From: Ferrithrix thermotolerans DSM 19514
Lineage (GTDB): Bacteria > Actinomycetota > Acidimicrobiia > Acidimicrobiales > CAIXPF01
DNA: 58,094 nt
Direction of reading: 5' to 3'
Assembly (NCBI GenBank): GCA_945906305.1
Contig: CAMDQT010000022.1
Span: 1 to 58,094, forward strand
Below the pieces are notes generated by a model. That model searched no databases. It saw only the letters and a list, made by a program, of their open reading frames with translations, and was not told the DNA's origin. Positions 1 to 58,094 of this stretch are shown here, one piece after another. The position numbers were made by a program, and so were the translations under genes. Each line of letters opens with the position of its first letter. Positions within the stretch are counted from its first letter, which is position 1.

Positions 1-24
1 GGGCGGGCCCATTCGGGCCCGCCC
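1..24. terminator. GC-rich hairpin, probable terminator
   Basis: Perfect 10-bp inverted repeat (1-10 and 15-24) around the loop attc. It lies 50 bases beyond the stop codon of the minus-strand amidohydrolase ending at 75, so it most likely ends that transcript. On the plus strand it is followed by a short T-rich run (cgttttg), so it could also stop a gene entering from the left. Confidence 0.6.
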
Positions 25-74
25 CTCGTTGCGTTTTGCCGACTTTCGTCGACGTTCGCGGCGCCGACACCAAC

Positions 75-1784
75 TCAGCGAGAGGTGGCCTGACCGCGCA
101 GCAGCCGACCCGGCAGTGCTCCGGTGTGCTCGCCGTCTTGCATCAGCACCTCGCCCGCCACGATCGTGGCCTTGATCCCCACCGACTTTTGCACCAGTCG
201 CTTGGCGCCACCGGGAAGATCCCAAGCCACGGTGGGCATAGAGGGCGTTACCCGGTCGGGGTCGATGACGTTGAGGTCGGCCACAAAGCCCTCCCGGACC
301 AAGCCCCGGTCGGCAAACCCCCACGCAGTGGCCAGGCGGTTGGTCACCATCTCCACGGCCTGTTCCAGGGTGAGGGCTTGACGGTCTCGCACCCAATGGG
401 CGAGCAGGTGGGTCTGCAGCGAGCTGTCCATGATCTGAGATACGTGCGCACCGGAGTCGGAGAAGGTGACCATGGTGCGGGGGTGGCGCATGATGGCCAG
501 CAGGTGCTCGGGGTCGCGGTTGGCGATCGCCTGCACGAAGAACTGCTCGAAGTTGCTCTCCAACGCCAAGTCGATCATCAGTTCGACCGGGTCGACGCCA
601 AGTTGCTCGGCCCGCTCTGCCACCGTTGGATTTGGTGGCACCGGCGCATCGAGGATGCGGATCCAGCGGTAGTCCGGCTTGCGGGTCTCCGCGCCGATGG
701 CCCGGCCATAGTCGCCCCGATGGGCGGCATCGACCAGCTTGGCCCGCAGCGACGGGTCGCGCAGGGCCTTGGCCTGCTCCTCGAGGGGTAGGGAGCGGAC
801 TTCTTTCCATTCGGGCAGCACGTCGAAGGGGAGGCGGGTCTTCCACGACAGCAGTACCGAGAACTCCCGGCAGTGGGCCTGGCCGTACATGCGGCCACCG
901 GCGGCCGCAGCCGCATCGATCATGCCGAGTTGGCCCTGCCAGTCGCTGCCGTCCCGACTGGTGGAGAGCACCCCGAAGGTGAACGGCACCCCAGTGCGCA
1001 CGGCCAGGTCGGTCATGCGCTGGAAAAAATCGGCCCGGACGGCAGGATCTTTCGAACGCGAGGCGGACTCCTGGGCGATCTCGAACATGCCTCCGCCGAC
1101 CTCGCCCAACACCGCGACCAGCCGTTCTACCTCGTCCCAGCTGGCCATGCGGGAGGCCACCGGCCGATCGTCGGAGGTTTCGTGGTTCATCGTGCGCGAC
1201 GTGGTGAACCCAATGGCGCCCGCCCGCATGGCGTCGCGTAGCTCGCGTTGCATGATTCCCAGGTCCTCCTCGGTCGCGGCCTGCTCGAAGGCCCGCTCGC
1301 CCATGGCCCAAGTCCGCAGCGCCGAGTGGCCGATATTGGCGGCGTAGTTGATGCCTTTGGGAATCCGGTCGAGGGTGTCGAGGTACTCGGGAAAAGTCTC
1401 CCAGGACCAGTCGATGCCTGCGGCCATGGCCGCGGCGGAGATGTCCTCGGCCCGTTCGAGGTTGCGTACGACGAGGTCGCGCTGGTGAGCCCGGGCGGGA
1501 GCGAGGGTGAAGCCGCAGTTGCCCATGACCACGCTGGTCACCCCGTGGTAGCACGAGCTGGTGCCCAGCGCGTCCCACATGACCTGGGCATCCATATGGG
1601 TATGGCCATCGATGAAGCCGGGGGTGACCACATGGCCCTCGGCGTCAATTTCCTGACGGCCCCGGTCGCGAATTCGGCCCAGGGTGGCGATTCGGCCGTG
1701 GCGGATGCCGACGTCGGCCCGGTAGCGGGCGATGCCCGAACCGTCCACCACGGTCCCATTGCGGATCACCAGGTCGTACTGCAT
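75..1784 (-). CDS. N-acyl-D-amino-acid deacylase family amidohydrolase (paralogue 1, subfamily A)
   Basis: A 569-residue metal-dependent hydrolase of the amidohydrolase-3 / D-aminoacylase family, expected to be cytoplasmic and to cut an amide or cyclic amide. The N-terminus has the small beta-sandwich strand pattern (YDLVIRNGTVVDGSG), then the metal motif HTHMD (H61, H63, D65), Cys90 in GNCGF (the family's cysteine metal ligand) and a late SDSGAH motif carrying the conserved Asp. I chose the ATG at 1784 because it has an AGGGGG ribosome binding site 8 bases upstream and aligns with its paralogues; the frame stays open to 2018 but would cover the neighbouring gene. The closest relative in the window is the gene at 8003-9700. 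The histidine-containing THxR-type motif of typical D-aminoacylases is not evident, so the substrate is uncertain; hydantoin-like or N-acyl amino acid substrates are possible. Confidence 0.9.
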   Translation of the reverse strand: MQYDLVIRNGTVVDGSGIARYRADVGIRHGRIATLGRIRDRGRQEIDAEGHVVTPGFIDGHTHMDAQVMWDALGTSSCYHGVTSVVMGNCGFTLAPARAHQRDLVVRNLERAEDISAAAMAAGIDWSWETFPEYLDTLDRIPKGINYAANIGHSALRTWAMGERAFEQAATEEDLGIMQRELRDAMRAGAIGFTTSRTMNHETSDDRPVASRMASWDEVERLVAVLGEVGGGMFEIAQESASRSKDPAVRADFFQRMTDLAVRTGVPFTFGVLSTSRDGSDWQGQLGMIDAAAAAGGRMYGQAHCREFSVLLSWKTRLPFDVLPEWKEVRSLPLEEQAKALRDPSLRAKLVDAAHRGDYGRAIGAETRKPDYRWIRILDAPVPPNPTVAERAEQLGVDPVELMIDLALESNFEQFFVQAIANRDPEHLLAIMRHPRTMVTFSDSGAHVSQIMDSSLQTHLLAHWVRDRQALTLEQAVEMVTNRLATAWGFADRGLVREGFVADLNVIDPDRVTPSMPTVAWDLPGGAKRLVQKSVGIKATIVAGEVLMQDGEHTGALPGRLLRGQATSR

Positions 1785-1869
1785 GGCCGAACCCCCTGAA
1801 GGTGTCGGGGAACCCCCGTTCCCGGACCACCAGGTTAGACCTCGCGGGCCAGCGGCGAACGGTTGACGT

Positions 1870-2274
1870 TCAGCTCTCGGCAGGGGCGACGGGAGCGTCG
1901 AGGGTCTGGCAGCAGTATTTGTACTTGCGTCGTGATGCGCACCAGCACGGCGCGTTGCGCCCCGGAGGCCAGGCGGTGCCCAGGCCCTGCGCGGCGAGGA
2001 GGCTGGCGGTGCGGCCACGTAGTTCGGTGCTAGCGGCGTCGGCGCCGTCCTGTTCGGCCTGCGCTTCGATGCCGGCGACGCTCAGTGCCACCATCAGCAG
2101 TTGCGCGCCACGGGTCCCGGCATTGACGCTGCGCAGGCGGGCTTCGATAGCACCGCGGTAGTCGAGGTGGTCGCGGGGCATCTCGTCGGCCAGCGACGGC
2201 CAACGTTGCAGGGCCAGGGCCCATTCGCTCTCGGGAAACCAGCCCACGGCCAAACTTTGCTGCACCGTGTGCAT
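1870..2274 (-). CDS. SEC-C motif zinc-binding protein
   Basis: A 134-residue protein of unknown specific role. The C-terminus has a clear SEC-C zinc motif, CWCASRRKYKYCC (residues 110-122), as found at the SecA C-terminus and on many small bacterial proteins where it binds zinc and mediates protein contacts. The first 100 residues look alpha-helical and carry no motif I recognise. It is transcribed towards the amidohydrolase 85 bases downstream and could be co-transcribed with it. The start is the ATG at 2274; no Shine-Dalgarno sequence is visible. The zinc motif is certain, the function is not. Confidence 0.85.
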   Translation of the reverse strand: MHTVQQSLAVGWFPESEWALALQRWPSLADEMPRDHLDYRGAIEARLRSVNAGTRGAQLLMVALSVAGIEAQAEQDGADAASTELRGRTASLLAAQGLGTAWPPGRNAPCWCASRRKYKYCCQTLDAPVAPAES

Positions 2275-2338
2275 CGTAGGCGCGCCGCGGCCCAGGGATG
2301 GTCCGCGAAAGTGCTGACGGGTAGACGGGTAGAAGGAC

Positions 2339-2344
2339 TACCAT
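2339..2344 (+). promoter_or_regulatory. -10-like hexamer TACCAT, leaderless spacing
   Basis: TACCAT lies 6 bases before the P450 ATG at 2351 and no Shine-Dalgarno sequence is present. At the usual 6-7 base distance from -10 box to start site, transcription would begin at the start codon. No convincing -35 box is seen. Confidence 0.5.
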
Positions 2345-2350
2345 CGGGGC

Positions 2351-3559
2351 ATGAACGAACGGCGACCCGTCGAGGACTGGGCAACGGACTTCGACCACTT
2401 GAGCGATGAGTGGGCGAACCACAGTCCGGACATCCTGGCCGACCTCCGCCAACGCTGCCCGGTGGCGCATACCGAGCGGTTCTTCGGGGCCTACCTCGTG
2501 ACCCGCTACGACGACATCGACGAGCTCTCCCACAACACGGCGGCCTTCTCGAGCCGGATCACCGCGGTCAATGAGAACCACCCGGACAACATCAAGATCG
2601 AACTGCCCCCTATTACCCTCGACCCGCCGGAGCATTCGCCGATCCGTCGGGCGCTGTTGCCCGCGTTCAACCCTCGCGAGGTCGCGGCCATCGAGCCGTG
2701 GGTGGCCGAGATGGTGACGCGCCTGCTCGACGACATTGAGGGACGCGAGCTCGTGGACGGCGCGCTCGACTTCGCGCAGCTTGTCCCGGTCGAGTTGATG
2801 GGCAAAATGTTTGGGGTGTCTGCGGCGATGGGGCCACAGTTCCGCACCTGGGTCGATGAGTTTCTCAAGGATGGTCAGGTCGACATCGAGATCGCTCGCA
2901 AGGCCAGCCGCGAGGTCCAGGCATACTTCGCCGACCAGCTCGACCAGCGTCGGGAGCAGCCCGCCGATGATCTGGTGACCATGGTGCTCAACGCCGAGGC
3001 CGTCGAGGACGGCTCGTCGAGGCCTTTCAGCCAACGCGAGCGCATCGGTGCCCTGTTCGTATTGATGCTCGGCGGCATTGACACCACGTGGTCGTTGTTG
3101 GGCTCGGCGTTGTTCCATCTCGCAACCCACCCAGCGGACCGCGAGCTGCTGGTGAACCAGCCCGAGCTCATCGGAAATGCCATCGAGGAGTTGCTGCGGT
3201 TCTACTCGCCGGTCACGATCGGTCGCTATATCAACGAGGACGCCGTGGTGGGCGGGTGCCCGGTGAAGGCGGGGGAGCGCATTCTGTTGTCCTTCCCCTC
3301 GGCGAATCGAGACGAGACCCACTTCGACAACCCCGACGAGGTCGACCTCCAGCGGGCCCAGAACCGCCATTTGGGCTTTGGCATTGGCGTGCACCGTTGC
3401 CTCGGCTCCAACCTTGCCCGTATGGAGATGAAGGTGGCGCTGGAGGGCTGGCTGGCCCGCTTCCCGCGTTTCGAACTGGCCGTGGACCCGGCCGAAATCC
3501 GCTGGACGGTGGGGCCGGTGCGGGGCCCTCGAATGGTGCCGCTGCGTATCTTGGCCTGA
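2351..3559 (+). CDS. Cytochrome P450
   Basis: A 402-residue soluble bacterial P450 of normal length for the class that takes electrons from a ferredoxin. Visible hallmarks are the I-helix oxygen-activation motif GGIDTT (241-246), the K-helix ExxR (E280-R283) and the heme loop GFGIGVHRCLG with thiolate ligand Cys350. The Ala-Gly usual at the start of the I-helix motif is Gly-Gly here. It probably hydroxylates or dealkylates a hydrophobic substrate. No ferredoxin or ferredoxin reductase is encoded nearby, so redox partners must come from elsewhere. It is divergent from the SEC-C gene and convergent with the MetE-like gene 27 bases away. The family assignment is secure; the substrate cannot be read from sequence. 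Confidence 0.96.
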   Translation: MNERRPVEDWATDFDHLSDEWANHSPDILADLRQRCPVAHTERFFGAYLVTRYDDIDELSHNTAAFSSRITAVNENHPDNIKIELPPITLDPPEHSPIRRALLPAFNPREVAAIEPWVAEMVTRLLDDIEGRELVDGALDFAQLVPVELMGKMFGVSAAMGPQFRTWVDEFLKDGQVDIEIARKASREVQAYFADQLDQRREQPADDLVTMVLNAEAVEDGSSRPFSQRERIGALFVLMLGGIDTTWSLLGSALFHLATHPADRELLVNQPELIGNAIEELLRFYSPVTIGRYINEDAVVGGCPVKAGERILLSFPSANRDETHFDNPDEVDLQRAQNRHLGFGIGVHRCLGSNLARMEMKVALEGWLARFPRFELAVDPAEIRWTVGPVRGPRMVPLRILA

Positions 3560-3586
3560 GCGCTCGCCCGGCTTTTCAGGCCGGCG

Positions 3587-4627
3587 TCAGCCGTTCAGCT
3601 CGGCCCGCACGATCGCCGCCCCGGCGGCCAGAGCGGTCAGCTTGGCGGCAGCCACCGCACGGGGCAGAAACTTCATGCCACAGTCCGGCGCGGCGACGAG
3701 CCGCTCGGCGGGGATCACCTCGAGCGCGGCCCGCAGCCGAGCGGCGATGACCTCGGGCGGTTCTACGTCCTCGGTGGACAAATCGACACAGCCGAGCACC
3801 ACGGTCTTGGCGCCCAACAGGCGTAGAACGTCGGGGCTGAGGCCAGGCTGGGAGTACTCGATGGAGATCTGGTCGACCGCCGTCTCGGCCAGTTCGGCCA
3901 GAAACGGGTAGCCACCCTGCTTGTTGCTGACATAGATCGCGTAGCCGTAGCAGGTGTGCAACACGGTGGTGGCGTCCACGCCCGCCACGGCCCGATTGAT
4001 GGCCTCGACGGCAAAGGACCGCGCCGCGGCGGCGTTGGCTTGCAGGTAAGGCTCGTCCATCTGGAGCACGTCGATGCCGGCCGCGGCGAGGTCGCGAAGC
4101 TCGGCGTTGACGGCGTCGGCGTAGGCCAAGGCCAGGGCGCGTTGGTCGGGGTAGTACTCGTTTTGGGCCAGCTGGCTGAGGGTGAACGGACCCGGCACCG
4201 TGACCTTGGTGGCCCGGCCGGTGGCGGCACGCAGAAAGCGGGCGGCGTCGAGTTCGACCGGTTCGATGCGTTCGATGGGGCCGGTTACCAGCGGCACGAG
4301 GGATCGGCCGCCGTTGCGGTTGACGCCTTCGCCGACGCGGTCCTGCGCCACCCCGCCGAGGGCGGTGGCGAAGTGGTTGAAGTAGCTCTCCCGCCGAATC
4401 TCGCCGTCGGTGACGATGTCGATGCCGGCCAGACTCTGGTCGTGTACGGCGAGCAGCGTTGCGGCGTCGAGGGCTTCGGCGAGTTCCTCGCCTTGTAGGC
4501 GCCACACATCTGCGGCTCTCGTACGGGGCACGCCCTTGCGCACCAGCAGGCCGTGGTCGACGAGCCAGGTCGGTTGGGGGTAGCTCCCCACGACGGTGGT
4601 GGGCAGGAGCGGGATGTGCGGCGCCAT
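3587..4627 (-). CDS. Stand-alone MetE C-terminal-type methyltransferase (cobalamin-independent)
   Basis: A 346-residue protein equal to the catalytic barrel of cobalamin-independent methionine synthase, without the N-terminal domain that makes MetE about 750 residues long. The opening TTVVGSYPQP and the zinc ligands expected of MetE are present: H224 and C226 in LHTCYG, E257 in ISIEYSQP and C316 in APDCGMKF. The metal and thiol-activating site therefore looks intact. The natural methyl donor may be methylcobalamin or a small methylated compound rather than folate polyglutamate, as proposed for other short MetE proteins. It starts with the ATG at 4627, has no obvious Shine-Dalgarno sequence, and is divergent from the SDR gene at 4776. 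Whether it makes methionine or handles a methyl group released in catabolism is open. Confidence 0.9.
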   Translation of the reverse strand: MAPHIPLLPTTVVGSYPQPTWLVDHGLLVRKGVPRTRAADVWRLQGEELAEALDAATLLAVHDQSLAGIDIVTDGEIRRESYFNHFATALGGVAQDRVGEGVNRNGGRSLVPLVTGPIERIEPVELDAARFLRAATGRATKVTVPGPFTLSQLAQNEYYPDQRALALAYADAVNAELRDLAAAGIDVLQMDEPYLQANAAAARSFAVEAINRAVAGVDATTVLHTCYGYAIYVSNKQGGYPFLAELAETAVDQISIEYSQPGLSPDVLRLLGAKTVVLGCVDLSTEDVEPPEVIAARLRAALEVIPAERLVAAPDCGMKFLPRAVAAAKLTALAAGAAIVRAELNG

Positions 4628-4775
4628 ACGGCGGATGAGCCTTACACACCGACGCCCCCGAGGGGGCTTCCTCTGTACCGCCAGGGACGATGGGTTGGGT
4701 ACGGCGGCGGTTTTTGCTGGTTCTCACCGGTCGATGCGGCGACAATGGGGTGACGCACGGAACCGAGGGGGAGCA

Positions 4776-5576
4776 ATGGGCGAGCGGCTGCAGGGCAAGG
4801 TGGCGATCATCACCGGAGCGGGCCAAACTCCGGGGGAGACGATCGGCAACGGGAGAGCCACGGCGCTGTTGTTTGCCCGCGAGGGGGCGCAGGTGCTGCT
4901 GGTCGATCGACGGCGCGATTCCGCCCAGGACACGGCCGATTTGCTGCGGGCAGAGGGCGGCGTGGCCGAGGTGTTCGAGGCCGATATCACCTCTGAGACG
5001 GCCTGCGCGGCGTTTGTGGCCGCCGCGGTGGAGCGCTTCGGTCGAGTCGACATTCTGCACAACAACGTCGGCATCGGCGCCGGTGACGGTGGACCCACCT
5101 CGCTGACGGAGGCGAACTGGCACCGCATCATGGACGTCAACCTCACCGGACCGTGGTTGGCCGCCAAACATGTCCTTCCCGTGATGCGAGCTCAACAGAG
5201 CGGGGTGATCACCAACATCTCCTCCGTGGCAGCCATCGCATCGACTCCGATGATCGCCTACAAGGTGTCCAAGGCCGGGCTCAATGCCCTGACCCAAGCC
5301 CTGGCCAACTCCAGTGCCCGATTCGGCATCCGGGTCAACGCCATCATGCCCGGTCTGATGGACACCCCAATGGCCATCGAGGGTTACGCTGCCCAGCGCG
5401 GCGTGTCGCGGGAACAAGTCCGCGAGGACCGGGCCCGTCAGGTGCCCCTGCAGCGTCGCCAGGGCAGCGCCTGGGACACGGCGTATGCCTCGTTGTTCCT
5501 TGCCAGCGACGAGGCGGCGTACATCACCGGTGTGTTGTTGCCCGTGGACGGTGGTCTGCATGTGCAGGTCGGCTGA
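4776..5576 (+). CDS. SDR family NAD(P)-dependent oxidoreductase
   Basis: A 266-residue classical short-chain dehydrogenase. The cofactor loop is the long form, TGAGQTPGETIGNGRA (13-28), known from one SDR subgroup; Asp44 after the second strand (VD) suggests NAD(H) preference. Catalytic Ser150, Tyr162 and Lys166 are in place and the C-terminus ends in the usual ITG...PVDGG pattern. I chose the ATG at 4776, with gaggggGAG just upstream, over upstream in-frame starts that would run into the promoter region. It leads a + strand run with the LLM gene (31-base gap) and an MFS transporter, which suggests a small catabolic or detoxification unit. The substrate is probably an alcohol or ketone. Confidence 0.93.
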   Translation: MGERLQGKVAIITGAGQTPGETIGNGRATALLFAREGAQVLLVDRRRDSAQDTADLLRAEGGVAEVFEADITSETACAAFVAAAVERFGRVDILHNNVGIGAGDGGPTSLTEANWHRIMDVNLTGPWLAAKHVLPVMRAQQSGVITNISSVAAIASTPMIAYKVSKAGLNALTQALANSSARFGIRVNAIMPGLMDTPMAIEGYAAQRGVSREQVREDRARQVPLQRRQGSAWDTAYASLFLASDEAAYITGVLLPVDGGLHVQVG

Positions 5577-5595
5577 GCGCAGCATCGTTGAGCGC

Positions 5596-5601
5596 TAGCG
5601 T
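5596..5601 (+). promoter_or_regulatory. -10-like hexamer TAGCGT, leaderless spacing
   Basis: TAGCGT ends 6 bases before the ATG at 5608 and the gap contains no Shine-Dalgarno sequence. It fits a leaderless promoter for the LLM gene despite the upstream SDR gene on the same strand. Confidence 0.5.
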
Positions 5602-5607
5602 GCGCGG

Positions 5608-6480
5608 ATGCACTTCGGACTGTTCCTAGGGGCCTTCGTGCCGCCATCCACCCCGGCGTTCCTGGCCACCGCGGCCAAAGCAGCAGAGGCACGTGGGTTC
5701 CACTCGGTATGGGTGGGCGAGCATGTCGTGCTCTTCGACCGCTACGCCAAGGAGTATCCCTACGCCGAAAGCGGCGAGTTTCCTGCCAGCGGCGAAGCGG
5801 GTATGGCGGAGCCTTTCACCACCCTGGCATGGATCGCCGGGCAGACCAGTACGATCCGCCTCGGTACGGGGGTGATCCTGGTGCCGCAGCGCAACCCGCT
5901 CTACACCGCCAAGGAAGTGGCCAACGTCGATTGGCTGTCAGGTGGGCGGTTTGATTTCGGCATTGGTGTGGGCTGGCAGCGCGAAGAATTCGAGGCTCTA
6001 CAGGTTCCCTGGGACCGACGCGGTGCCCGCAACGACGAGTACATCGAACTGATGCGACGGTTGTGGATGGACTCGGAATCGGCCCATGAGGGCGAGTTTT
6101 GGTCTTTGTCGCCGTCGCGGGCGTTTCCCAAGCCGGTACAGACGCCGCACCCACCCATTCATGTCGGCGGTGAGAGCGACGTGGCATTGCGACGAGTCGT
6201 GCGCCTGGGAGCAGACTGGCTGCCCTTCAACGTCACCCCGTCCTTGCTGGCTGAAAGGCGGGCCCGGCTCGCTGAACTGCTGGCGCCGACCGGGCGGGCT
6301 ATCGAGGACGTGCACATCACCGTCAGCCCCAACCGCGAGGCCGTAGGCCCTCAATTCGCGGCGCCTTTCGCCGAGGCCGGTGCCGACCAACTGATCGTGC
6401 ACCTGCGCAAAAAAGTGACGCTGGGAACGGTGGTCGAGGCCATCGACGAGCTGGGCCAGGCCTACGGCGTGGGGGCCTGA
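5608..6480 (+). CDS. LLM class oxidoreductase, probably F420-dependent
   Basis: A 290-residue luciferase-like TIM-barrel protein, similar in pattern to the short actinobacterial F420-dependent oxidoreductases (TIGR03619-like). Visible features are the start HFGLFLGAF, WVGEHV near residue 36, the core IRLGTGVILVPQRNP (80s-90s) and GGRFDFGIGVGW, all normal for the fold. It would transfer hydride between reduced F420 (or flavin) and an organic substrate. It sits between an SDR and an MFS gene on the same strand. It lacks a Shine-Dalgarno sequence and probably has its own leaderless promoter. F420 rather than FMN use is inferred from family resemblance. Confidence 0.92.
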   Translation: MHFGLFLGAFVPPSTPAFLATAAKAAEARGFHSVWVGEHVVLFDRYAKEYPYAESGEFPASGEAGMAEPFTTLAWIAGQTSTIRLGTGVILVPQRNPLYTAKEVANVDWLSGGRFDFGIGVGWQREEFEALQVPWDRRGARNDEYIELMRRLWMDSESAHEGEFWSLSPSRAFPKPVQTPHPPIHVGGESDVALRRVVRLGADWLPFNVTPSLLAERRARLAELLAPTGRAIEDVHITVSPNREAVGPQFAAPFAEAGADQLIVHLRKKVTLGTVVEAIDELGQAYGVGA

Positions 6481-6531
6481 GCACCTAAGCCGATGCCAGG
6501 GGTTCGAGTCAGGGCGTCGGACGGTCCCGGC

Positions 6532-6537
6532 TAAGGT
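6532..6537 (+). promoter_or_regulatory. -10-like hexamer TAAGGT
   Basis: TAAGGT (within gcTAAGGTc) lies 10 bases before the MFS ATG at 6548, with no Shine-Dalgarno sequence. The spacing is slightly longer than in the other leaderless-type sites of the window. Confidence 0.35.
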
Positions 6538-6547
6538 CAACGGCGCG

Positions 6548-7984
6548 ATGACCGCAACCGGACCGGAACCAACGAGCTTCCCCCCGCAGGACCAATCCTC
6601 CGGCGAGGGTACCGGCAGCCCGAACCAGTCCAAAGGCCTGCTGCTCGTCGTGGCCCTGTTCGGGTTGTTCAGTACCAACTTCAACGTCAGCGTGCTGGCG
6701 TTGGTGATCCCCCGTCTGGTGGTCGAGTTCGACGCACCTTCTTCCACGGTGTCCTGGCTCGTGGTAGGTCCCACATTGGCCTATGCCGTGTTCGGGCCGA
6801 CCGCAGGAAAGTTGGGCGACCTCTACGGCCGTCGGAGGGTGTACCTGATCGGCCTGGTCGGGTGCGCCATCTTCGCCGGCTGCACCGCGGCGGCTCCTAC
6901 CATTCTGCTGGCGATCTTGTTCCGTACCGCATCGGCAGTGTTCGGTCAGTCGACCTCGCCCACCGGGGTCGCCATCATCAGCGAGGCCTTCCCGCGCGAG
7001 CAGCGGGTCAAGGCGCTGGGCTACTGGGGGCTGGTCATGGCCGGCGGCCCGGTGACGGGCATGGTGCTCGGTGGTCTGGTCGTGGATCGGGTGGGTTGGC
7101 GATGGCTGTTCATCAGCCAGGTGCCACTCACGATGCTCGCCACTGCCCTCGCAGCCAAGGTGCTGCCGCCCAGCCGGAGCCAGAAGGGGGCCCGTTTCGA
7201 CGCCGCGGGCACGGTGCTTTTGGCCACCGCGGCGTTCTCCGTGCTCTTCGCGGTGAACCGCGCCCCGCTGTGGGGATGGGACAGTCTGGTCGTACTCGCT
7301 CTGCTGGCGGTCTTCCCGGTGGCCGCGGTTGGGTTCGTCCTGTGGGAACGGCGAGTGTCCTACCCGCTGTTACCGCTGCGCTATTTCCGCATGCGCGAGT
7401 TCAACGTACCGATGATCACCCAGGCGTTCTGCCAGGTGGCCTATCAGGGCGGGTTCGTGTTGATGCCGCTGATGCTGAGCCAGCTCTACGGCTACAGCAC
7501 CACCCGTATCAGCTTTCTCACCGTGGGCCGGCCGTTGCTGTGGGGCTTAGCCGGGCCATTGTCCGCGCTGCTCGTTGTCCGGGCCGGCAGCCGCGCCGTG
7601 GTGGTCGGTGGCGTGTTGTTGAACACGGCCGCGTGTCTGGCCTTTTTGCGTATCGGCGACGGCACGTCCCAGGTCGAGATCGTGATGCTGTTGGGCTTTG
7701 CCGGTGTGGGTGTGGGCATCATCGTCGCCCCGCTCATGGCGATGTTGACCACTGCGGTGGGCCCAGAAGACCTCGGTATCGCCTCTGCCACTAGCACCAT
7801 GATGGTGATGATCGGCTCGGCGGCGGGGGTGCAGATGATGCAGACGATCCAAGTCTCGCGTCTGGACCGCGCTGGTGTGGCCGCGTCCTACCACGCCGCG
7901 TTCATCGCTGCTGCCGTGGTGTCGTTGGTGGCGTTGATCTCGGCGCTGATGATTCGCGATCGGAGCCATCAGGCGTCGGGTTGA
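6548..7984 (+). CDS. MFS transporter, DHA2 (EmrB/QacA-like)
   Basis: A 478-residue integral membrane protein. After a polar N-terminus of about 30 residues come repeated hydrophobic segments, consistent with 14 transmembrane helices. The loop 2-3 signature is present as GKLGDLYGRRRVYLIG, and helix 5 has GPVTGMVLGGLV, an antiporter-type motif. Drug/proton antiport or export of a metabolite is the usual role of this family. It is the last gene of the SDR-LLM-MFS run and is convergent with the amidohydrolase ending at 8003. The substrate cannot be predicted. Confidence 0.94.
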   Translation: MTATGPEPTSFPPQDQSSGEGTGSPNQSKGLLLVVALFGLFSTNFNVSVLALVIPRLVVEFDAPSSTVSWLVVGPTLAYAVFGPTAGKLGDLYGRRRVYLIGLVGCAIFAGCTAAAPTILLAILFRTASAVFGQSTSPTGVAIISEAFPREQRVKALGYWGLVMAGGPVTGMVLGGLVVDRVGWRWLFISQVPLTMLATALAAKVLPPSRSQKGARFDAAGTVLLATAAFSVLFAVNRAPLWGWDSLVVLALLAVFPVAAVGFVLWERRVSYPLLPLRYFRMREFNVPMITQAFCQVAYQGGFVLMPLMLSQLYGYSTTRISFLTVGRPLLWGLAGPLSALLVVRAGSRAVVVGGVLLNTAACLAFLRIGDGTSQVEIVMLLGFAGVGVGIIVAPLMAMLTTAVGPEDLGIASATSTMMVMIGSAAGVQMMQTIQVSRLDRAGVAASYHAAFIAAAVVSLVALISALMIRDRSHQASG

Positions 7985-8002
7985 TGGGCGGCGCTCAGCC
8001 TC

Positions 8003-9700
8003 TTATCGCCGCCCCCCCCGCAAGAGCTGACCAGGGTAGGCGCCGGTGTGCTCGCCTCGTTCGGTCAGCACCTCGCCGTTGACCACGGTGGCGAGGATCC
8101 CGACGGACTTCTGCACGAGGCGCTTGGCTCCACCAGGCAGGTCGTGGGCCACTGACGGCATGGCTGGAGCCACGGTGTCCGCGTTGAACACGCACAGGTC
8201 AGCGACCATACCTTCGCGTATGAGGCCGCGGTCGTGGAAGCCCCACAGCCCGGCCGGCATGGAGGTGAGTTTGCGCACGGCCTCTTCGAGCGTGAAGGCC
8301 TGCTTCTCCCGGGTCCAGTGGCCGAGCACGTGGGTGGGGATGGAGCTGTCCATGAGCTGGCTCACGTGGGCACCGGAGTCGGAGAAGGTCGGCAGGCAGC
8401 GCGGGTGGCGCATGATGTCCAGCACCACGTCCTGGTCGCCATTGAGAATCGGCTGTAGGAAGAACTGCTCGAAATCGCTATCCAAAGCGAGGTCGATCAT
8501 GAGCTCGGCGGGGTCCACGCCGCGTTCGGCAGCGAGATCGGCCACGCTGCGCCAAGGTGGCAACGCCGAGTCCATGACCCGGATCCAGTCGTAATCGGGC
8601 TTGCGGGCCTCGGCCCCGACGCTCTTGGGCCACGCACCATGTTTGGCGGCATCGAGCAGCTTGGCCCGCATCGAGGGGTCGCGCAGCGCAGTCATTTGTT
8701 CTTCGAGCGGCCAGGACCGGAATTCCTTCCATTCCGCCAACGCGTCGAAGGGGACCTGAGTCTTGAAGGAGAGCACCACATTGAACTCGCGGGCGTGGGC
8801 CTGGCCAAACATTCGGCCGCCCTCGGCCGCAGTCTGGTCGAGCAAGTCCAGCATGGCTAGGTGTTCGCCCTTGGGGACCCGTCCGGCGGCGACCCCGAAC
8901 GTGATCGGGACACCGGTTTGCACCGCCAAATGGCGCAACCGACCGTAGTAGTCAGCCTGGCGCTCGGGGTCTCGGCCGACGTCTTCGCCGGCGATCTCGA
9001 AGATGCCGAAGCCGATTTCGCCCAGCACTCCAACCAGGGTCGCCACCTCGTCCCAGGAGGCGAGGCGGGAGGCGACAGGTCGATCGTCGGAGGTCTGATG
9101 GTTGAAGGTTCGCGAGGTGGTGAAGCCCATGGCCCCCGCTCGCATCGCTTCGCGCAGCTCTCGCGCCATCACCACGAGGTCCTCGGGGCGGGCCGCTTCG
9201 GTGAAGGCCCTCTCGCCCATCGCCCAAGTGCGCAGGGCGGAGTGGCCCACATACCCGGCGTAGTTGATGCCCTTGGGCAGTCGCTCGAGCGTATCGAGAT
9301 ACTCCGGAAAGGTCTCCCACGTCCAGTTGATGCCGGCGGCCATCGCCGCGGGGGAGATGTCCTCGGCCCGTTCGAGATTACGGACCACGAGGTCGCGCTG
9401 GTGAGCCCGGGCGGGAGCGAGGGTGAACCCGCAGTTACCCATGACCACGCTGGTGACGCCATGCCAGCACGACGAGGTACCGAGCGGGTCCCACGAAATC
9501 TGTGCGTCCATGTGGGTGTGACCGTCGATGAAGCCGGGAGTCACCATGTGACCGTCGGCGTCGACCTCCCGCTGGCCACGATCTTTGATCCGGCCGATGG
9601 TGGCGATATGGCCACCGCGCACCCCGACATCGGCCCGGTAGCGAGCCAGGCCGGATCCGTCGACGATGGTGCCGTTGCGAACGACAAGGTCATAAGCCAA
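8003..9700 (-). CDS. N-acyl-D-amino-acid deacylase family amidohydrolase (paralogue 2, subfamily A)
   Basis: A 565-residue close paralogue of the gene at 75-1784, sharing whole blocks such as YDLVxRNGTxVDGSG, HTHMDAQ (H61, H63, D65), GNCGFTLAPARAHQRDLVVR (Cys90) and the SDSGAHVSQ(I/L)MDSS segment. I chose a TTG start at 9700 because it lines up exactly with the paralogues and has a seven-G ribosome binding site a few bases upstream; the frame stays open to 9790 but has no homology there. The role is hydrolysis of an amide or N-acyl bond. A 41-base stretch is identical to the paralogue (9387-9427 versus 1471-1511), which suggests recent duplication or gene conversion. It is divergent from the medium-chain reductase gene. 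Confidence 0.9.
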   Translation of the reverse strand: MAYDLVVRNGTIVDGSGLARYRADVGVRGGHIATIGRIKDRGQREVDADGHMVTPGFIDGHTHMDAQISWDPLGTSSCWHGVTSVVMGNCGFTLAPARAHQRDLVVRNLERAEDISPAAMAAGINWTWETFPEYLDTLERLPKGINYAGYVGHSALRTWAMGERAFTEAARPEDLVVMARELREAMRAGAMGFTTSRTFNHQTSDDRPVASRLASWDEVATLVGVLGEIGFGIFEIAGEDVGRDPERQADYYGRLRHLAVQTGVPITFGVAAGRVPKGEHLAMLDLLDQTAAEGGRMFGQAHAREFNVVLSFKTQVPFDALAEWKEFRSWPLEEQMTALRDPSMRAKLLDAAKHGAWPKSVGAEARKPDYDWIRVMDSALPPWRSVADLAAERGVDPAELMIDLALDSDFEQFFLQPILNGDQDVVLDIMRHPRCLPTFSDSGAHVSQLMDSSIPTHVLGHWTREKQAFTLEEAVRKLTSMPAGLWGFHDRGLIREGMVADLCVFNADTVAPAMPSVAHDLPGGAKRLVQKSVGILATVVNGEVLTERGEHTGAYPGQLLRGGRR

Positions 9701-9791
9701 TTTGGTACCCCCCCAGGAACTACCGACACGGTACCTCTTCCGCCCTATCCCCGCTCCGTTTGTTCCAGCTTCGGCCCGGCCGTCGAGCAAG

Positions 9792-9797
9792 TACCGT
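9792..9797 (+). promoter_or_regulatory. -10-like hexamer TACCGT, leaderless spacing
   Basis: TACCGT ends 7 bases before the ATG at 9805 and no Shine-Dalgarno sequence is visible. It would drive the medium-chain reductase gene. Confidence 0.45.
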
Positions 9798-9804
9798 GCG
9801 GTTC

Positions 9805-10812
9805 ATGACCGAGACCAATGTCCGAGTGCTGTTCGTCAAGCGGCCGGTGGGCTGGGTCGACGAGACCTCCTTCGCGGTGGTGCACGAGCCACTGCGGCCG
9901 CCCGGTCCTGCCGACGTGGTGGTTCGTAATGTCTACCTGTCGGTCGATCCGTACCTACGGGGACGTATGGCGGGAGCGTTTCGCGAGGGCGAGGTGATGG
10001 TGTCACGCGGCGTCGGGGAAGTGGTGGCCTCGGGTCACGAACGCTGGAAGCCCGGTGACTTGGTGTGGGGGTTCCTGGGCTGGGAGCAGTACAGCGTCGT
10101 GGCACGCGGCGAAGGGCTCTACCGTGTTGATCCGTCCCTGGGCGTGCCCATCTCGTATTACCTCGACGTGCTGGGCATGCCCGGACTAACCGCATGGGTG
10201 GGCATCAACGTCATCGGTCGGCCCGAGCCCGCTGAGACGGTGTTCGTGTCCTCGGCGGCAGGTGCCGTGGGCTCGATTGCCGGTCAGCTGGCTCGGTTGG
10301 CCGGGGCCAGGGCGGTCGGGTCGGCCGGTTCGGCCGAGAAGGTCCGTCATGTCCTCGACGTGTTGGGCTTCGACGACTGCTTTGACTACAAGGCGTCGGC
10401 GTCGTTACCCGAGTCGGTGATGGGGGCTTGCCCCAACGGCATCGATGTCTATTTCGAGAATGTCGGCGGGCCGATATTGGAGGCAGTACTCGGCCATATG
10501 AACCCGCTGGGACGTATTGCGGTGTGCGGCATGATCTCGGGCTACAACACCACGCAGGACCCCGGCGTCAAGGGCTTCGCCCACATCCTGGGCAAACGGC
10601 TGACGGTCAGTGGGTTCTCCATCTACGACCACATGTGGCGTTTCGACGCCTGGCAGCCGAAGATGGCCGAGCTGCTGACCTCCGGCCGGATCGTCTATCA
10701 CGAGGAGATCTGGGAGGGAGTCGAACGTGCCCCGGAGGCGTTCATCGGCATGCTGCGAGGCGACAGCCTGGGCAAGCGAGTCCTGCGCGTCGGTGCTGAT
10801 CCCACGGCCTGA
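9805..10812 (+). CDS. Zinc-independent medium-chain NADP-dependent oxidoreductase (CurA/PTGR-like)
   Basis: A 335-residue member of the medium-chain reductase family that lacks the zinc ligands of alcohol dehydrogenases. The signatures NVYLSVDPYLRGRM, the Rossmann motif SSAAGAVGSIAGQLA and IDVYFENVGG are typical of 2-alkenal / prostaglandin / curcumin reductases, which reduce the C=C bond of conjugated ketones and aldehydes with NADPH. The start is the ATG at 9805 (MTETNVRVLF); upstream in-frame codons lack homology. It is divergent from amidohydrolase 2 and convergent with the carboxyltransferase genes. Reduction of an enone intermediate is a reasonable role. Confidence 0.94.
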   Translation: MTETNVRVLFVKRPVGWVDETSFAVVHEPLRPPGPADVVVRNVYLSVDPYLRGRMAGAFREGEVMVSRGVGEVVASGHERWKPGDLVWGFLGWEQYSVVARGEGLYRVDPSLGVPISYYLDVLGMPGLTAWVGINVIGRPEPAETVFVSSAAGAVGSIAGQLARLAGARAVGSAGSAEKVRHVLDVLGFDDCFDYKASASLPESVMGACPNGIDVYFENVGGPILEAVLGHMNPLGRIAVCGMISGYNTTQDPGVKGFAHILGKRLTVSGFSIYDHMWRFDAWQPKMAELLTSGRIVYHEEIWEGVERAPEAFIGMLRGDSLGKRVLRVGADPTA

Positions 10813-10861
10813 ATGGCCTCAGGTTTCGCCGCCCGCCAGGGGCGCGGCTACCGGGAGCGGT

Positions 10862-12292
10862 CTACCAGGTGTCCACCGGGTGCTTCTTGGCGCTGCGCCC
10901 GGTTGGGCGGGGCAGATGGGCGAGCATGGCCACGATGCGGGTCCGGGTTTCGGCCGGAGCGATGACGTCGTCGTAGGCGTTGGCGTGGCGCGTGGCGGAG
11001 AAACCGTCGCGGCGGCCCAATTCGACCGTGGGCCACGCCACGGACATCACCGGCACGCTGCGAGCGTTGGGCGACCCGGCCAAAAGGTAGGGCGCCATGC
11101 CGCGGGCGTGGCGCAAGGTGACGGCAAACAACGCCACGCTGCGGTGCTGGTGGATGATGATTGGACGACTGTGCCACCGGCTGACGCCAGCCTCGATGAC
11201 GGTGTCACCATGGTCGTCCAGCCATGTGGTCACGCAGCCGTCGCTGTCGATGAGGGTGACGACGGGAAACTCGTACACGTCACACAACTCTACGAATCGA
11301 CCGATCTTCACCGCGGCAAGCTCATCTAGGACGCCGTTGTGATGGGCGGGGTGGCTGGCCAGCACGCCGACGCTGCGACCGTTCATGCGGGCGAAGCCGG
11401 TACGAACCGACGGCGCAAAAATGGCGCGCAACTCCAAAAAGCTGCCTTCGTCCACGAGGGCGTCGATGACCGGGCCGATGTCGTAAGGGCCCTCCTCGGG
11501 GACCAGCTCGGCGATGGCCGCGGCGTGTGGTGAGGGCGTACCGCTCGGTTCGTCGCGCTGGTAGGAGAGGTAGCGCTTGGCGGCGACGATGGCGCTGCGC
11601 TCGTCTCCCACCAGCAGGTCGATGCCGCCGGTCTGCTCGTGCATCTCGACCCCGGCCAGCTCGTTGGCGGTCAGCTTGACCCCGAGCGCGGCCTCGACCA
11701 TAGGCGGTCCGCCCATGCCGATGGAGGAACCAGAAGTGCCGATGACGAAATCGGAGAATCCGGCCAGGCTGGCATGGCCAGCGAAGGACGGACCGGACAC
11801 GATGGCCACCGTGGGCACCCAGCCCGACAGTTCGGCCATGCCGTCGAAGAGCTGGTAGGGCCCGAAAGGTCCGTTCAGCTCCAGGTCGCCGCGCCCGACG
11901 CGCGGGTGGCGGGCCCGGCTGCCGCCGCCGTCGACGAAAAACACCACCGGCCAGCGGTGCTCCTTGGCGAGCGCGAACAGTCGCTCGAGTCGGGCCGCAC
12001 CGTAGCCGCCGCCATGGTCGGTGTAGTCCGTCGAGGAAGCCACCACGACCTGCCCGTCGATGGTACCGACGACGTCGACTCCGCCCGCCTCCGGTACCCA
12101 GGCGCCGTCCCGGTCGATCGCGGCGATTGAGCCGTAGGCGACGGCACCATCGAAATCGTCCAGCAGGGCGGCCAGTCGCTCCCGGGCGGTGAGCTTGCCG
12201 GTGTGATGCACCCGAGCCACCGCTTCGGGTCGATTGGCATCGAGCTGTCGGGCTTTCGCCGCCGCCAGCTCATCGATACGTCGAGGATCCAC
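10862..12292 (-). CDS. Acyl-CoA carboxylase carboxyltransferase subunit, divergent C-terminal half
   Basis: A 476-residue protein of the biotin-dependent carboxyltransferase (AccD/PccB) family, with the two crotonase-like halves expected. The start segment RVHHTGKLTARERLAALLD is diagnostic. The N-half oxyanion region reads FVDGGGSRARHP in place of the usual SGGARMQE type. The C-half region that normally reads D(V/T)PGF(L)PG reads LIDSDGCVTTW, so a catalytic loop looks degenerate. GTG at 12292 is favoured over TTG at 12298 because GGAGG then lies 9 bases upstream instead of 3. It follows the partner subunit by 17 bases and shares the C-terminal signature AKKHP(V/I)D. No biotin carboxylase or biotin carrier gene is in the window, so it must share one encoded elsewhere or do something else. 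Confidence 0.88.
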   Translation of the reverse strand: MDPRRIDELAAAKARQLDANRPEAVARVHHTGKLTARERLAALLDDFDGAVAYGSIAAIDRDGAWVPEAGGVDVVGTIDGQVVVASSTDYTDHGGGYGAARLERLFALAKEHRWPVVFFVDGGGSRARHPRVGRGDLELNGPFGPYQLFDGMAELSGWVPTVAIVSGPSFAGHASLAGFSDFVIGTSGSSIGMGGPPMVEAALGVKLTANELAGVEMHEQTGGIDLLVGDERSAIVAAKRYLSYQRDEPSGTPSPHAAAIAELVPEEGPYDIGPVIDALVDEGSFLELRAIFAPSVRTGFARMNGRSVGVLASHPAHHNGVLDELAAVKIGRFVELCDVYEFPVVTLIDSDGCVTTWLDDHGDTVIEAGVSRWHSRPIIIHQHRSVALFAVTLRHARGMAPYLLAGSPNARSVPVMSVAWPTVELGRRDGFSATRHANAYDDVIAPAETRTRIVAMLAHLPRPTGRSAKKHPVDTW

Positions 12293-12309
12293 GATCAAAG
12301 ACCTCCAGC

Positions 12310-13794
12310 TCAGCGCGGGTCGATGGGGTGCTTTTTGGCTGCAGGCAGGGTACGCACCGTACGGCTCAGCATGGCGATGATGCGGGGTCGGGTCTCCTCG
12401 GGGAGCACGACGTCATCGAAGGAGAAGGTACGTCCTGCCCGCACGCCCGAGGCCACGTCACGCATCTGCTCGGCATAGCCGTCGCGGATGGCTCTGGCCT
12501 CCTGCGGGGTTGCCGCAGCTTGGATTTCCTTGCGCTTTACCAGGTAGGCCGCGCCTTCAAGAGACATGCCGCCCGATTCGACGCTGGGCCACGCCAGTCG
12601 CAGTTCGGGTACCAGTCTTGAGGACCCGTAGCCGGACATGGCATAGGGGCCCAGCCCGTAGGCCTTGCGTACCTGCACGGCGTATAACGGCACCGTGCGG
12701 TGGTGCAATGCAGACAGCGGCCGGGCGTGATGACGGGCGATCCCGCCTCGTTCGGCGTCCAGGCCGACCATGTAACCGGGGTTGTCAACGAAGGAAACCA
12801 GCGGCAACTCGTAGGTGTCGCACAGCTCGATGAACCGAGCGGCTTTATCGGCCGCGACGCTGTCGATGGCCCCGGCGTTGGGTGACAACGGCTGGTTGGC
12901 GAAGATGCCGATGCTGCGCCCACCGAGGCGGGCTAAGGCGGTCACCATCGAAGGCGCCCAAGAACGGCCCAACTCCAAAACGCTGGCCTCGTCGGCGAAG
13001 GCAGTGATGAGCTTGCGCATGTCGTAGGCCCGGCGACGATTGTCCGGCACGATGGTGCCGATGTCAGCTGCGCTCGAGGAGGGCGCACCAGGGAGCGCAC
13101 CTTCCGCGGTAGCGTCGTCGAACCAATAGGACAAGTAGCGCGCCACGGCGGCGACGGCCTCGTCCTCGTCCTGCACGACGAGGTCGATGTCACCGCGTGC
13201 GGCAAGGTGTTCCACCGCTCGGGCGGTGGCCGTCGGGCCCTCGCCACTGCCGACGGTGGCCCCAGCTACGGCGATGACGGTGTCGCACAAGAAGGCCGTT
13301 CCGGCGTGGCCGTCGCGGATGTCGCCGCTGATGACGGCGACCGTGGGGACCCAGCCCGACAGCTCGGCAAGCCCGTCGTACACATCGAAGCGCCCCCGGG
13401 TGTACACGACGACGGGCGGAACCGGCAGGGCGTCGTTGCGCCGGGCGCCGTCACCATCGAGAAAGATCACTAGAGGCCAGCGGTTGGCTCGCGCGAGGTA
13501 GATGAGCTTGTCGAGCTTCTTCTGATTGCGATCGCTCTGGGTGCCCTCGCACACGCTGCGGTCGTAGGAGGCCGCGACGACAGGCCGGCCGTGCACGTCT
13601 CCGACCCCACCCACGAGCCCGTCCGCGGTGTCGATGTCCTCAACTTCGGAACTTCGCCCGGCCAATGGGCCATATTCCACAAAGGTGGCACCCTGCCCGT
13701 CGAACAGCGTGGCGAGCCGCCGCCTGGCATCGGCGCAGCCCTGTGCGGCGTTGGCGCGCGCGTGAAGGATCTGATCGATGGCGAGTTGTTCCAC
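12310..13794 (-). CDS. Acyl-CoA carboxylase carboxyltransferase subunit
   Basis: A 494-residue carboxyltransferase-family protein, upstream partner of the gene at 10862. The N-half has IFLDGDGARRND, and the C-half keeps the family loop as FVDNPGYMVGLDAERGGIARH, close to the standard DxPGF...GxxRH pattern, so this subunit looks the more catalytically competent of the two. It ends in AKKHPIDPR. The GTG at 13794 is chosen because an AGGGGGA ribosome binding site lies 6 bases upstream; the open frame to 14013 would cover the divergent promoter region and the start of the MFS gene. Substrate could be acetyl-, propionyl-, methylcrotonyl-like or a degradation-specific acyl-CoA. Confidence 0.88.
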   Translation of the reverse strand: MEQLAIDQILHARANAAQGCADARRRLATLFDGQGATFVEYGPLAGRSSEVEDIDTADGLVGGVGDVHGRPVVAASYDRSVCEGTQSDRNQKKLDKLIYLARANRWPLVIFLDGDGARRNDALPVPPVVVYTRGRFDVYDGLAELSGWVPTVAVISGDIRDGHAGTAFLCDTVIAVAGATVGSGEGPTATARAVEHLAARGDIDLVVQDEDEAVAAVARYLSYWFDDATAEGALPGAPSSSAADIGTIVPDNRRRAYDMRKLITAFADEASVLELGRSWAPSMVTALARLGGRSIGIFANQPLSPNAGAIDSVAADKAARFIELCDTYELPLVSFVDNPGYMVGLDAERGGIARHHARPLSALHHRTVPLYAVQVRKAYGLGPYAMSGYGSSRLVPELRLAWPSVESGGMSLEGAAYLVKRKEIQAAATPQEARAIRDGYAEQMRDVASGVRAGRTFSFDDVVLPEETRPRIIAMLSRTVRTLPAAKKHPIDPR

Positions 13795-13919
13795 GAGCCG
13801 TCCCCCTGACGTCGAAGTCGTCGGGGCAGCCTGCCACATCGGCCCCCATGATCCGCCACCAGCGCTGAGACGGCGCGGCAGTCCAGCGCGGTCGACTGTC
13901 TGGTGCGATGCCCTAGGGC

Positions 13920-13925
13920 TAGGGT
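13920..13925 (+). promoter_or_regulatory. -10-like hexamer TAGGGT, leaderless spacing
   Basis: gcTAGGGTc ends 7 bases before the MFS ATG at 13933, with no Shine-Dalgarno sequence. It lies in the 138-base divergent region shared with the carboxyltransferase operon. Confidence 0.5.
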
Positions 13926-13932
13926 CTCGCCG

Positions 13933-15369
13933 ATGCCAGATTCGGAATACGCCGAGCCCGTTCTTGAGGTGCCGGTGGCGCCCAGTGGGCCCGATGCCGT
14001 CGTGGTGCGCCATCCCTTCCTGGTCATGCTGGTGGCGTCGTGCGGGTTCGTGATCGTGCTGGACAGCTTCGCCGCCGCGGTGGCCTTCCCGCGCATCGTG
14101 CAGGCCTTCCCCGACACGCCGCGTACGACGCTGGCGTGGTTGTCGACGGGGTATGCAATTGCGTTGTCGGCTTTGTTGCTGGTGGCGGGCAAGCTGGCGG
14201 ACCGTTACGGGATGCGCCGGGTGTTTCTGATCGGCATGGGCGGTTTCATGGTCGGGGCGATCGCCTCGGCGTTGGCGCCCAACGTGGGGCTGCTGATCGC
14301 GGCGCGGGTGGCGCAGGGCAGCGCGGGGGCGCTGATGGTGTCCACATCCATCGCACTGGCCCTACTCGGCTATCCCGCCGAGCGTCGTGGCACCGCGATG
14401 GGTGCTATCGGCATCTTGGGGTCCGTGGCATCGTTGGCAGGTCCTGTGCTGGCAGGCAGCATTATCGACATCGGGGGATCGTGGCGTTGGGTGTTCCTCG
14501 TTTCGGTACCCATCGGCGCGGTCGTGTTGGCGGTTGGACCGCGGGTGCTGCCGGTCGGTACGCCCACCACCAGCGGCGAGCGGGTGGTCATCGACCTCAT
14601 CGGCGTAGTACAAGTCGTGCTGGCATCAGGCCTGCTCACGCTGGGTATGTTGCAGTCCGGTGCCTGGGGATGGGGCGACTGGCGTACCGCAACGGCGCTG
14701 GTGGTGGCGGTGGTAACGGGGACGGCCTTCGTGCGGCGTTGTCGCCGGGTGAGCGCCCCGTTGTTGAGCTTCGACTTGTTCCGCCGACCTACCTTCCTGG
14801 TGGCTACGGTCAGCCAGAATTTCTCGCAAATGGCGGTGTACGGGTTCTTCTTCTGGGCCCCGTTGTTCCTGACCAATGTCTGGGGCTGGTCGGCCTCGCG
14901 CGTTGGCTGGGTTACCGCCATCCCTCTGCTGCTGGCGTGCTCGTCGCTGCCCTTCGGCCGCTTCGCCGACCGTCACGGCTACCGGGGCCTGCTGGTTCTC
15001 GGAGGGATCGTGTGCTCGTCGAGTTTGCTGTGCAACATCTTGGTCCTGGGTGAGAGCCCGAGTTTTTGGCGGCTGCTGCCGGGCTTGGTGCTGTTCGGAG
15101 TGGGTATCGGCATGATTGGCATCACGACCCATTCCGGCGCGTTGGCAGGGGTGGACCGAGCCGATTTGGCCGAGGCCAACTCGGTGTTCCAGACCTGCCG
15201 CCGCCAGGTACAGACCTTGGGCATTGCGGTCGTGCTCGGCTTGCTCGGAGCCCGCTCGGCGGATTCGCTCGATCGATTCCGTCTGGTCTGGATCGTGGCC
15301 GGGGTGCTTTGTGCGCTGTCCTCGGTGATTGCGGCCTGGTACCCGAGGCCTGTGTCTCGCTCCACCTGA
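13933..15369 (+). CDS. MFS transporter, DHA2 (EmrB/QacA-like)
   Basis: A 478-residue membrane protein with a polar N-terminus of about 30 residues and many hydrophobic segments. The loop 2-3 motif is GKLADRYGMRRVFLIG and helix 5 reads LAGPVLAGSIIDIGGSWRW, the pattern of drug/proton antiporters with 14 helices. An ATG at 13933 is chosen over an upstream GTG-type start because the hexamer TAGGGT sits at leaderless distance. It heads a + strand run with a flavoprotein and a HAD phosphatase. Export or uptake of a substrate linked to that flavoprotein is possible but not shown. Confidence 0.93.
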   Translation: MPDSEYAEPVLEVPVAPSGPDAVVVRHPFLVMLVASCGFVIVLDSFAAAVAFPRIVQAFPDTPRTTLAWLSTGYAIALSALLLVAGKLADRYGMRRVFLIGMGGFMVGAIASALAPNVGLLIAARVAQGSAGALMVSTSIALALLGYPAERRGTAMGAIGILGSVASLAGPVLAGSIIDIGGSWRWVFLVSVPIGAVVLAVGPRVLPVGTPTTSGERVVIDLIGVVQVVLASGLLTLGMLQSGAWGWGDWRTATALVVAVVTGTAFVRRCRRVSAPLLSFDLFRRPTFLVATVSQNFSQMAVYGFFFWAPLFLTNVWGWSASRVGWVTAIPLLLACSSLPFGRFADRHGYRGLLVLGGIVCSSSLLCNILVLGESPSFWRLLPGLVLFGVGIGMIGITTHSGALAGVDRADLAEANSVFQTCRRQVQTLGIAVVLGLLGARSADSLDRFRLVWIVAGVLCALSSVIAAWYPRPVSRST

Positions 15370-15447
15370 ACGTTGCCCCGTTGTCGGGTCAGCGGCCCTG
15401 ACAGGTGTTGCGGCGCATCGTGGCCACCGATGCGCTACGAAAGGGTC

Positions 15448-16605
15448 ATGAACGCGAACCAGCGGGTGGAGCTTCTCGACCGTGTCGATGCCATAGGAGC
15501 GTTGTTGGAGGCTCAAGGCCCTATCGGCGAAAGCCTGGGCCGATTGAGCACCGAAACGGTGGAGGCGATACGCGCCGCCGGACTGCTGGCCCTCAAGGTG
15601 CCGGCCAGCATGGGCGGATTCGAGGCCGAACCGGCCTTGCAGTACGAGGTGTTCGAACGGGTGGCCTACTACGACGCGGCGGCGGCGTGGTGTCTGTTTA
15701 TCTATGCCGATACCGCGGGCATGCTCGGGGCCCGCTTGGCCGAGCCTGGCCTGGCGGAGGTGTTCCGCGATGGCGTGGTTCCGGTGTGCTGCGGTGGTGG
15801 CGGTCTCAAGCCCGGTTCGCTGGCCGCCGTTGATGGTGGGGTGATGCTGAGCGGCGCCTGGCGCTATGGCAGCGGCATCGCGGCCGCACAGTGGGTCATG
15901 GTGTCGGGCTATCTGCCCGGTGCGGACGGTGCCCGGGGCCAGGTTCTATCGGCGGTGGTGCCTCGCGACGCATTGACGGTGGCTGAGGACTGGAACGTCC
16001 ATGGGATGCGTGCTACTGGCAGCAACGACTTTTCCGCCGTGGACGTCTTCGTGCCCCACGAGCGGACGTTCTCGCCCCTAACCGCCCCGTTGCGCGGCGG
16101 CCGTCAGTACCGCACCGGGGTGGCCGGCTACCTCTCCTACACCATCCCCGCGGTGTGCGGCTCGGTCACCCGTCGGGCGCTCGAGGAGGTCATGGCCAGC
16201 GCCGGTGACACCGCTCGGGGGTATTCGAAGCCGACCCCGCTGGCGCAGCGGGGTGCCTTTCAACGCTTTTGTGGTGAAGCCGACGTGCGCTTGCGAGCCG
16301 CCCGGGCCCTGATGCTGGCCGACGGGGAGGAGCTGATGGAGCAGGTGGACACCCCTGGTGTCGATCTGCGGGCGCGGGAGGCCCGCACCCGTGCCGCGGC
16401 GGCCCTCGCCACCCGGGTGGCGGCAGACGTGTTGCACGAACTGACCGGGTTTGCCGGTGGCGGTCCGCTGCGTTGTGGTGCCTACCTCGAGCGGGCTCGA
16501 CGCGATGTCACCATGGCGGCCAGCCATGTGCTCATAGACCAGGCAGCCCACGACAACCACGGTCAGTTTCTGCTGGGCCTCGCCGGAGCGGACCCGCTGG
16601 GCTGA
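15448..16605 (+). CDS. Acyl-CoA dehydrogenase-fold flavoprotein (oxidase/monooxygenase-type)
   Basis: A 385-residue protein with the acyl-CoA dehydrogenase fold: an N-terminal helical domain (about 1-110), a middle beta domain around SGAWRYGSGIAAAQWVMVSG, and a C-terminal four-helix domain resembling the acyl-CoA-dehydrogenase type 2 domain. The segment TGSNDFSAVDVFVP and the lack of an obvious catalytic Glu favour the group that includes flavin-dependent hydroxylases and desulfurisation-type monooxygenases over a true beta-oxidation enzyme. The ATG at 15448 follows GAAAGGG closely; an in-frame ATG at 15430 is an alternative. It would need reduced FMN or FAD from a separate reductase if it is a monooxygenase. 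Confidence 0.85.
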   Translation: MNANQRVELLDRVDAIGALLEAQGPIGESLGRLSTETVEAIRAAGLLALKVPASMGGFEAEPALQYEVFERVAYYDAAAAWCLFIYADTAGMLGARLAEPGLAEVFRDGVVPVCCGGGGLKPGSLAAVDGGVMLSGAWRYGSGIAAAQWVMVSGYLPGADGARGQVLSAVVPRDALTVAEDWNVHGMRATGSNDFSAVDVFVPHERTFSPLTAPLRGGRQYRTGVAGYLSYTIPAVCGSVTRRALEEVMASAGDTARGYSKPTPLAQRGAFQRFCGEADVRLRAARALMLADGEELMEQVDTPGVDLRAREARTRAAAALATRVAADVLHELTGFAGGGPLRCGAYLERARRDVTMAASHVLIDQAAHDNHGQFLLGLAGADPLG

Positions 16606-16619
16606 GTACCGCCGACCGG

Positions 16620-16625
16620 TAGGGT
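16620..16625 (+). promoter_or_regulatory. -10-like hexamer TAGGGT, leaderless spacing
   Basis: ggTAGGGTg ends 7 bases before the ATG at 16633, with no Shine-Dalgarno sequence, so the HAD gene may have its own leaderless start only 28 bases after the previous stop codon. Confidence 0.45.
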
Positions 16626-16632
16626 GCGGGCA

Positions 16633-17451
16633 ATGATCCGCCTCGTCGCCACCGACCTTGACGGCACCCTGTGGGACCGTACCGTGACGGTGCGACCAGC
16701 AGTGCGCGCCGCGGTAGAGGAATTGTCCCGGCGTGGCGTCATCGTCCTTGCCGCTACGGGCCGGCGGCCGCGCAGTGCACGCACGGCGCTACGCGACAAC
16801 GGCCTCGCGTTGCCTGCGGTGTGCCTTGACGGCACCTTCGGTGAGGATTTCGTGCGGGGGGAGCGCTTCCACGAATCGCTTTTCGGGGCGGCCGATGCCT
16901 TGGCGGTACTTCAACTGTTCGATGCCCATGCGGTAGCACCCAACGTCTTCGTCGACCATACCGAGGTAGATGTCCTGCTGGGAAAGGCCCCGACGCACTC
17001 GCCCGAACGGGCTGAAAGCCTGCTCGAATGGGCGCACGTCGGCCCTCTGGCCCACAGCGTGCCGCAGCATCGGGTGGCGGCGTTCACCGTGATCGGTGGA
17101 GTGTTCGACGAGCTCGCTCCGCTGGCAGGGGCCATTACGGCCGCCGGTCTGGCCCGAGCCACCCTCACCAGCGACTCCCTCTACGGGGGGACGTCGCTGT
17201 CGGTGATCCCGATCGAAGCAAGCAAATGGGCCGGGGTCGAGGCATTCGCCTTGAGCCTGGGCATCCACGCCTCGGAGATCATTGGGGTAGGCGACGCCGC
17301 CAACGACATCGAGTTGTTGCAAGGTGCGGGCCACGCGGTGGCGGTACGCACCGCCGCGCCGCAGGTGCTTGCTGTCGCCGACGGGTTCATCGACCCGCCC
17401 GGTGAGGATGGCTGGGCGGCGCTCGTGGAGATTTGCGCCGACATGAGCTGA
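16633..17451 (+). CDS. HAD-IIB family phosphatase (Cof-like)
   Basis: A 272-residue haloacid-dehalogenase superfamily hydrolase with all four motifs: DLDGTL (nucleophile D8, acid D10), the ATGRRP segment of motif II, Lys in EASKW (motif III) and GVGDAANDIELL (motif IV). The cap between motifs II and III is the type IIB form used by Cof/YidA-like sugar-phosphate or cofactor phosphatases. The cytoplasmic substrate is unknown. An in-frame GTG at 16624 is possible but lies inside the -10-like hexamer, so the ATG is preferred. It is convergent with amidohydrolase 3 and separated from it by a strong hairpin. Confidence 0.93.
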   Translation: MIRLVATDLDGTLWDRTVTVRPAVRAAVEELSRRGVIVLAATGRRPRSARTALRDNGLALPAVCLDGTFGEDFVRGERFHESLFGAADALAVLQLFDAHAVAPNVFVDHTEVDVLLGKAPTHSPERAESLLEWAHVGPLAHSVPQHRVAAFTVIGGVFDELAPLAGAITAAGLARATLTSDSLYGGTSLSVIPIEASKWAGVEAFALSLGIHASEIIGVGDAANDIELLQGAGHAVAVRTAAPQVLAVADGFIDPPGEDGWAALVEICADMS

Positions 17452-17456
17452 GACGC

Positions 17457-17492
17457 GCCACGGCGCCGCTCCTTGCGGGGCGGCGCCGTGGC
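17457..17492. terminator. Bidirectional hairpin terminator
   Basis: 16-bp inverted repeat (17457-17472 and 17477-17492) with one G-T pair and a ttgc loop, located between the convergent HAD phosphatase and amidohydrolase 3 genes. It starts 5 bases after the HAD stop codon. There is no T-tract, but the stem is long and GC-rich. Confidence 0.75.
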
Positions 17493-17504
17493 AGTCGGTG
17501 TGGG

Positions 17505-19241
17505 TCAGGCTCGGCCGTGGCGCAGCAGCTTGCCTGGTGTCGCTCCGGTGCACACGCCGTTCTCGAAGGTCACCTCGCCGTTGACGACGATGTTCTGGTA
17601 GCCCTGCGCCCGCTGGATCCGACGCCATTCGCCACCCGGAAGGTCCTCCGCGACCTCGCCGATCCACTGCGGGTCCATGTCGAGTTCCTCCATGGCGTAG
17701 ACCACCACGTCGGCCGCGGCGCCTTCGCGCAGCACGCCGCGGTCGCGGAAGCCTCCCGCATGGGCCGGCAAGGCCGACATGCGGTAGTGGGCTTCCTCCA
17801 GCGTGAGCTTGCCCTCGTCGCGGACCAGCCACTTGAGCAGATCCGTCGGCCAGGAGCCACCGGTGAAGAACTTGGTGTGGGCGCCGCCGTCGGACACGCC
17901 GGGCAGGGTGTAGGGGACATCCATCAGCTCGACCATGAAGTCCGCGTTGGAGCCCTTATCCGGGCCAAGGAAGTCGGCCTTGAGGTCCGTGGCGAGTGCG
18001 AGGTCCAACATGACCTCAGCCGGGTGCTTGCCTTCCTCGAGGCCGATGTCCTCGAGGTTGCGGCCGACGTACTTCTGCAACTCCGGTCGGCGGCCAACGC
18101 CTTGGACCACGAGGTCCTCCAGCGGTCCGCCAACGCCGGGACGAAGCTTGCGGTAAATGGCCTTGTTGCGGATTTCGGCATCCACCACGGCCTGGCGTAG
18201 GACGGGGTCGGCCATCTTGGTGAGCTTCTCTTCGTGCGTGCCGGTGGTCAGGTCCCGCCAGGTTCGGGCGAAGTCGTAGAGGTTCCAGTGCTCCAAGCTG
18301 AACACGAAGCCCGAACGGACCGTGGCGCACTGACCGTAGACCTGCAGGCCCTGGTCCCAGCAGCGCTTCAGCCAGGCGAGGGACTTGCGGTGCGGGTCGG
18401 GGTTGGTGCGGGTGGGGGCGATGGCGTTGTGGATCACCGGCCGACCTGCGACCGCCGCGAGGCGTTCGACGAACTCGAGGTCCTTCTTGATCTTGCCCGT
18501 GGCCTGGGTGATCTGGATGAAGCCCTCGTCACGCTCGGCGAGCACCTCGGCTAGGGCGAAGATGTCCTCGTCGACCATGGTGTCAGTGACCATCGGGGTG
18601 CCGTCGTAGTCGGCCTGGGTGGAGTTGCGGCCGAGGCGCTGGATGGAGAAGCCGCACAGGCCGGCGTCCATGCCCTCGTGCAGCAGGCGCTGCATTTCCT
18701 TGCGCTCCTGGGGGGTGGCGGCGCGGGTTTTGGCCGCCTCGAGACCCATCACGTAGGTCATGAGCGAGGCGGTGGGCATGTACTGGATGCAGTTCACGCC
18801 GAGGGGCGCCCGCTCGAGGCTGTCGAGGTACTCGGGGATGGTCTCCCAATCCCAGGTGGGGAGCATTCCCTCGACCATGGACTGGTAGGGGATGGCCTCG
18901 GTGCGCACCATGGTGAGCATCGAACGCTCGCGGAAGTCGGGCTTGACCGGGGCGAAGCCAAAACCGCAGTTGCCGAGCACCACGGAGGTGACGCCGTGCC
19001 AGCCGGACATGGTGCAGTAGGGGTCCCAGCGGATTTGCGCGTCGTAGTGGGTGTGCAGGTCGATGAAGCCGGGGGCCACGATGAGGCCATCAGCGTCGAT
19101 GACCTGGTTGGCACCGCCTACTGGACGGCCCCCTAACTGGGCGATTTTGCCGTCTTTGATCCAGACGTCGCCGCGGTAACGCGGCACCCGGGTGCCGTCA
19201 ACGATCGTGCCACCCTTGATGTGGATGTCGTACTCAGCCAT
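17505..19241 (-). CDS. N-acyl-D-amino-acid deacylase family amidohydrolase (paralogue 3, subfamily B)
   Basis: A 578-residue amidohydrolase. Metal-site residues are H63, H65 and D67 in HTHYD, Cys92 in GNCGFGF and D451 in VSDGGAH; H271 in PVIHNAIA may be a further ligand. In the region where typical D-aminoacylases have a THxR motif it reads IQITQATG (about 242-249), with no histidine. The ATG at 19241 has an AAGGGGGAG ribosome binding site. The subfamily B paralogues at 21762 and 49313 match along the whole length, so all three probably act on related substrates. Together with paralogue 4 it flanks the glutamine synthetase gene. N-acyl-D-amino acid or cyclic amide hydrolysis is the likely activity; this is inference from family. 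Confidence 0.91.
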   Translation of the reverse strand: MAEYDIHIKGGTIVDGTRVPRYRGDVWIKDGKIAQLGGRPVGGANQVIDADGLIVAPGFIDLHTHYDAQIRWDPYCTMSGWHGVTSVVLGNCGFGFAPVKPDFRERSMLTMVRTEAIPYQSMVEGMLPTWDWETIPEYLDSLERAPLGVNCIQYMPTASLMTYVMGLEAAKTRAATPQERKEMQRLLHEGMDAGLCGFSIQRLGRNSTQADYDGTPMVTDTMVDEDIFALAEVLAERDEGFIQITQATGKIKKDLEFVERLAAVAGRPVIHNAIAPTRTNPDPHRKSLAWLKRCWDQGLQVYGQCATVRSGFVFSLEHWNLYDFARTWRDLTTGTHEEKLTKMADPVLRQAVVDAEIRNKAIYRKLRPGVGGPLEDLVVQGVGRRPELQKYVGRNLEDIGLEEGKHPAEVMLDLALATDLKADFLGPDKGSNADFMVELMDVPYTLPGVSDGGAHTKFFTGGSWPTDLLKWLVRDEGKLTLEEAHYRMSALPAHAGGFRDRGVLREGAAADVVVYAMEELDMDPQWIGEVAEDLPGGEWRRIQRAQGYQNIVVNGEVTFENGVCTGATPGKLLRHGRA

Positions 19242-19299
19242 TTCGCTCCCCCTTTTGACCAGGCGATTTGCGGTGTGCCGGGCCGTCGTGCCTGTGGTG

Positions 19300-19305
19300 A
19301 GGGTA
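19300..19305 (-). promoter_or_regulatory. Possible -10 hexamer TACCCT for amidohydrolase 3
   Basis: On the minus strand TACCCT lies 58 bases before the ATG at 19241, leaving a short leader that contains the AAGGGGGAG ribosome binding site. It matches the form of the other hexamers of the window, but the call is weak. Confidence 0.25.
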
Positions 19306-19377
19306 CCAGGCGTAGCGGGCATCGTCGCCGAGAATGGGACTAGACCGACCCACGATCTCGGCGTGATGTTCACCTTG

Positions 19378-19405
19378 GTGACCCCCACAGAAACAAATCT
19401 GAAAC
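19378..19405 (+). promoter_or_regulatory. Candidate GlnR-like box upstream of glutamine synthetase
   Basis: gtgac (19378) is followed by two copies of gaaac (19390-19394 and 19401-19405) with exactly six bases between the gaaac copies, the spacing of actinobacterial GlnR sites (gTnAC-n6-GaAAC). The gtgac element is one base out of register. It lies just upstream of a possible -10 box (TACCTT, 19416-19421). Nitrogen control of the glutamine synthetase gene would make sense, but no GlnR gene is in the window. Confidence 0.4.
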
Positions 19406-19415
19406 AACTGTCCTC

Positions 19416-19421
19416 TACCTT
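19416..19421 (+). promoter_or_regulatory. Possible -10 hexamer TACCTT for glutamine synthetase
   Basis: TACCTT fits the TA-n3-T form seen across the window and would give a leader of about 40 bases that contains the AGGAG ribosome binding site of the gene at 19470. Confidence 0.35.
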
Positions 19422-19469
19422 TCATGCGATGCCGGGACTGCTGCCGGCGAAGGGCTGAGGAGCGGTTCA

Positions 19470-21647
19470 ATGAGTGGAAGTTCGGCGCGGTTGGATGCCA
19501 TCCAGTCGGTCAAGCACTATCAGGCGCCGGCCGGATCGATTGCGGCGGGAGAACGTCCGGGAGAGATCTTCGGGCTGAACGTCTTCAGCCGGTCGGTGAT
19601 GAAGGCCCGCCTCCCCAAGTCGGTCTTCAAGGCGCTGATGAGCACGATCGAGGACGGCAAGCCGCTCGATCCGACCGTGGCGGACACCGTGGCATCGGCC
19701 ATGAAGGACTGGGCGCTGGAGAAGGGTGCCACCCACTACGCGCACGTCTTCTATCCGCTCACCGGCCTCAGCGCCGAGAAGCACGACAGCTTCCTCGAGC
19801 CCGACTCGACCGGCTCCTCGATCGCGGAGTTCGCGGGCAAGACCCTGATGCAGGGTGAGCCCGATGCCTCCAGCTTCCCCAACGGTGGCCTGCGCGACAC
19901 TTTCGAGGCCCGTGGCTACACCGGCTGGGACGTGACCAGTCCCTCCTACATACTCGAGAACACCAACGGCAACACCTTGTGCATCCCCACGATCTTCGTG
20001 TCCTGGACTGGCGAGGCGCTCGATCACAAGACGCCGTTGCTGCGTTCCCAGCAGGCCATGAACACCCACGCCCAGCGGGTGCTGCGGCTGTTTGGCCACA
20101 ACGACGTGGACACGGTGGTGTCCTTCGCCGGCGCGGAGCAGGAGTACTTCCTGATCGACCGCAGCTTCTACTTCGCTCGGCCCGACCTGCAGGCCGCTGG
20201 CCGCACCCTTTTTGGTGCCCACCCCCCGAAGGGCCAAGAGTTCGACGACCACTACTTCGGGTCCATCCCCGACCGCGTGTTGGCGTTCATGATCGACGCC
20301 GAGCGGGAGATGTTCAAGCTCGGCATCCCAGCCAAGACCCGCCACAACGAGGTGGCCCCCGCTCAGTTCGAGATCGCCCCGGTCTTCGAAAAGGCCAACC
20401 TGGCCGCCGACCACCAGCAGTTGCTCATGGTCACGCTCGGGCGCGTGGCACAAAAGCATGGGATGGAGGTGTTGCTGCACGAGAAGCCGTTCAAGGGCAT
20501 CAACGGCTCGGGCAAGCACGTCAACTTCTCCATTGGCAACAACAACCAGGGCAACTTGCTCTTCCCTGGTGACACTCCCCATGACAACGCGCAGTTCCTG
20601 GTGTTCTGCGCGGCAGTCATCCGCTCGGTGCATCTGCATGGTGGTCTGCTACGGGCATCGGTGGCCTACGCCGCCAACGACCACCGTCTTGGTGCGAACG
20701 AGGCGCCACCGGCCATCATGTCGATCTTCCTCGGTGCTCAGCTCGCCGACGTGTTCGACCAGGTCGCCGCGGGTGGGGCAACCGCATCCAAGGAGCGGGG
20801 CACCCTCAAGGTGGGGGTTGACACCATCCCGCACCTACCCGCAGATGCCGGGGACCGCAACCGCACCAGCCCGGTCGCCTTCACCGGTAACCGGTTCGAG
20901 TTCCGCGCCGCTGGTTCGTCGCAGACCATCGCCGGTCCGATGGTCGTCATCAACACGATGCTGGCCGAGTCGCTCGATTTCATCGCCACCACGCTCGAGG
21001 CCTCGGTCGCGGCAGGCACCGATTTCCACGTTGCGGTGCAGCAAGTGCTTCAGGGCATCATCGTGGACCATGGCGCGGTGGTTTTCAACGGCAACGGCTA
21101 TTCCGAAGCATGGCATGAAGAGGCCGTGGCACGCGGTCTGCCGAACCTGCGCAATTCGGTGGACGCCTTGCCGCAGTTCGACACGCCCCAAGCCAAGGAG
21201 CTCTTCGGCAAGTACAACGTGCTCAACGAGAGGGAACTCGCCAGCCGTTACGAGGTGGCCCTAGAGCAGTACGCCAAGAGCGTCAGCGTGGAGGCCCGAA
21301 CCACCCTGGAGATGGCCAAGACCATCATTCTGCCCGCGGCGATTCGCTACCAGACCGAGTTGGCTTCCAACGCTGCGGCCATGACTTCGATCGGTTACAG
21401 CTTCGATTCGTCCTCCTTGGACGAGGTATCTGCTGGTGTCGCGGCACTTCAGGGCGCACTCAAGACCCTCAAGGACGCGCTTGACCACGACGGAGCTCAC
21501 GACGTGATGGGCGAGGCCCGCTACGCCCGCGACGCGCTGATCGCACCGACGAACGCGGTGCGTGTCGTAACGGACAGCCTGGAGGATGTGGTGGCGGACA
21601 ACCTGTGGCCGCTGCCGACGTACCAGGAAATGCTGTTCATTCTCTGA
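19470..21647 (+). CDS. glnN: Type III glutamine synthetase
   Basis: A 725-residue type III glutamine synthetase, the normal length for GSIII and much longer than the roughly 450-470 residues of type I enzymes. It makes glutamine from glutamate, ammonium and ATP in the cytoplasm as a large oligomer. Diagnostic parts are the GSIII-specific N-terminal region with [20 protein letters not shown], the ammonium/glutamate site segment [33 protein letters not shown] and the nucleotide-site region FRAAGSSQT. The ATG at 19470 has AGGAG 7 bases upstream. It stands alone on the + strand between two minus-strand amidohydrolases and ends in a perfect 20-bp hairpin. Upstream gaaac repeats suggest nitrogen regulation. 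Confidence 0.97.
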
Positions 21648-21661
21648 AACCAGGTCGATCG

Positions 21662-21705
21662 CAACGAAATGAGGCGGACGCCGTAGCGTCCGCCTCATTT
21701 CGTTG
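21662..21705. terminator. Perfect 20-bp bidirectional terminator hairpin
   Basis: Arms 21662-21681 and 21686-21705 are exactly complementary around the loop cgta. The lower stem is AT-rich (aacgaaatg / catttcgtt), so the right arm ends in a T-rich run on both strands, as expected for a terminator serving both convergent genes (glutamine synthetase and amidohydrolase 4). Confidence 0.9.
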
Positions 21706-21749
21706 GACCTAACGGACCTAACGGACCTACCGGTGTAGATCCGTTAGGT
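21706..21749. repeat. Short tandem repeat with adjoining second hairpin
   Basis: The 9-base unit ggacctaac occurs twice in tandem and is followed by a third partial copy (ggacctac), ending near 21730. The inverted complement tccgttaggt follows at 21740-21749 and can pair with either acctaacgga (21707-21716 or 21716-21725). It could form a second stem for transcripts arriving from amidohydrolase 4. Confidence 0.7.
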
Positions 21750-21761
21750 TCCTCGGGTCGG

Positions 21762-23510
21762 TCAGCCCTTGCCGTTGCGCAGCAGCTTGCCCGGGGTGGC
21801 CCCGGTGCATTCGCCGTCGCTGAAGGTTTCCTCGCCGTTGACGAGGATGTGGCGGTACCCATGGGCCCGCTGGATCCGGCGCCACTCGCCACCGGGAAGG
21901 TCGTAGACAGCCTCGCCAACCCAAGCCGGGTCGATGGCGAGCTCGTCCATGTCGTAGACGATCACGTCAGCCGGGGCACCCTCACGCAGGACGCCGCGAT
22001 CGCGGATGCCAGCGGCATGCGCCGCGAGGCCGGACATGCGGTAGTGCGCCTCTTCGAGTTCGATCTTCTTCTCGTCACGCACCATCCACGCCAGGAAGTC
22101 CGTCGTCCAGGCGCCACCAGTGAAGAACTTGGTGTGGGCACCACCGTCGGACACACCAGGGATGGTGTAGGGCGAGTCGTTGTACACACCGGCCATGTGG
22201 TCGACGTTGAAGTCGGGGCCCTCACCGAGGAACTCCGTCTTCAGGTCCGTCATGAGCGAAAGGTCCAGCATGACGTCGAGGTAGTGCTTGCCTTGTTCCT
22301 CGGCGATCTGGCCGAGGGACTTGCCGACGTACTGCTGCATGTCCGCACGGCGGGCGACGCCCTGAACGACGAGCTTCTGGGGCGGACCGCCCACAGCGAG
22401 CTGCGTATTGGCGAACAGGGTGTTGGCCGTCTCGGTTTCCTTGCGCAGCTTCTCGCGGATGGCGGGATCCTGCATCTTGCGGATCTTGTCCTCAAGGGTG
22501 CCGGTGGTCGCTTCACGCCATGCCGGGCTGGAGTCGTAGAGGTTCCAGTTGTCCAAGGAGAACACGAAGCCGGTGCGGATCGTGGCGCCCTGGCCGTAGA
22601 TCTGCAGTCCGTCGCGGTGGGCCTGGTCGAGCCATTCGAGGCGCTCTTGGTAGACGCGCGGGTTCTTTTGGCTGACCGGTACGACGTTGTCGATGATCGG
22701 CCGACCCGCCACCTCGGCGAGGCGACGCTTGAAGTCGAGGTCATCGGGGTAGTTGGGGTTCGCGTCGGTGGCCTGGGTCAACTGGATGCTGCCCTCGTCA
22801 CGCTCGCGAAGTACTTCGGCGAGGGCGAAGATGTCCTCGTCGCACATGGTGTCAGTGACCATGGGGGAGCCGTCGAAGTCGGCCTGGGTGGAGTTCACGC
22901 CGAGGCGTTGGATGGAGAAGCCGCACAGGCCGGCGTCCATGCCTTCGTGCAGCAGGCGCTGCATTTCCTTGCGCTCGGCGTTGTTGGCCGGGCGAGTCTT
23001 GGCGGCCTCGAGGCCCATGACGTAGATCATCAGCGACGCGGTCGGCATGTAGGACATCACGTTGACACCGAGCGGGGCACGGTCGAGGCTGTCGAGGTAT
23101 TCGGGGATGGTCTCCCAATCCCAGTGGGGCAGGAAGCCTTGGCGCATGGCCTCCATGGGGATGGCCTCGGTACGCACCATGGTCAGCATCGACCGCTCGC
23201 GGAACTCGGGCTTGACCGGGGCGAAACCGAAGCCACAGTTGCCGAGCACCACCGAGGTGACACCGTGCCAGCTTGAGATGCTGCACCACGGGTCCCAGCG
23301 AACCTGGGCGTCGTAGTGAGTGTGCAGGTCGATAGCGCCGGGAGCGACGATGCAGCCGCCAGCGTCAATGACCTTCTTCGCCGGGGCCGACGGGCGACCG
23401 CCGATCTGGGCGATCCGACCGTCTTTGATCCACAGGTCGCCGCGGAAGCGCGGAACCCGGGTGCCGTCGACGATGGTGCCGTCTTTGATGTGGACGTCGA
23501 ATAGATCCAT
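21762..23510 (-). CDS. N-acyl-D-amino-acid deacylase family amidohydrolase (paralogue 4, subfamily B)
   Basis: A 582-residue amidohydrolase, subfamily B. It has HTHYD (H63, H65, D67), Cys92 in GNCGFGF and the late VSDGGAHTKFF motif. The ATG at 23510 has an AAGGGGGG ribosome binding site 11 bases upstream. A TACTGT hexamer at 23546-23551 would give a leader of about 30 bases. Long DNA tracts match paralogue 3 (for example 22909-22976 against 18641-18707). A few positions differ from its sisters, such as WDPWCSISSWHG near the active site, which may shift specificity. The CoA-transferase at 23610 lies directly upstream on the same strand, 99 bases away. Confidence 0.91.
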   Translation of the reverse strand: MDLFDVHIKDGTIVDGTRVPRFRGDLWIKDGRIAQIGGRPSAPAKKVIDAGGCIVAPGAIDLHTHYDAQVRWDPWCSISSWHGVTSVVLGNCGFGFAPVKPEFRERSMLTMVRTEAIPMEAMRQGFLPHWDWETIPEYLDSLDRAPLGVNVMSYMPTASLMIYVMGLEAAKTRPANNAERKEMQRLLHEGMDAGLCGFSIQRLGVNSTQADFDGSPMVTDTMCDEDIFALAEVLRERDEGSIQLTQATDANPNYPDDLDFKRRLAEVAGRPIIDNVVPVSQKNPRVYQERLEWLDQAHRDGLQIYGQGATIRTGFVFSLDNWNLYDSSPAWREATTGTLEDKIRKMQDPAIREKLRKETETANTLFANTQLAVGGPPQKLVVQGVARRADMQQYVGKSLGQIAEEQGKHYLDVMLDLSLMTDLKTEFLGEGPDFNVDHMAGVYNDSPYTIPGVSDGGAHTKFFTGGAWTTDFLAWMVRDEKKIELEEAHYRMSGLAAHAAGIRDRGVLREGAPADVIVYDMDELAIDPAWVGEAVYDLPGGEWRRIQRAHGYRHILVNGEETFSDGECTGATPGKLLRNGKG

Positions 23511-23545
23511 GTGTTTTCGAACCCCCCTTTGATTCACTTCACCGA

Positions 23546-23551
23546 ACAGTA
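23546..23551 (-). promoter_or_regulatory. -10-like hexamer TACTGT, short leader
   Basis: On the minus strand TACTGT lies 35 bases before the amidohydrolase 4 ATG, leaving room for the AAGGGGGG ribosome binding site in a leader of about 30 bases. Confidence 0.4.
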
Positions 23552-23609
23552 CCGCGCCGTGGCTGCTTTGTGCAGTCCGATCGGTGCAGATCTGGGCTTT
23601 TCAGACAAA

Positions 23610-24794
23610 TCAGCCGATGATGCCTTGCTCGCGTAGCTGGTTGATGACCTTGTCGTCGAGGCCGAGTTCCTCACCGAGGACTTCCGCGGTGTGCGCCCCG
23701 AGTTCGGGCGCGACCACGATGGCCACGTTGCTGGCCGACATCCGCGCCGGCCAGCCGAGCATTTTGACTGGGCCATGGCCGGGAATGTCCACGTCATGGA
23801 CGAAACCACGGGCCACCAGATGGGGATCGCGGTGTAGTTCGGCGGTATCGAGCACCGCACCGCAGGGCACCCCGGCTTCGGCTAACGCGGCCATGGCCTC
23901 GTGCTTGGTACGCGTCCGGGTGAAGGCTTCGATGGCCTCATGCAGGGCATCGGCCGCCATCATGCGGCCTTTGTTGGTGGCGAAACGCTCGTCGTCGAGC
24001 AGTTCGGGCTGCCCGATGGCCGCCGGCACCGCCCGCCACATGCCGTCGGTGACCGCCATCAGGTAGATGTAGTCGTTAGGCCCGAACGGTTGGCAAGGGT
24101 AAAGGTCCAGCAGCGCACCTCGGCCGCGTCCGGTGCGTGGTGCGGGCTGCTCGCCCCAGCCGCCGGTGACCCCGATACGGGTGCGCATGTAGTACGTGAC
24201 GGCCTCCTGCATCGAGAGTTCGATGCGTTGGCCCTCGCCGGTGCGCAGCTTTTGGACGTAGGCGGCGGTGATGGCGAGAGCCAACTGCATGCCCGTACCG
24301 GAGTCCCCAATGGTGACACCGGGGGGCAGCGGTGGCCCACCGATTTCCCCCGTGACCGAGAAGGCGCCGGCCATGGCCATGGCGACGGAATCGAAGCACT
24401 TGTAGTCCGAGTAAGGACCCGACGCGCCGAATCCCTTCACCGACGCGTAGATCACCGAGGGGTGCAGGGCGCGCACCTCGTCATAGCCGAGGCCGAGTTT
24501 CTCGATCACCCCCGGGCCCATGTTCTCCACCATCACGTCGAATCCGGGCAACATGTCCACCAGGAGCTGGCGGCCCGGCGCGGTGGACAGCTCAAGAGCC
24601 ACCGAGCGTTTGTTGGCGTTCCAGTGGTGGAAGTAGCCCGATGGTGACGCCCCGGTGGCACGTCCGGGGTCACCGACATTGGGGCGTTCCACTTTGACCA
24701 CGTCGGCGCCGAGCCAGGCGAGCGCCTGGGTCGCCGAGGGGCCGGCTTCGTATTGGGTGAGGTCGAGGATGCGCATCCCGTCCAAGGCAGGCAT
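23610..24794 (-). CDS. Family III CoA-transferase (CaiB/BaiF)
   Basis: A 394-residue type III CoA-transferase, which swaps CoA between a thioester and a free carboxylic acid through an aspartyl-CoA intermediate. The N-terminal signature GMRILDLTQYEAGPS and GADVVKVERP are typical, NKRSVALEL follows, and the catalytic Asp is D164 in TIGDSGTGMQ. It sits between amidohydrolases 4 and 5 on the same strand, as expected if the acid released by amide hydrolysis is then activated. It has no Shine-Dalgarno sequence; a TACGGT hexamer ends 6 bases before the start. A hairpin separates it from amidohydrolase 5 upstream. Confidence 0.95.
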   Translation of the reverse strand: MPALDGMRILDLTQYEAGPSATQALAWLGADVVKVERPNVGDPGRATGASPSGYFHHWNANKRSVALELSTAPGRQLLVDMLPGFDVMVENMGPGVIEKLGLGYDEVRALHPSVIYASVKGFGASGPYSDYKCFDSVAMAMAGAFSVTGEIGGPPLPPGVTIGDSGTGMQLALAITAAYVQKLRTGEGQRIELSMQEAVTYYMRTRIGVTGGWGEQPAPRTGRGRGALLDLYPCQPFGPNDYIYLMAVTDGMWRAVPAAIGQPELLDDERFATNKGRMMAADALHEAIEAFTRTRTKHEAMAALAEAGVPCGAVLDTAELHRDPHLVARGFVHDVDIPGHGPVKMLGWPARMSASNVAIVVAPELGAHTAEVLGEELGLDDKVINQLREQGIIG

Positions 24795-24800
24795 GGCGAA

Positions 24801-24806
24801 ACCGTA
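24801..24806 (-). promoter_or_regulatory. -10-like hexamer TACGGT, leaderless spacing
   Basis: On the minus strand TACGGT lies 6 bases before the CoA-transferase ATG at 24794, immediately after the terminator hairpin at 24817-24850. No Shine-Dalgarno sequence is visible. Confidence 0.5.
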
Positions 24807-24816
24807 GTGTTCCGGC

Positions 24817-24850
24817 GTTGCTGATGGGCGCGAACGCGCCCATCAGCAAC
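24817..24850. terminator. Perfect 16-bp hairpin terminator
   Basis: Arms 24817-24832 and 24835-24850 are exactly complementary; the innermost pairs would open to form a loop around cgaacg. It lies 24 bases beyond the stop codon of amidohydrolase 5 and just before the promoter of the CoA-transferase, so the two genes are probably separate transcripts. Confidence 0.75.
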
Positions 24851-24873
24851 AATTTCTCGGCCCGATCGGCGCG

Positions 24874-26571
24874 TCAGTCGGTGGAACGAAGCAGGCGCCC
24901 GGCGAGGACCCCGGTGTGCACCCCGTGGTCCATGAACACTTCGCCGTTGACGACGGTGTAGTCGAACCCGTCCGATTTCTGGATGTAACGGCCGGCCCCA
25001 CCGGGCAGGTCGTAGACGAACTCCGGCGCTGGCAACGACAGCTGCTCGAAGTTGATGACGTTCAGGTCGGCGAACGCACCCGGGGCGAGCACGCCTCGGT
25101 CGGTGATGCCGAAGAGGGTCGCGGTCTCCGACGTCATCATGCGGATGGCCTCCTCAAGGGTCCAGCGCTGCTGTTCGCGCACCCAGTAGGTGAGGAAGTA
25201 CGTGGGCTGGGAGGTGTCCATGATCTGACCGACGTGGGCACCGGCATCGGCGAGGCCCATGACCACGTTGGGGTCCTGGAGCATTTCCACGATGGCTGGC
25301 GTCTGGTGATTGACGAACGGGTAGGTCCACAACGCCGCCCCATCGGTCTCCAACGCGGTGTCGATGAAGGTCTCGACCGGCTTCTGGTTGCGACGGCGGG
25401 CATGGGCTTCGAGGGACTGTTCGGGGTCGGGCTGATAACGGACATGGTCCGGACCGAGGTAGAACGCGTCGGCGGCCTGCAGGCGGGCCGGGGCGGCGTC
25501 GACCTCGGCGATCAGGCGGGCGCGGTAGTCGGGGTCGCGCAGCAGGGCCAGCTTCTCCGTCACCTTCAAGTTGCGAAGGTGACGCCACGACGGGCACTTG
25601 TCATAGGGGGTTCGATTGGCAATTCCGAACAGGATGCCGACGGGCCGGGCGGTGGACTGCGGGCGGATATGGGCCCCGCGTTGGTTGGCCTGCGCCGTCA
25701 ACTCCAAAAGCTTACGGAACCCATTGGGATCGTCTCGTTCCTGGACCAAGCCGAAGGTGACCGGTCGACCGGAACGGCGCGACACCTCTTCCATCCACTG
25801 CATTTCCCGATGGGCGACGGGGTAGGTCGGGTCCCCGTCGCGTACGACGTCGGCTGCGGCCTCGAACACCCCGCGGCCGTGAAGGGCAAGCACGTCGGCA
25901 ATAGCGCACAACTCGTCGGCGCCGGCGTAGGTGCCCGGGACCTTGCGGCCGTCGGGCACCCGGTGCTCAGGGGTGCGCGAGGTGGAAAAGCCGAACGCCC
26001 CCGCGGCCATGGCCTCATCGACGAGGTCGCACATGGCGGCGATGTCCTCGGTGGTGGCGATGGCGGGGTCCTCATCGAGGGAGCGTGGACCCATCACGTA
26101 GTAACGAACGGCGCAATGTCCGACCAGGCCCCCGATGTTGAGGCCCTTGGGCAGCTTCTCGTAGCTGTTGAGGTACTCGCCGTAGGTCCGCCAGTCCCAC
26201 GGCAGGCTCGACAAGATCGAGTTGGCCGGGATGTCCTCGACGGACTCCATCATCTTGGCCAGGTAATCGATATCGGTAGGCCGAACGGGCGCGAAGGTAA
26301 CGCCGCAGTTGCCCATGATGGCCGAGGTCACGCCGTGCCAGCACGAGGAGGTGGCGGCGGGGTCCCAGGCGATTGCGGCGTCGAGGTGGGTGTGAATGTC
26401 TACGAACCCGGGGGTGACGATACGGCCCTCGGCGTCGATGGTACGAGTGGCCGGTCCGTCGACGCGGCCCACGGCGGTGATGCGATCGCCGTCGATGGCG
26501 ACATCGGCGCGGAAGCCCGCCCGGCCTGTGCCATCGATGACCACACCGTTGCGGATGATGAGGTCGTGCAT
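24874..26571 (-). CDS. N-acyl-D-amino-acid deacylase family amidohydrolase (paralogue 5, subfamily C)
   Basis: A 565-residue amidohydrolase that keeps the family core (H60, H62, D64 in HTHLD; Cys89 in GNCGV; LADAGAHVGQIMD with the late Asp) but differs from subfamilies A and B over most of its length. It shares the C-terminal segment DLPGGAGRYIQKSDG with subfamily A, so it is closer to A than to B. The ATG at 26571 has AAGGGGGA 8 bases upstream, and a TAGGGT hexamer at 26600-26605 would give a leader of about 20 bases. It is divergent from an MFS transporter, possibly its substrate importer. Confidence 0.9.
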   Translation of the reverse strand: MHDLIIRNGVVIDGTGRAGFRADVAIDGDRITAVGRVDGPATRTIDAEGRIVTPGFVDIHTHLDAAIAWDPAATSSCWHGVTSAIMGNCGVTFAPVRPTDIDYLAKMMESVEDIPANSILSSLPWDWRTYGEYLNSYEKLPKGLNIGGLVGHCAVRYYVMGPRSLDEDPAIATTEDIAAMCDLVDEAMAAGAFGFSTSRTPEHRVPDGRKVPGTYAGADELCAIADVLALHGRGVFEAAADVVRDGDPTYPVAHREMQWMEEVSRRSGRPVTFGLVQERDDPNGFRKLLELTAQANQRGAHIRPQSTARPVGILFGIANRTPYDKCPSWRHLRNLKVTEKLALLRDPDYRARLIAEVDAAPARLQAADAFYLGPDHVRYQPDPEQSLEAHARRRNQKPVETFIDTALETDGAALWTYPFVNHQTPAIVEMLQDPNVVMGLADAGAHVGQIMDTSQPTYFLTYWVREQQRWTLEEAIRMMTSETATLFGITDRGVLAPGAFADLNVINFEQLSLPAPEFVYDLPGGAGRYIQKSDGFDYTVVNGEVFMDHGVHTGVLAGRLLRSTD

Positions 26572-26599
26572 TTCAGTTCCCCCTTGGTCGGCTGGCGGT

Positions 26600-26605
26600 A
26601 CCCTA
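26600..26605 (-). promoter_or_regulatory. -10-like hexamer TAGGGT, short leader
   Basis: On the minus strand ggTAGGGTa lies 28 bases before the amidohydrolase 5 ATG. The short leader holds the AAGGGGGA ribosome binding site. Confidence 0.45.
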
Positions 26606-26677
26606 CCGCACCGTACGGCCGGTCGGTCGGGTGTCTGCCAGGCTGTCGCGGGCAGGGGGTGGCTTTGTGCTCTGCGG

Positions 26678-26683
26678 TAGCGT
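26678..26683 (+). promoter_or_regulatory. -10-like hexamer TAGCGT, leaderless spacing
   Basis: ggTAGCGTc ends 8 bases before the ATG at 26692 of the MFS gene, with no Shine-Dalgarno sequence. Confidence 0.45.
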
Positions 26684-26691
26684 CGGCGCCG

Positions 26692-28140
26692 ATGAGCACC
26701 ATGGGGTCGGGTCAGGAGAGCGACGTGGTCACCCGGCAGGCTTGGCTGGCACTGGCGGTGGCCACCCTGGTGTCGTTCCTGGTGGTGATCGACATCTCGG
26801 TGGTCAACGTGTCATTTCCGACCATCCAGGCCGACTTCGACGCGAGCGAAACCGCCTTGAGCTGGATCGTGTCGGGCTACAACATCGGCGTCGCCGCCTT
26901 CCTGCTCCTCGGTGGACGACTAGCCGACAGCATGGGTCGCAAAAAGGTGTTCCTGCCCGGTGTGGTGCTGTTCATGGTCGGCTCGTTGCTGTGCGGGATC
27001 GCTCCCGGTATCGGATTTCTCATCGCCGCTCGGCTGGTTCAAGCCGTTGGTGGTGCGGTGCTCATGCCCGCGTCGCTGGCTTTGGTGTTGCCCGAGTTTC
27101 CCTTGTCCCGACGTTCCACGGCCGTGGGTTTTTGGGGGGCCACCGGTTCGCTGGGCGCAGCCTTCGGGCCGACGCTGGGGTCCGTTCTCATCCGGCTGGG
27201 CTCATGGCGTTGGGTGTTCCTGATCAACGTGCCCATCTGCCTGTTGGTGCTGGTTCTGGGCAAGCGGGTTTTTCGTGAGTCGCGCAACCCCGACGCGAAA
27301 GGCCGTATCGACTTTGTAGGCGTACCAATCGGCACGGCCGGAATCGCGCTGGTGATGCTGGCCATCGTGCAGAGCGAGCAATGGGGGTTCAAGAGCCCGC
27401 GTGTTGTCGTCTCCGCCGCCGTCGGTGTGGCCCTGGTTGGGTTGCTGGTGGTGCGTTCGGGCCGCCATCCCGTGCCGTTGATCGATCTGTCTTTGTTTCG
27501 CTTCCGGTCCTTCGCGAGCTGCAACGGGGCGGTGGCCTTCTACTCGATGGGGTTCACCTCGGCGGTGTTGCTCAACTCGCTGATGCTGCAGGGCCTGTGG
27601 GGTTGCTCGATCCTGGAGACCGGTGCGGCGTTGACCCCCAGCCCGCTGATGGCGACGATCACCTCGATCGTTGGTGGCCGTTGGGCGGACCGCTACGGTC
27701 ACCGCTGGTTGATTGGGCTGGGCTCACTGCTGCTGGCCATAACGCCGATCCTGTACCTCGTGCTACTGGAGGAGACTCCGCACGTCTGGGACCGTTTCGT
27801 ACCGATCAGTCTGCTCGCCGGAGTTGGCGTGGGGATGTCCATCTCGTCGTGGTTCAGCGCGGCAGTCAGTGACGTCGAACCGGCGCGATTTGGGGTGGCC
27901 AATGCCACCCTGCGCACGATCATGCAGGTGTTCTACGGGATTGGGATCTCCGTCGTCATCACGCTGCTCGCCACCCGCGAGGGGCTCGCCGGTTACCGCA
28001 CAGGGTGGCTCTGGGTGGCCGTGATGATGCTGTTGAGCGCGGTGCTGGTCATCTTCACGTTTCCGGCCGGCTCGTCCGCCGGCCGGGCGGTCAACGCATC
28101 CGCAGGTGGGATAGTTCGAAATAGTCCCGCCACGCCGTGA
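26692..28140 (+). CDS. MFS transporter, DHA2 (EmrB/QacA-like)
   Basis: A 482-residue membrane protein with about 14 hydrophobic segments. It has the helix 1 pattern VVIDISVVNVSFPTI, a loop 2-3 motif GRLADSMGRKKVFLPG and the helix 5 motif FGPTLGSVLIRLGSWRW, so it is a standard DHA2 drug/proton antiporter-type protein. The start is ATG 26692, with ATG 26701 as an alternative. The frame is open far upstream, but that part is antisense to amidohydrolase 5. Its 3' end overlaps the next gene's 3' end by 50 bases on the opposite strand. Confidence 0.94.
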   Translation: MSTMGSGQESDVVTRQAWLALAVATLVSFLVVIDISVVNVSFPTIQADFDASETALSWIVSGYNIGVAAFLLLGGRLADSMGRKKVFLPGVVLFMVGSLLCGIAPGIGFLIAARLVQAVGGAVLMPASLALVLPEFPLSRRSTAVGFWGATGSLGAAFGPTLGSVLIRLGSWRWVFLINVPICLLVLVLGKRVFRESRNPDAKGRIDFVGVPIGTAGIALVMLAIVQSEQWGFKSPRVVVSAAVGVALVGLLVVRSGRHPVPLIDLSLFRFRSFASCNGAVAFYSMGFTSAVLLNSLMLQGLWGCSILETGAALTPSPLMATITSIVGGRWADRYGHRWLIGLGSLLLAITPILYLVLLEETPHVWDRFVPISLLAGVGVGMSISSWFSAAVSDVEPARFGVANATLRTIMQVFYGIGISVVITLLATREGLAGYRTGWLWVAVMMLLSAVLVIFTFPAGSSAGRAVNASAGGIVRNSPATP

Positions 28141-28480
28141 TCTTGCCGTCGCGCAACTCGAACGTGCCCATCACCGGCAAGGCAAAGTCGGCCTTGAGGC
28201 CGCCCTTGTGCACGAAGAACTCGGTGCGTTCGGTCATCACGATGCGCTCGTCGGCGACGATGTTGTCGATTTGCAGGCGGATGTCCCACTTGCGTCCGAA
28301 CGACGAGAGAACGCTATGGGCGGCTTCCGGCCCGATGTGCTGGTCGCCCGGGATCGGAACGTTCCGGTAGTCCATCTGCGGGTCGCAGATCTCCCGGAAC
28401 TCCTCCACGGAGAGAATGTGCCAACCCTCGCAGATGCGGCGGGCGGCGGCGAGGTTGGCGTCGACGAGTGACTGATCCAT
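28091..28480 (-). CDS. Limonene-1,2-epoxide hydrolase-like protein (NTF2 fold)
   Basis: A 129-residue NTF2-like protein whose second half fits the limonene-1,2-epoxide hydrolase family, which opens epoxides with a one-step water attack. Active-site equivalents appear as Y38 and N40 (DYRNVPIPG), R85 (VMTER) and D119 (WRDYF). The position of the catalytic Asp101 of the Rhodococcus enzyme is Glu87 here, a conservative change. Its length is a little below the roughly 150 residues of the founding enzyme. It is a plausible small-epoxide hydrolase, but a non-enzymatic SnoaL-like role cannot be excluded. A TACGTT hexamer at leaderless distance precedes it and its tail overlaps the MFS gene tail by 50 bases. 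Confidence 0.85.
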   Translation of the reverse strand: MDQSLVDANLAAARRICEGWHILSVEEFREICDPQMDYRNVPIPGDQHIGPEAAHSVLSSFGRKWDIRLQIDNIVADERIVMTERTEFFVHKGGLKADFALPVMGTFELRDGKITAWRDYFELSHLRMR

Positions 28481-28488
28481 GGTCGCGC

Positions 28489-28494
28489 AACGTA
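28489..28494 (-). promoter_or_regulatory. -10-like hexamer TACGTT, leaderless spacing
   Basis: On the minus strand TACGTT ends 8 bases before the ATG at 28480, with no Shine-Dalgarno sequence. It lies in the 60-base gap after the SAF-domain dehydrogenase gene. Confidence 0.45.
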
Positions 28495-28540
28495 CACGAC
28501 GATTGTCCCTACTTGCCGAGGGCGAACGGTGCCGGTCGAT

Positions 28541-29848
28541 TCAGGCGTCCGCCCCGCGGGCCTGCAGTTCGCGTCGTAAGCGGTGGGCGGCGCGTTCGTT
28601 GCTGACCCGGACGTCGCTCCAACGCACCGGTTGGTCGATGGCCACGTCGTTGACCAACTCAACGCCGTGCGCCAGACCCAGGGGGAAGGCATCGATCGCG
28701 GCCGACTCTGCGGCCGTCATCAGCCGGCCCCACACGGTGAACCCGCCTTCGCCGTCGAGTGTCTCCCCGGCTCGCAACGGCCGTTTGGCCGTGGCCACCA
28801 CGTCGGCCCGCCAGCCGTCGGGCCGTCCAGTGGGCTCGCCGCGTAGCGCCGCGGACAGGATCGACACGTTCAACTCCAGGCCGATGAGGTGATACGGCTT
28901 GTACATCGCCGCGTAACGGCCTGAGACGTCTGTCTTCAGCCCATACTGGCCGAAGGACGCCGCGGCATAGTCGTTGGGGGCCTCGATCACCACGTAGACG
29001 CCCCAGCGGAGGTCTCGAAACACCGGTCGGAAGTCGCGTTCGAGACTGGACACCACCTCGACCTGGCCTTTGTGGTGCAACACGCCGCCTTGATCTGACG
29101 GTCGTAGCAGCTGGGGTAGATCGTCCACGCCGCAAGGCGGAAATTGCAGCCCGCCGGGGGCGGGCGTGAGACCGGTCGCATTGGCGATGGCGCACATTTC
29201 GATGGCGGACTTGGTGCCGTCGAGGAAGCTGTTGAACATTTGGCTGTTCATGCCTGCCGTCGCGGCCTGCTCCGCAGTGAGTCCGTAATGGTCCCAGATC
29301 GTGTCCGGTGTGGAGCGATGGTAGGTGGGATGGTGCTTCGTTCCCTTGCCCCCCGCGACCACCTCGAATCCGCAGGAACGGGCCCAGTCGACCTGCTCGC
29401 ACACCAGAGCAGGCTGGTCGCCGTAGGCCAGCGAGTACACCACCCCGGCATCGGCGGCGGCCCGGGCCAGCAGGGGACCACACAGGGCATCGGCCTCGAC
29501 ATTGACGGCGACGAGGTGCTTGCCCGCGGCGAAGGTGGCCAGCGCGTGCTCCACCCCAACCACCGGGTTGCCGGTGGCCTCTACGACCACGTCGACGTCC
29601 GGCCGGGCTAGTAGCTCCTCCGCGCTGGGCAGGAAAGCAGTGGCGTGAATGAGCGAGTCGGACCAGCCGACGCTACGGCACGCGGCTCGGGCCCGTTCGA
29701 CGTCGAGGTCGGCGATGGCGGTCACCTCGACCGGTGAATGGGGGACCTGGGCGAGAAACATCGAGCCGAACTTGCCCGCCCCGATGAGCCCGACCCGGAC
29801 CGGTCGGCCTGCCGCGGCGCGTTCTTGAGCGAGTCGGTGCAGGTTCAT
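28541..29848 (-). CDS. NAD(P)-dependent dehydrogenase with C-terminal SAF domain (COG4091-like)
   Basis: A 435-residue protein with an N-terminal Rossmann domain (VGLIGAGKFGSMF, about residues 19-31) of the homoserine dehydrogenase / Gfo-Idh type and a C-terminal SAF-like domain (about 360-435, with ATAKRPLRAGETLDGEGG). This arrangement matches the COG4091 'predicted homoserine dehydrogenase with SAF domain' group, which in several bacteria works on sugar acids or branched polyols. The ATG at 29848 overlaps the stop codon of the dioxygenase gene by 4 bases (ATGA), so translation is probably coupled. True homoserine dehydrogenase activity is unlikely, because the rest of the pathway is absent here. 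Confidence 0.85.
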   Translation of the reverse strand: MNLHRLAQERAAAGRPVRVGLIGAGKFGSMFLAQVPHSPVEVTAIADLDVERARAACRSVGWSDSLIHATAFLPSAEELLARPDVDVVVEATGNPVVGVEHALATFAAGKHLVAVNVEADALCGPLLARAAADAGVVYSLAYGDQPALVCEQVDWARSCGFEVVAGGKGTKHHPTYHRSTPDTIWDHYGLTAEQAATAGMNSQMFNSFLDGTKSAIEMCAIANATGLTPAPGGLQFPPCGVDDLPQLLRPSDQGGVLHHKGQVEVVSSLERDFRPVFRDLRWGVYVVIEAPNDYAAASFGQYGLKTDVSGRYAAMYKPYHLIGLELNVSILSAALRGEPTGRPDGWRADVVATAKRPLRAGETLDGEGGFTVWGRLMTAAESAAIDAFPLGLAHGVELVNDVAIDQPVRWSDVRVSNERAAHRLRRELQARGADA

Positions 29849-30633
29849 GAGCCGCCTGCCACGAGTTCGCTCAAGCAGTTGTCGGCGAGAGGGACAATCG
29901 GCGCGAAGTCGCGATGGGCGATCCACTCGGCTCTCTTGAAGCGACGGATGTGGTTGTCGACCCGGCACAGCGAGAGGTAGACGATGACCCGACCGAAGGG
30001 GCTGATGTTGGGTGGGCTGGCGTGCACGAGCAGGCCGGAGAACAGCAACACCGAGCCGGGGGGCCCGACGGGGGCCACGATCCCGCCGCGTTCGGCGAGC
30101 CGGGTGATGGTGGCCCGGTCCAAGGTCCACAACGGATAGGACGTGGTGGCGAGGTCGTGGCCCGCTTGGTAGACACCTTCGAGGTGGCTTCCGGGGATGA
30201 ACAACAACGGGCCGTTGGCCGCGGTCACCTCATCGAGGAACACGGCGATGTTCATGGCGAGGGGTTCGGGCATCTCGTCATCGCGCTGCCAGGTGCCGTA
30301 GTCCTGGTGCCATTGCCAGACCTCGCCGTCGAAGGCGGCCTTTGCGTTGACCTTGTACTGGTGCATGTACACCGGGCCGCCGAGGATCTGCTCGATCGGT
30401 TCGATGAGCCGGGGATGGCGGCCCAGACGGTTGAAGGGATCTGACCACAAGTGCGCCGCGAACGCCGTGCGGGGCGCCCCAGTGGATTCCCGCCAGACTT
30501 CCTCGCGCTCGGTGGCGTAGAGCACGTCGGCCTCGGTACGTAGTAGCCCGGCCTCGTCCGGGGAGAACATGCGGGGGAGGAACACATAACCGTCGTGCCT
30601 GTACTGCTCGAGCTGATCGTCGGTCAGTTTCAC
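29845..30633 (-). CDS. Phytanoyl-CoA dioxygenase family hydroxylase, ectoine-hydroxylase-like
   Basis: A 262-residue non-heme Fe(II)/2-oxoglutarate oxygenase. The iron ligands are H109 and D111 in QWHQDYGTW and H204 in VHASPPN, with R215 placed to bind 2-oxoglutarate. The block WHQDYGTWQRDDEMP resembles the ectoine hydroxylase (EctD) signature, followed by ANGPLLFIPGSH. The serine of the EctD WHSDFETW motif is Gln here, so the substrate is probably not ectoine itself. The GTG at 30633 is chosen because GGAGGAA lies just upstream; starting further up would overlap the epimerase gene. It forms a unit with the epimerase upstream (77-base gap) and the SAF dehydrogenase downstream (ATGA overlap). 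Confidence 0.9.
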   Translation of the reverse strand: MKLTDDQLEQYRHDGYVFLPRMFSPDEAGLLRTEADVLYATEREEVWRESTGAPRTAFAAHLWSDPFNRLGRHPRLIEPIEQILGGPVYMHQYKVNAKAAFDGEVWQWHQDYGTWQRDDEMPEPLAMNIAVFLDEVTAANGPLLFIPGSHLEGVYQAGHDLATTSYPLWTLDRATITRLAERGGIVAPVGPPGSVLLFSGLLVHASPPNISPFGRVIVYLSLCRVDNHIRRFKRAEWIAHRDFAPIVPLADNCLSELVAGGS

Positions 30634-30710
30634 CGGTTCCTCCTCGCCCCATGGCTGATGGCGGAGCCTACTTGGGCCTTGACCCGACGGCTGTAGCGAC
30701 GGGCCAACGC

Positions 30711-31901
30711 TCAGGTTATGCCGGGCAAGTCGCGGTGCTGCTGTCCGGTTGGCCGACGCCGGGACCATTCGGTGCCCGGATTGTCAATCGGGCCGTAGAA
30801 CGCCCGGCTGTAGCCCGGTTCGCGGGCGAATGGCACCGCGGCGCAGTCGGCCACGAACTGGTGGTACCGGGCGATCAGGGCATCCTCCGCGTCGTAGTCG
30901 AAGGGGTCCTGCAACATCTTGACGACCTTGTCGTGCTGGGACACGAGGTGTACGGCCTGCCAACGAACGGTCCGACGCAAGGCCTCGAGCGGACTCACCA
31001 GGTCCCGGTAGCCGAGTTCGTGGCGGATACGGCTGGTGTCCACAACGCGGTGTTGGGTGCTGTGGTGGGCCAGTGACGGGTAGGCCGGCCGGGCCACTTC
31101 GGCCGGTAGGTTGACGATCTCGAAATGGTGGCCCAGTTCCTCGGCCACGATTTCGGCTACCTGGCGGCGGCAGTAGAGCTCATCGTCGCCGACGTTGTAG
31201 ACCCGGCCGGCGGAAATGTCGACGTGGTCAACGGCGCCGAGCACGGCATGGGCCACGTTCTCGACGTAGGCCGCGGTCTCTAGCGTGCGACCGCCATCGG
31301 CGAGGATCAGGTGACGGCGGCCATCCAGGGCCCGTTTCACTACCGACCACTCCTTGGGCACCACCTGGTTCGGCCCGTAGATGTACGGGTAACGGAAGTG
31401 GGTGGCGTCGGGGTGGCGTTCGAAGACCATGGCCTCGCTGGCAACGATCTTGCTCACCTTGTCCGAGCGGCCGCCGCTCTCGGCGAGTTCGGCGATTGAA
31501 CGCTCCTCGTAGCCGCCGAGCGGGGCGAAGGCTTCGGTCTCCGCCGCGCCGAGTCGCATGCCGGCAGGGAAACGGTCCGCGTCGTTGCTGTAGCCGGGAT
31601 AAACCGGAACGCCGCCGATGGAGAACAGCCGGGGGGTACGACCGACCAGCTCGTCGACCAGCATCCGCAGGCGCCCGTACATGGCGAACACGACATCGAA
31701 GTTTCGGCCGCTGATCGCCCCCAGGAACGAGTCCCGGTCGAAGGGGTCTGCATGCAGGTGAGCCACCACCGACTCCGGCGGTAGGGAGTCCACTTCGTGG
31801 CGCCCGGTGTGCAGGATCGTCACCCGATGACCGCGTTCGACCAGGCCATTGACGATGAAAGGACCGGTAGGGCCGGTGCCCCCGATTACCAGGATGTCCA
31901 T
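30711..31901 (-). CDS. NAD-dependent epimerase/dehydratase family protein (extended SDR)
   Basis: A 396-residue extended SDR. The cofactor motif is IGGTGPTGPF (6-15), of the GGTGxxG type. The expected YxxxK active-site pair is not clearly present where it should be; a GGYEERS and a SKIVASE segment lie in the right area. YIYGPNQ in the middle and YVENVAHAVLGA are family-typical. It may therefore be an atypical SDR used for reduction, lactone or sugar chemistry. It carries a TAGGGT hexamer 7 bases before the ATG and no Shine-Dalgarno sequence, so it probably heads the leaderless minus-strand operon that continues into the dioxygenase and SAF dehydrogenase. Confidence 0.88.
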   Translation of the reverse strand: MDILVIGGTGPTGPFIVNGLVERGHRVTILHTGRHEVDSLPPESVVAHLHADPFDRDSFLGAISGRNFDVVFAMYGRLRMLVDELVGRTPRLFSIGGVPVYPGYSNDADRFPAGMRLGAAETEAFAPLGGYEERSIAELAESGGRSDKVSKIVASEAMVFERHPDATHFRYPYIYGPNQVVPKEWSVVKRALDGRRHLILADGGRTLETAAYVENVAHAVLGAVDHVDISAGRVYNVGDDELYCRRQVAEIVAEELGHHFEIVNLPAEVARPAYPSLAHHSTQHRVVDTSRIRHELGYRDLVSPLEALRRTVRWQAVHLVSQHDKVVKMLQDPFDYDAEDALIARYHQFVADCAAVPFAREPGYSRAFYGPIDNPGTEWSRRRPTGQQHRDLPGIT

Positions 31902-31908
31902 GGTCGGG

Positions 31909-31914
31909 ACCCTA
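31909..31914 (-). promoter_or_regulatory. -10-like hexamer TAGGGT, leaderless spacing
   Basis: On the minus strand gcTAGGGTc ends 7 bases before the epimerase ATG at 31901; no Shine-Dalgarno sequence is present. Confidence 0.5.
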
Positions 31915-31973
31915 GCGAGCGGCGCGGGCCGGACGAGCCGTCAGCACGCCCCGCCAACGCCGCCTGCGTTCGC

Positions 31974-33206
31974 TCAGCCCGACGCAGGATGACGCTGCGC
32001 CAGTTCGGCGCGGATCTCCTCGCCGTGCTGATCCAACACCGGCACCCCGCGGTAGATGCCAGCCGGGTCCTCACTGAACTTGATCGGGCAGTTGAGCATC
32101 ACCGTGGGCCGGTGGTGGTCGTGATCGACGCGCACCAGCATCTCGCGGGCCGCGACGTGGGGGTCGTGCACCCAGTCTGCGGGGCCGTAGACGGGCCCGA
32201 CGGGAACGACGTTGCCCAGCGCCTGTAGCACTTCGGCGGTTGTCAGGGCGGCGGCCCAGCCGCCGATGGCCTCGTCGACGACGGGCCGGTTGCGCACCCG
32301 CCGCCGGTTGGAACTCGTCCGCTCATCGGTGATGAGATCGGGCCGGCCGACCAGCCCGCACAGCAGACGCCAGTGAGGCTCGGTGGGCGTGGCAATCACG
32401 CAGTGGCCGTCGCTCGTGGGGTACACGTTGTACGGGCTCGTACCGTCGACCGCGTTGCCCATGGGGCGCATGGGCCTGCCCATGTACGTGTACATCATCT
32501 GACTGGCCTCAGACATCGTCATCATGGCGTCGACCATGGCGATGTCGAGGAACTGGCCCTGGCCGGTTTCCTTGGTACGGTGCAGCGCCGCGAGCAGTCC
32601 CAGCGCCGTCATCAGGCCGGGCACGGTGTCGCCGATGGGCGGGCCGACCTTCATGACGTTGGCCTCGTCCTCCCCGGTGGAAGCGACAACGCCACCCATG
32701 GCCTGGGCGATGAGGTCGTAGGCGGGCCATTCGGCGTAGGGGCTCGGGGCGTTGCGGGGGTCACCGAAGCCGCGAATAGCGGCGTAGACCAGCCGCGGGT
32801 TGCGAGCATGGCAGACCTCCCAGCCGACGCCGAGACGGTCGAGCACACCACTACGCAGGTTCTCGATGAGCCCGTCGGCAGTCTCCACCAACTGCAAGAA
32901 CGTTTCGCGGTCATCGTCTTTGGTCAGATCGAGACAGATGGATCGCTTGTTCCGGTTCCGGATGGCGTACCCGCCGGAGTAGGACTTCACCTCGTCGTCA
33001 CGGGTCCAAGGGCCACCGAAACGGGTCATTTCGCCCGTGGGTGGTTCGACCTTGATCACGTCCGCGCCCATGTCGGCGAGGAACATGGCGGCGAACGGAC
33101 CGGCGAGAGCATGGGTCACGTCGATGATCCGTAGGCCCTGGAGCGGTCCGGTGGGGCCTGCGGCCATGGGTGCGGCGTGCTCGTGGGCGTCGAGATGGCT
33201 GGTCAT
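31974..33206 (-). CDS. Family III CoA-transferase (CaiB/BaiF)
   Basis: A 410-residue type III CoA-transferase. Typical blocks are LRIIDVTHALAGPFAAMFLA, GADVIKVEPP, NRNKRSICLDL and the catalytic Asp193 in GPPIGDTVPG. The first 20 residues (His- and Ala-rich) are extra compared with relatives, so an internal start is possible, but the GPLQG segment shared by the family follows directly. The ATG at 33206 has no clear Shine-Dalgarno sequence. It lies 72 bases upstream of the epimerase on the same strand and is divergent from an LLM gene. Substrate is unknown; branched or cyclic acids are likely in this context. Confidence 0.94.
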   Translation of the reverse strand: MTSHLDAHEHAAPMAAGPTGPLQGLRIIDVTHALAGPFAAMFLADMGADVIKVEPPTGEMTRFGGPWTRDDEVKSYSGGYAIRNRNKRSICLDLTKDDDRETFLQLVETADGLIENLRSGVLDRLGVGWEVCHARNPRLVYAAIRGFGDPRNAPSPYAEWPAYDLIAQAMGGVVASTGEDEANVMKVGPPIGDTVPGLMTALGLLAALHRTKETGQGQFLDIAMVDAMMTMSEASQMMYTYMGRPMRPMGNAVDGTSPYNVYPTSDGHCVIATPTEPHWRLLCGLVGRPDLITDERTSSNRRRVRNRPVVDEAIGGWAAALTTAEVLQALGNVVPVGPVYGPADWVHDPHVAAREMLVRVDHDHHRPTVMLNCPIKFSEDPAGIYRGVPVLDQHGEEIRAELAQRHPASG

Positions 33207-33272
33207 AGAGAGATGATGCCCGATCCAGCGCAGTGCCGCTGCCGCGATGGTCTCGCAGCGTCGGTACGGGCC

Positions 33273-33278
33273 TAAGGT
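33273..33278 (+). promoter_or_regulatory. -10-like hexamer TAAGGT, short leader
   Basis: ccTAAGGTg lies 45 bases before the ATG at 33324, leaving a leader of about 39 bases that carries an AGGAGG ribosome binding site. Confidence 0.4.
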
Positions 33279-33323
33279 GCGCCTTCGCAGGGCATCGGGG
33301 ATGGCGCGGCCAGGAGGCTGAAT

Positions 33324-34355
33324 ATGGGCGAGGTGTCCTTCGGGTTGTTCGACTGGATCGACGAGCGCGACGCTGCCTCCCTGGCCGAGTTGTACGACAC
33401 CCGCATCGAGCTGATCCGGGCCGCGGACGAAGCTGGCTTCGTGCGCTATCAAATGGCCGAACACCAATCCACCCCCCTGGGCATGGCTCCCTCGCCCAGC
33501 GTCTTCCTGGCGGCGGTGGCCCGGGAGACCCGTCACATCCGGCTGGGTCCGCTGGTTTACCTGCTGCCGCTGTACGAGCCGTTGCGGCTCGCGGGTGAGA
33601 TCGCCATGCTGGACCACCTTTCCCACGGTCGGCTGGACCTGGGCGTGGGTCGAGGGGTGTCGCCCTACGAGTTGGGCTATCGCGGGGTCGACCACAACGG
33701 CACCAAGGCGGTGTTCGGGGAAGTGCTCGACACGCTCGTCGCCGCTCTCACCGAGAACTCGCTGACCGCCGGGGGTGGGTTGACCCCCCGCTATGACAAC
33801 GTGCCAGTCCAGTTGCACCCGTTGCAGCAGCCCTATCCGCCGCTGTGGTACGCCACCACCATGGTCGACAGTTCCGCGTGGGCCGGCGAGCACGGCATGA
33901 ACCTGGTGGGCCTCGGCCCTGCGACGGACTTCAGAGCCTGTGTGCAGGCCTATCGTGCGGCCGAACAAGCCGCCGCCGGCCGGGCGGACCGCCTCAACGG
34001 CCACGTGGCGCAGCCCTGCGTCGGCCTGCAACGCCAGGTCGTGGTGGCCGACACGGACGCGGAGGCCTACGCCATCGCTGCCGCTGGTTATCCCCGTTTC
34101 GTGGACAGTTTCAGTTGGCTCTGGCGGCTGCACGGCGACGGTCGCACGGCAGCGCGGACCGATCTGGCCACCAACCACGCCACCGGGACGATGTTGATCG
34201 GCTCACCGGGGACCATCCGCGACACCTTGAACCGCCAGATCGACGAGGCCGGGGTCAACTATTTCGCTCTGTCCTTCGCCTGGGGCAACCTGGCCCCGGA
34301 GCAATCGCAGCGCTCGTTGGAGCGTTTCGCCGAACAGATCATGCCTCGCTTTTGA
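33324..34355 (+). CDS. LLM class flavin-dependent oxidoreductase (luciferase-like)
   Basis: A 343-residue bacterial-luciferase-like monooxygenase. Family blocks include EVSFGLFDW near the start, RLGPLVYLLPLYEPLRLAGE (75-95), GRLDLGVGRG and the C-terminal GSPGTIRDTL. Such enzymes use reduced FMN or F420 and may perform Baeyer-Villiger or epoxidation-type oxygenation. The ATG at 33324 has AGGAGG 7 bases upstream, one of the strongest ribosome binding sites in the window. It leads an LLM-MFS-LLM run on the + strand. Confidence 0.92.
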   Translation: MGEVSFGLFDWIDERDAASLAELYDTRIELIRAADEAGFVRYQMAEHQSTPLGMAPSPSVFLAAVARETRHIRLGPLVYLLPLYEPLRLAGEIAMLDHLSHGRLDLGVGRGVSPYELGYRGVDHNGTKAVFGEVLDTLVAALTENSLTAGGGLTPRYDNVPVQLHPLQQPYPPLWYATTMVDSSAWAGEHGMNLVGLGPATDFRACVQAYRAAEQAAAGRADRLNGHVAQPCVGLQRQVVVADTDAEAYAIAAAGYPRFVDSFSWLWRLHGDGRTAARTDLATNHATGTMLIGSPGTIRDTLNRQIDEAGVNYFALSFAWGNLAPEQSQRSLERFAEQIMPRF

Positions 34356-34380
34356 TGGCTTCGGTGGCAGAGGTGCGGGG

Positions 34381-35622
34381 GTGACCGCGGTAGGCGGATT
34401 GCCCCCGGTGCGCACGATTCACCCGGTGATCGAGGTGATGGCGGAACGGTCCTACCGGAATTATTGGATCTCGGTGTTCCTGTCCTCGTTGATCTTCGGC
34501 GGTGCCCGATTCACCTGGGTGTGGCTGGTGATCGACTCGCCCACGCAGGCCGCGCTGGTTGGCGGTATCGCCCTCGGGCTGCCCCACCTCCTTTTCGGCA
34601 TACCCGCGGGGGTGTGGGCCGATCGGGTCGATCGTCGTCAGCTGGTGGGTTGGGCGTCGGTGGCCATGGCTGCGGTGCTGGGTCTGAGCGCATGGCTGGA
34701 ATACACCCACCGGATGCAGCTGATTTCGGCCTGTGCCACCGCGGCGGCATTGGGCACCTTCATCGCCATCGTGCAGCCGACCCAGACCGCAATGGTGCCT
34801 GAACTGGTGCCCCGACGGCTGCACGTCACCGGCGTGGCGTTGCAGAACCTGGCCTTCCAGACGTCGTTCTTCACCGGTTCGCTGGCCAGCGGCATCATCA
34901 TCGGGGCCTTCGGGATCACGGCCGCTTTCGTGGCCTTCGCCGCGATGGCCCTCGGTGCGGCGGCGGCTATCGCCGCCGCCAAGCCAGTCAACGCGGTGCC
35001 CAGGTTCGCGCCCAAGGTGCAGGTGTCGATCTTGCGCTCGACAGCGCAGGGACTGCACTACATGTTCGCCGAACAGCCCCGTCGCAGCCTGGCGTTGGCC
35101 AACATCGTCATCGGCATGATCAGCGCCGCCACCGCCATCCTGGTACCGAAGGTGGCCCACTCGGTGCTCGGCGCCGATGCGCTCGGCGCTTCGCTGCTGG
35201 TCGGCTCGATGATCCCCGGCATGGTGGTGATGACCTTTGTCATCGCGTCGCGCCCCCAGCTACGGCGGCGGGGCCTGCTGTTCGTAGTGGGGATGGCCTC
35301 GATCGTGCCGCAGTTGGCGGTTCAGGGGTTGTCCCGCGTGTACTGGCTAAGCCTTTTCAGCAGTTTGTTCTGGGGCGCCCCGATGGGGCTGTTCGTGACG
35401 TTGGTCCGCCAGCTCACCCAAGAGCACACCTCGCCGGAGATGATGGGCCGGGCCATGGGCGTGGTGCACGTGCTGAGCCGGGGCACCTTGCCGCTGGTGT
35501 CCTTTGGCCTGCTGCTACTCACGCGGGTCGTCTCACCCTCCACGGCGTTGCTGCTGTTGGCCGGCCTGGTCGGTTTGTCCGTGGTGGCGGTCGCCACGAC
35601 ATCGCAGCTGCGCCGGGCCTGA
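34381..35622 (+). CDS. MFS transporter (EntS-like, MFS_3 type)
   Basis: A 413-residue membrane protein with about 12 hydrophobic segments. The early block SYRNYWISVFLSSLIFG and the loop 2-3 motif GVWADRVDRRQLVGW match the enterobactin-exporter-like branch of MFS rather than the DHA2 pumps elsewhere in the window. It could export a siderophore-like molecule or another metabolite; no siderophore genes are present to support iron use. The GTG at 34381 is preceded by a gagg-type site; the ATG at 34438 is an alternative. It follows the LLM gene by 25 bases. Confidence 0.88.
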   Translation: MTAVGGLPPVRTIHPVIEVMAERSYRNYWISVFLSSLIFGGARFTWVWLVIDSPTQAALVGGIALGLPHLLFGIPAGVWADRVDRRQLVGWASVAMAAVLGLSAWLEYTHRMQLISACATAAALGTFIAIVQPTQTAMVPELVPRRLHVTGVALQNLAFQTSFFTGSLASGIIIGAFGITAAFVAFAAMALGAAAAIAAAKPVNAVPRFAPKVQVSILRSTAQGLHYMFAEQPRRSLALANIVIGMISAATAILVPKVAHSVLGADALGASLLVGSMIPGMVVMTFVIASRPQLRRRGLLFVVGMASIVPQLAVQGLSRVYWLSLFSSLFWGAPMGLFVTLVRQLTQEHTSPEMMGRAMGVVHVLSRGTLPLVSFGLLLLTRVVSPSTALLLLAGLVGLSVVAVATTSQLRRA

Positions 35623-35686
35623 GCGCGGACCCGGGTGATGTCGACCTCGGACTTGCGCCGCCCGTCGGAGCGGCCTCGGTGTGCGT

Positions 35687-35692
35687 TAGCGT
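35687..35692 (+). promoter_or_regulatory. -10-like hexamer TAGCGT, short leader
   Basis: gtTAGCGTc lies 36 bases before the ATG at 35729 and leaves a leader of about 30 bases with a GAGG ribosome binding site. Confidence 0.4.
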
Positions 35693-35728
35693 CCAGCGTT
35701 CCTAGCCGACGCGTCGACTCGAGGTGCC

Positions 35729-36706
35729 ATGCCCTCCGTGAAGTTTGGATTGTTCCTTCCTACCCGCGATTTTGGCGAGGCCAAGGCCGCCGCGCTACGC
35801 GCTGAGGCGCGGGGATTCCACTCGGTTTCGCTCAACGATCACTTCGTGTCCCAGGACGGCGGTGTGGATGTGGCGCAGCTGGAGTGCCTGTCCACGCTGA
35901 CGGCAATCGCCGCGGTCACCGAGCGGGTTCAGCTCGTACCGACGGTCATCGCCGCGTCGTACCGCAGCCCGGCGTTGTTGGCCAAGATGACCGCCACCAT
36001 CGACCAGATCAGCGGCGGTCGTTTCGTGCTTGGAATCGGGTCGGGGTGGAACGTGGCCGAGTACGAGGCCCACGGTTACCCGTTCCCCGGCACTGCGGAG
36101 CGACTCGATCGGCTGGCGGAGACCATCGAGTTGGTGCGCACCATGTGGACCCAGGACGATGCCACCTACGCAGGCCAGTACTACAGCATCAGTCGGGCCT
36201 CGAGCCGGCCGCGTCCGGTGCAGCAGCCGCATCCGCCAATCATGATTGGCGGCTCGAGCAAGCACCTGCTGTCTATCGCGGCCCGCCACGCCGACATCGT
36301 CAACCTGATCCCGCCCACCGCTCACGGCAAGGACTTCATCAAGGACGCGGATGCCACCGTGCGCTTCGACCGTGCCCGTCTGCGTCAGCGGATCACGTTG
36401 TTGCACCAGCTAGCCGAAGCCGCGGATCGTGATCCGGCGGGGATCGAGTTGAGCGGGTTCATGCTGGCCAACCTCTCCGGTGACGCCGATCATCCGGTCT
36501 TCACCCGGCTGGCTCAGCGGTTGGGCTTCGCCGACCTTGCCAGTGCCCAGCGATCGCCGGTGGCGCTTATCGGAACGCCGGAACAGGCCATTGAGGAACT
36601 GCATGACCGCGTCGGTGCCGACGGTGTGAAGTACTTCATCATCGTGTCCACCTCGCCCGAGACCGAGGCGATCCTGGCCGACGAGGTGCTACCAGCCTTC
36701 GCCTGA
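35729..36706 (+). CDS. LLM class oxidoreductase, probably F420-dependent
   Basis: A 325-residue luciferase-like protein. It has VKFGLFLPTRDF at the start, SLNDHF near residue 35, the central GGRFVLGIGSGWN and IMIGGSSKHLL, the pattern of F420-dependent LLM oxidoreductases in actinobacteria. It is separated from the preceding MFS gene by 106 bases and has its own promoter-like hexamer. The next gene is convergent, with a strong hairpin between them. The hydride acceptor is not predictable. Confidence 0.92.
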   Translation: MPSVKFGLFLPTRDFGEAKAAALRAEARGFHSVSLNDHFVSQDGGVDVAQLECLSTLTAIAAVTERVQLVPTVIAASYRSPALLAKMTATIDQISGGRFVLGIGSGWNVAEYEAHGYPFPGTAERLDRLAETIELVRTMWTQDDATYAGQYYSISRASSRPRPVQQPHPPIMIGGSSKHLLSIAARHADIVNLIPPTAHGKDFIKDADATVRFDRARLRQRITLLHQLAEAADRDPAGIELSGFMLANLSGDADHPVFTRLAQRLGFADLASAQRSPVALIGTPEQAIEELHDRVGADGVKYFIIVSTSPETEAILADEVLPAFA

Positions 36707-36715
36707 GCCGCGATG

Positions 36716-36749
36716 GCCGACCGGGCGGGCGATGGCCCGGCCGGTCGGC
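36716..36749. terminator. Bidirectional hairpin terminator
   Basis: 15-bp inverted repeat (36716-36730 and 36735-36749) with one mismatch and a gatg loop, between the convergent LLM gene ending at 36706 and the ketopantoate-reductase-like gene ending at 36788. Confidence 0.7.
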
Positions 36750-36787
36750 AAGAGCGGTCGCGCCAGGCGCGGCGAGGTGCGGACCGA

Positions 36788-37846
36788 TCAACCGCCCAGC
36801 AGCGCTGGGCTGGGGGTGAGCTCGCCCCGCTCGACGCCTTTCACCAACTCGGTGATGCGGACATTGGCCGGCGCATCGATGCCGATCTCTGCCCCTTTGG
36901 CGGCGATGTAGCCGTTGATGAACTCGATCTCGGTCCGTCGCCCTTTCAGCACGTCTTGGGCCATGGACGGTCGGCGGATGTCGTCGCGTGGGTTGGGCTT
37001 GGAGTCCTTGGTGAGTTGGGTCTCGACGAGTTCGAGCGCTTCGGCGTTACCTTCTGCGGCCAAGGCCACGGTTTCCGGCTCGAATTTGCCGATCTTCTCC
37101 AACTCGTAGCCCAACGCCTGGCCGATACGGACGGCCTCACCACCGAGTTGGATCGAGAAGCGGCGCACCGCGTCGTTGTGGTTGGTGGCGGCGATGGACA
37201 GCCCGGTGGCGGCGGACACGCCGTTGGCCATGCCGTTGAGCACCAACTTGGACCAGCGCTCACCCCACAAGTTGGTCGTGGCCTTGGCCGAGTCCACCAG
37301 CGAGAACAGTTCGACCAGCTCTTCGATACGGGTGCTGATACGGCCGTGGACCTCGCCGGAACGGAACACCGTGTGGCGCTCACCCATTTTGGGGATGGTC
37401 CGCATGATGCGTCCGGCCTCGGGCATGTCGACGGAGATCATCGAGGCGATGGTGCCCACGGTGCGGCCCCAGCCGACGATGTTGGCGATGCGCTCCTCGT
37501 TGAGGCAGTTCTGCAGCGACACCACGTACCCGCCGGGGGCGAGGTACTGCTTGATGAGCGTGGTGGCCCACTCGGTGTCGTAGGACTTGACCGCCACTAG
37601 GGCAATATCGATCTGGCGTTGACTAGCGAGACCCTGCACGTCCGATACGTGCAGAGCGGTGACGCCGGTGACGGTGAACCGCTCCTGTTCACTGAGGCCG
37701 TCGAGCTGTAGGCCCTTGGCCCGAATGGCCTCGATGTTGGCGGGCCAGAAGTCGATCAGGACGACGTCGTGGCCGGCGCGGGCGAGGTGGCCGCCGACGT
37801 AGCCGCCGAGGGCTCCGACGCCGACGACGGCGATGCGCTTGCTCAT
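36788..37846 (-). CDS. Ketopantoate reductase family protein (PanE/ApbA-like)
   Basis: A 352-residue NADPH-dependent reductase of the PanE family, which reduces 2-dehydropantoate or similar 2-keto acids. It has the Rossmann motif VGVGALGGYVGG (8-19), the substrate-binding VAVKSYD, and the catalytic Lys200 in ERWSKLVLNGMANG with N204. It is about 50 residues longer than E. coli PanE (303 residues), mostly in the C-terminal half. The ATG at 37846 has AGGAGAGG upstream. It lies 58 bases downstream of an alpha-methylacyl-CoA racemase-like gene, so a role in branched-acid metabolism is as likely as pantothenate synthesis. Confidence 0.9.
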   Translation of the reverse strand: MSKRIAVVGVGALGGYVGGHLARAGHDVVLIDFWPANIEAIRAKGLQLDGLSEQERFTVTGVTALHVSDVQGLASQRQIDIALVAVKSYDTEWATTLIKQYLAPGGYVVSLQNCLNEERIANIVGWGRTVGTIASMISVDMPEAGRIMRTIPKMGERHTVFRSGEVHGRISTRIEELVELFSLVDSAKATTNLWGERWSKLVLNGMANGVSAATGLSIAATNHNDAVRRFSIQLGGEAVRIGQALGYELEKIGKFEPETVALAAEGNAEALELVETQLTKDSKPNPRDDIRRPSMAQDVLKGRRTEIEFINGYIAAKGAEIGIDAPANVRITELVKGVERGELTPSPALLGG

Positions 37847-37904
37847 GGTTGGTTGCCTCTCCTGTGTGCTGGGGCGCTTCGATGGGTCGAGGTGCGATGG
37901 GCCA

Positions 37905-39119
37905 TCAGATGGCGCGGGCGTCGCGCAGGGCGACGATGTCGCCGGCCGAGTACCCGAGCGAGCTGAGGATGTCCTCGGTGTGCGCGCCGGGCATCGGGGT
38001 GGGGAAACGCACCGAGCCGGGGGTGTCCGACAGCTTCACCGCCACGCCGGGGTTGAGCGCGGTGGCTCCATCGACGTCGATCTCGAGGGCCATGTTGCGA
38101 TGGCGGACCTGAGGGTCGTTGAACACTTCGTGGGGGTGGTACACCTTGCCGACACAGACGTCGGCGGCGGTGAGCATCTCGAACCATTCGTCTCGCGACT
38201 TGGTCAGTAGCAGTTTGGCCACCTCAGCCTTGGCGGCCGTCTGTTCCGGACGCGGGCCTCGGAGGGCTTCGCCCGGCTGCAGTTCGGCGGTTTTGAGGTC
38301 GGGCCGGTCTACGGCGTTGCAGAAGTTGTGCCACAGGTGCGGCTCGGTGGACCCGATCGAGAGTTGCTCGCCGTCGCCACACACGTAGGTGGTGTAGTAC
38401 GGCCGGGTGCCATCGAAGGTGCCGACAGTGGGGTCGGGCTCGGGGGCGCCGGCGAACCACGCCATGAACGAAGGGACCGCGGACAACAGCGAGATCGTCG
38501 AGTCGAGGTAGGAGATGTCCACGAATTGGCCCCGTCCGGTGCGTTCCCGGCTGAACAGGGCGAACATGATGCCTAACGCGGCGTGCATGGAGGCCCCGGC
38601 GTAGTCGGCCACGAGGTTCATCGGGATGGTGGGCTCTTGGCCCGGCTTGCCGAGTTGCTTGAGTACTCCGGCGAGTGACAGGTAGTTGATGTCGTGAGCT
38701 GGGTAGTCGCGGTAGGGGCCGTCCTGGCCGAAGCCGGACAGCGAGCAATACACCAGTTTGGGGTTGGTCGCCGCCAAGGTGGCGAAGTCGTTGCCCAGCC
38801 GCTTCATGACGCCGGGCCGGAAACCTTCAACGAACACGTCGGTGTCCGCGGCGAGTTGGCGCAAGATCTGCTGGGCGTCGGGGTTTTTGAGGTCGAGGCT
38901 GAGGCTGCGCTTGTTGCGGTCGACCCAGTAGCCCGCCCGCCGCCGCCGCTTCTCCGCCGCCTGGGCCTCGCCCTGATCGAGAAGGTCGGGTCCGCCTGAG
39001 CTGGGCTCGACGACGCGGATGACATCAGCACCCATGTCCGCGAGCAACACGGTGGCCAGCGAACCGGGCGCCACCCGGTTGCACTCGATGACCTTGATTC
39101 CTTGCAGTGGACCCGGCAC
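37905..39119 (-). CDS. Alpha-methylacyl-CoA racemase-like family III CoA-transferase
   Basis: A 404-residue protein of the CaiB/BaiF family that fits the alpha-methylacyl-CoA racemase (Amacr/MCR) branch. His142 in AHDINYLSLAGVL and Asp172 in NLVADYAGASMHA are 30 residues apart, the same spacing as the catalytic His126/Asp156 pair of the mycobacterial racemase. It would invert the methyl-bearing centre of branched acyl-CoAs before beta-oxidation. The N-terminus GIKVIECNRVAPGSLATVLL is typical, but the insert EAQAAEKRRRR (51-61) is unusual. The GTG at 39119 has GGGGAGGAA upstream. It is followed on the same strand by the PanE-like gene. Confidence 0.9.
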   Translation of the reverse strand: MPGPLQGIKVIECNRVAPGSLATVLLADMGADVIRVVEPSSGGPDLLDQGEAQAAEKRRRRAGYWVDRNKRSLSLDLKNPDAQQILRQLAADTDVFVEGFRPGVMKRLGNDFATLAATNPKLVYCSLSGFGQDGPYRDYPAHDINYLSLAGVLKQLGKPGQEPTIPMNLVADYAGASMHAALGIMFALFSRERTGRGQFVDISYLDSTISLLSAVPSFMAWFAGAPEPDPTVGTFDGTRPYYTTYVCGDGEQLSIGSTEPHLWHNFCNAVDRPDLKTAELQPGEALRGPRPEQTAAKAEVAKLLLTKSRDEWFEMLTAADVCVGKVYHPHEVFNDPQVRHRNMALEIDVDGATALNPGVAVKLSDTPGSVRFPTPMPGAHTEDILSSLGYSAGDIVALRDARAI

Positions 39120-39230
39120 GGTTCCTCCCCTTCGGCGCGCTCGACGGCGGCGACTTGACGGCTGGCTCCAGCCTCCCACAGCAAGGCCGGGACCTGCCCG
39201 CCGGAGGGGGAGGGAACGGGGTCGAGTGGC

Positions 39231-39644
39231 TCAGCCGGCGAGGGCCTTCTTGTAGCCCTTGATGCCGCCGCTGTAGATGCCGCGGGCCATGGCCTCGCCC
39301 TCCTCGACGGGGATGCCCTCGACATCAAAGTTGCCCTCCCAAACGATGTCGCAGGTGTCGCCATTGGGGGTCAGCTGAACGGTTGCCACATAACGGCGGA
39401 AGGGCAGCGGCGCCGTGATGATGGTGTAGCTGAAGCCGTAGTTGGCGTTGTCGAGCCAGGTGAGCCGCTCGACGACCTGACCCTGGGGCAGGTCGATGAC
39501 CCGGTCCTGGCCGAGGCCGGTACCCTCGACCTTGGTTTCGGGCATGCCGCGCATGTACTTGTGGATCCCGCCGAAGTCGGAGAGCAAGGGCCAGACCTTG
39601 TCTGCGGGGTGGTCGAAGGTGTCGGTGACGGTCACGGTGGTCAT
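39231..39644 (-). CDS. SRPBCC family protein (polyketide cyclase / PYR-like)
   Basis: A 137-residue protein of the START/SRPBCC hydrophobic-pocket fold. The pattern VTVTDTFDHPADKVWPLLSD at the start, IVWEGNFDVEG later and an amphipathic C-terminal helix (GIYSGGIKGYKKAL) are typical. Such proteins bind small hydrophobic ligands or act as cyclases; none can be assigned here. The ATG at 39644 has no Shine-Dalgarno sequence; a TACCGT hexamer ends 7 bases upstream. It is divergent from the FAS1-like hydratase subunit. Confidence 0.85.
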   Translation of the reverse strand: MTTVTVTDTFDHPADKVWPLLSDFGGIHKYMRGMPETKVEGTGLGQDRVIDLPQGQVVERLTWLDNANYGFSYTIITAPLPFRRYVATVQLTPNGDTCDIVWEGNFDVEGIPVEEGEAMARGIYSGGIKGYKKALAG

Positions 39645-39651
39645 GGCCCGG

Positions 39652-39657
39652 ACGGTA
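39652..39657 (-). promoter_or_regulatory. -10-like hexamer TACCGT, leaderless spacing
   Basis: On the minus strand TACCGT ends 7 bases before the SRPBCC ATG at 39644. It forms the left half of a divergent promoter pair with the TAAGAT at 39711. Confidence 0.5.
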
Positions 39658-39710
39658 GTGGCTGGGAGGACCTCGGTGCGCTCTGCGGCGTTGCTGTGGG
39701 CGCTTGGCCC

Positions 39711-39716
39711 TAAGAT
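39711..39716 (+). promoter_or_regulatory. -10-like hexamer TAAGAT, short leader
   Basis: TAAGAT lies 36 bases before the ATG at 39747 and leaves a leader of about 24-30 bases with a GAGGGAG ribosome binding site. Confidence 0.4.
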
Positions 39717-39746
39717 CCGCGGCCGAGGACGTTGAGGGAGTGCCGA

Positions 39747-40256
39747 ATGAGCGACCAGGCCGAGCCGGAGACACTCGTCACCGAGGACATGATCTTGCGC
39801 CAAGGGCGATGGGGATCCGAACGCGACTCGCCCCCGGTGAGCGAGTCCGACATTCGTAAATGGGCCATCGCCGTGTATTGGCCGGAGACACCGCCACCCG
39901 TGTTCTGGGACGCCGTATATGCCGCCACCACCCGATGGGGCACAATCATCGCCCCGCCCGATTTCAATCCCTTTGCCTGGCCGATCGTGACGGAGAAGCC
40001 GAAAGTGGCCACCAAGGCCGCCTCGTCGGGTGAGGTCAAGGCCCGCAAACTGCGCGGGATGAACGGCGGCCAGGTCGATACCTACGGGGTCCCCATGCGG
40101 CCCGGCGACGTCATCACGGCCCGCAATCGCTTACGTGACTGGGACGAGCGCCAGACCCGACTGGGCCACACGTTGTTTACCTACAGCGAGACCGAGTGGC
40201 ATAACCAGCAGGGTGAACTGGTCAAACGGAGGGTTTCCACCGCCATCCTGTATTAA
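39747..40256 (+). CDS. FAS1-like dehydratase-domain protein (MaoC-type hydratase, non-catalytic-looking subunit)
   Basis: A 169-residue hotdog-fold protein similar to the N-terminal FAS1-like half of MaoC dehydratases. It opens with a helix-rich N-terminus (SDIRKWAIAVYWPETPPPVF), then has APPDFNPFAWPI and the hot-dog strand RPGDVITARNRLRDW. No catalytic Asp/His pair is evident, so it probably supports substrate binding and pairs with the MaoC-like protein 47 bases downstream, as in actinobacterial two-subunit (R)-enoyl-CoA hydratases such as those of steroid side-chain degradation. ATG 39747 is preferred over upstream codons because of GAGGGAG before it. Confidence 0.85.
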   Translation: MSDQAEPETLVTEDMILRQGRWGSERDSPPVSESDIRKWAIAVYWPETPPPVFWDAVYAATTRWGTIIAPPDFNPFAWPIVTEKPKVATKAASSGEVKARKLRGMNGGQVDTYGVPMRPGDVITARNRLRDWDERQTRLGHTLFTYSETEWHNQQGELVKRRVSTAILY

Positions 40257-40302
40257 ACGGCGCGGTGCAACGCTAGGGGAGAAGGACCGACAGGAGGACG
40301 GT

Positions 40303-40740
40303 ATGGCCAACAACGTGTATTTCGAGGACGTCAGCATCGGGGACAAGTTGCCCGAGTGGTCCCGCAAGACCGATTTCATGAACTGGAACCGCTACGCCGC
40401 GGTCAACGACGAGTTCGTGTACATCCACATGGACGATGAGGCCGGCCGCAAGGGGCTCAACGAGCAGGGTGCCTTCGGGATGGGCAACTTGCGATACGCG
40501 TACATCGTCAACGCGTTGCAGGCGTGGATCGGCGACGAGGCCCAAGTGCGCGAGATCGGATGCCAGTTTCGGGCCATCAACCAAAAGAACGATGTGCTCA
40601 CCGTGGTGGGAACCGTCACCGCCAAGGAGGTGTCCGATGGCGAGCACCGCATCATGCTCGACATCGATGTTCTCAACCAGAAGGGCGAGCCAACCTGCCC
40701 CGGTCACGCCGTCCTTTCCGTACCGTCGCGCCTGTCCTGA
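40303..40740 (+). CDS. MaoC-like (R)-specific enoyl-CoA hydratase subunit
   Basis: A 145-residue hotdog protein of the MaoC family, hydrating 2-enoyl-CoA to a 3-hydroxyacyl-CoA. The motif region reads YAAVNDEFVYIHMDDE; His42 matches the catalytic His of PhaJ-type hydratases, but the residue aligned with the catalytic Asp appears to be Glu37. The lid segment QGAFGMGNLRYAYIVNAL follows. The ATG at 40303 has AGGAGG. It is expected to form a heteromer with the FAS1-like subunit just upstream. The GNAT gene follows at 40 bases. Confidence 0.9.
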   Translation: MANNVYFEDVSIGDKLPEWSRKTDFMNWNRYAAVNDEFVYIHMDDEAGRKGLNEQGAFGMGNLRYAYIVNALQAWIGDEAQVREIGCQFRAINQKNDVLTVVGTVTAKEVSDGEHRIMLDIDVLNQKGEPTCPGHAVLSVPSRLS

Positions 40741-40779
40741 GCCGGCCGGGCCGACCAGCGAGCTGGTGGAGGTACCCCG

Positions 40780-41310
40780 ATGAGCGTCGAGGTACGTGAG
40801 GCCCGACCGGAGGAATACCACGCCATCGCAGAGTTGACCGTCGCCGCCTATGCCGCGCTGCCGGGAATGGGCCCGTTGGGGGCCTACGGTGAGGAACTGG
40901 CCGACATTGCCGGCCGGGGACCGACCGCCGTGGTGTTGGTGGCGGTGCAGGACGGCGAACTGCTCGGCAACGTCACCTATTACCCGCGGTACAGCCACGC
41001 CATGGCGCAATTGGCCGAAACGCTGGGGGAGTTGGCCGGGTTCCGCATGCTGGCCACCGCCCCGGCGGCACAGGGACGGGGGGTGGGCGCCGCGCTGACC
41101 ATGGCGTGTGTGCAGCGCGCCCGAGCCGAGGGCGCACCGGGCATCGCCCTGCACACGACCAACCTCATGCAGGCCGCACAGCGGCTGTACCATCGCCTCG
41201 GTTTTTCGCGCTGGACCGTGCTCGATCGGTCCTTCGGTCGTAGTCGACCGGTGCAGGTGCTCGGCTTTGCCCTGCTGTTCGACAAAACGCTGTTCGACAA
41301 CGCCGCCTGA
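40780..41310 (+). CDS. GNAT family N-acetyltransferase
   Basis: A 176-residue acetyltransferase of the GNAT fold. The acetyl-CoA-binding motif A region is MLATAPAAQGRGVGAALTMACVQ-like (about 88-110), with Q/RxxGxG visible as QGRGVG, and LYHRLGFSRW near the end is the typical motif B. It transfers an acetyl group to an unknown amine. The ATG at 40780 is preceded by GGAGG at a slightly long distance. It is the third gene of the hydratase operon and is convergent with the SDR gene. Confidence 0.9.
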   Translation: MSVEVREARPEEYHAIAELTVAAYAALPGMGPLGAYGEELADIAGRGPTAVVLVAVQDGELLGNVTYYPRYSHAMAQLAETLGELAGFRMLATAPAAQGRGVGAALTMACVQRARAEGAPGIALHTTNLMQAAQRLYHRLGFSRWTVLDRSFGRSRPVQVLGFALLFDKTLFDNAA

Positions 41311-41337
41311 AGTGGGTGAGGAGCTACTCGCGGCGGC

Positions 41338-42246
41338 TCAGCCGAAGCGGGGTGCACCGGTGGGGCGGTCGCCGAAGAGTTCGGCGCGAGCCTCGACCAG
41401 CTCCGCCGGGGTCCAGCGGTCCTTTCCCTTGCGGATTCGGTTGGCCCGAGTCCAGCCCTGCATCAGGGCCACGGTATCTCCGCCTACCACGAAGGTCTGC
41501 CCCGTGATGTCAGCGGCATGATCGCTACTGAGGTAGGCAATCCACGGCGAGACGTTGTCCGGGTCGTTCACGTCGAATTCGCCTTCTTTGGCGGTGAGTT
41601 GGTCCGCGCCGAAGGTGTTGACGGTCATACGGGTACGGGCCCGAGGGTTGATGGTGTTGCAGGAGACGCCGTACCGCTTCATCTCGCGGGCCACGGTGAT
41701 GCCGAGTGAGGCGATGCCGGCCTTGGCGGCGGAGTAGTTCGGCTGGCCGGCGTTGCCGAACAGTCCGGCCTCTGAGGCGGTGTAGATGATTCGACCGCCG
41801 ACGGGTACCTCGGTGGCTTTGAACTGCTCGCGCCAATAGCTGCAGGCCCATCGGGTGGGTACGAAGTGGCCCTTGAGGTGCACCCGGATGACGGAGTCCC
41901 ACTCCTGCTCACTCATGTTGAACACCGTGCGGTCGCGCACGAACCCGGCATTGCACACCAAAATGTCGAGACGGTCGTAGGTCTGCACCGCCTGGTTGAT
42001 CAGGCGCTGGCCGCCCTCCCAGTCTGCTACGTCGTCGAAGTTGGCCACGGCGCGGCCACCGCCGCTGACGATCTCCGCCACGGTCTCCGCCGCGGCGCGC
42101 TGGTCCGCACCGTGGCCGTCCCACTCGCCGCCGAGGTCGTTCACAACGACCGCCGCCCCCTCGGCGGCGAGCAGGTGGGCATGGCTCCGGCCGAGGCCAC
42201 GTCCCCCACCGGTCACGATGGCCACCTTGCCGTCGAGTAGTCCCAT
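41338..42246 (-). CDS. SDR family oxidoreductase, MFE-2-type 3-hydroxyacyl-CoA dehydrogenase-like
   Basis: A 302-residue short-chain dehydrogenase. It has the cofactor loop TGGGRGLGRSHA (12-23), the strand VVVNDLGG (34-40), the NAG motif (99-101) and the catalytic Ser158, Tyr171 and Lys175. The NDLGG sequence and the length resemble the dehydrogenase domain of multifunctional enzyme 2 (17beta-HSD4 type), which oxidises (R)-3-hydroxyacyl-CoA. That would match the neighbouring (R)-hydratase pair, giving consecutive beta-oxidation steps. The ATG at 42246 has AAGGAG upstream. Confidence 0.92.
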   Translation of the reverse strand: MGLLDGKVAIVTGGGRGLGRSHAHLLAAEGAAVVVNDLGGEWDGHGADQRAAAETVAEIVSGGGRAVANFDDVADWEGGQRLINQAVQTYDRLDILVCNAGFVRDRTVFNMSEQEWDSVIRVHLKGHFVPTRWACSYWREQFKATEVPVGGRIIYTASEAGLFGNAGQPNYSAAKAGIASLGITVAREMKRYGVSCNTINPRARTRMTVNTFGADQLTAKEGEFDVNDPDNVSPWIAYLSSDHAADITGQTFVVGGDTVALMQGWTRANRIRKGKDRWTPAELVEARAELFGDRPTGAPRFG

Positions 42247-42371
42247 GATCTGCTCCTTCGGATTCACTCGGTCTTAGTGGAGCCTGACACGTCGGGCTCG
42301 ACCCGCGCCCGTCGAGCGCGCCGCGCTGGGCTGCCGCGGCCTGTGTTCGGCCATACTTAGTGGTATTGCGC

Positions 42372-42377
42372 TAGCTT
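42372..42377 (+). promoter_or_regulatory. -10-like hexamer TAGCTT, leaderless spacing
   Basis: gcTAGCTTc ends 7 bases before the ATG at 42385, with no Shine-Dalgarno sequence. Confidence 0.4.
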
Positions 42378-42384
42378 CACGGCC

Positions 42385-42777
42385 ATGGACACCAACGCCG
42401 AACGGGTTCGTCACGCCTTCACCCACTGGGAAGGCGGTTCGAGCCGGGAGTTCTTCGAGATGGTGGCGGCCGATGTCACCTGGCGGGTGATCGGGACGAC
42501 CGCCATCTCCGGAACGTTCAGCGGCAAGGCATCCTTTGTTGCCGGCGCCGCGGGCAAGTTGCTCGTCCGTCTGGCGGGGCCGTTGCAGGCCACCATCGTC
42601 GCGGTGCACGACGTTGGCGACACCGTGGTGTTGCAGTGGGAGGGTCGCAGCCATGGTCGAAACGGCCGGCCCTACGAGCAGACCTACTGCTGGGTCCTGG
42701 GTTTTGAAGGCGGGCTGATCCGCAATGTCATCGCCTACCTCGACACCGCCCTAGTGGCGGACATGTTCGCCGACTGA
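42385..42777 (+). CDS. SnoaL/NTF2-like (ketosteroid isomerase-like) protein
   Basis: A 130-residue NTF2-fold protein of the SnoaL-like group. The N-terminal helix (RVRHAFTHWEGG), DVTWRVIGTTAISGTFSG and a C-terminal RNVIAYLDTALVADMF are typical. Members include isomerases, cyclases, dehydratases and binding proteins, so the function is open. It sits 70 bases before a CoA-transferase on the same strand and may be co-transcribed with it. Its promoter-like hexamer is at leaderless distance. Confidence 0.85.
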   Translation: MDTNAERVRHAFTHWEGGSSREFFEMVAADVTWRVIGTTAISGTFSGKASFVAGAAGKLLVRLAGPLQATIVAVHDVGDTVVLQWEGRSHGRNGRPYEQTYCWVLGFEGGLIRNVIAYLDTALVADMFAD

Positions 42778-42847
42778 GCCCGCAGGTGGTGCGTAGCGCT
42801 TCACCGACGAATGTTTCACACTCCAACCCACGAAGGAAGAGATCGAG

Positions 42848-44083
42848 ATGACGACAGATCCGACCGACGAACCGTATCTGGCCGGGGTACGGGTACTCGA
42901 CCTCACGCAGTACCTGGCGGGGCCGTCCTGTACCCGGTTGCTGGTCGAACTCGGGGCCGAGGTCATCAAGGTCGAGATGTCTCCCTGGGGCGACCCCACC
43001 CGGGCGGGGGTTCCCCGCATCAACGGGCGGGCCGGTGGGTTCATTCAGCAGAACCGCGGCAAACGCAGCCTCTGCGTTGATCTGCAACGTCCCGAAGGGG
43101 TCGAGTTGGTCAAGTCACTCGTCGCTCACGTCGACGTTCTGGTCGAGAACTACAGCTACGGCGTCATGGCCCGCCGCGGTATGGACTACGAAACCCTCAG
43201 CGCTATCAACCCTCGGCTGATCTATGCCTCCGTCTCGGGGTTCGGTCAGACCGGGCCGTTGCGGCACAAGACCTGCTTCGACTTCATCGCGCAGGCCTAT
43301 GCCGGTGTGATGCACATGACCGGAGATCCCGACGGGCCGCCCACCTTCGTGGGCATCGGCCTCGGTGACACCAACGCCGGCCTGCACGCCTTCGCGGGCG
43401 TCGGCTACGCCCTGTACCGCCGGGACCGGACTGGGCGTGGCGCCCACATCGACGTGTCCATGGTCGATTCCCTGTTCCACATGCAGGAAACCGCGGTGCA
43501 CGCAGTGTCCATGACGGAGGGGACCGAGGACGAGTTCATTCCGTTGCGCCAGGGCCGTCACTACCAGCCCTTGTCGCCCGCGGGTAGCTTCAAGGCCCCG
43601 CAGGGCTGGATCGTGATCCTGTGCACCCAAGGCCAGATCGACGGATTGTGGGCGGCGCTGGGCCAGCCCGAACTCGCCGAGCACCCCCACTTCCGCAGCA
43701 ACGGCGCCCGCTTGGAACATCGTGACGAACTGACGGCGCTGATCGAGGCGTGGATGGCCACCTTCGCCACCGACGAAGCGGTCCTCGCCGCGCTCGAAGC
43801 TAAGCGGGTACCGTGCGGGCCGGTACTCAGCCCGGCTGAGGCGTTGCACCACCCCTACTTCATCGAGCGGAACATGGTGCGCGAGGTGCAGGACGAGCGC
43901 ACCGGGCCGTTCCTGGTGCCGGGCTTTCCCATCAAGTTCTCTGACCGCGGCCCCGATCCCGACCTGCGCACCGCAAAGCTCGGTGAGCACAACGGGGAGA
44001 TCCTGCGGGACCTCCTCGGCTTGGACGATGCTGCCATCGCCGCCCTGGAGTCCGATGGGTTGATCTACGGTCGGGACCGTTGA
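42848..44083 (+). CDS. Family III CoA-transferase (CaiB/BaiF)
   Basis: A 411-residue type III CoA-transferase. It has VRVLDLTQYLAGPSCTRLL, GAEVIKVE, NRGKRSLCVDL, and the catalytic Asp174 in GLGDTNAGLHAF. It is clearly similar to the CoA-transferase at 51064-52293 (shared RVLDxTQYxAG, MHMxGxPDGPP, LGYALYSR-like blocks), so the two probably act on related acids. The ATG at 42848 has a GAAGGAAGAG site upstream. It is convergent with the NIPSNAP gene. Confidence 0.95.
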   Translation: MTTDPTDEPYLAGVRVLDLTQYLAGPSCTRLLVELGAEVIKVEMSPWGDPTRAGVPRINGRAGGFIQQNRGKRSLCVDLQRPEGVELVKSLVAHVDVLVENYSYGVMARRGMDYETLSAINPRLIYASVSGFGQTGPLRHKTCFDFIAQAYAGVMHMTGDPDGPPTFVGIGLGDTNAGLHAFAGVGYALYRRDRTGRGAHIDVSMVDSLFHMQETAVHAVSMTEGTEDEFIPLRQGRHYQPLSPAGSFKAPQGWIVILCTQGQIDGLWAALGQPELAEHPHFRSNGARLEHRDELTALIEAWMATFATDEAVLAALEAKRVPCGPVLSPAEALHHPYFIERNMVREVQDERTGPFLVPGFPIKFSDRGPDPDLRTAKLGEHNGEILRDLLGLDDAAIAALESDGLIYGRDR

Positions 44084-44142
44084 GACCCGGCGGCCCACCC
44101 GAACACCATCAGGCCGGGCAGGGGCACGGCTCGCAGGTGCGC

Positions 44143-44469
44143 TCAGCCGAGAGGGGAGAAGTCCGTCGGGTTGAGGAACCGGTTCTCGAGATGGTGCAGC
44201 AGCGGGCCGTCCTTTTCGGACTCTTCCCTCGCCTTCTTCCAATCTGGGTCACGGATGAATGAGGCCCAAGCCTGCTCGCGCTGGCCCATGTTCTCGAAGG
44301 CGACGATGTACCACAGTTCGTCATTGCGACCGCCGACAGAGTTGGTCCAGTAGCCGATGTTCTTGATCGCGTGACGCTCGAACAGGGCGCAGGTGTGGTC
44401 GCGGAATCGTGCCGTGAGTGCCGGCAACTTGCCGGGCATGGCGGTGTAGATGCGCAGTTCGTAGATCAC
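44143..44469 (-). CDS. NIPSNAP family protein
   Basis: A 108-residue ferredoxin-like dimeric alpha/beta-barrel protein of the NIPSNAP family. It begins VIYELRIYTAMPGKLPAL and contains NIGYWTNSVG and NELWYIVAFENM-type strands, all family features. The role in bacteria is unclear; members often sit beside catabolic genes. The GTG at 44469 is chosen because AAGGAG lies 6 bases upstream. It is divergent from the RidA gene. Confidence 0.9.
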   Translation of the reverse strand: MIYELRIYTAMPGKLPALTARFRDHTCALFERHAIKNIGYWTNSVGGRNDELWYIVAFENMGQREQAWASFIRDPDWKKAREESEKDGPLLHHLENRFLNPTDFSPLG

Positions 44470-44566
44470 TGGATCTCCTTGTGGTGCGGCGGGATAGCAC
44501 GTCTCGCTGCACACTAACGGTCCACCCGCGCTGACATGGTGGCCCTACGCGGTGCTAGGAACGGGC

Positions 44567-44965
44567 ATGATTCGTGTCCATTCCACCACCGCCTCGCTCG
44601 CTGCTGCCATGCAGCGCCTGAACATTCGCAATGCCGCCGCCATCGAGGTCGATAACACCGTGTATCTGTCCGGGCTCACGGCGATTGACACCGAGACCGG
44701 GGAGCTGATCGAGGGGGGCATACGCGAGCATGCGCGCTACACCCTCGAGTTGTATCGCACGATCCTGGCCGACATCGGGCTGTCACTCGATCATGTGGTG
44801 AAGGTCAATGCCTACCTCGCCGATCCAGCCGATTTCGCGGCCTGGAATGAGGAGTACCTGGAAGTCTTCGAGGCTCCCTACCCCTGCCGTACGACGGTGA
44901 CGGCGCCACCGGTTTTCGGGCTGATCGAGGTCGAAATGATTGCCGCGCTCGAGCCGCGACGCTGA
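44567..44965 (+). CDS. RidA family protein (enamine/imine deaminase)
   Basis: A 132-residue RidA/YjgF family protein, which hydrolyses reactive enamine and imine intermediates and protects pyridoxal-phosphate enzymes. Conserved features are VYLSGLTAIDTETGEL, the helix YTLELYRTILADIG and the active-site Arg in YPCRTTV, equivalent to the catalytic Arg105 of RidA. The ATG at 44567 is preferred over the upstream in-frame GTG. A TAGGAA sequence lies 5 bases before it and may act as ribosome binding site or -10 box. It is convergent with the methyltransferase gene 18 bases away. Confidence 0.93.
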   Translation: MIRVHSTTASLAAAMQRLNIRNAAAIEVDNTVYLSGLTAIDTETGELIEGGIREHARYTLELYRTILADIGLSLDHVVKVNAYLADPADFAAWNEEYLEVFEAPYPCRTTVTAPPVFGLIEVEMIAALEPRR

Positions 44966-44983
44966 CAGATTTGTCGGACGGGA

Positions 44984-45907
44984 CTAGGCCTTGGTGGCCT
45001 TGGCCAGCAGCAGGAAACCTAGATAGCGGCCGATCGGCGTGCGTTCGAGCAGCCGGTCGGCCTGGTAACCGGTACGGGTCATGTAGGCCATGAACCGCTC
45101 TGCGGCCCTTTCCCCCGCGATTTTGCCCACCACCCCGGCGATGCTGCGCACGGGGAAGTTTCGAATGCCTACGACCGAATTGACGGTGAACACCTTCGCC
45201 AGTTCGTCACGGAACTCCGTTGGTGTCTGTCGAACGAAGTAGAAGTTGGCGCCGAAGAGGTGCTCGCCCTGCTTGGCGTTGCGGTTGCCTTTCAGCTTCC
45301 ACAGCCGGAAGGTGAGGTTGTAGTTCAGCGTCGTCACCCCGAATGACGCGCCGCGCTGCAATACCCGCGCCGTCTCCTGCAACATCAAAACCCGATCTGC
45401 GGCCCGCAGGTGCTCGTAGCACATGCCCGAAGTGGCCCCGTTCACCGCCGCGTCTCGGAGCGGGAGCCGGCGGGCATCGGCGTGCACCGCGAGCACCGGC
45501 AACCCCGCACAACGCGTCACCAGCAGACGTAGCGACTCCAGGCTGTAGTCCACGGCGATGGTGGGCAGGGCGAGGTCGCGGGCAAGGTGGGCGGTGATAC
45601 GCCCGGGGCCACAGCCGATGTCGAGCACCGGACCGGCCGGTGCGCCCATCTGTTCGGCATGGGCAGGACACTCGATCCGGTCGGCATATTCCGGCCACAG
45701 GGTGTCATACCAAGAGGCCTCGTCGTCACGGGCCTGCTGCTCGGCCCGGTCCATGGCCCCAAGCTCGACATCGGCCAAGAAGGACAACACGCCCCCGATC
45801 ACCGGGTAGCGGTGCCCGCAGGTGAGGCAGGAGGCGGCGTCACCGTCGTCGCGGAGATCGCCGTGGTCATCGGGGCACCACAGCACGCCCAACAGGGCAC
45901 CGTTCAT
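44984..45907 (-). CDS. Class I SAM-dependent methyltransferase with N-terminal zinc ribbon
   Basis: A 307-residue methyltransferase. An N-terminal Trm112-like zinc ribbon (Cys11, Cys27, Cys30; residues 1-40 end in GHRYPVIGGV) precedes the SAM motif VLDIGCGPGRITAHLA (94-109) and VDYSLESL. The C-terminal region is basic and hydrophobic (LLERTPIGRYLGFLLLA), suggesting membrane association. It could methylate a lipid, quinone or other small molecule. The start overlaps the stop of the upstream gene by 4 bases (ATGA), so the two are probably translationally coupled. Confidence 0.88.
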   Translation of the reverse strand: MNGALLGVLWCPDDHGDLRDDGDAASCLTCGHRYPVIGGVLSFLADVELGAMDRAEQQARDDEASWYDTLWPEYADRIECPAHAEQMGAPAGPVLDIGCGPGRITAHLARDLALPTIAVDYSLESLRLLVTRCAGLPVLAVHADARRLPLRDAAVNGATSGMCYEHLRAADRVLMLQETARVLQRGASFGVTTLNYNLTFRLWKLKGNRNAKQGEHLFGANFYFVRQTPTEFRDELAKVFTVNSVVGIRNFPVRSIAGVVGKIAGERAAERFMAYMTRTGYQADRLLERTPIGRYLGFLLLAKATKA

Positions 45908-47112
45908 TCCGGTGCCGTTGTCGCGATGCCCGCAGTGGGCCGTATGAGCACGATCGGCGTGGTCTCATCGCCGTTGCCGGCGGGGTTCGCCCGCAGCGCG
46001 GCGCAGACCAGGCCGAGGTCGGTAGCAGGCGAAAAGCCGACCACGTCGACCTTGCCGAGGTTATTGGCGTCTACGACGGCGGCTGCGAGCCCGGTGGCGG
46101 CCGCAATGCGTCGGCACACCTCGTGGGCCCCCTGCGGACCGACCACTATGAAGTTGTCATAGGGGGCCAAGGTGCCAGTCACGTCGTCCACGAGGCGGGC
46201 CTGCGGGCCGGCCAGGCGGTAGAACCAACCGGGCTGACCGACCGCTTTGGCGGCCATTCCGCCCGCCAGGGCGCCTACTACTCGCAGGGTGCCCTGCTCA
46301 TTCATCAACGCCTGCATGCCACCGGGGGTGCCGAGCGAGCCCTCGCCGCTCATGAACTGCGCCAGTCGGGTGGCGGGCCAGCCCATGGCCATCATGCGTG
46401 GATCGTGGAAGCGGCCCTGGATGACTGCCAACGGGGTTTCGCCGATGGTCACGATGTCGCCGGGTTGGGTATGTGGCAACGCGTACCGGCGGACCACCTC
46501 GACCGGGTCGTCGAATGGGCCGAGCAGGTGGGTGCGCACGGTGCGCACCAGGGCTCGACCATCGGCCGCTTCGCGCCAGGTGATGTCCTCGGCCGGGTCA
46601 GGGAAACGCAGTGGCAGCACGACGTGGTGGAACTGTTCGCGTTTGGCCTCGAAGCCGTAGGTGTCGAGGCAGATCTCCACCCACGCGCCGTAGAGGCCGT
46701 CGATTGCCGCCTCTTCGCCGCTGATGTCGACCTCAAACTCCAGTGCCGAGGGCGAGGCGTAGGAGGCCGGCTTGACCACGTAGGACACCCAGTAGCGATC
46801 GGCGCGGGTGGGATAGTCCTCGCGCTGTGATCTAACCGTGGTTGCCACCGTGACCCCGTCGAGCCCGCCTTCACTGAGCAGGTGGACCTGAGGTCTCACG
46901 TCGGTGAGCATCACCTCGCGGTGAGCGATCACGTTGTGCACAATGAGGCGGCCGTTGAGCCGGAGCGAAGTCGGCCCGATGCGTTCGTGCTGCCAGCCCT
47001 CGTCCTCGAAACGCAGGTCGTTGCCGGGGTGGCGCCGATAGCGCAACTCCACCGCGGCGGTTCCAACAGCGGCGAGGACGGCGCCGCCGGTAATCAAAGC
47101 GCGAACGACCAT
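45904..47112 (-). CDS. F420-0:gamma-glutamyl ligase-like domain protein with N-terminal membrane anchor
   Basis: A 402-residue protein of uncertain role. A hydrophobic segment at residues 4-22 looks like a membrane anchor. The middle (35-210) is beta-rich. The C-terminal half, starting near LPHTQPGDIVTIGETPLAVIQ, resembles the F420-0:gamma-glutamyl ligase (CofE) fold as it occurs in cyanobacterial and some actinobacterial stand-alone proteins. Given four LLM proteins in the window, a link to F420 tailing is attractive but not proven. A TAGTGT hexamer ends 7 bases before the ATG. It overlaps the methyltransferase gene by 4 bases. Confidence 0.75.
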   Translation of the reverse strand: MVVRALITGGAVLAAVGTAAVELRYRRHPGNDLRFEDEGWQHERIGPTSLRLNGRLIVHNVIAHREVMLTDVRPQVHLLSEGGLDGVTVATTVRSQREDYPTRADRYWVSYVVKPASYASPSALEFEVDISGEEAAIDGLYGAWVEICLDTYGFEAKREQFHHVVLPLRFPDPAEDITWREAADGRALVRTVRTHLLGPFDDPVEVVRRYALPHTQPGDIVTIGETPLAVIQGRFHDPRMMAMGWPATRLAQFMSGEGSLGTPGGMQALMNEQGTLRVVGALAGGMAAKAVGQPGWFYRLAGPQARLVDDVTGTLAPYDNFIVVGPQGAHEVCRRIAAATGLAAAVVDANNLGKVDVVGFSPATDLGLVCAALRANPAGNGDETTPIVLIRPTAGIATTAPE

Positions 47113-47119
47113 CGGCGCA

Positions 47120-47125
47120 ACACTA
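47120..47125 (-). promoter_or_regulatory. -10-like hexamer TAGTGT, leaderless spacing
   Basis: On the minus strand gcTAGTGTt ends 7 bases before the ATG at 47112, within the 36-base gap to the NUDIX gene. It is the main internal promoter candidate of this operon. Confidence 0.45.
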
Positions 47126-47148
47126 GCGACCGCTGTTGCGGGGGCCGG

Positions 47149-47841
47149 TCAACGGGTGTCCTGCCAGGACCAGTTCTCGCTGGTCATCACCAGGCGTCGG
47201 CGCGGACCGGCCACTGCGGCGTCGCCGGATTCATAACCGGCGTCACCGTGGTAGAGACAGACCCGGGCGCCGTGCTCGTCGCGGGAGAGCCGGGTGACGA
47301 ACAAGTCCGGTTCGGCGTGCTCGAGGACCTCGGCGACGGTGGTCCGCTTGCTGAGATGGTCGAGGGTGACGAAGGTCGGCGTGACTAGTTCGATCTCGCC
47401 GGCGTGACGGCAGGCCAGGGCTTCAGCGGGTCGGAACCAGCGGTGGTCGTGCACCTCGTTGGCGTCGATCGCCACCAGTCCTTCGGGAGCCGACGCGGCG
47501 AAGAACCAGGTGGAGAAGCGCACGGGGGCGTTCGCGGGAGGCAGCCAGTGGCTGATCCACACCAGGGAAGTCTCGTCGAGGACTAGGCCAACCTCCTCGA
47601 CGGTCTCGCGCACGGCGGCCCGCCGAGCAGCGGGCAAGGGATCGGGTGCGGTTCCCTCGGGGATGTCCTCTTCCTCGATCCGTCCCCCTGGAAAGGCCCA
47701 CAGACCACCGAACGCGGTGTTGGAGCTGCGATGGATCATCAGCACTTCGATCCCCTCTGACCCGTCACGCAGCAGCAAGACGGTCGAGGCGGGCCAGGCC
47801 GGCTTCGGGCTCTCGGGGTGATCGATGACGTCGATGCGCAC
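47149..47841 (-). CDS. NUDIX hydrolase with an insertion in the Nudix box (NUDT19/NUDT7-like)
   Basis: A 230-residue NUDIX protein. The box begins LWAFPGGRIEEED and ends RRAAVRETVEEVGLVL; the part between carries a longer stretch than the standard GX5EX7REUXEEXGU spacing, as in NUDT19-type enzymes, which hydrolyse CoA and acyl-CoA. This is attractive in a window full of CoA chemistry, but the substrate is an inference. The GTG at 47841 is leaderless: TAGGGT ends 6 bases upstream. It heads the minus-strand operon that continues into the F420-ligase-like and methyltransferase genes. Confidence 0.88.
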   Translation of the reverse strand: MRIDVIDHPESPKPAWPASTVLLLRDGSEGIEVLMIHRSSNTAFGGLWAFPGGRIEEEDIPEGTAPDPLPAARRAAVRETVEEVGLVLDETSLVWISHWLPPANAPVRFSTWFFAASAPEGLVAIDANEVHDHRWFRPAEALACRHAGEIELVTPTFVTLDHLSKRTTVAEVLEHAEPDLFVTRLSRDEHGARVCLYHGDAGYESGDAAVAGPRRRLVMTSENWSWQDTR

Positions 47842-47847
47842 CGGCGG

Positions 47848-47853
47848 ACCCTA
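47848..47853 (-). promoter_or_regulatory. -10-like hexamer TAGGGT, leaderless spacing
   Basis: On the minus strand gaTAGGGTc ends 6 bases before the GTG at 47841. Together with TAGCGT at 47902 on the + strand it forms a divergent promoter region. Confidence 0.5.
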
Positions 47854-47901
47854 TCCCGAGTGGTCTGGACACAACGGGTCGACCCAGCGGCGGTGGATGG
47901 C

Positions 47902-47907
47902 TAGCGT
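47902..47907 (+). promoter_or_regulatory. Possible -10 hexamer TAGCGT for the nitroreductase fusion gene
   Basis: gcTAGCGTc lies 88 bases before the ATG at 47990. If used it gives a leader of about 75 bases ending in a GGAG-type ribosome binding site. Confidence 0.3.
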
Positions 47908-47989
47908 CCTCGCCCAGGAGCCGGGCTCACCGGCATTTGCCTCTGGCTCGCTGATTGCGGTCAAGGCCGAGGATCCCCCTGGAGTGAAT

Positions 47990-49213
47990 ATGACCGACGT
48001 GCCCCACCGCATCGATGTCGTCTCGGTGGACGAGGCGCTCAGTACCACGCGTGCGGTGCGCCGCCGACTCGACCTTGAGCGCCCAGTTGACCACCAGATA
48101 CTCCTCGACTGCATCGACGTGGCCGAACAGGCGCCCTCCGGCGGTAACCAGGGCAGCCGTCGCTGGCTCGTGGTCACCGACGGTGCCCTGAAGGAGCAGC
48201 TGGCGCAGCTGTATCTCGTGTCGGCGGGGCAATGGATGATCCAAGCCCATGCGGCGATAGCCGGCACCGGTCATCACCAGGAACGGGTGATGGCTTCTGC
48301 GGCCTATCTGGCCCAGCATCTCGCCGAGGTGCCCGCCATTGTCATCCCCACCATCATCGGGGTCCACGACGGCAGCGGACGGCCCGGCCTGTTCGACTCC
48401 GTCATCCAGTCGGTGTGGAGTTTCTGCGTGGCGCTTCGGGCCCGAGGCCTCGGTACGGCATGGACCACCGCGGTTCTGTCCCGCCAGGAGGACATCGCCG
48501 CGTTGCTGAACATACCTGAAGGTATGACACCAATCGCCATGATCCCGGTGGCGTGGACCAAGGGGACCGACTTCAGGCGTGCACCGCGGTATCCGGCGCG
48601 GGAGATCACCTACTTCGACGGCTTTGCCCGTACCTGGCAGCACGGCCCGAGCGACCCGGTACGTCACGCCGACGGCCCAGGAACCGTCGTCGAGGTCGAC
48701 ATCAAGGCACCGCTAGCTGCGGTGTGGCGCCACGTGACGGACATCAGCTTCGGTGCCCGCGCCAGCGAGGAGTTCGTCGGGGCGCGTTGGGCCGACGGTT
48801 TCGACGGACCCGCTCTCGGTGCCCAGTTCATCGGCTCCAACTCGCACCGGGCCATCGGCGATTGGGATGTGCGCTGTTTCGTGGACCGTTGTGAAGAGCA
48901 CCGCGAGTTCGGCTGGGTCACGTCGGATCCGGAAAATCCCGGCGCCCAGTGGCGCTTCGAGCTCGCCGCCATCGCCGGCTCGACGCGCCTGCGCTACCGC
49001 GTGGTGCTCGGACCAGGCCCGTCGGGCATCACCGCGGCAATTGCACAAATGCCCGACAAGGAACCGCGCATCCTGGCCCGCCGCATCGACGAGCACCGGG
49101 CCAACATGCAACGCGTCGTGGACGCCATCAGGTTTGCCGCCCAAGCCGATGCTGGCGTTTCTCGTGCGGCGCGGGAAACGTCCGCCATGCGGCCCCCACT
49201 CTCCTCGGGCTGA
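47990..49213 (+). CDS. Nitroreductase-SRPBCC fusion protein
   Basis: A 407-residue fusion. Residues 1-205 are a nitroreductase-family flavin domain: TRAVRRRL (20-27) and APSGGNQ (48-54) are the FMN-binding segments, and ARGLGTAWTT is conserved. Residues 233-385 are an SRPBCC hydrophobic-pocket domain (VVEVDIKAPLAAVWRHVTDI start, EHREFGWVT, amphipathic C-terminal helix). A flavin redox domain joined to a ligand-binding domain suggests reduction or dehalogenation of a bound hydrophobic substrate. The ATG at 47990 follows GGAG. The frame is open upstream to 47825, but without homology. The joint between the domains looks like a normal linker and not a frameshift. Confidence 0.9.
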   Translation: MTDVPHRIDVVSVDEALSTTRAVRRRLDLERPVDHQILLDCIDVAEQAPSGGNQGSRRWLVVTDGALKEQLAQLYLVSAGQWMIQAHAAIAGTGHHQERVMASAAYLAQHLAEVPAIVIPTIIGVHDGSGRPGLFDSVIQSVWSFCVALRARGLGTAWTTAVLSRQEDIAALLNIPEGMTPIAMIPVAWTKGTDFRRAPRYPAREITYFDGFARTWQHGPSDPVRHADGPGTVVEVDIKAPLAAVWRHVTDISFGARASEEFVGARWADGFDGPALGAQFIGSNSHRAIGDWDVRCFVDRCEEHREFGWVTSDPENPGAQWRFELAAIAGSTRLRYRVVLGPGPSGITAAIAQMPDKEPRILARRIDEHRANMQRVVDAIRFAAQADAGVSRAARETSAMRPPLSSG

Positions 49214-49312
49214 ACGAGATCAGGCGTGGCGCCGCTTCATCACCGCACACGGCCCGCGGTGTTGGGTTAAGCTCGCCAGGTCTGATATCTCGACTGCACT
49301 GGGGGGTGGGTC

Positions 49313-51043
49313 GTGGTTTCCTACGACATCCACATCAAAAATGGAACGATCGTCGATGGGACGCGAGTTCCTCGTTTCCGCGCCGACGTGTGGATCAAAG
49401 ACGGCAAGGTGGCCCAGATCGGTGGGCGGGCCAAAGGGCCTTCGGAACAGGTCATCGACGCCGATGGTTTGATCGTGGCCCCCGGATTCGTCGACCTGCA
49501 CACCCATTACGACGCGCAGATTCGTTGGGATCCCTACTGCACCATCTCCGGCTGGCATGGGGTCACCTCGGTGGTCTTGGGCAATTGTGGCTTTGGTTTC
49601 GCGCCGGTGAGACCTGATTTCCAAGAGCGCTCGATCCTGACGATGGTGCGCACTGAAGCCATCCCGTATGCATCGATCAAGCAGGGAATGATCTTCGATT
49701 GGGAGACCATCCCGGAGTATCTCGACAGCCTCGATCGGGCCCCGCTCGGGGTGAACTGCATCCAATACATGCCAACCGCCTCGTTGATGACCTACGTGAT
49801 GGGTTTGGAAGCGGCGAAGACCAGGGTCGCCACCGATGCCGAGCGCAAGGAGATGCAGCGGCTGCTGCATGAGGGCATGGACGCCGGCTTGAGCGGGTTC
49901 TCGATCCAACGGCTCGGGCACAACTCGACCCAAGCCGATTACGACGGGTCCCCCATGGTGACGGACACGATGTGCGACGAGGACATCTTGGCCCTCGCCG
50001 AGGTGCTCGCCGAGCGCGACGAAGGATTCATCCAGATCACTCAGGCCACCGGTCAGATCAAGGCCGATTTGGCCTTCGTCGAGAAGCTGGCCGAGGTATC
50101 TGGTCGTCCGGTGATCCACAACGCGATTGCACCCACCCGACGCAACCCCGATCCGCACCGCAAGTCGTTGGCCTGGCTGCAGCGTTGTTGGGATAAAGGC
50201 TTGCAGGTGTACGGCCAGTGCGGACTCAACCGGGCCGGGTTCGCGTTCACCTTGGAGCATTGGAATCTCTACGACTTCTCCAAGCCTTGGCGCGACGTCA
50301 CCGTCGGGACCTTCGAGGAGAAGATGGTGAAGATGGCCGACCCGGAACTTCGCGCCGCCATCGTGGCCGCAGAGGTCGAAAAGGTGGCGCGCTACCGGCC
50401 GTTGCGAGCGGGAGTGGGCGGGCCGCTCGAAAATCTGGTGGTGCAGGCTGTGGATCGACATCCAGAGTTGCAGCAGTACCTCGGACGCTCCTTGAAGGAG
50501 ATCGCGCAAGAGCAAGGGTGCCATCCGGCTGAAGTGATGTTGGACCTCTCTTTGCAGACGGATCTCAAGGCAGAGTTCCTTGGCCCCGACAAGGGCTCCA
50601 ACGCGGACTTCATGAAGGAGTTGTTCGATTCGCCCTACACGCTGCCCGGTGTGTCCGATGGCGGTGCCCACGCCAAGTTCTTCACTGGGGGGGCGTGGAC
50701 GACGGACATCTTGAGTTGGCTGGTGCGCGACGAGAAGAAGTTCACCTTGGAAGAGGCCCACTACCGCATGTCGGCGTTGGCGTCGCATGCCGCGGGCTTC
50801 CGTGACCGTGGCGTCCTGCGCGAGGGTGCCGCGGCGGACATCGTCATCTACGAACTTGAGGAACTCGATGTCGATCCGAAGTGGATCGGCGAAATCGCCC
50901 ACGACCTACCCGGAGACGAGTGGCGACGGGTGCAGCGCGCCAAGGGCTACAACAAGATCATGGTCAACGGTCAAGTCACCTTCGATGAGGGGGTATGCAC
51001 CGGGTTGACCCCGGGTCGGTTGCTACGCCACGGTCGGGGCTGA
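49313..51043 (+). CDS. N-acyl-D-amino-acid deacylase family amidohydrolase (paralogue 6, subfamily B)
   Basis: A 576-residue amidohydrolase, subfamily B, matching paralogues 3 and 4 along its full length. It has HTHYD (H63, H65, D67), Cys92, ITQATG in place of the THxR motif, and VSDGGAHAKFF. The GTG at 49313 follows a run of six G plus GTGGG and aligns with the paralogue starts. Unlike its sisters it lies on the + strand, in an operon-like row: the CoA-transferase at 51064 begins 20 bases after its stop codon. It is the clearest case of linkage between amide cleavage and CoA activation in the window. Confidence 0.92.
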   Translation: MVSYDIHIKNGTIVDGTRVPRFRADVWIKDGKVAQIGGRAKGPSEQVIDADGLIVAPGFVDLHTHYDAQIRWDPYCTISGWHGVTSVVLGNCGFGFAPVRPDFQERSILTMVRTEAIPYASIKQGMIFDWETIPEYLDSLDRAPLGVNCIQYMPTASLMTYVMGLEAAKTRVATDAERKEMQRLLHEGMDAGLSGFSIQRLGHNSTQADYDGSPMVTDTMCDEDILALAEVLAERDEGFIQITQATGQIKADLAFVEKLAEVSGRPVIHNAIAPTRRNPDPHRKSLAWLQRCWDKGLQVYGQCGLNRAGFAFTLEHWNLYDFSKPWRDVTVGTFEEKMVKMADPELRAAIVAAEVEKVARYRPLRAGVGGPLENLVVQAVDRHPELQQYLGRSLKEIAQEQGCHPAEVMLDLSLQTDLKAEFLGPDKGSNADFMKELFDSPYTLPGVSDGGAHAKFFTGGAWTTDILSWLVRDEKKFTLEEAHYRMSALASHAAGFRDRGVLREGAAADIVIYELEELDVDPKWIGEIAHDLPGDEWRRVQRAKGYNKIMVNGQVTFDEGVCTGLTPGRLLRHGRG

Positions 51044-51063
51044 CGCCCGAGGAGCGGTCGTTC

Positions 51064-52293
51064 ATGCCGGATTCGACGGGCAAGCCGTTCATGCTCGAGG
51101 GCTTGCGGGTCCTCGACTTCACCCAGTACGTGGCCGGCGCCGGGGTAACCCGGATGCTGGCCGAACTGGGTGCGGACATCATTAAGGTCGAGCTACCCGG
51201 TGTGGGTGACCCCGGCCGGTTGCTTCCAGTCCAGGCGGCGCCGGGCCGCGGTGGGTTGTTCGTGCAGCACAACCGGGGCAAGCAGAGCTTCTGTGTCGAC
51301 TGGAACACGGCGCAGGGGCTCGAGTTGCTCGTCGAGTTGGCAAGCCAAGTGGACATCGTGGCCGAGAACTTCGCCTCCGCTGAGGTGATGGCCAAACGCG
51401 GGCTCGGCTATGAGGCCATTCGTGGCGCCAATCCGTCGGTGATCTACCTCTCGGTGTCCTGTTTCGGGCGGAGTTCGGCGTGGGCGGGCAAGCCCGGCTA
51501 TGACTACATCGCCCAAGCATCTTCAGGTCTGATGCACATGAACGGCGAGCCCGACGGCCCGCCCATGTTCGTATCGAGCGCCATCGCGGACGGGATCGGG
51601 GCGGTGCACGGGTTCGCCGCGCTGGGCTATGCGCTCTACAGCCGTGAACGGACCGGGCAAGGTCAGCACCTCGACATCGCCATGGTCGACTCGGTTTTTC
51701 ACCTCCACGAGTTCCAACTGTCGGCCCCGCATCTGAGTGGCGGTGCGGTCGACCCGATGCGCTATGGCGCCCATTCGCCCTACGCCTTTCCGGCTGGGGT
51801 GTTTCGCGGGCCACAGGGCTGGATCGTCCTGCTCGGCCTGGATCTGCAATGGCCCTTCTTCTGTGCCTGCATCGGGCATCCATCGCTCGTCAGCGACCCG
51901 CGCTTTGCCACCGGCGCAGCACGCGGGGCGAACCGTGCGGAGCTCATACCGTTGGTCCAAGAGTGGATGGCGGGCTTCGCCACCGACGAGTTGGTCCTCG
52001 ATGAGCTCGAACGTTTCCATGTGCCCGCGGCGGCGGTGTTGTCTATCCAGGATGCGGTCGACCATCCGCACTTCCGCTCGCGCGACATGGTGCGATGGGT
52101 TCCCGATGACGTGCTCGGCGAGTTGCCAATCCCTGGCTTTCCCTTCAAGTTCGGCGGGTACCGCGAGCTCCCCGAGCTGTGGGCACCGGCCTTGGGACAA
52201 CAGACGGACCGGGTCCTCGCCCAATGTCTGGGTTTGTCCTCGGAACAGATTGATGAGCTGCATCGCGCCGATGTCGTGTACGGACCCCGCTAG
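51064..52293 (+). CDS. Family III CoA-transferase (CaiB/BaiF)
   Basis: A 409-residue type III CoA-transferase. It has LRVLDFTQYVAGAGVTRML, GADIIKVELPG, NRGKQSFCVDW and the catalytic Asp176 in SSAIADGIGAVHG. The ATG at 51064 has GAGGAG 9 bases upstream and lies 20 bases after amidohydrolase 6; the frame is open further up, but that would overlap the amidohydrolase. It is similar to the enzyme at 42848-44083. In this operon it probably activates the acid released by the amidohydrolase. Confidence 0.95.
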   Translation: MPDSTGKPFMLEGLRVLDFTQYVAGAGVTRMLAELGADIIKVELPGVGDPGRLLPVQAAPGRGGLFVQHNRGKQSFCVDWNTAQGLELLVELASQVDIVAENFASAEVMAKRGLGYEAIRGANPSVIYLSVSCFGRSSAWAGKPGYDYIAQASSGLMHMNGEPDGPPMFVSSAIADGIGAVHGFAALGYALYSRERTGQGQHLDIAMVDSVFHLHEFQLSAPHLSGGAVDPMRYGAHSPYAFPAGVFRGPQGWIVLLGLDLQWPFFCACIGHPSLVSDPRFATGAARGANRAELIPLVQEWMAGFATDELVLDELERFHVPAAAVLSIQDAVDHPHFRSRDMVRWVPDDVLGELPIPGFPFKFGGYRELPELWAPALGQQTDRVLAQCLGLSSEQIDELHRADVVYGPR

Positions 52294-52417
52294 CGCCTTG
52301 GCGACCGGGCGGTCGCCCACTGCAAGATCGTGACCCTCCGCTGCGCCTTGGCGTGGCGGCACCTGCTACAAAAAGTGGCTGACGTCACCTCGGGGGTGGC
52401 GACCACGAAGAGCGAGC

Positions 52418-54865
52418 GTGCTCGAGCCCTACCGCGTTGTGGACTGCACCGACGATGCAGGCCATCTTGCCGGACTGATGTTGGCCCAGATGGGCGCGGA
52501 GGTGATTCTGGTCGAAGCACCTGGCGGTTCACCGGCGCGTCGCCGCCACCCGCTCGCCGTCACGGAGCACACCGAGGCGACCTCGTTGTGGCATTCGGCG
52601 TACAACCGCGGCAAACGCTCCGTGGTGTTGGACCTCGCCGCGGCCCGCGCTGGCGATCGAAGCGTCGCCCGCCAGTTCGAACGCCTCGCGGCAAGCGCTG
52701 ACGTGGTGCTGTGGTCCGGTCGTCCCGCTGAACTTCCGTTCGATCCCGAGGCGTTGCGCGACGGCAACGACCGACTGATCGTTGGGTTGTTGAGCGCGTA
52801 CGGGCGAACCGGCCCGAAAGCCAATTGGTATGCCAGTGACCTCACCGTATGCGCCGCCGGGTGCCAAATGGCATTGACCGGTAACAGCGACCGCGCCCCG
52901 TTACGCACAGGGGTGGCCCAAGGCTTCAATCACGGCGCCGGTGACCTCGCGGTGGGCGTTTTGATGGCCCTCAATGAACGAGCCCGTTCGGGCCGCGGCC
53001 AGATTGTCGACGTGTCCGCGCAGGCCGCGTTCTTGCAGGCGTCCTTCGCCTATGCCCTCAACGAGGCATGGCAAAACGCTCCCTTAGGTCGCTCGGGCGA
53101 GGGCATCAACGTGGGGCCGTTTGTGCTGCGCTGGGGCTACCCGGCGTTGGACGGCGAGGTGAGCATCACCTTGTTGTTCGGGGCGGCGTTCAAAGAGTTC
53201 ACGCCGAACCTGTTCCGTTGGATATGGGAAGAGGGCGGCTGCGACGAGGCAACCCGGGACAAACCGTGGGAAGAGCTGATCGTGCGCCTGCTCGACGGGC
53301 GCGAGCCGATCAGCGAACTCGACCGCCTGGCGAACGTCATCGCCACCTTCACGGGTGCTCGTACCAAGGAGGAACTCTTCGCCGGCGCGCTGGAGCGACG
53401 CGTGCTGCTGGCGCCGGTTTCCACCCTGACGGAGGTCATGGCGTCGGACCATCTTGCGGTGCGTGGCGTGTGGGACCAGGTCGGGATTCGTCCCGGGGCA
53501 CCACCGCAACGCCATCTGGGGCGCTTCGTCGTCGCTTCCGCTACGCCGCTGCGCTCGTTGGGGTGCGCACCGGACTTGGGCGCGGATACCGAACTGGTGC
53601 TCGCGGCACTGCCCGAGGGGGCCGCTAGGTCTGACACGTCGGCGGTGCCGACAGACACCGAAGCGGCCGCGGCGCTCGCTGGGCTCAAGGTAGTGGATCT
53701 CACCTGGTCGATCGCGGGGCCATACGTGGGGCGAGGACTGGCCGATTTCGGGGCCACCGTGGTGAAGGTGGAGACGCAAACCCGGGTGGACGTCACCCGC
53801 ACCGTCATGCCTCTGCATCCCCTCGATGCGACCCATTTGCTCGAGTGTGGTGGTCTCTTCGCCAACTCCAACGCGGGCAAGTTGGGCATTGAACTCGACC
53901 TTGGCACCGACGCCGGCCGGGACGTGCTGTGGGACCTGTTGCGCTGGGCCGATGTCGTGCTGGAAAGCTTCTCGGCTGGGGCCTTCGAACGTATGGGCTT
54001 CGGTTATGAGCGAGTCGCGGCGCAGAACCCGTCAGTGGTCATGTTGTCGAGTTGTCTGCCCGGCCAAACGGGATCGCTCAACCTTCCGGGTTACGGCAAC
54101 CTCTCCTCGGCGATGTTTGGCTTCCATTTCACGACGGGCTGGCCCGATCTGCCCGCGGCTGGCCCATTCGGCGCATACACCGACACGGTGTCGCCGCGAT
54201 TCGCGCTCGCGGCGCTGCTTGGTGCGCTCGACCATCGTCGGCGCACGGGCCGCGGCCAGTACCTCGACCTGTCCCAGGTGGAGTCGTCGTTGCACTTGCT
54301 GTCCCCGGCGTTGCTCGATGCCGAGGTGAATGGTCACGACCACGTGTCCCTCGGCAACGGTGACGCCGACCTGGCGCCACACGGGGTGTACCCGACCGCA
54401 GGCGAAGACCAATGGATTGCGCTGGTGTGCACCACCGACGCGGCATGGCAAGCGTTGGCGACGGCGCTGGGCCGACCCGACCTGGCAGGGTTGAGTACGG
54501 CGGAGCGGCTCGGGCGCCGGGACGAACTCGACGCGTTGCTCAGCGCCTGGACTGCAGGCCAGCGCGGTGGGGACCTCGAGATACGCCTGCAGCAACTCGC
54601 GGTGGCCGCACACATGGTGCAGAACAGCGCGGCGTGTCTGGCCGATCCTCAATTGGCCCACCGCAACCACTACGTGAGCGTCGAACATCGCTTCATTGGC
54701 CCAGTGCTTGTTGAGGGACCGCGCTACCAACTGTCGCGTACGCCCGGCCGCACCGTACGTCCGGGCCCCGGCTATGGCGAACACGCTTTCGAGGTTCTTT
54801 CGGGCTTGCTCGGCTATGAGGTCGAGCGCATCGCGGAGATCGCCGCGCAAGGCGCGCTGGGCTGA
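52418..54865 (+). CDS. Double-domain family III CoA-transferase with a degenerate N-terminal active site
   Basis: An 815-residue fusion of two CaiB/BaiF domains (about 1-400 and 420-815), twice the usual length. The C-terminal domain has LKVVDLTWSIAGPYVGRGLA, FGATVVKVE and a catalytic-position Asp589 in GAYTDTVS. In the N-terminal domain, counting back from the conserved SGRGQ block puts Phe170 (VAQGFNHG) where the catalytic Asp should be. The N-terminal half may thus be structural or regulatory, with one active site per chain. The GTG at 52418 follows a GAAGAG stretch. Two-domain members occur in other actinobacteria. It follows the CoA-transferase by 124 bases, which hold no gene. Confidence 0.9.
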   Translation: MLEPYRVVDCTDDAGHLAGLMLAQMGAEVILVEAPGGSPARRRHPLAVTEHTEATSLWHSAYNRGKRSVVLDLAAARAGDRSVARQFERLAASADVVLWSGRPAELPFDPEALRDGNDRLIVGLLSAYGRTGPKANWYASDLTVCAAGCQMALTGNSDRAPLRTGVAQGFNHGAGDLAVGVLMALNERARSGRGQIVDVSAQAAFLQASFAYALNEAWQNAPLGRSGEGINVGPFVLRWGYPALDGEVSITLLFGAAFKEFTPNLFRWIWEEGGCDEATRDKPWEELIVRLLDGREPISELDRLANVIATFTGARTKEELFAGALERRVLLAPVSTLTEVMASDHLAVRGVWDQVGIRPGAPPQRHLGRFVVASATPLRSLGCAPDLGADTELVLAALPEGAARSDTSAVPTDTEAAAALAGLKVVDLTWSIAGPYVGRGLADFGATVVKVETQTRVDVTRTVMPLHPLDATHLLECGGLFANSNAGKLGIELDLGTDAGRDVLWDLLRWADVVLESFSAGAFERMGFGYERVAAQNPSVVMLSSCLPGQTGSLNLPGYGNLSSAMFGFHFTTGWPDLPAAGPFGAYTDTVSPRFALAALLGALDHRRRTGRGQYLDLSQVESSLHLLSPALLDAEVNGHDHVSLGNGDADLAPHGVYPTAGEDQWIALVCTTDAAWQALATALGRPDLAGLSTAERLGRRDELDALLSAWTAGQRGGDLEIRLQQLAVAAHMVQNSAACLADPQLAHRNHYVSVEHRFIGPVLVEGPRYQLSRTPGRTVRPGPGYGEHAFEVLSGLLGYEVERIAEIAAQGALG

Positions 54866-54901
54866 GCCGTGCTTCATCCCGCGCGGTCGGAGTGTGCGTC
54901 G

Positions 54902-54907
54902 TAGGCT
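54902..54907 (+). promoter_or_regulatory. -10-like hexamer TAGGCT, leaderless spacing
   Basis: cgTAGGCTc ends 6 bases before the ATG at 54914, with no Shine-Dalgarno sequence. Confidence 0.45.
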
Positions 54908-54913
54908 CCGCTG

Positions 54914-56071
54914 ATGAACGGACCAACTCGCTTCGGGGTGTTTTTGGCCCCCTTCCATTCCGACGACGAGCACCCGGCCTTACAGCTTCGACGTGATCTG
55001 GAGTTGATGGGTCACCTCGACCGGCTCGGCTATCACGAGGCGTGGATTGGGGAACATCATTCGGGGGCCTACGAGATCATCGCCTCGCCCGAAGTGTTCA
55101 TCGCCGCCGCGGTCGAGCGGACGACCAATCTGCGACTGGGTACCGGGGTGAGCTCGTTGAGCTATCACCACCCGCTCATGCTGGCGGACCGGATGGTACA
55201 ACTCGACCTGCAGTCCCTCGGACGGGTGATGCTGGGCGTTGGCCCCGGCCAGCTCCCCACGGATGCTTTCATGATGGGCATCGATCCAGTTGACCAGCGC
55301 CGCCGTATGTTCGAGTCCCTCGATGTCATGATGCGGCTGCTTCGCGGCGAGACGGTCACGGAGCGAACCGACTGGTATGTCCTCGAAGATGCCCGACTCC
55401 AACTGTTGCCACACTCGCCCGAAGGCCTTGAGGTCGCGGTGGCGTCCACCATTACCGGCTCCGGTTCGACCCTCGCTGGTCGTCACGGGGTGGGCCTGCT
55501 GTCGGTAGCGGCATCGAGCCCCACAGGCTTTGACGCCCTCAACACGAATTGGGATCTGTACGAACGCACCTGTGTCGATAGTGGGCACCGCGCCGAGCGT
55601 GCGAAGTGGCGGGTGGTCATACCCATGCACCTGGCGGAAACACGCGAACAGGCCGAACGCGAGGTCGGCTGGGGCATCTTGAAGTTCGTCCGCTACTTCG
55701 CGGGGATGGCGGGCAAGATGCCTCGATGGGGCCATGACCCCGCAGACGCGCTCGAGCGCTGGCGCACGAGCGGGTTCGGCCCGTTGGGCAGTGCCACGGT
55801 GGGCACCCCCGACGATGCCATCGAGCGGATCTCGAAGTTGGTGCAGCACACCGGTGGTTTCGGCACCTTCCTCCTGCTGGCGCACAACGCGGCCGACCCG
55901 GAGGCCACCGCCCGCAGTTACGAACTGTTCGCCCGCTATGTCGTCCCGCACTTACAAGGGGCAAACCGTGGCCGGCACGCTTCGCTGGCCTGGGCCGGAG
56001 AGAACGCAGGCCGTTTCGGTTCGCGCATGCTCGAAGCCCAGCAGCAGGCCATTTCCACCTTTCAGCACTAA
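54914..56071 (+). CDS. LLM class flavin-dependent monooxygenase, limonene 1,2-monooxygenase-like
   Basis: A 385-residue luciferase-like monooxygenase. Blocks such as EAWIGEHHSGAYEIIASPEV, RLGTGVSSLSYHHPLMLADR and GVGPGQLPTDAFMMGIDPVDQ resemble the flavin-dependent limonene 1,2-monooxygenase (LimB) group, which epoxidises cyclic terpenes and alkenes using reduced FMN from a partner reductase. The epoxide-hydrolase-like gene at 28091 could act next, but it is 26 kb away. It follows the double CoA-transferase by 48 bases and its stop codon directly abuts the stop codon of the convergent asparagine synthetase. Confidence 0.9.
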   Translation: MNGPTRFGVFLAPFHSDDEHPALQLRRDLELMGHLDRLGYHEAWIGEHHSGAYEIIASPEVFIAAAVERTTNLRLGTGVSSLSYHHPLMLADRMVQLDLQSLGRVMLGVGPGQLPTDAFMMGIDPVDQRRRMFESLDVMMRLLRGETVTERTDWYVLEDARLQLLPHSPEGLEVAVASTITGSGSTLAGRHGVGLLSVAASSPTGFDALNTNWDLYERTCVDSGHRAERAKWRVVIPMHLAETREQAEREVGWGILKFVRYFAGMAGKMPRWGHDPADALERWRTSGFGPLGSATVGTPDDAIERISKLVQHTGGFGTFLLLAHNAADPEATARSYELFARYVVPHLQGANRGRHASLAWAGENAGRFGSRMLEAQQQAISTFQH

Positions 56072-58003
56072 CTAGGCGGACATGTTGAACTGCTCATGGA
56101 TGAGGCAGGTCGACAGCACGCGTAGCACGACGCCTTCGCTGGCGGCACGTTCGTCGGGATCGCTGCCGGCGAGGCGATCCATCATCTGGCGGACGCGCTG
56201 GGGGGCGAAGAAGGGTTGATTCTCAACGAGTTCGGAGCGAAGGACGTCTTGGCAATAGGTGCCGAGCGCATCGTTGTCGTTACGGGCGGGCGGAGACATG
56301 AAGGGGTGTTTCTGACGGTTGTAGACCTCGGGGAGCACCACGTCGCGCACAGCCTCGCGAAGAACGTGCTTTTCACGCGTGCCGTTGATCTTGTGCCGTA
56401 TCGGCAGATTGGCGGCGTACTCGGCGACATGATGATCGAGGAACGGCACGCGGCCCTCGACGGAGTGAGCCATCTCCATCCGATCGGCGAGGACGGTGAG
56501 CACATAGTTGGCCAGCATGGTCTTGGACCACACGTACAGCGCCTGGTTGACAGGGTCGCGGCCCGCGAGGCGGCGGGGTGGGTCCAGCGAGTCGAGTAAC
56601 TCGGTGTAGGGGTTGGCCGTTTCGACGCCGGCCAGGAAGTCCGCGTTGAATAACGGCAGCATCTTGCCCGCGAGCGTGGCGAAAACCTCGAGCGCGGAGG
56701 GCACCCAGCCGAGGCGGGTGGCGACTACCTCGAGACCGGGCGCGGCAGTGCCATGGGCGCTGAGCAGGCCCCGGGAGGACTGGTTGGCGTGGGACAATTC
56801 CGCCAGCATCCGCGCCAACTGCTCGGGAGGTTGGCCTTCGCTGTTGTGCAGCAGCAGGTCGCGTCGGAACGGTGGGTATCCGGCGAGTATCTCGTCGGCA
56901 CCCTCCCCGGTGAACACCACTTTGATGCCCGCATCGTGAACCGCCTTGGACAACAGGAACTTGGCGACGCCGTGGCCGTTGAAGACGAGGGTCTCGGCGT
57001 GCCACAGCGCGGTACTGAATGCGTCGACGAGAGCTTCTTGGGACACCGCTACGGGCACGAAGGTGGACCCAGTTAACGCCGCGCTGCGTTCGGCGAGGAG
57101 ATGTTCGTCGTAGAGTTCGTCGCCGAAGACGATGGTGAAGGCGCGAATGGGCCGCTCGAGGTGTCGCTGAGCGAGGCCGAGTACCGCGCAGGAATCGATG
57201 CCACCGGACAGGTAGGAGGCAACCTCGACATCGGCTACGAGCCGCTCGCGGACGGCATCGTCGAGCACATGGCGCATACCGCGGACAATCTCGGTGTCGC
57301 TGCGGCGGTCCGTCGCGAGTGTGGCCTGGTCGGGAAAGTCGAGGTCCCAATAGCGGCGAATGGTGACATGGCCATCACGAGCCATGAGATAACAGCCAGG
57401 TGGAACGGCGTGCACGCCGGCGAACAAGGTGGCCTCGTCACTTCGGGCGCTATGACACTCGGCGAAGAACCCGTGATGGTCCCAGCGGGCGGGCACCCCA
57501 AGTTGGAGTAGAGCCTTGATCTCGGAGGCGACGAGAACGTCGCCGTTGGTCACGCTGTAATACAGCGGCTTGATGCCGAAGCGATCGCGGGCCGCAATCA
57601 GGCAATGCCGCCGTTCGTCGGCGATCACGACGGCGAACTCGCCGCGTAAACGGTGCAGAAAATCGGTGCCGAACTGCTCGTAGAGCACCAGGGCGACCTC
57701 GCTGTCGGAGTCCGTGGCGAAGCGGCGGCCTGCCGCGGACTGCTCGGTACGGATCGCCCGGTAGCCGTACAGCTCGCCGTTGACGACACAGCGGATGTCA
57801 CCGCCCTCGTTGACCAAGGGTTGGTCGCCGTTGGTGAGCCCGATGATGCTGAGCCTGGTGTGGCCCAGCAACATTTTCTGATTGGCGGAACACCACCAGT
57901 CGGTGTGGTCTGGGCCTCGATGCTCGATGGAGCGCAGCGCCGCCTGCACCCGCTCGGCGGACAGGGGCCCGTTACGCAGCAAGCCGCCGATCAATCCGCA
58001 CAC
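56072..58003 (-). CDS. asnB: Asparagine synthetase (glutamine-hydrolysing)
   Basis: A 643-residue AsnB-type enzyme making asparagine from aspartate, glutamine and ATP. The GTG start is followed directly by Cys2 (CGLIGG), the nucleophile of the glutaminase domain (about 2-215), with RGPDHTDWW, NGELYGY and RDRFGIKPLYY. The synthetase domain has the ATP-pyrophosphatase loop YLSGGIDS (264-271) and later FTGEGADEILAGYPPFRRD. Its length matches actinobacterial AsnB proteins, though some relatives modify antibiotics or peptides. Use in primary metabolism is the simplest reading, and the glutamine it uses could come from the type III glutamine synthetase. No terminator separates it from the convergent LLM gene. 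Confidence 0.95.
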   Translation of the reverse strand: MCGLIGGLLRNGPLSAERVQAALRSIEHRGPDHTDWWCSANQKMLLGHTRLSIIGLTNGDQPLVNEGGDIRCVVNGELYGYRAIRTEQSAAGRRFATDSDSEVALVLYEQFGTDFLHRLRGEFAVVIADERRHCLIAARDRFGIKPLYYSVTNGDVLVASEIKALLQLGVPARWDHHGFFAECHSARSDEATLFAGVHAVPPGCYLMARDGHVTIRRYWDLDFPDQATLATDRRSDTEIVRGMRHVLDDAVRERLVADVEVASYLSGGIDSCAVLGLAQRHLERPIRAFTIVFGDELYDEHLLAERSAALTGSTFVPVAVSQEALVDAFSTALWHAETLVFNGHGVAKFLLSKAVHDAGIKVVFTGEGADEILAGYPPFRRDLLLHNSEGQPPEQLARMLAELSHANQSSRGLLSAHGTAAPGLEVVATRLGWVPSALEVFATLAGKMLPLFNADFLAGVETANPYTELLDSLDPPRRLAGRDPVNQALYVWSKTMLANYVLTVLADRMEMAHSVEGRVPFLDHHVAEYAANLPIRHKINGTREKHVLREAVRDVVLPEVYNRQKHPFMSPPARNDNDALGTYCQDVLRSELVENQPFFAPQRVRQMMDRLAGSDPDERAASEGVVLRVLSTCLIHEQFNMSA

Positions 58004-58035
58004 GCCGGTTACGTCCTCTTGGTCGGGATGGCGAA

Positions 58036-58067
58036 GCCCGAGCGCAACGTTGCGGTTGCGCTCGGGC
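58036..58067. terminator. Hairpin upstream of asparagine synthetase
   Basis: Perfect 13-bp inverted repeat (58036-58048 and 58055-58067) with a 6-base loop. It probably ends a minus-strand gene lying to the right of the window, or is part of the asnB leader. The sequence from 58068 to 58094 shows no gene. Confidence 0.6.
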
Positions 58068-58094
58068 GACGACCAGATTCAATAGATAGTGCTA

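Follow-up and report, generated by a model that had tools for sequence, protein, structure and literature searches.

The closest described relatives of the two enzymes discussed here belong to separate families. One is the second 1-deoxy-D-xylulose 5-phosphate reductoisomerase of isoprenoid synthesis, DXR-II (or DRL), of Brucella (PDB 3upl, 3upy). According to Carretero-Paulet et al. 2013 (PMC3847144), Lys191, Lys193 and Thr229 of DXR-II anchor fosmidomycin, and two families without a function, DLO1 and DLO2, carry Leu/Ile/Val and Pro/Ser/Ala, respectively, at position 229; representatives of both failed to complement a DXR mutant. The parts of the article consulted contain no mention of a link between DLO2 and a PhyH dioxygenase. 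On the dioxygenase side stand the trans-3/4-proline hydroxylase H11 (PDB 7dzz, 7e01), the leucine 5-hydroxylase GriE (5nch) and the ectoine hydroxylase EctD. Arg242 of GriE forms a salt bridge with the leucine carboxylate, and GriE is followed by, and feeds, a dehydrogenase, GriF (PMC5676206).

We analysed a locus within a 58,094-nucleotide stretch from Ferrithrix thermotolerans DSM 19514 (the window), for which a sequence-only reading had proposed a coupled operon of an epimerase, an ectoine-hydroxylase-like dioxygenase and a SAF-domain dehydrogenase. The three ORFs were confirmed on the minus strand exactly where first noted (Table 1), and the dioxygenase gene (PhyH) indeed overlaps the following gene (DRL) by ATGA. 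They are not chance ORFs, because orthologs of 88–92% identity occur in the same order in two congeners. In one of these (L087) a larger block, consisting of a CaiB-type CoA-transferase, the SDR, PhyH, DRL and a SnoaL/LEH-like protein, is whole, and in the other (L088) it is kept as far as DRL, in both cases with 88–93% identity. The GTG start of PhyH is preceded by GGAGGA and agrees with orthologs beginning M(K/Q)LT. The 4-nt PhyH/DRL overlap was also seen in L087, L088, L089, L118, L206, L211 and L217.

Table 1. Features of the locus (positions in the window)
Feature	Position	Strand	Evidence
DRL, DXR-II-like NAD(P)-dependent oxidoreductase (DLO2-type by residue 229), 435 aa, ATG start	28541..29848	-	NAD-binding, DRL_cat and SAF domains (Pfam)
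PhyH, Fe(II)/2-oxoglutarate dioxygenase, 262 aa, GTG start	29845..30633	-	PhyH domain, 113 bits (Pfam)
Atypical extended SDR ('epimerase'), 396 aa	30711..31901	-	Weak Epimerase match (Pfam)
ATGA overlap, PhyH stop/DRL start	29845..29848	-	Sequence

The proposed 'epimerase' is an SDR with the NAD-binding motif GGTGPTG, but it lacks the typical catalytic motif, since the alignment of its homologs shows no Tyr where YxxxK would have one. Its membership of the unit did not survive comparison of gene order. Among all PhyH loci examined, the SDR adjoins PhyH only in the window, L087 and L088. In G002, a fourth species of the genus, PhyH and DRL are still coupled, and the SDR ortholog lies on a separate contig beside an enoyl-CoA hydratase-like gene. 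The SDR is, moreover, one of 5–7 paralogs per genome. Linkage in close relatives had been set beforehand as the test of the proposal; by this test the PhyH–DRL pair holds and the trio with the epimerase breaks up and is rejected. The conserved unit is thus the pair PhyH→DRL, and the SDR is a local neighbour only.

To avoid picking loci by both genes, we searched 385 alphaproteobacterial genomes with PhyH alone and then with DRL alone. PhyH was found in 70 genomes and DRL in 90; the two coincided in 68 (Fisher's exact p about 2e-53, a value overstated by the relatedness of the genomes). DRL was thus present in 68 of the 70 PhyH genomes; the two remaining ones contain only PhyH copies of 43–47% identity, which are probably paralogs. 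When PhyH was at least 54% identical, DRL was present in all 64 genomes, and in 40 of these it directly followed PhyH in the same orientation, separated by a median of 46 nt. Roughly one PhyH gene in three does not adjoin DRL; exactly one DRL was found elsewhere in each of 14 sampled genomes (14/14) where the two are unlinked. Among 369 sampled gammaproteobacterial genomes PhyH occurred in five, all of which had DRL (5/5). A sister-genus genome (G005) has PhyH without DRL, but its contig breaks off within PhyH, just where DRL would come next. The partnership of the dioxygenase with the SAF-domain oxidoreductase, which the sequence-only reading had anticipated, is therefore well supported by co-occurrence and adjacency.

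The dependence is one-sided, as 22 of the 90 alphaproteobacterial DRL genomes have no PhyH, and DRL is often solo in diverse surroundings, including the inside of an sdh–mdh–sucCD region. Such solo genes favour an arrangement in which the two enzymes share a regulon but do not act in sequence, as with steps independent of each other or with metabolite repair. The one-sidedness itself, together with the fixed gene order and spacing, speaks against this non-sequential arrangement, which we regard as improbable. Dependence of PhyH on DRL, but not the reverse, fits PhyH feeding a DRL that is also fed otherwise.

The pair is distributed widely. A scan with one genome per species gave 18 DRL relatives of 51–92% identity in Actinomycetota and Proteobacteria, many with PhyH immediately upstream. 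The PhyH–DRL pair occurs in an unrelated actinobacterium (L118), in Gammaproteobacteria, including Litoricola and an Oceanospirillaceae MAG, and on an alphaproteobacterial megaplasmid of Indioceanicola profundi. In the DRL tree the pairs from actinobacteria are nested within those from proteobacteria, and the PhyH tree places them in the same way, which suggests acquisition of the pair as a unit. No phage homologs of PhyH and no PHROG match were found. Two papers on the physiology of Litoricola/OM252 do not mention a dioxygenase.

In 17 loci a GntR-type regulator is encoded near PhyH, mostly just upstream (a Pfam scan of one of them revealed an FCD domain); none is adjacent in the window. The other neighbours differ widely and include SDRs, HIBDH-like dehydrogenases and TCA-cycle genes. 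Some PhyH genes sit, instead of with DRL, with an amidase gene that overlaps PhyH or with glutamine-synthetase/glutamate-synthase-like genes.

The sequence-only reading had doubted that the dioxygenase hydroxylates ectoine, and the NCBIfam model agrees. TIGR02408 is the best NCBIfam match of PhyH, and its homologs in plasmid records are often annotated thpD; the score, however, is 146.3 bits for the protein and 148.3 in the genome search, far below the cut-off of 336.5. PhyH shares with EctD the superfamily and the HxD...H motif, and its residues 108–115 read WHQDYGTW, but the EctD/ThpD signature WHSDFETWHxEDGMP is absent: the active-site motif is WHQDYGTWQRDDEMP in PhyH versus WHSDFETWHVEDGMP in EctD. 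Ectoine synthase EctC (PF06339) had no match in the genome, nor in any control genome. Given the score and the motif, we set ectoine hydroxylation aside as very improbable.

The nearest PDB sequences to PhyH are instead H11 (217 bits) and GriE (165 bits), with EctD at 127. PhyH has the fold of H11 and GriE and all the residues of this type of amino-acid hydroxylase: the Fe triad, the 2-oxoglutarate Arg and the substrate-carboxylate Arg. Its iron ligands H109, D111 and H204, as well as R215 and R234, are invariant in 60 of 60 orthologs, and R234 aligns with Arg242 of GriE. Because this carboxylate-binding Arg is invariant, an amino-acid-like acid is favoured over the polyol, sugar acid or cyclic compound put forward in the sequence-only reading. 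Judged from these residues, the substrate of PhyH is probably a small, amino-acid-like carboxylate.

It may be asked if this substrate is simply proline or leucine, with DRL oxidising hydroxyproline or hydroxyleucine. The order of the PDB matches, the shared catalytic and carboxylate residues and the parallel between DRL and GriF all favour such a scheme. Identity, however, is only 37–39% to H11 over the structural alignment and 32–33% to GriE, and the substrate lids do not match at all. In the region matching the GriE lid, PhyH orthologs carry HDxxTTSYPLW, unlike H11, GriE and EctD, and TTSYPLW is common to the 60 orthologs. Since this lid is ortholog-wide and differs from all three, it suggests that the orthologs share a substrate other than proline, leucine or ectoine. 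Moreover, no DRL-family enzyme is known to use hydroxyproline. Proline or leucine hydroxylation thus seems quite improbable. The AlphaFold model of PhyH is weak (pLDDT 61) and too poor for analysis of the pocket.

The partner enzyme had been taken for a 'SAF dehydrogenase'. The SAF domain stands, but the protein is a member of the DRL/DXR-II family (Pfam DRL_cat, 200 bits) rather than a generic dehydrogenase. Its model (pLDDT 89) has Brucella DRL (3upy) as best structural match (Z 46.9, rmsd 1.9 Å over 413 residues), followed in the fold search by classical DXR and homoserine dehydrogenases (Z 17–20). The DRL tree puts 62 DRLs, including 44 that are paired with PhyH, in one clade, which a long branch with a 100/100 split separates from Brucella DXR-II and Aminobacter; a third group, from nucleotide-sugar clusters, is also separate from it. 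A plasmid protein of Cupriavidus necator N-1 (L141) falls within the clade.

The active centre differs from that of DXR-II as well. Position 229 is Ser in 49, Pro in 10 and Ala in three of the 62 clade members (Ser in the window protein), and position 193 is Thr, His or Met across the alignment (Thr in the window protein). Lys168, the equivalent of Lys191, is kept. With the Pro/Ser/Ala reported for DLO2 (PMC3847144), DRL matches this family by position 229, an assignment based on this residue. Lys171 and Lys317 are present in all 44 paired DRLs and variable in the solo relatives. The second Rossmann strand ends in an Asp (D47) in at least 97% of the 62 clade members, in contrast to the Ala of Brucella DXR-II. 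In Rossmann folds generally, an Asp at this place favours NAD+. Asp47 thus suggests that DRL uses NAD+ and, hence, works in the direction of oxidation.

These data bear directly on the possibility that DRL is a second DXR for isoprenoid synthesis. The whole-chain fold and SAF domain shared with Brucella DXR-II, the 32% identity and the retained Lys168 are compatible with it. Nevertheless, the other two anchor residues, which hold the phosphate, are replaced, the clade is separate, the DLO1/DLO2 representatives did not rescue a DXR mutant, as cited above, and an ordinary Dxr is also encoded in the genome. DXR activity of DRL was therefore set aside; we give it hardly any chance.

A further alternative replaces the amino acid by a polyol or sugar acid: PhyH would carry out the hydroxylation, and DRL would then oxidoisomerise a branched sugar acid. 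Reductoisomerases do belong to the DRL fold family. D-apionate oxidoisomerase may be an analogue of DRL. Some DRL relatives lie in sugar/TRAP clusters: solo ones of 48–57% identity adjoin TRAP transporters, sugar kinases, class II aldolases, sugar isomerases, dihydroxy-acid dehydratase and lactonase genes. However, the TRAP-linked solo DRLs of Limimaricola, Mesorhizobium and Sinorhizobium have Met170, Asn171 and Ala214, an active-site set unlike that of all 44 pair members. No sugar gene is recurrent beside the pair, and PhyH retains the carboxylate Arg of amino-acid hydroxylases. We consider a polyol or sugar acid unlikely.

The reading we prefer, and hold to be somewhat probable, is that PhyH hydroxylates a small amino-acid-like carboxylate and DRL then oxidises the product with NAD+, perhaps oxidoisomerising it. 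From the fold and residues, Arg234 of PhyH would clamp the substrate carboxylate under the HDxxTTSYPLW lid, and the hydroxylation would release succinate and CO2. DRL, with its NAD+-favouring D47, would next oxidise the hydroxylated product, and this reaction could involve a carbon shift, as in the reductoisomerase relatives. The order of action, the cofactor and the chemistry are all inferred. Points against this reading are the wide variation of the neighbours, the PhyH genes that do not adjoin DRL, the G005 genome, the poor PhyH model and the sugar/TRAP surroundings of some DRL relatives.

The sequence-only reading had also suggested that the route may be undescribed. In the open papers searched, those on mutant fitness and on DLO2 after 2013 included, we found no description of the PhyH–DRL pair; other journals may contain one. 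A bolder and only tentative proposal is that the pair is an undescribed, widespread catabolic module in which an amino-acid-like compound is hydroxylated and then undergoes NAD-dependent oxidative isomerisation, DXR-type chemistry in reverse, which would be the first function for DLO2.

The strict partnership means that each enzyme constrains the other: the product of PhyH should be the substrate of DRL. It also concerns annotation, as this PhyH clade is often labelled, misleadingly, as ectoine hydroxylase. About 18% of the alphaproteobacterial species sampled have the pair, as do cosmopolitan bacterioplankton of the sea and of fresh water. Litoricola/OM252 strains in culture are among these, and the pair is thus open to bench work.

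The atypical SDR 'epimerase' gene neighbouring the pair formed by the Fe(II)/2-oxoglutarate dioxygenase (PhyH) and the DXR-like oxidoreductase (DRL) belongs to a family that is expanded within this genus, with 5-7 relatives per genome, and its YxxxK motif lacks the tyrosine. The same 58-kb contig carries six amidohydrolase-like genes with similar N-termini, as well as several CaiB-type CoA-transferase and luciferase-like genes.

Features discussed, by locus
Feature	Locus	Position	Strand
SDR gene	window	30711-31901	-
Amidohydrolase-like gene	window	75-1784	
Amidohydrolase-like gene	window	8003-9700	
Amidohydrolase-like gene	window	17505-19241	
Amidohydrolase-like gene	window	21762-23510	
Amidohydrolase-like gene	window	24874-26571	
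Amidohydrolase-like gene	window	49313-51043	
AceE-like E1 and GntR-PhyH-DRL genes	Litoricola HIMB30 (L113)	3118-7956	
DRL and E1alpha, E1beta, E2 genes	Aminobacter plasmid (L152)	6980-11711	

PhyH genes also occur in other company. In three related genomes (L204, L205, L209) PhyH adjoins glutamine-synthetase, glutamate-synthase-domain, GXGXG and glutamine-amidotransferase genes, a set resembling an N-methylglutamate-type cluster; a class V aminotransferase gene accompanies them, as does another copy of PhyH. At L216, L220 and L221, an amidase gene takes the place of DRL and overlaps PhyH by 4 nt. In Litoricola HIMB30, an AceE-like E1 gene precedes GntR-PhyH-DRL and lies divergent from an Lrp/AsnC gene, a layout resembling mdeR-mdeB; convergent DUF4387 and AtuA genes lie downstream.

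A third DRL-type group, from other Acidimicrobiia-order genomes (L093, L094, L096, L099, L100), has Asn at the position of Lys191 of DXR-II. Its surroundings are nucleotide-sugar genes; judged by eye, they include genes of the nucleotidyltransferase, sugar 4,6-dehydratase and RmlC epimerase types. DRLs without a PhyH partner (L150, L151, L153) share the active-site set Met170/Asn171/Ala214; they adjoin putative quinol monooxygenase, NAD(P)-dependent oxidoreductase and sugar-type genes, with TRAP transporters alongside in two of the three.

The Aminobacter plasmid DRL clusters with Brucella DXR-II in the DRL tree, and the alignment shows that both have the anchor residues Lys191, Lys193 and Thr229. 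This DXR-II-type gene is followed directly by acetoin-dehydrogenase-type E1alpha, E1beta and E2 genes, a gene order which hints at a catabolic role for DXR-II.
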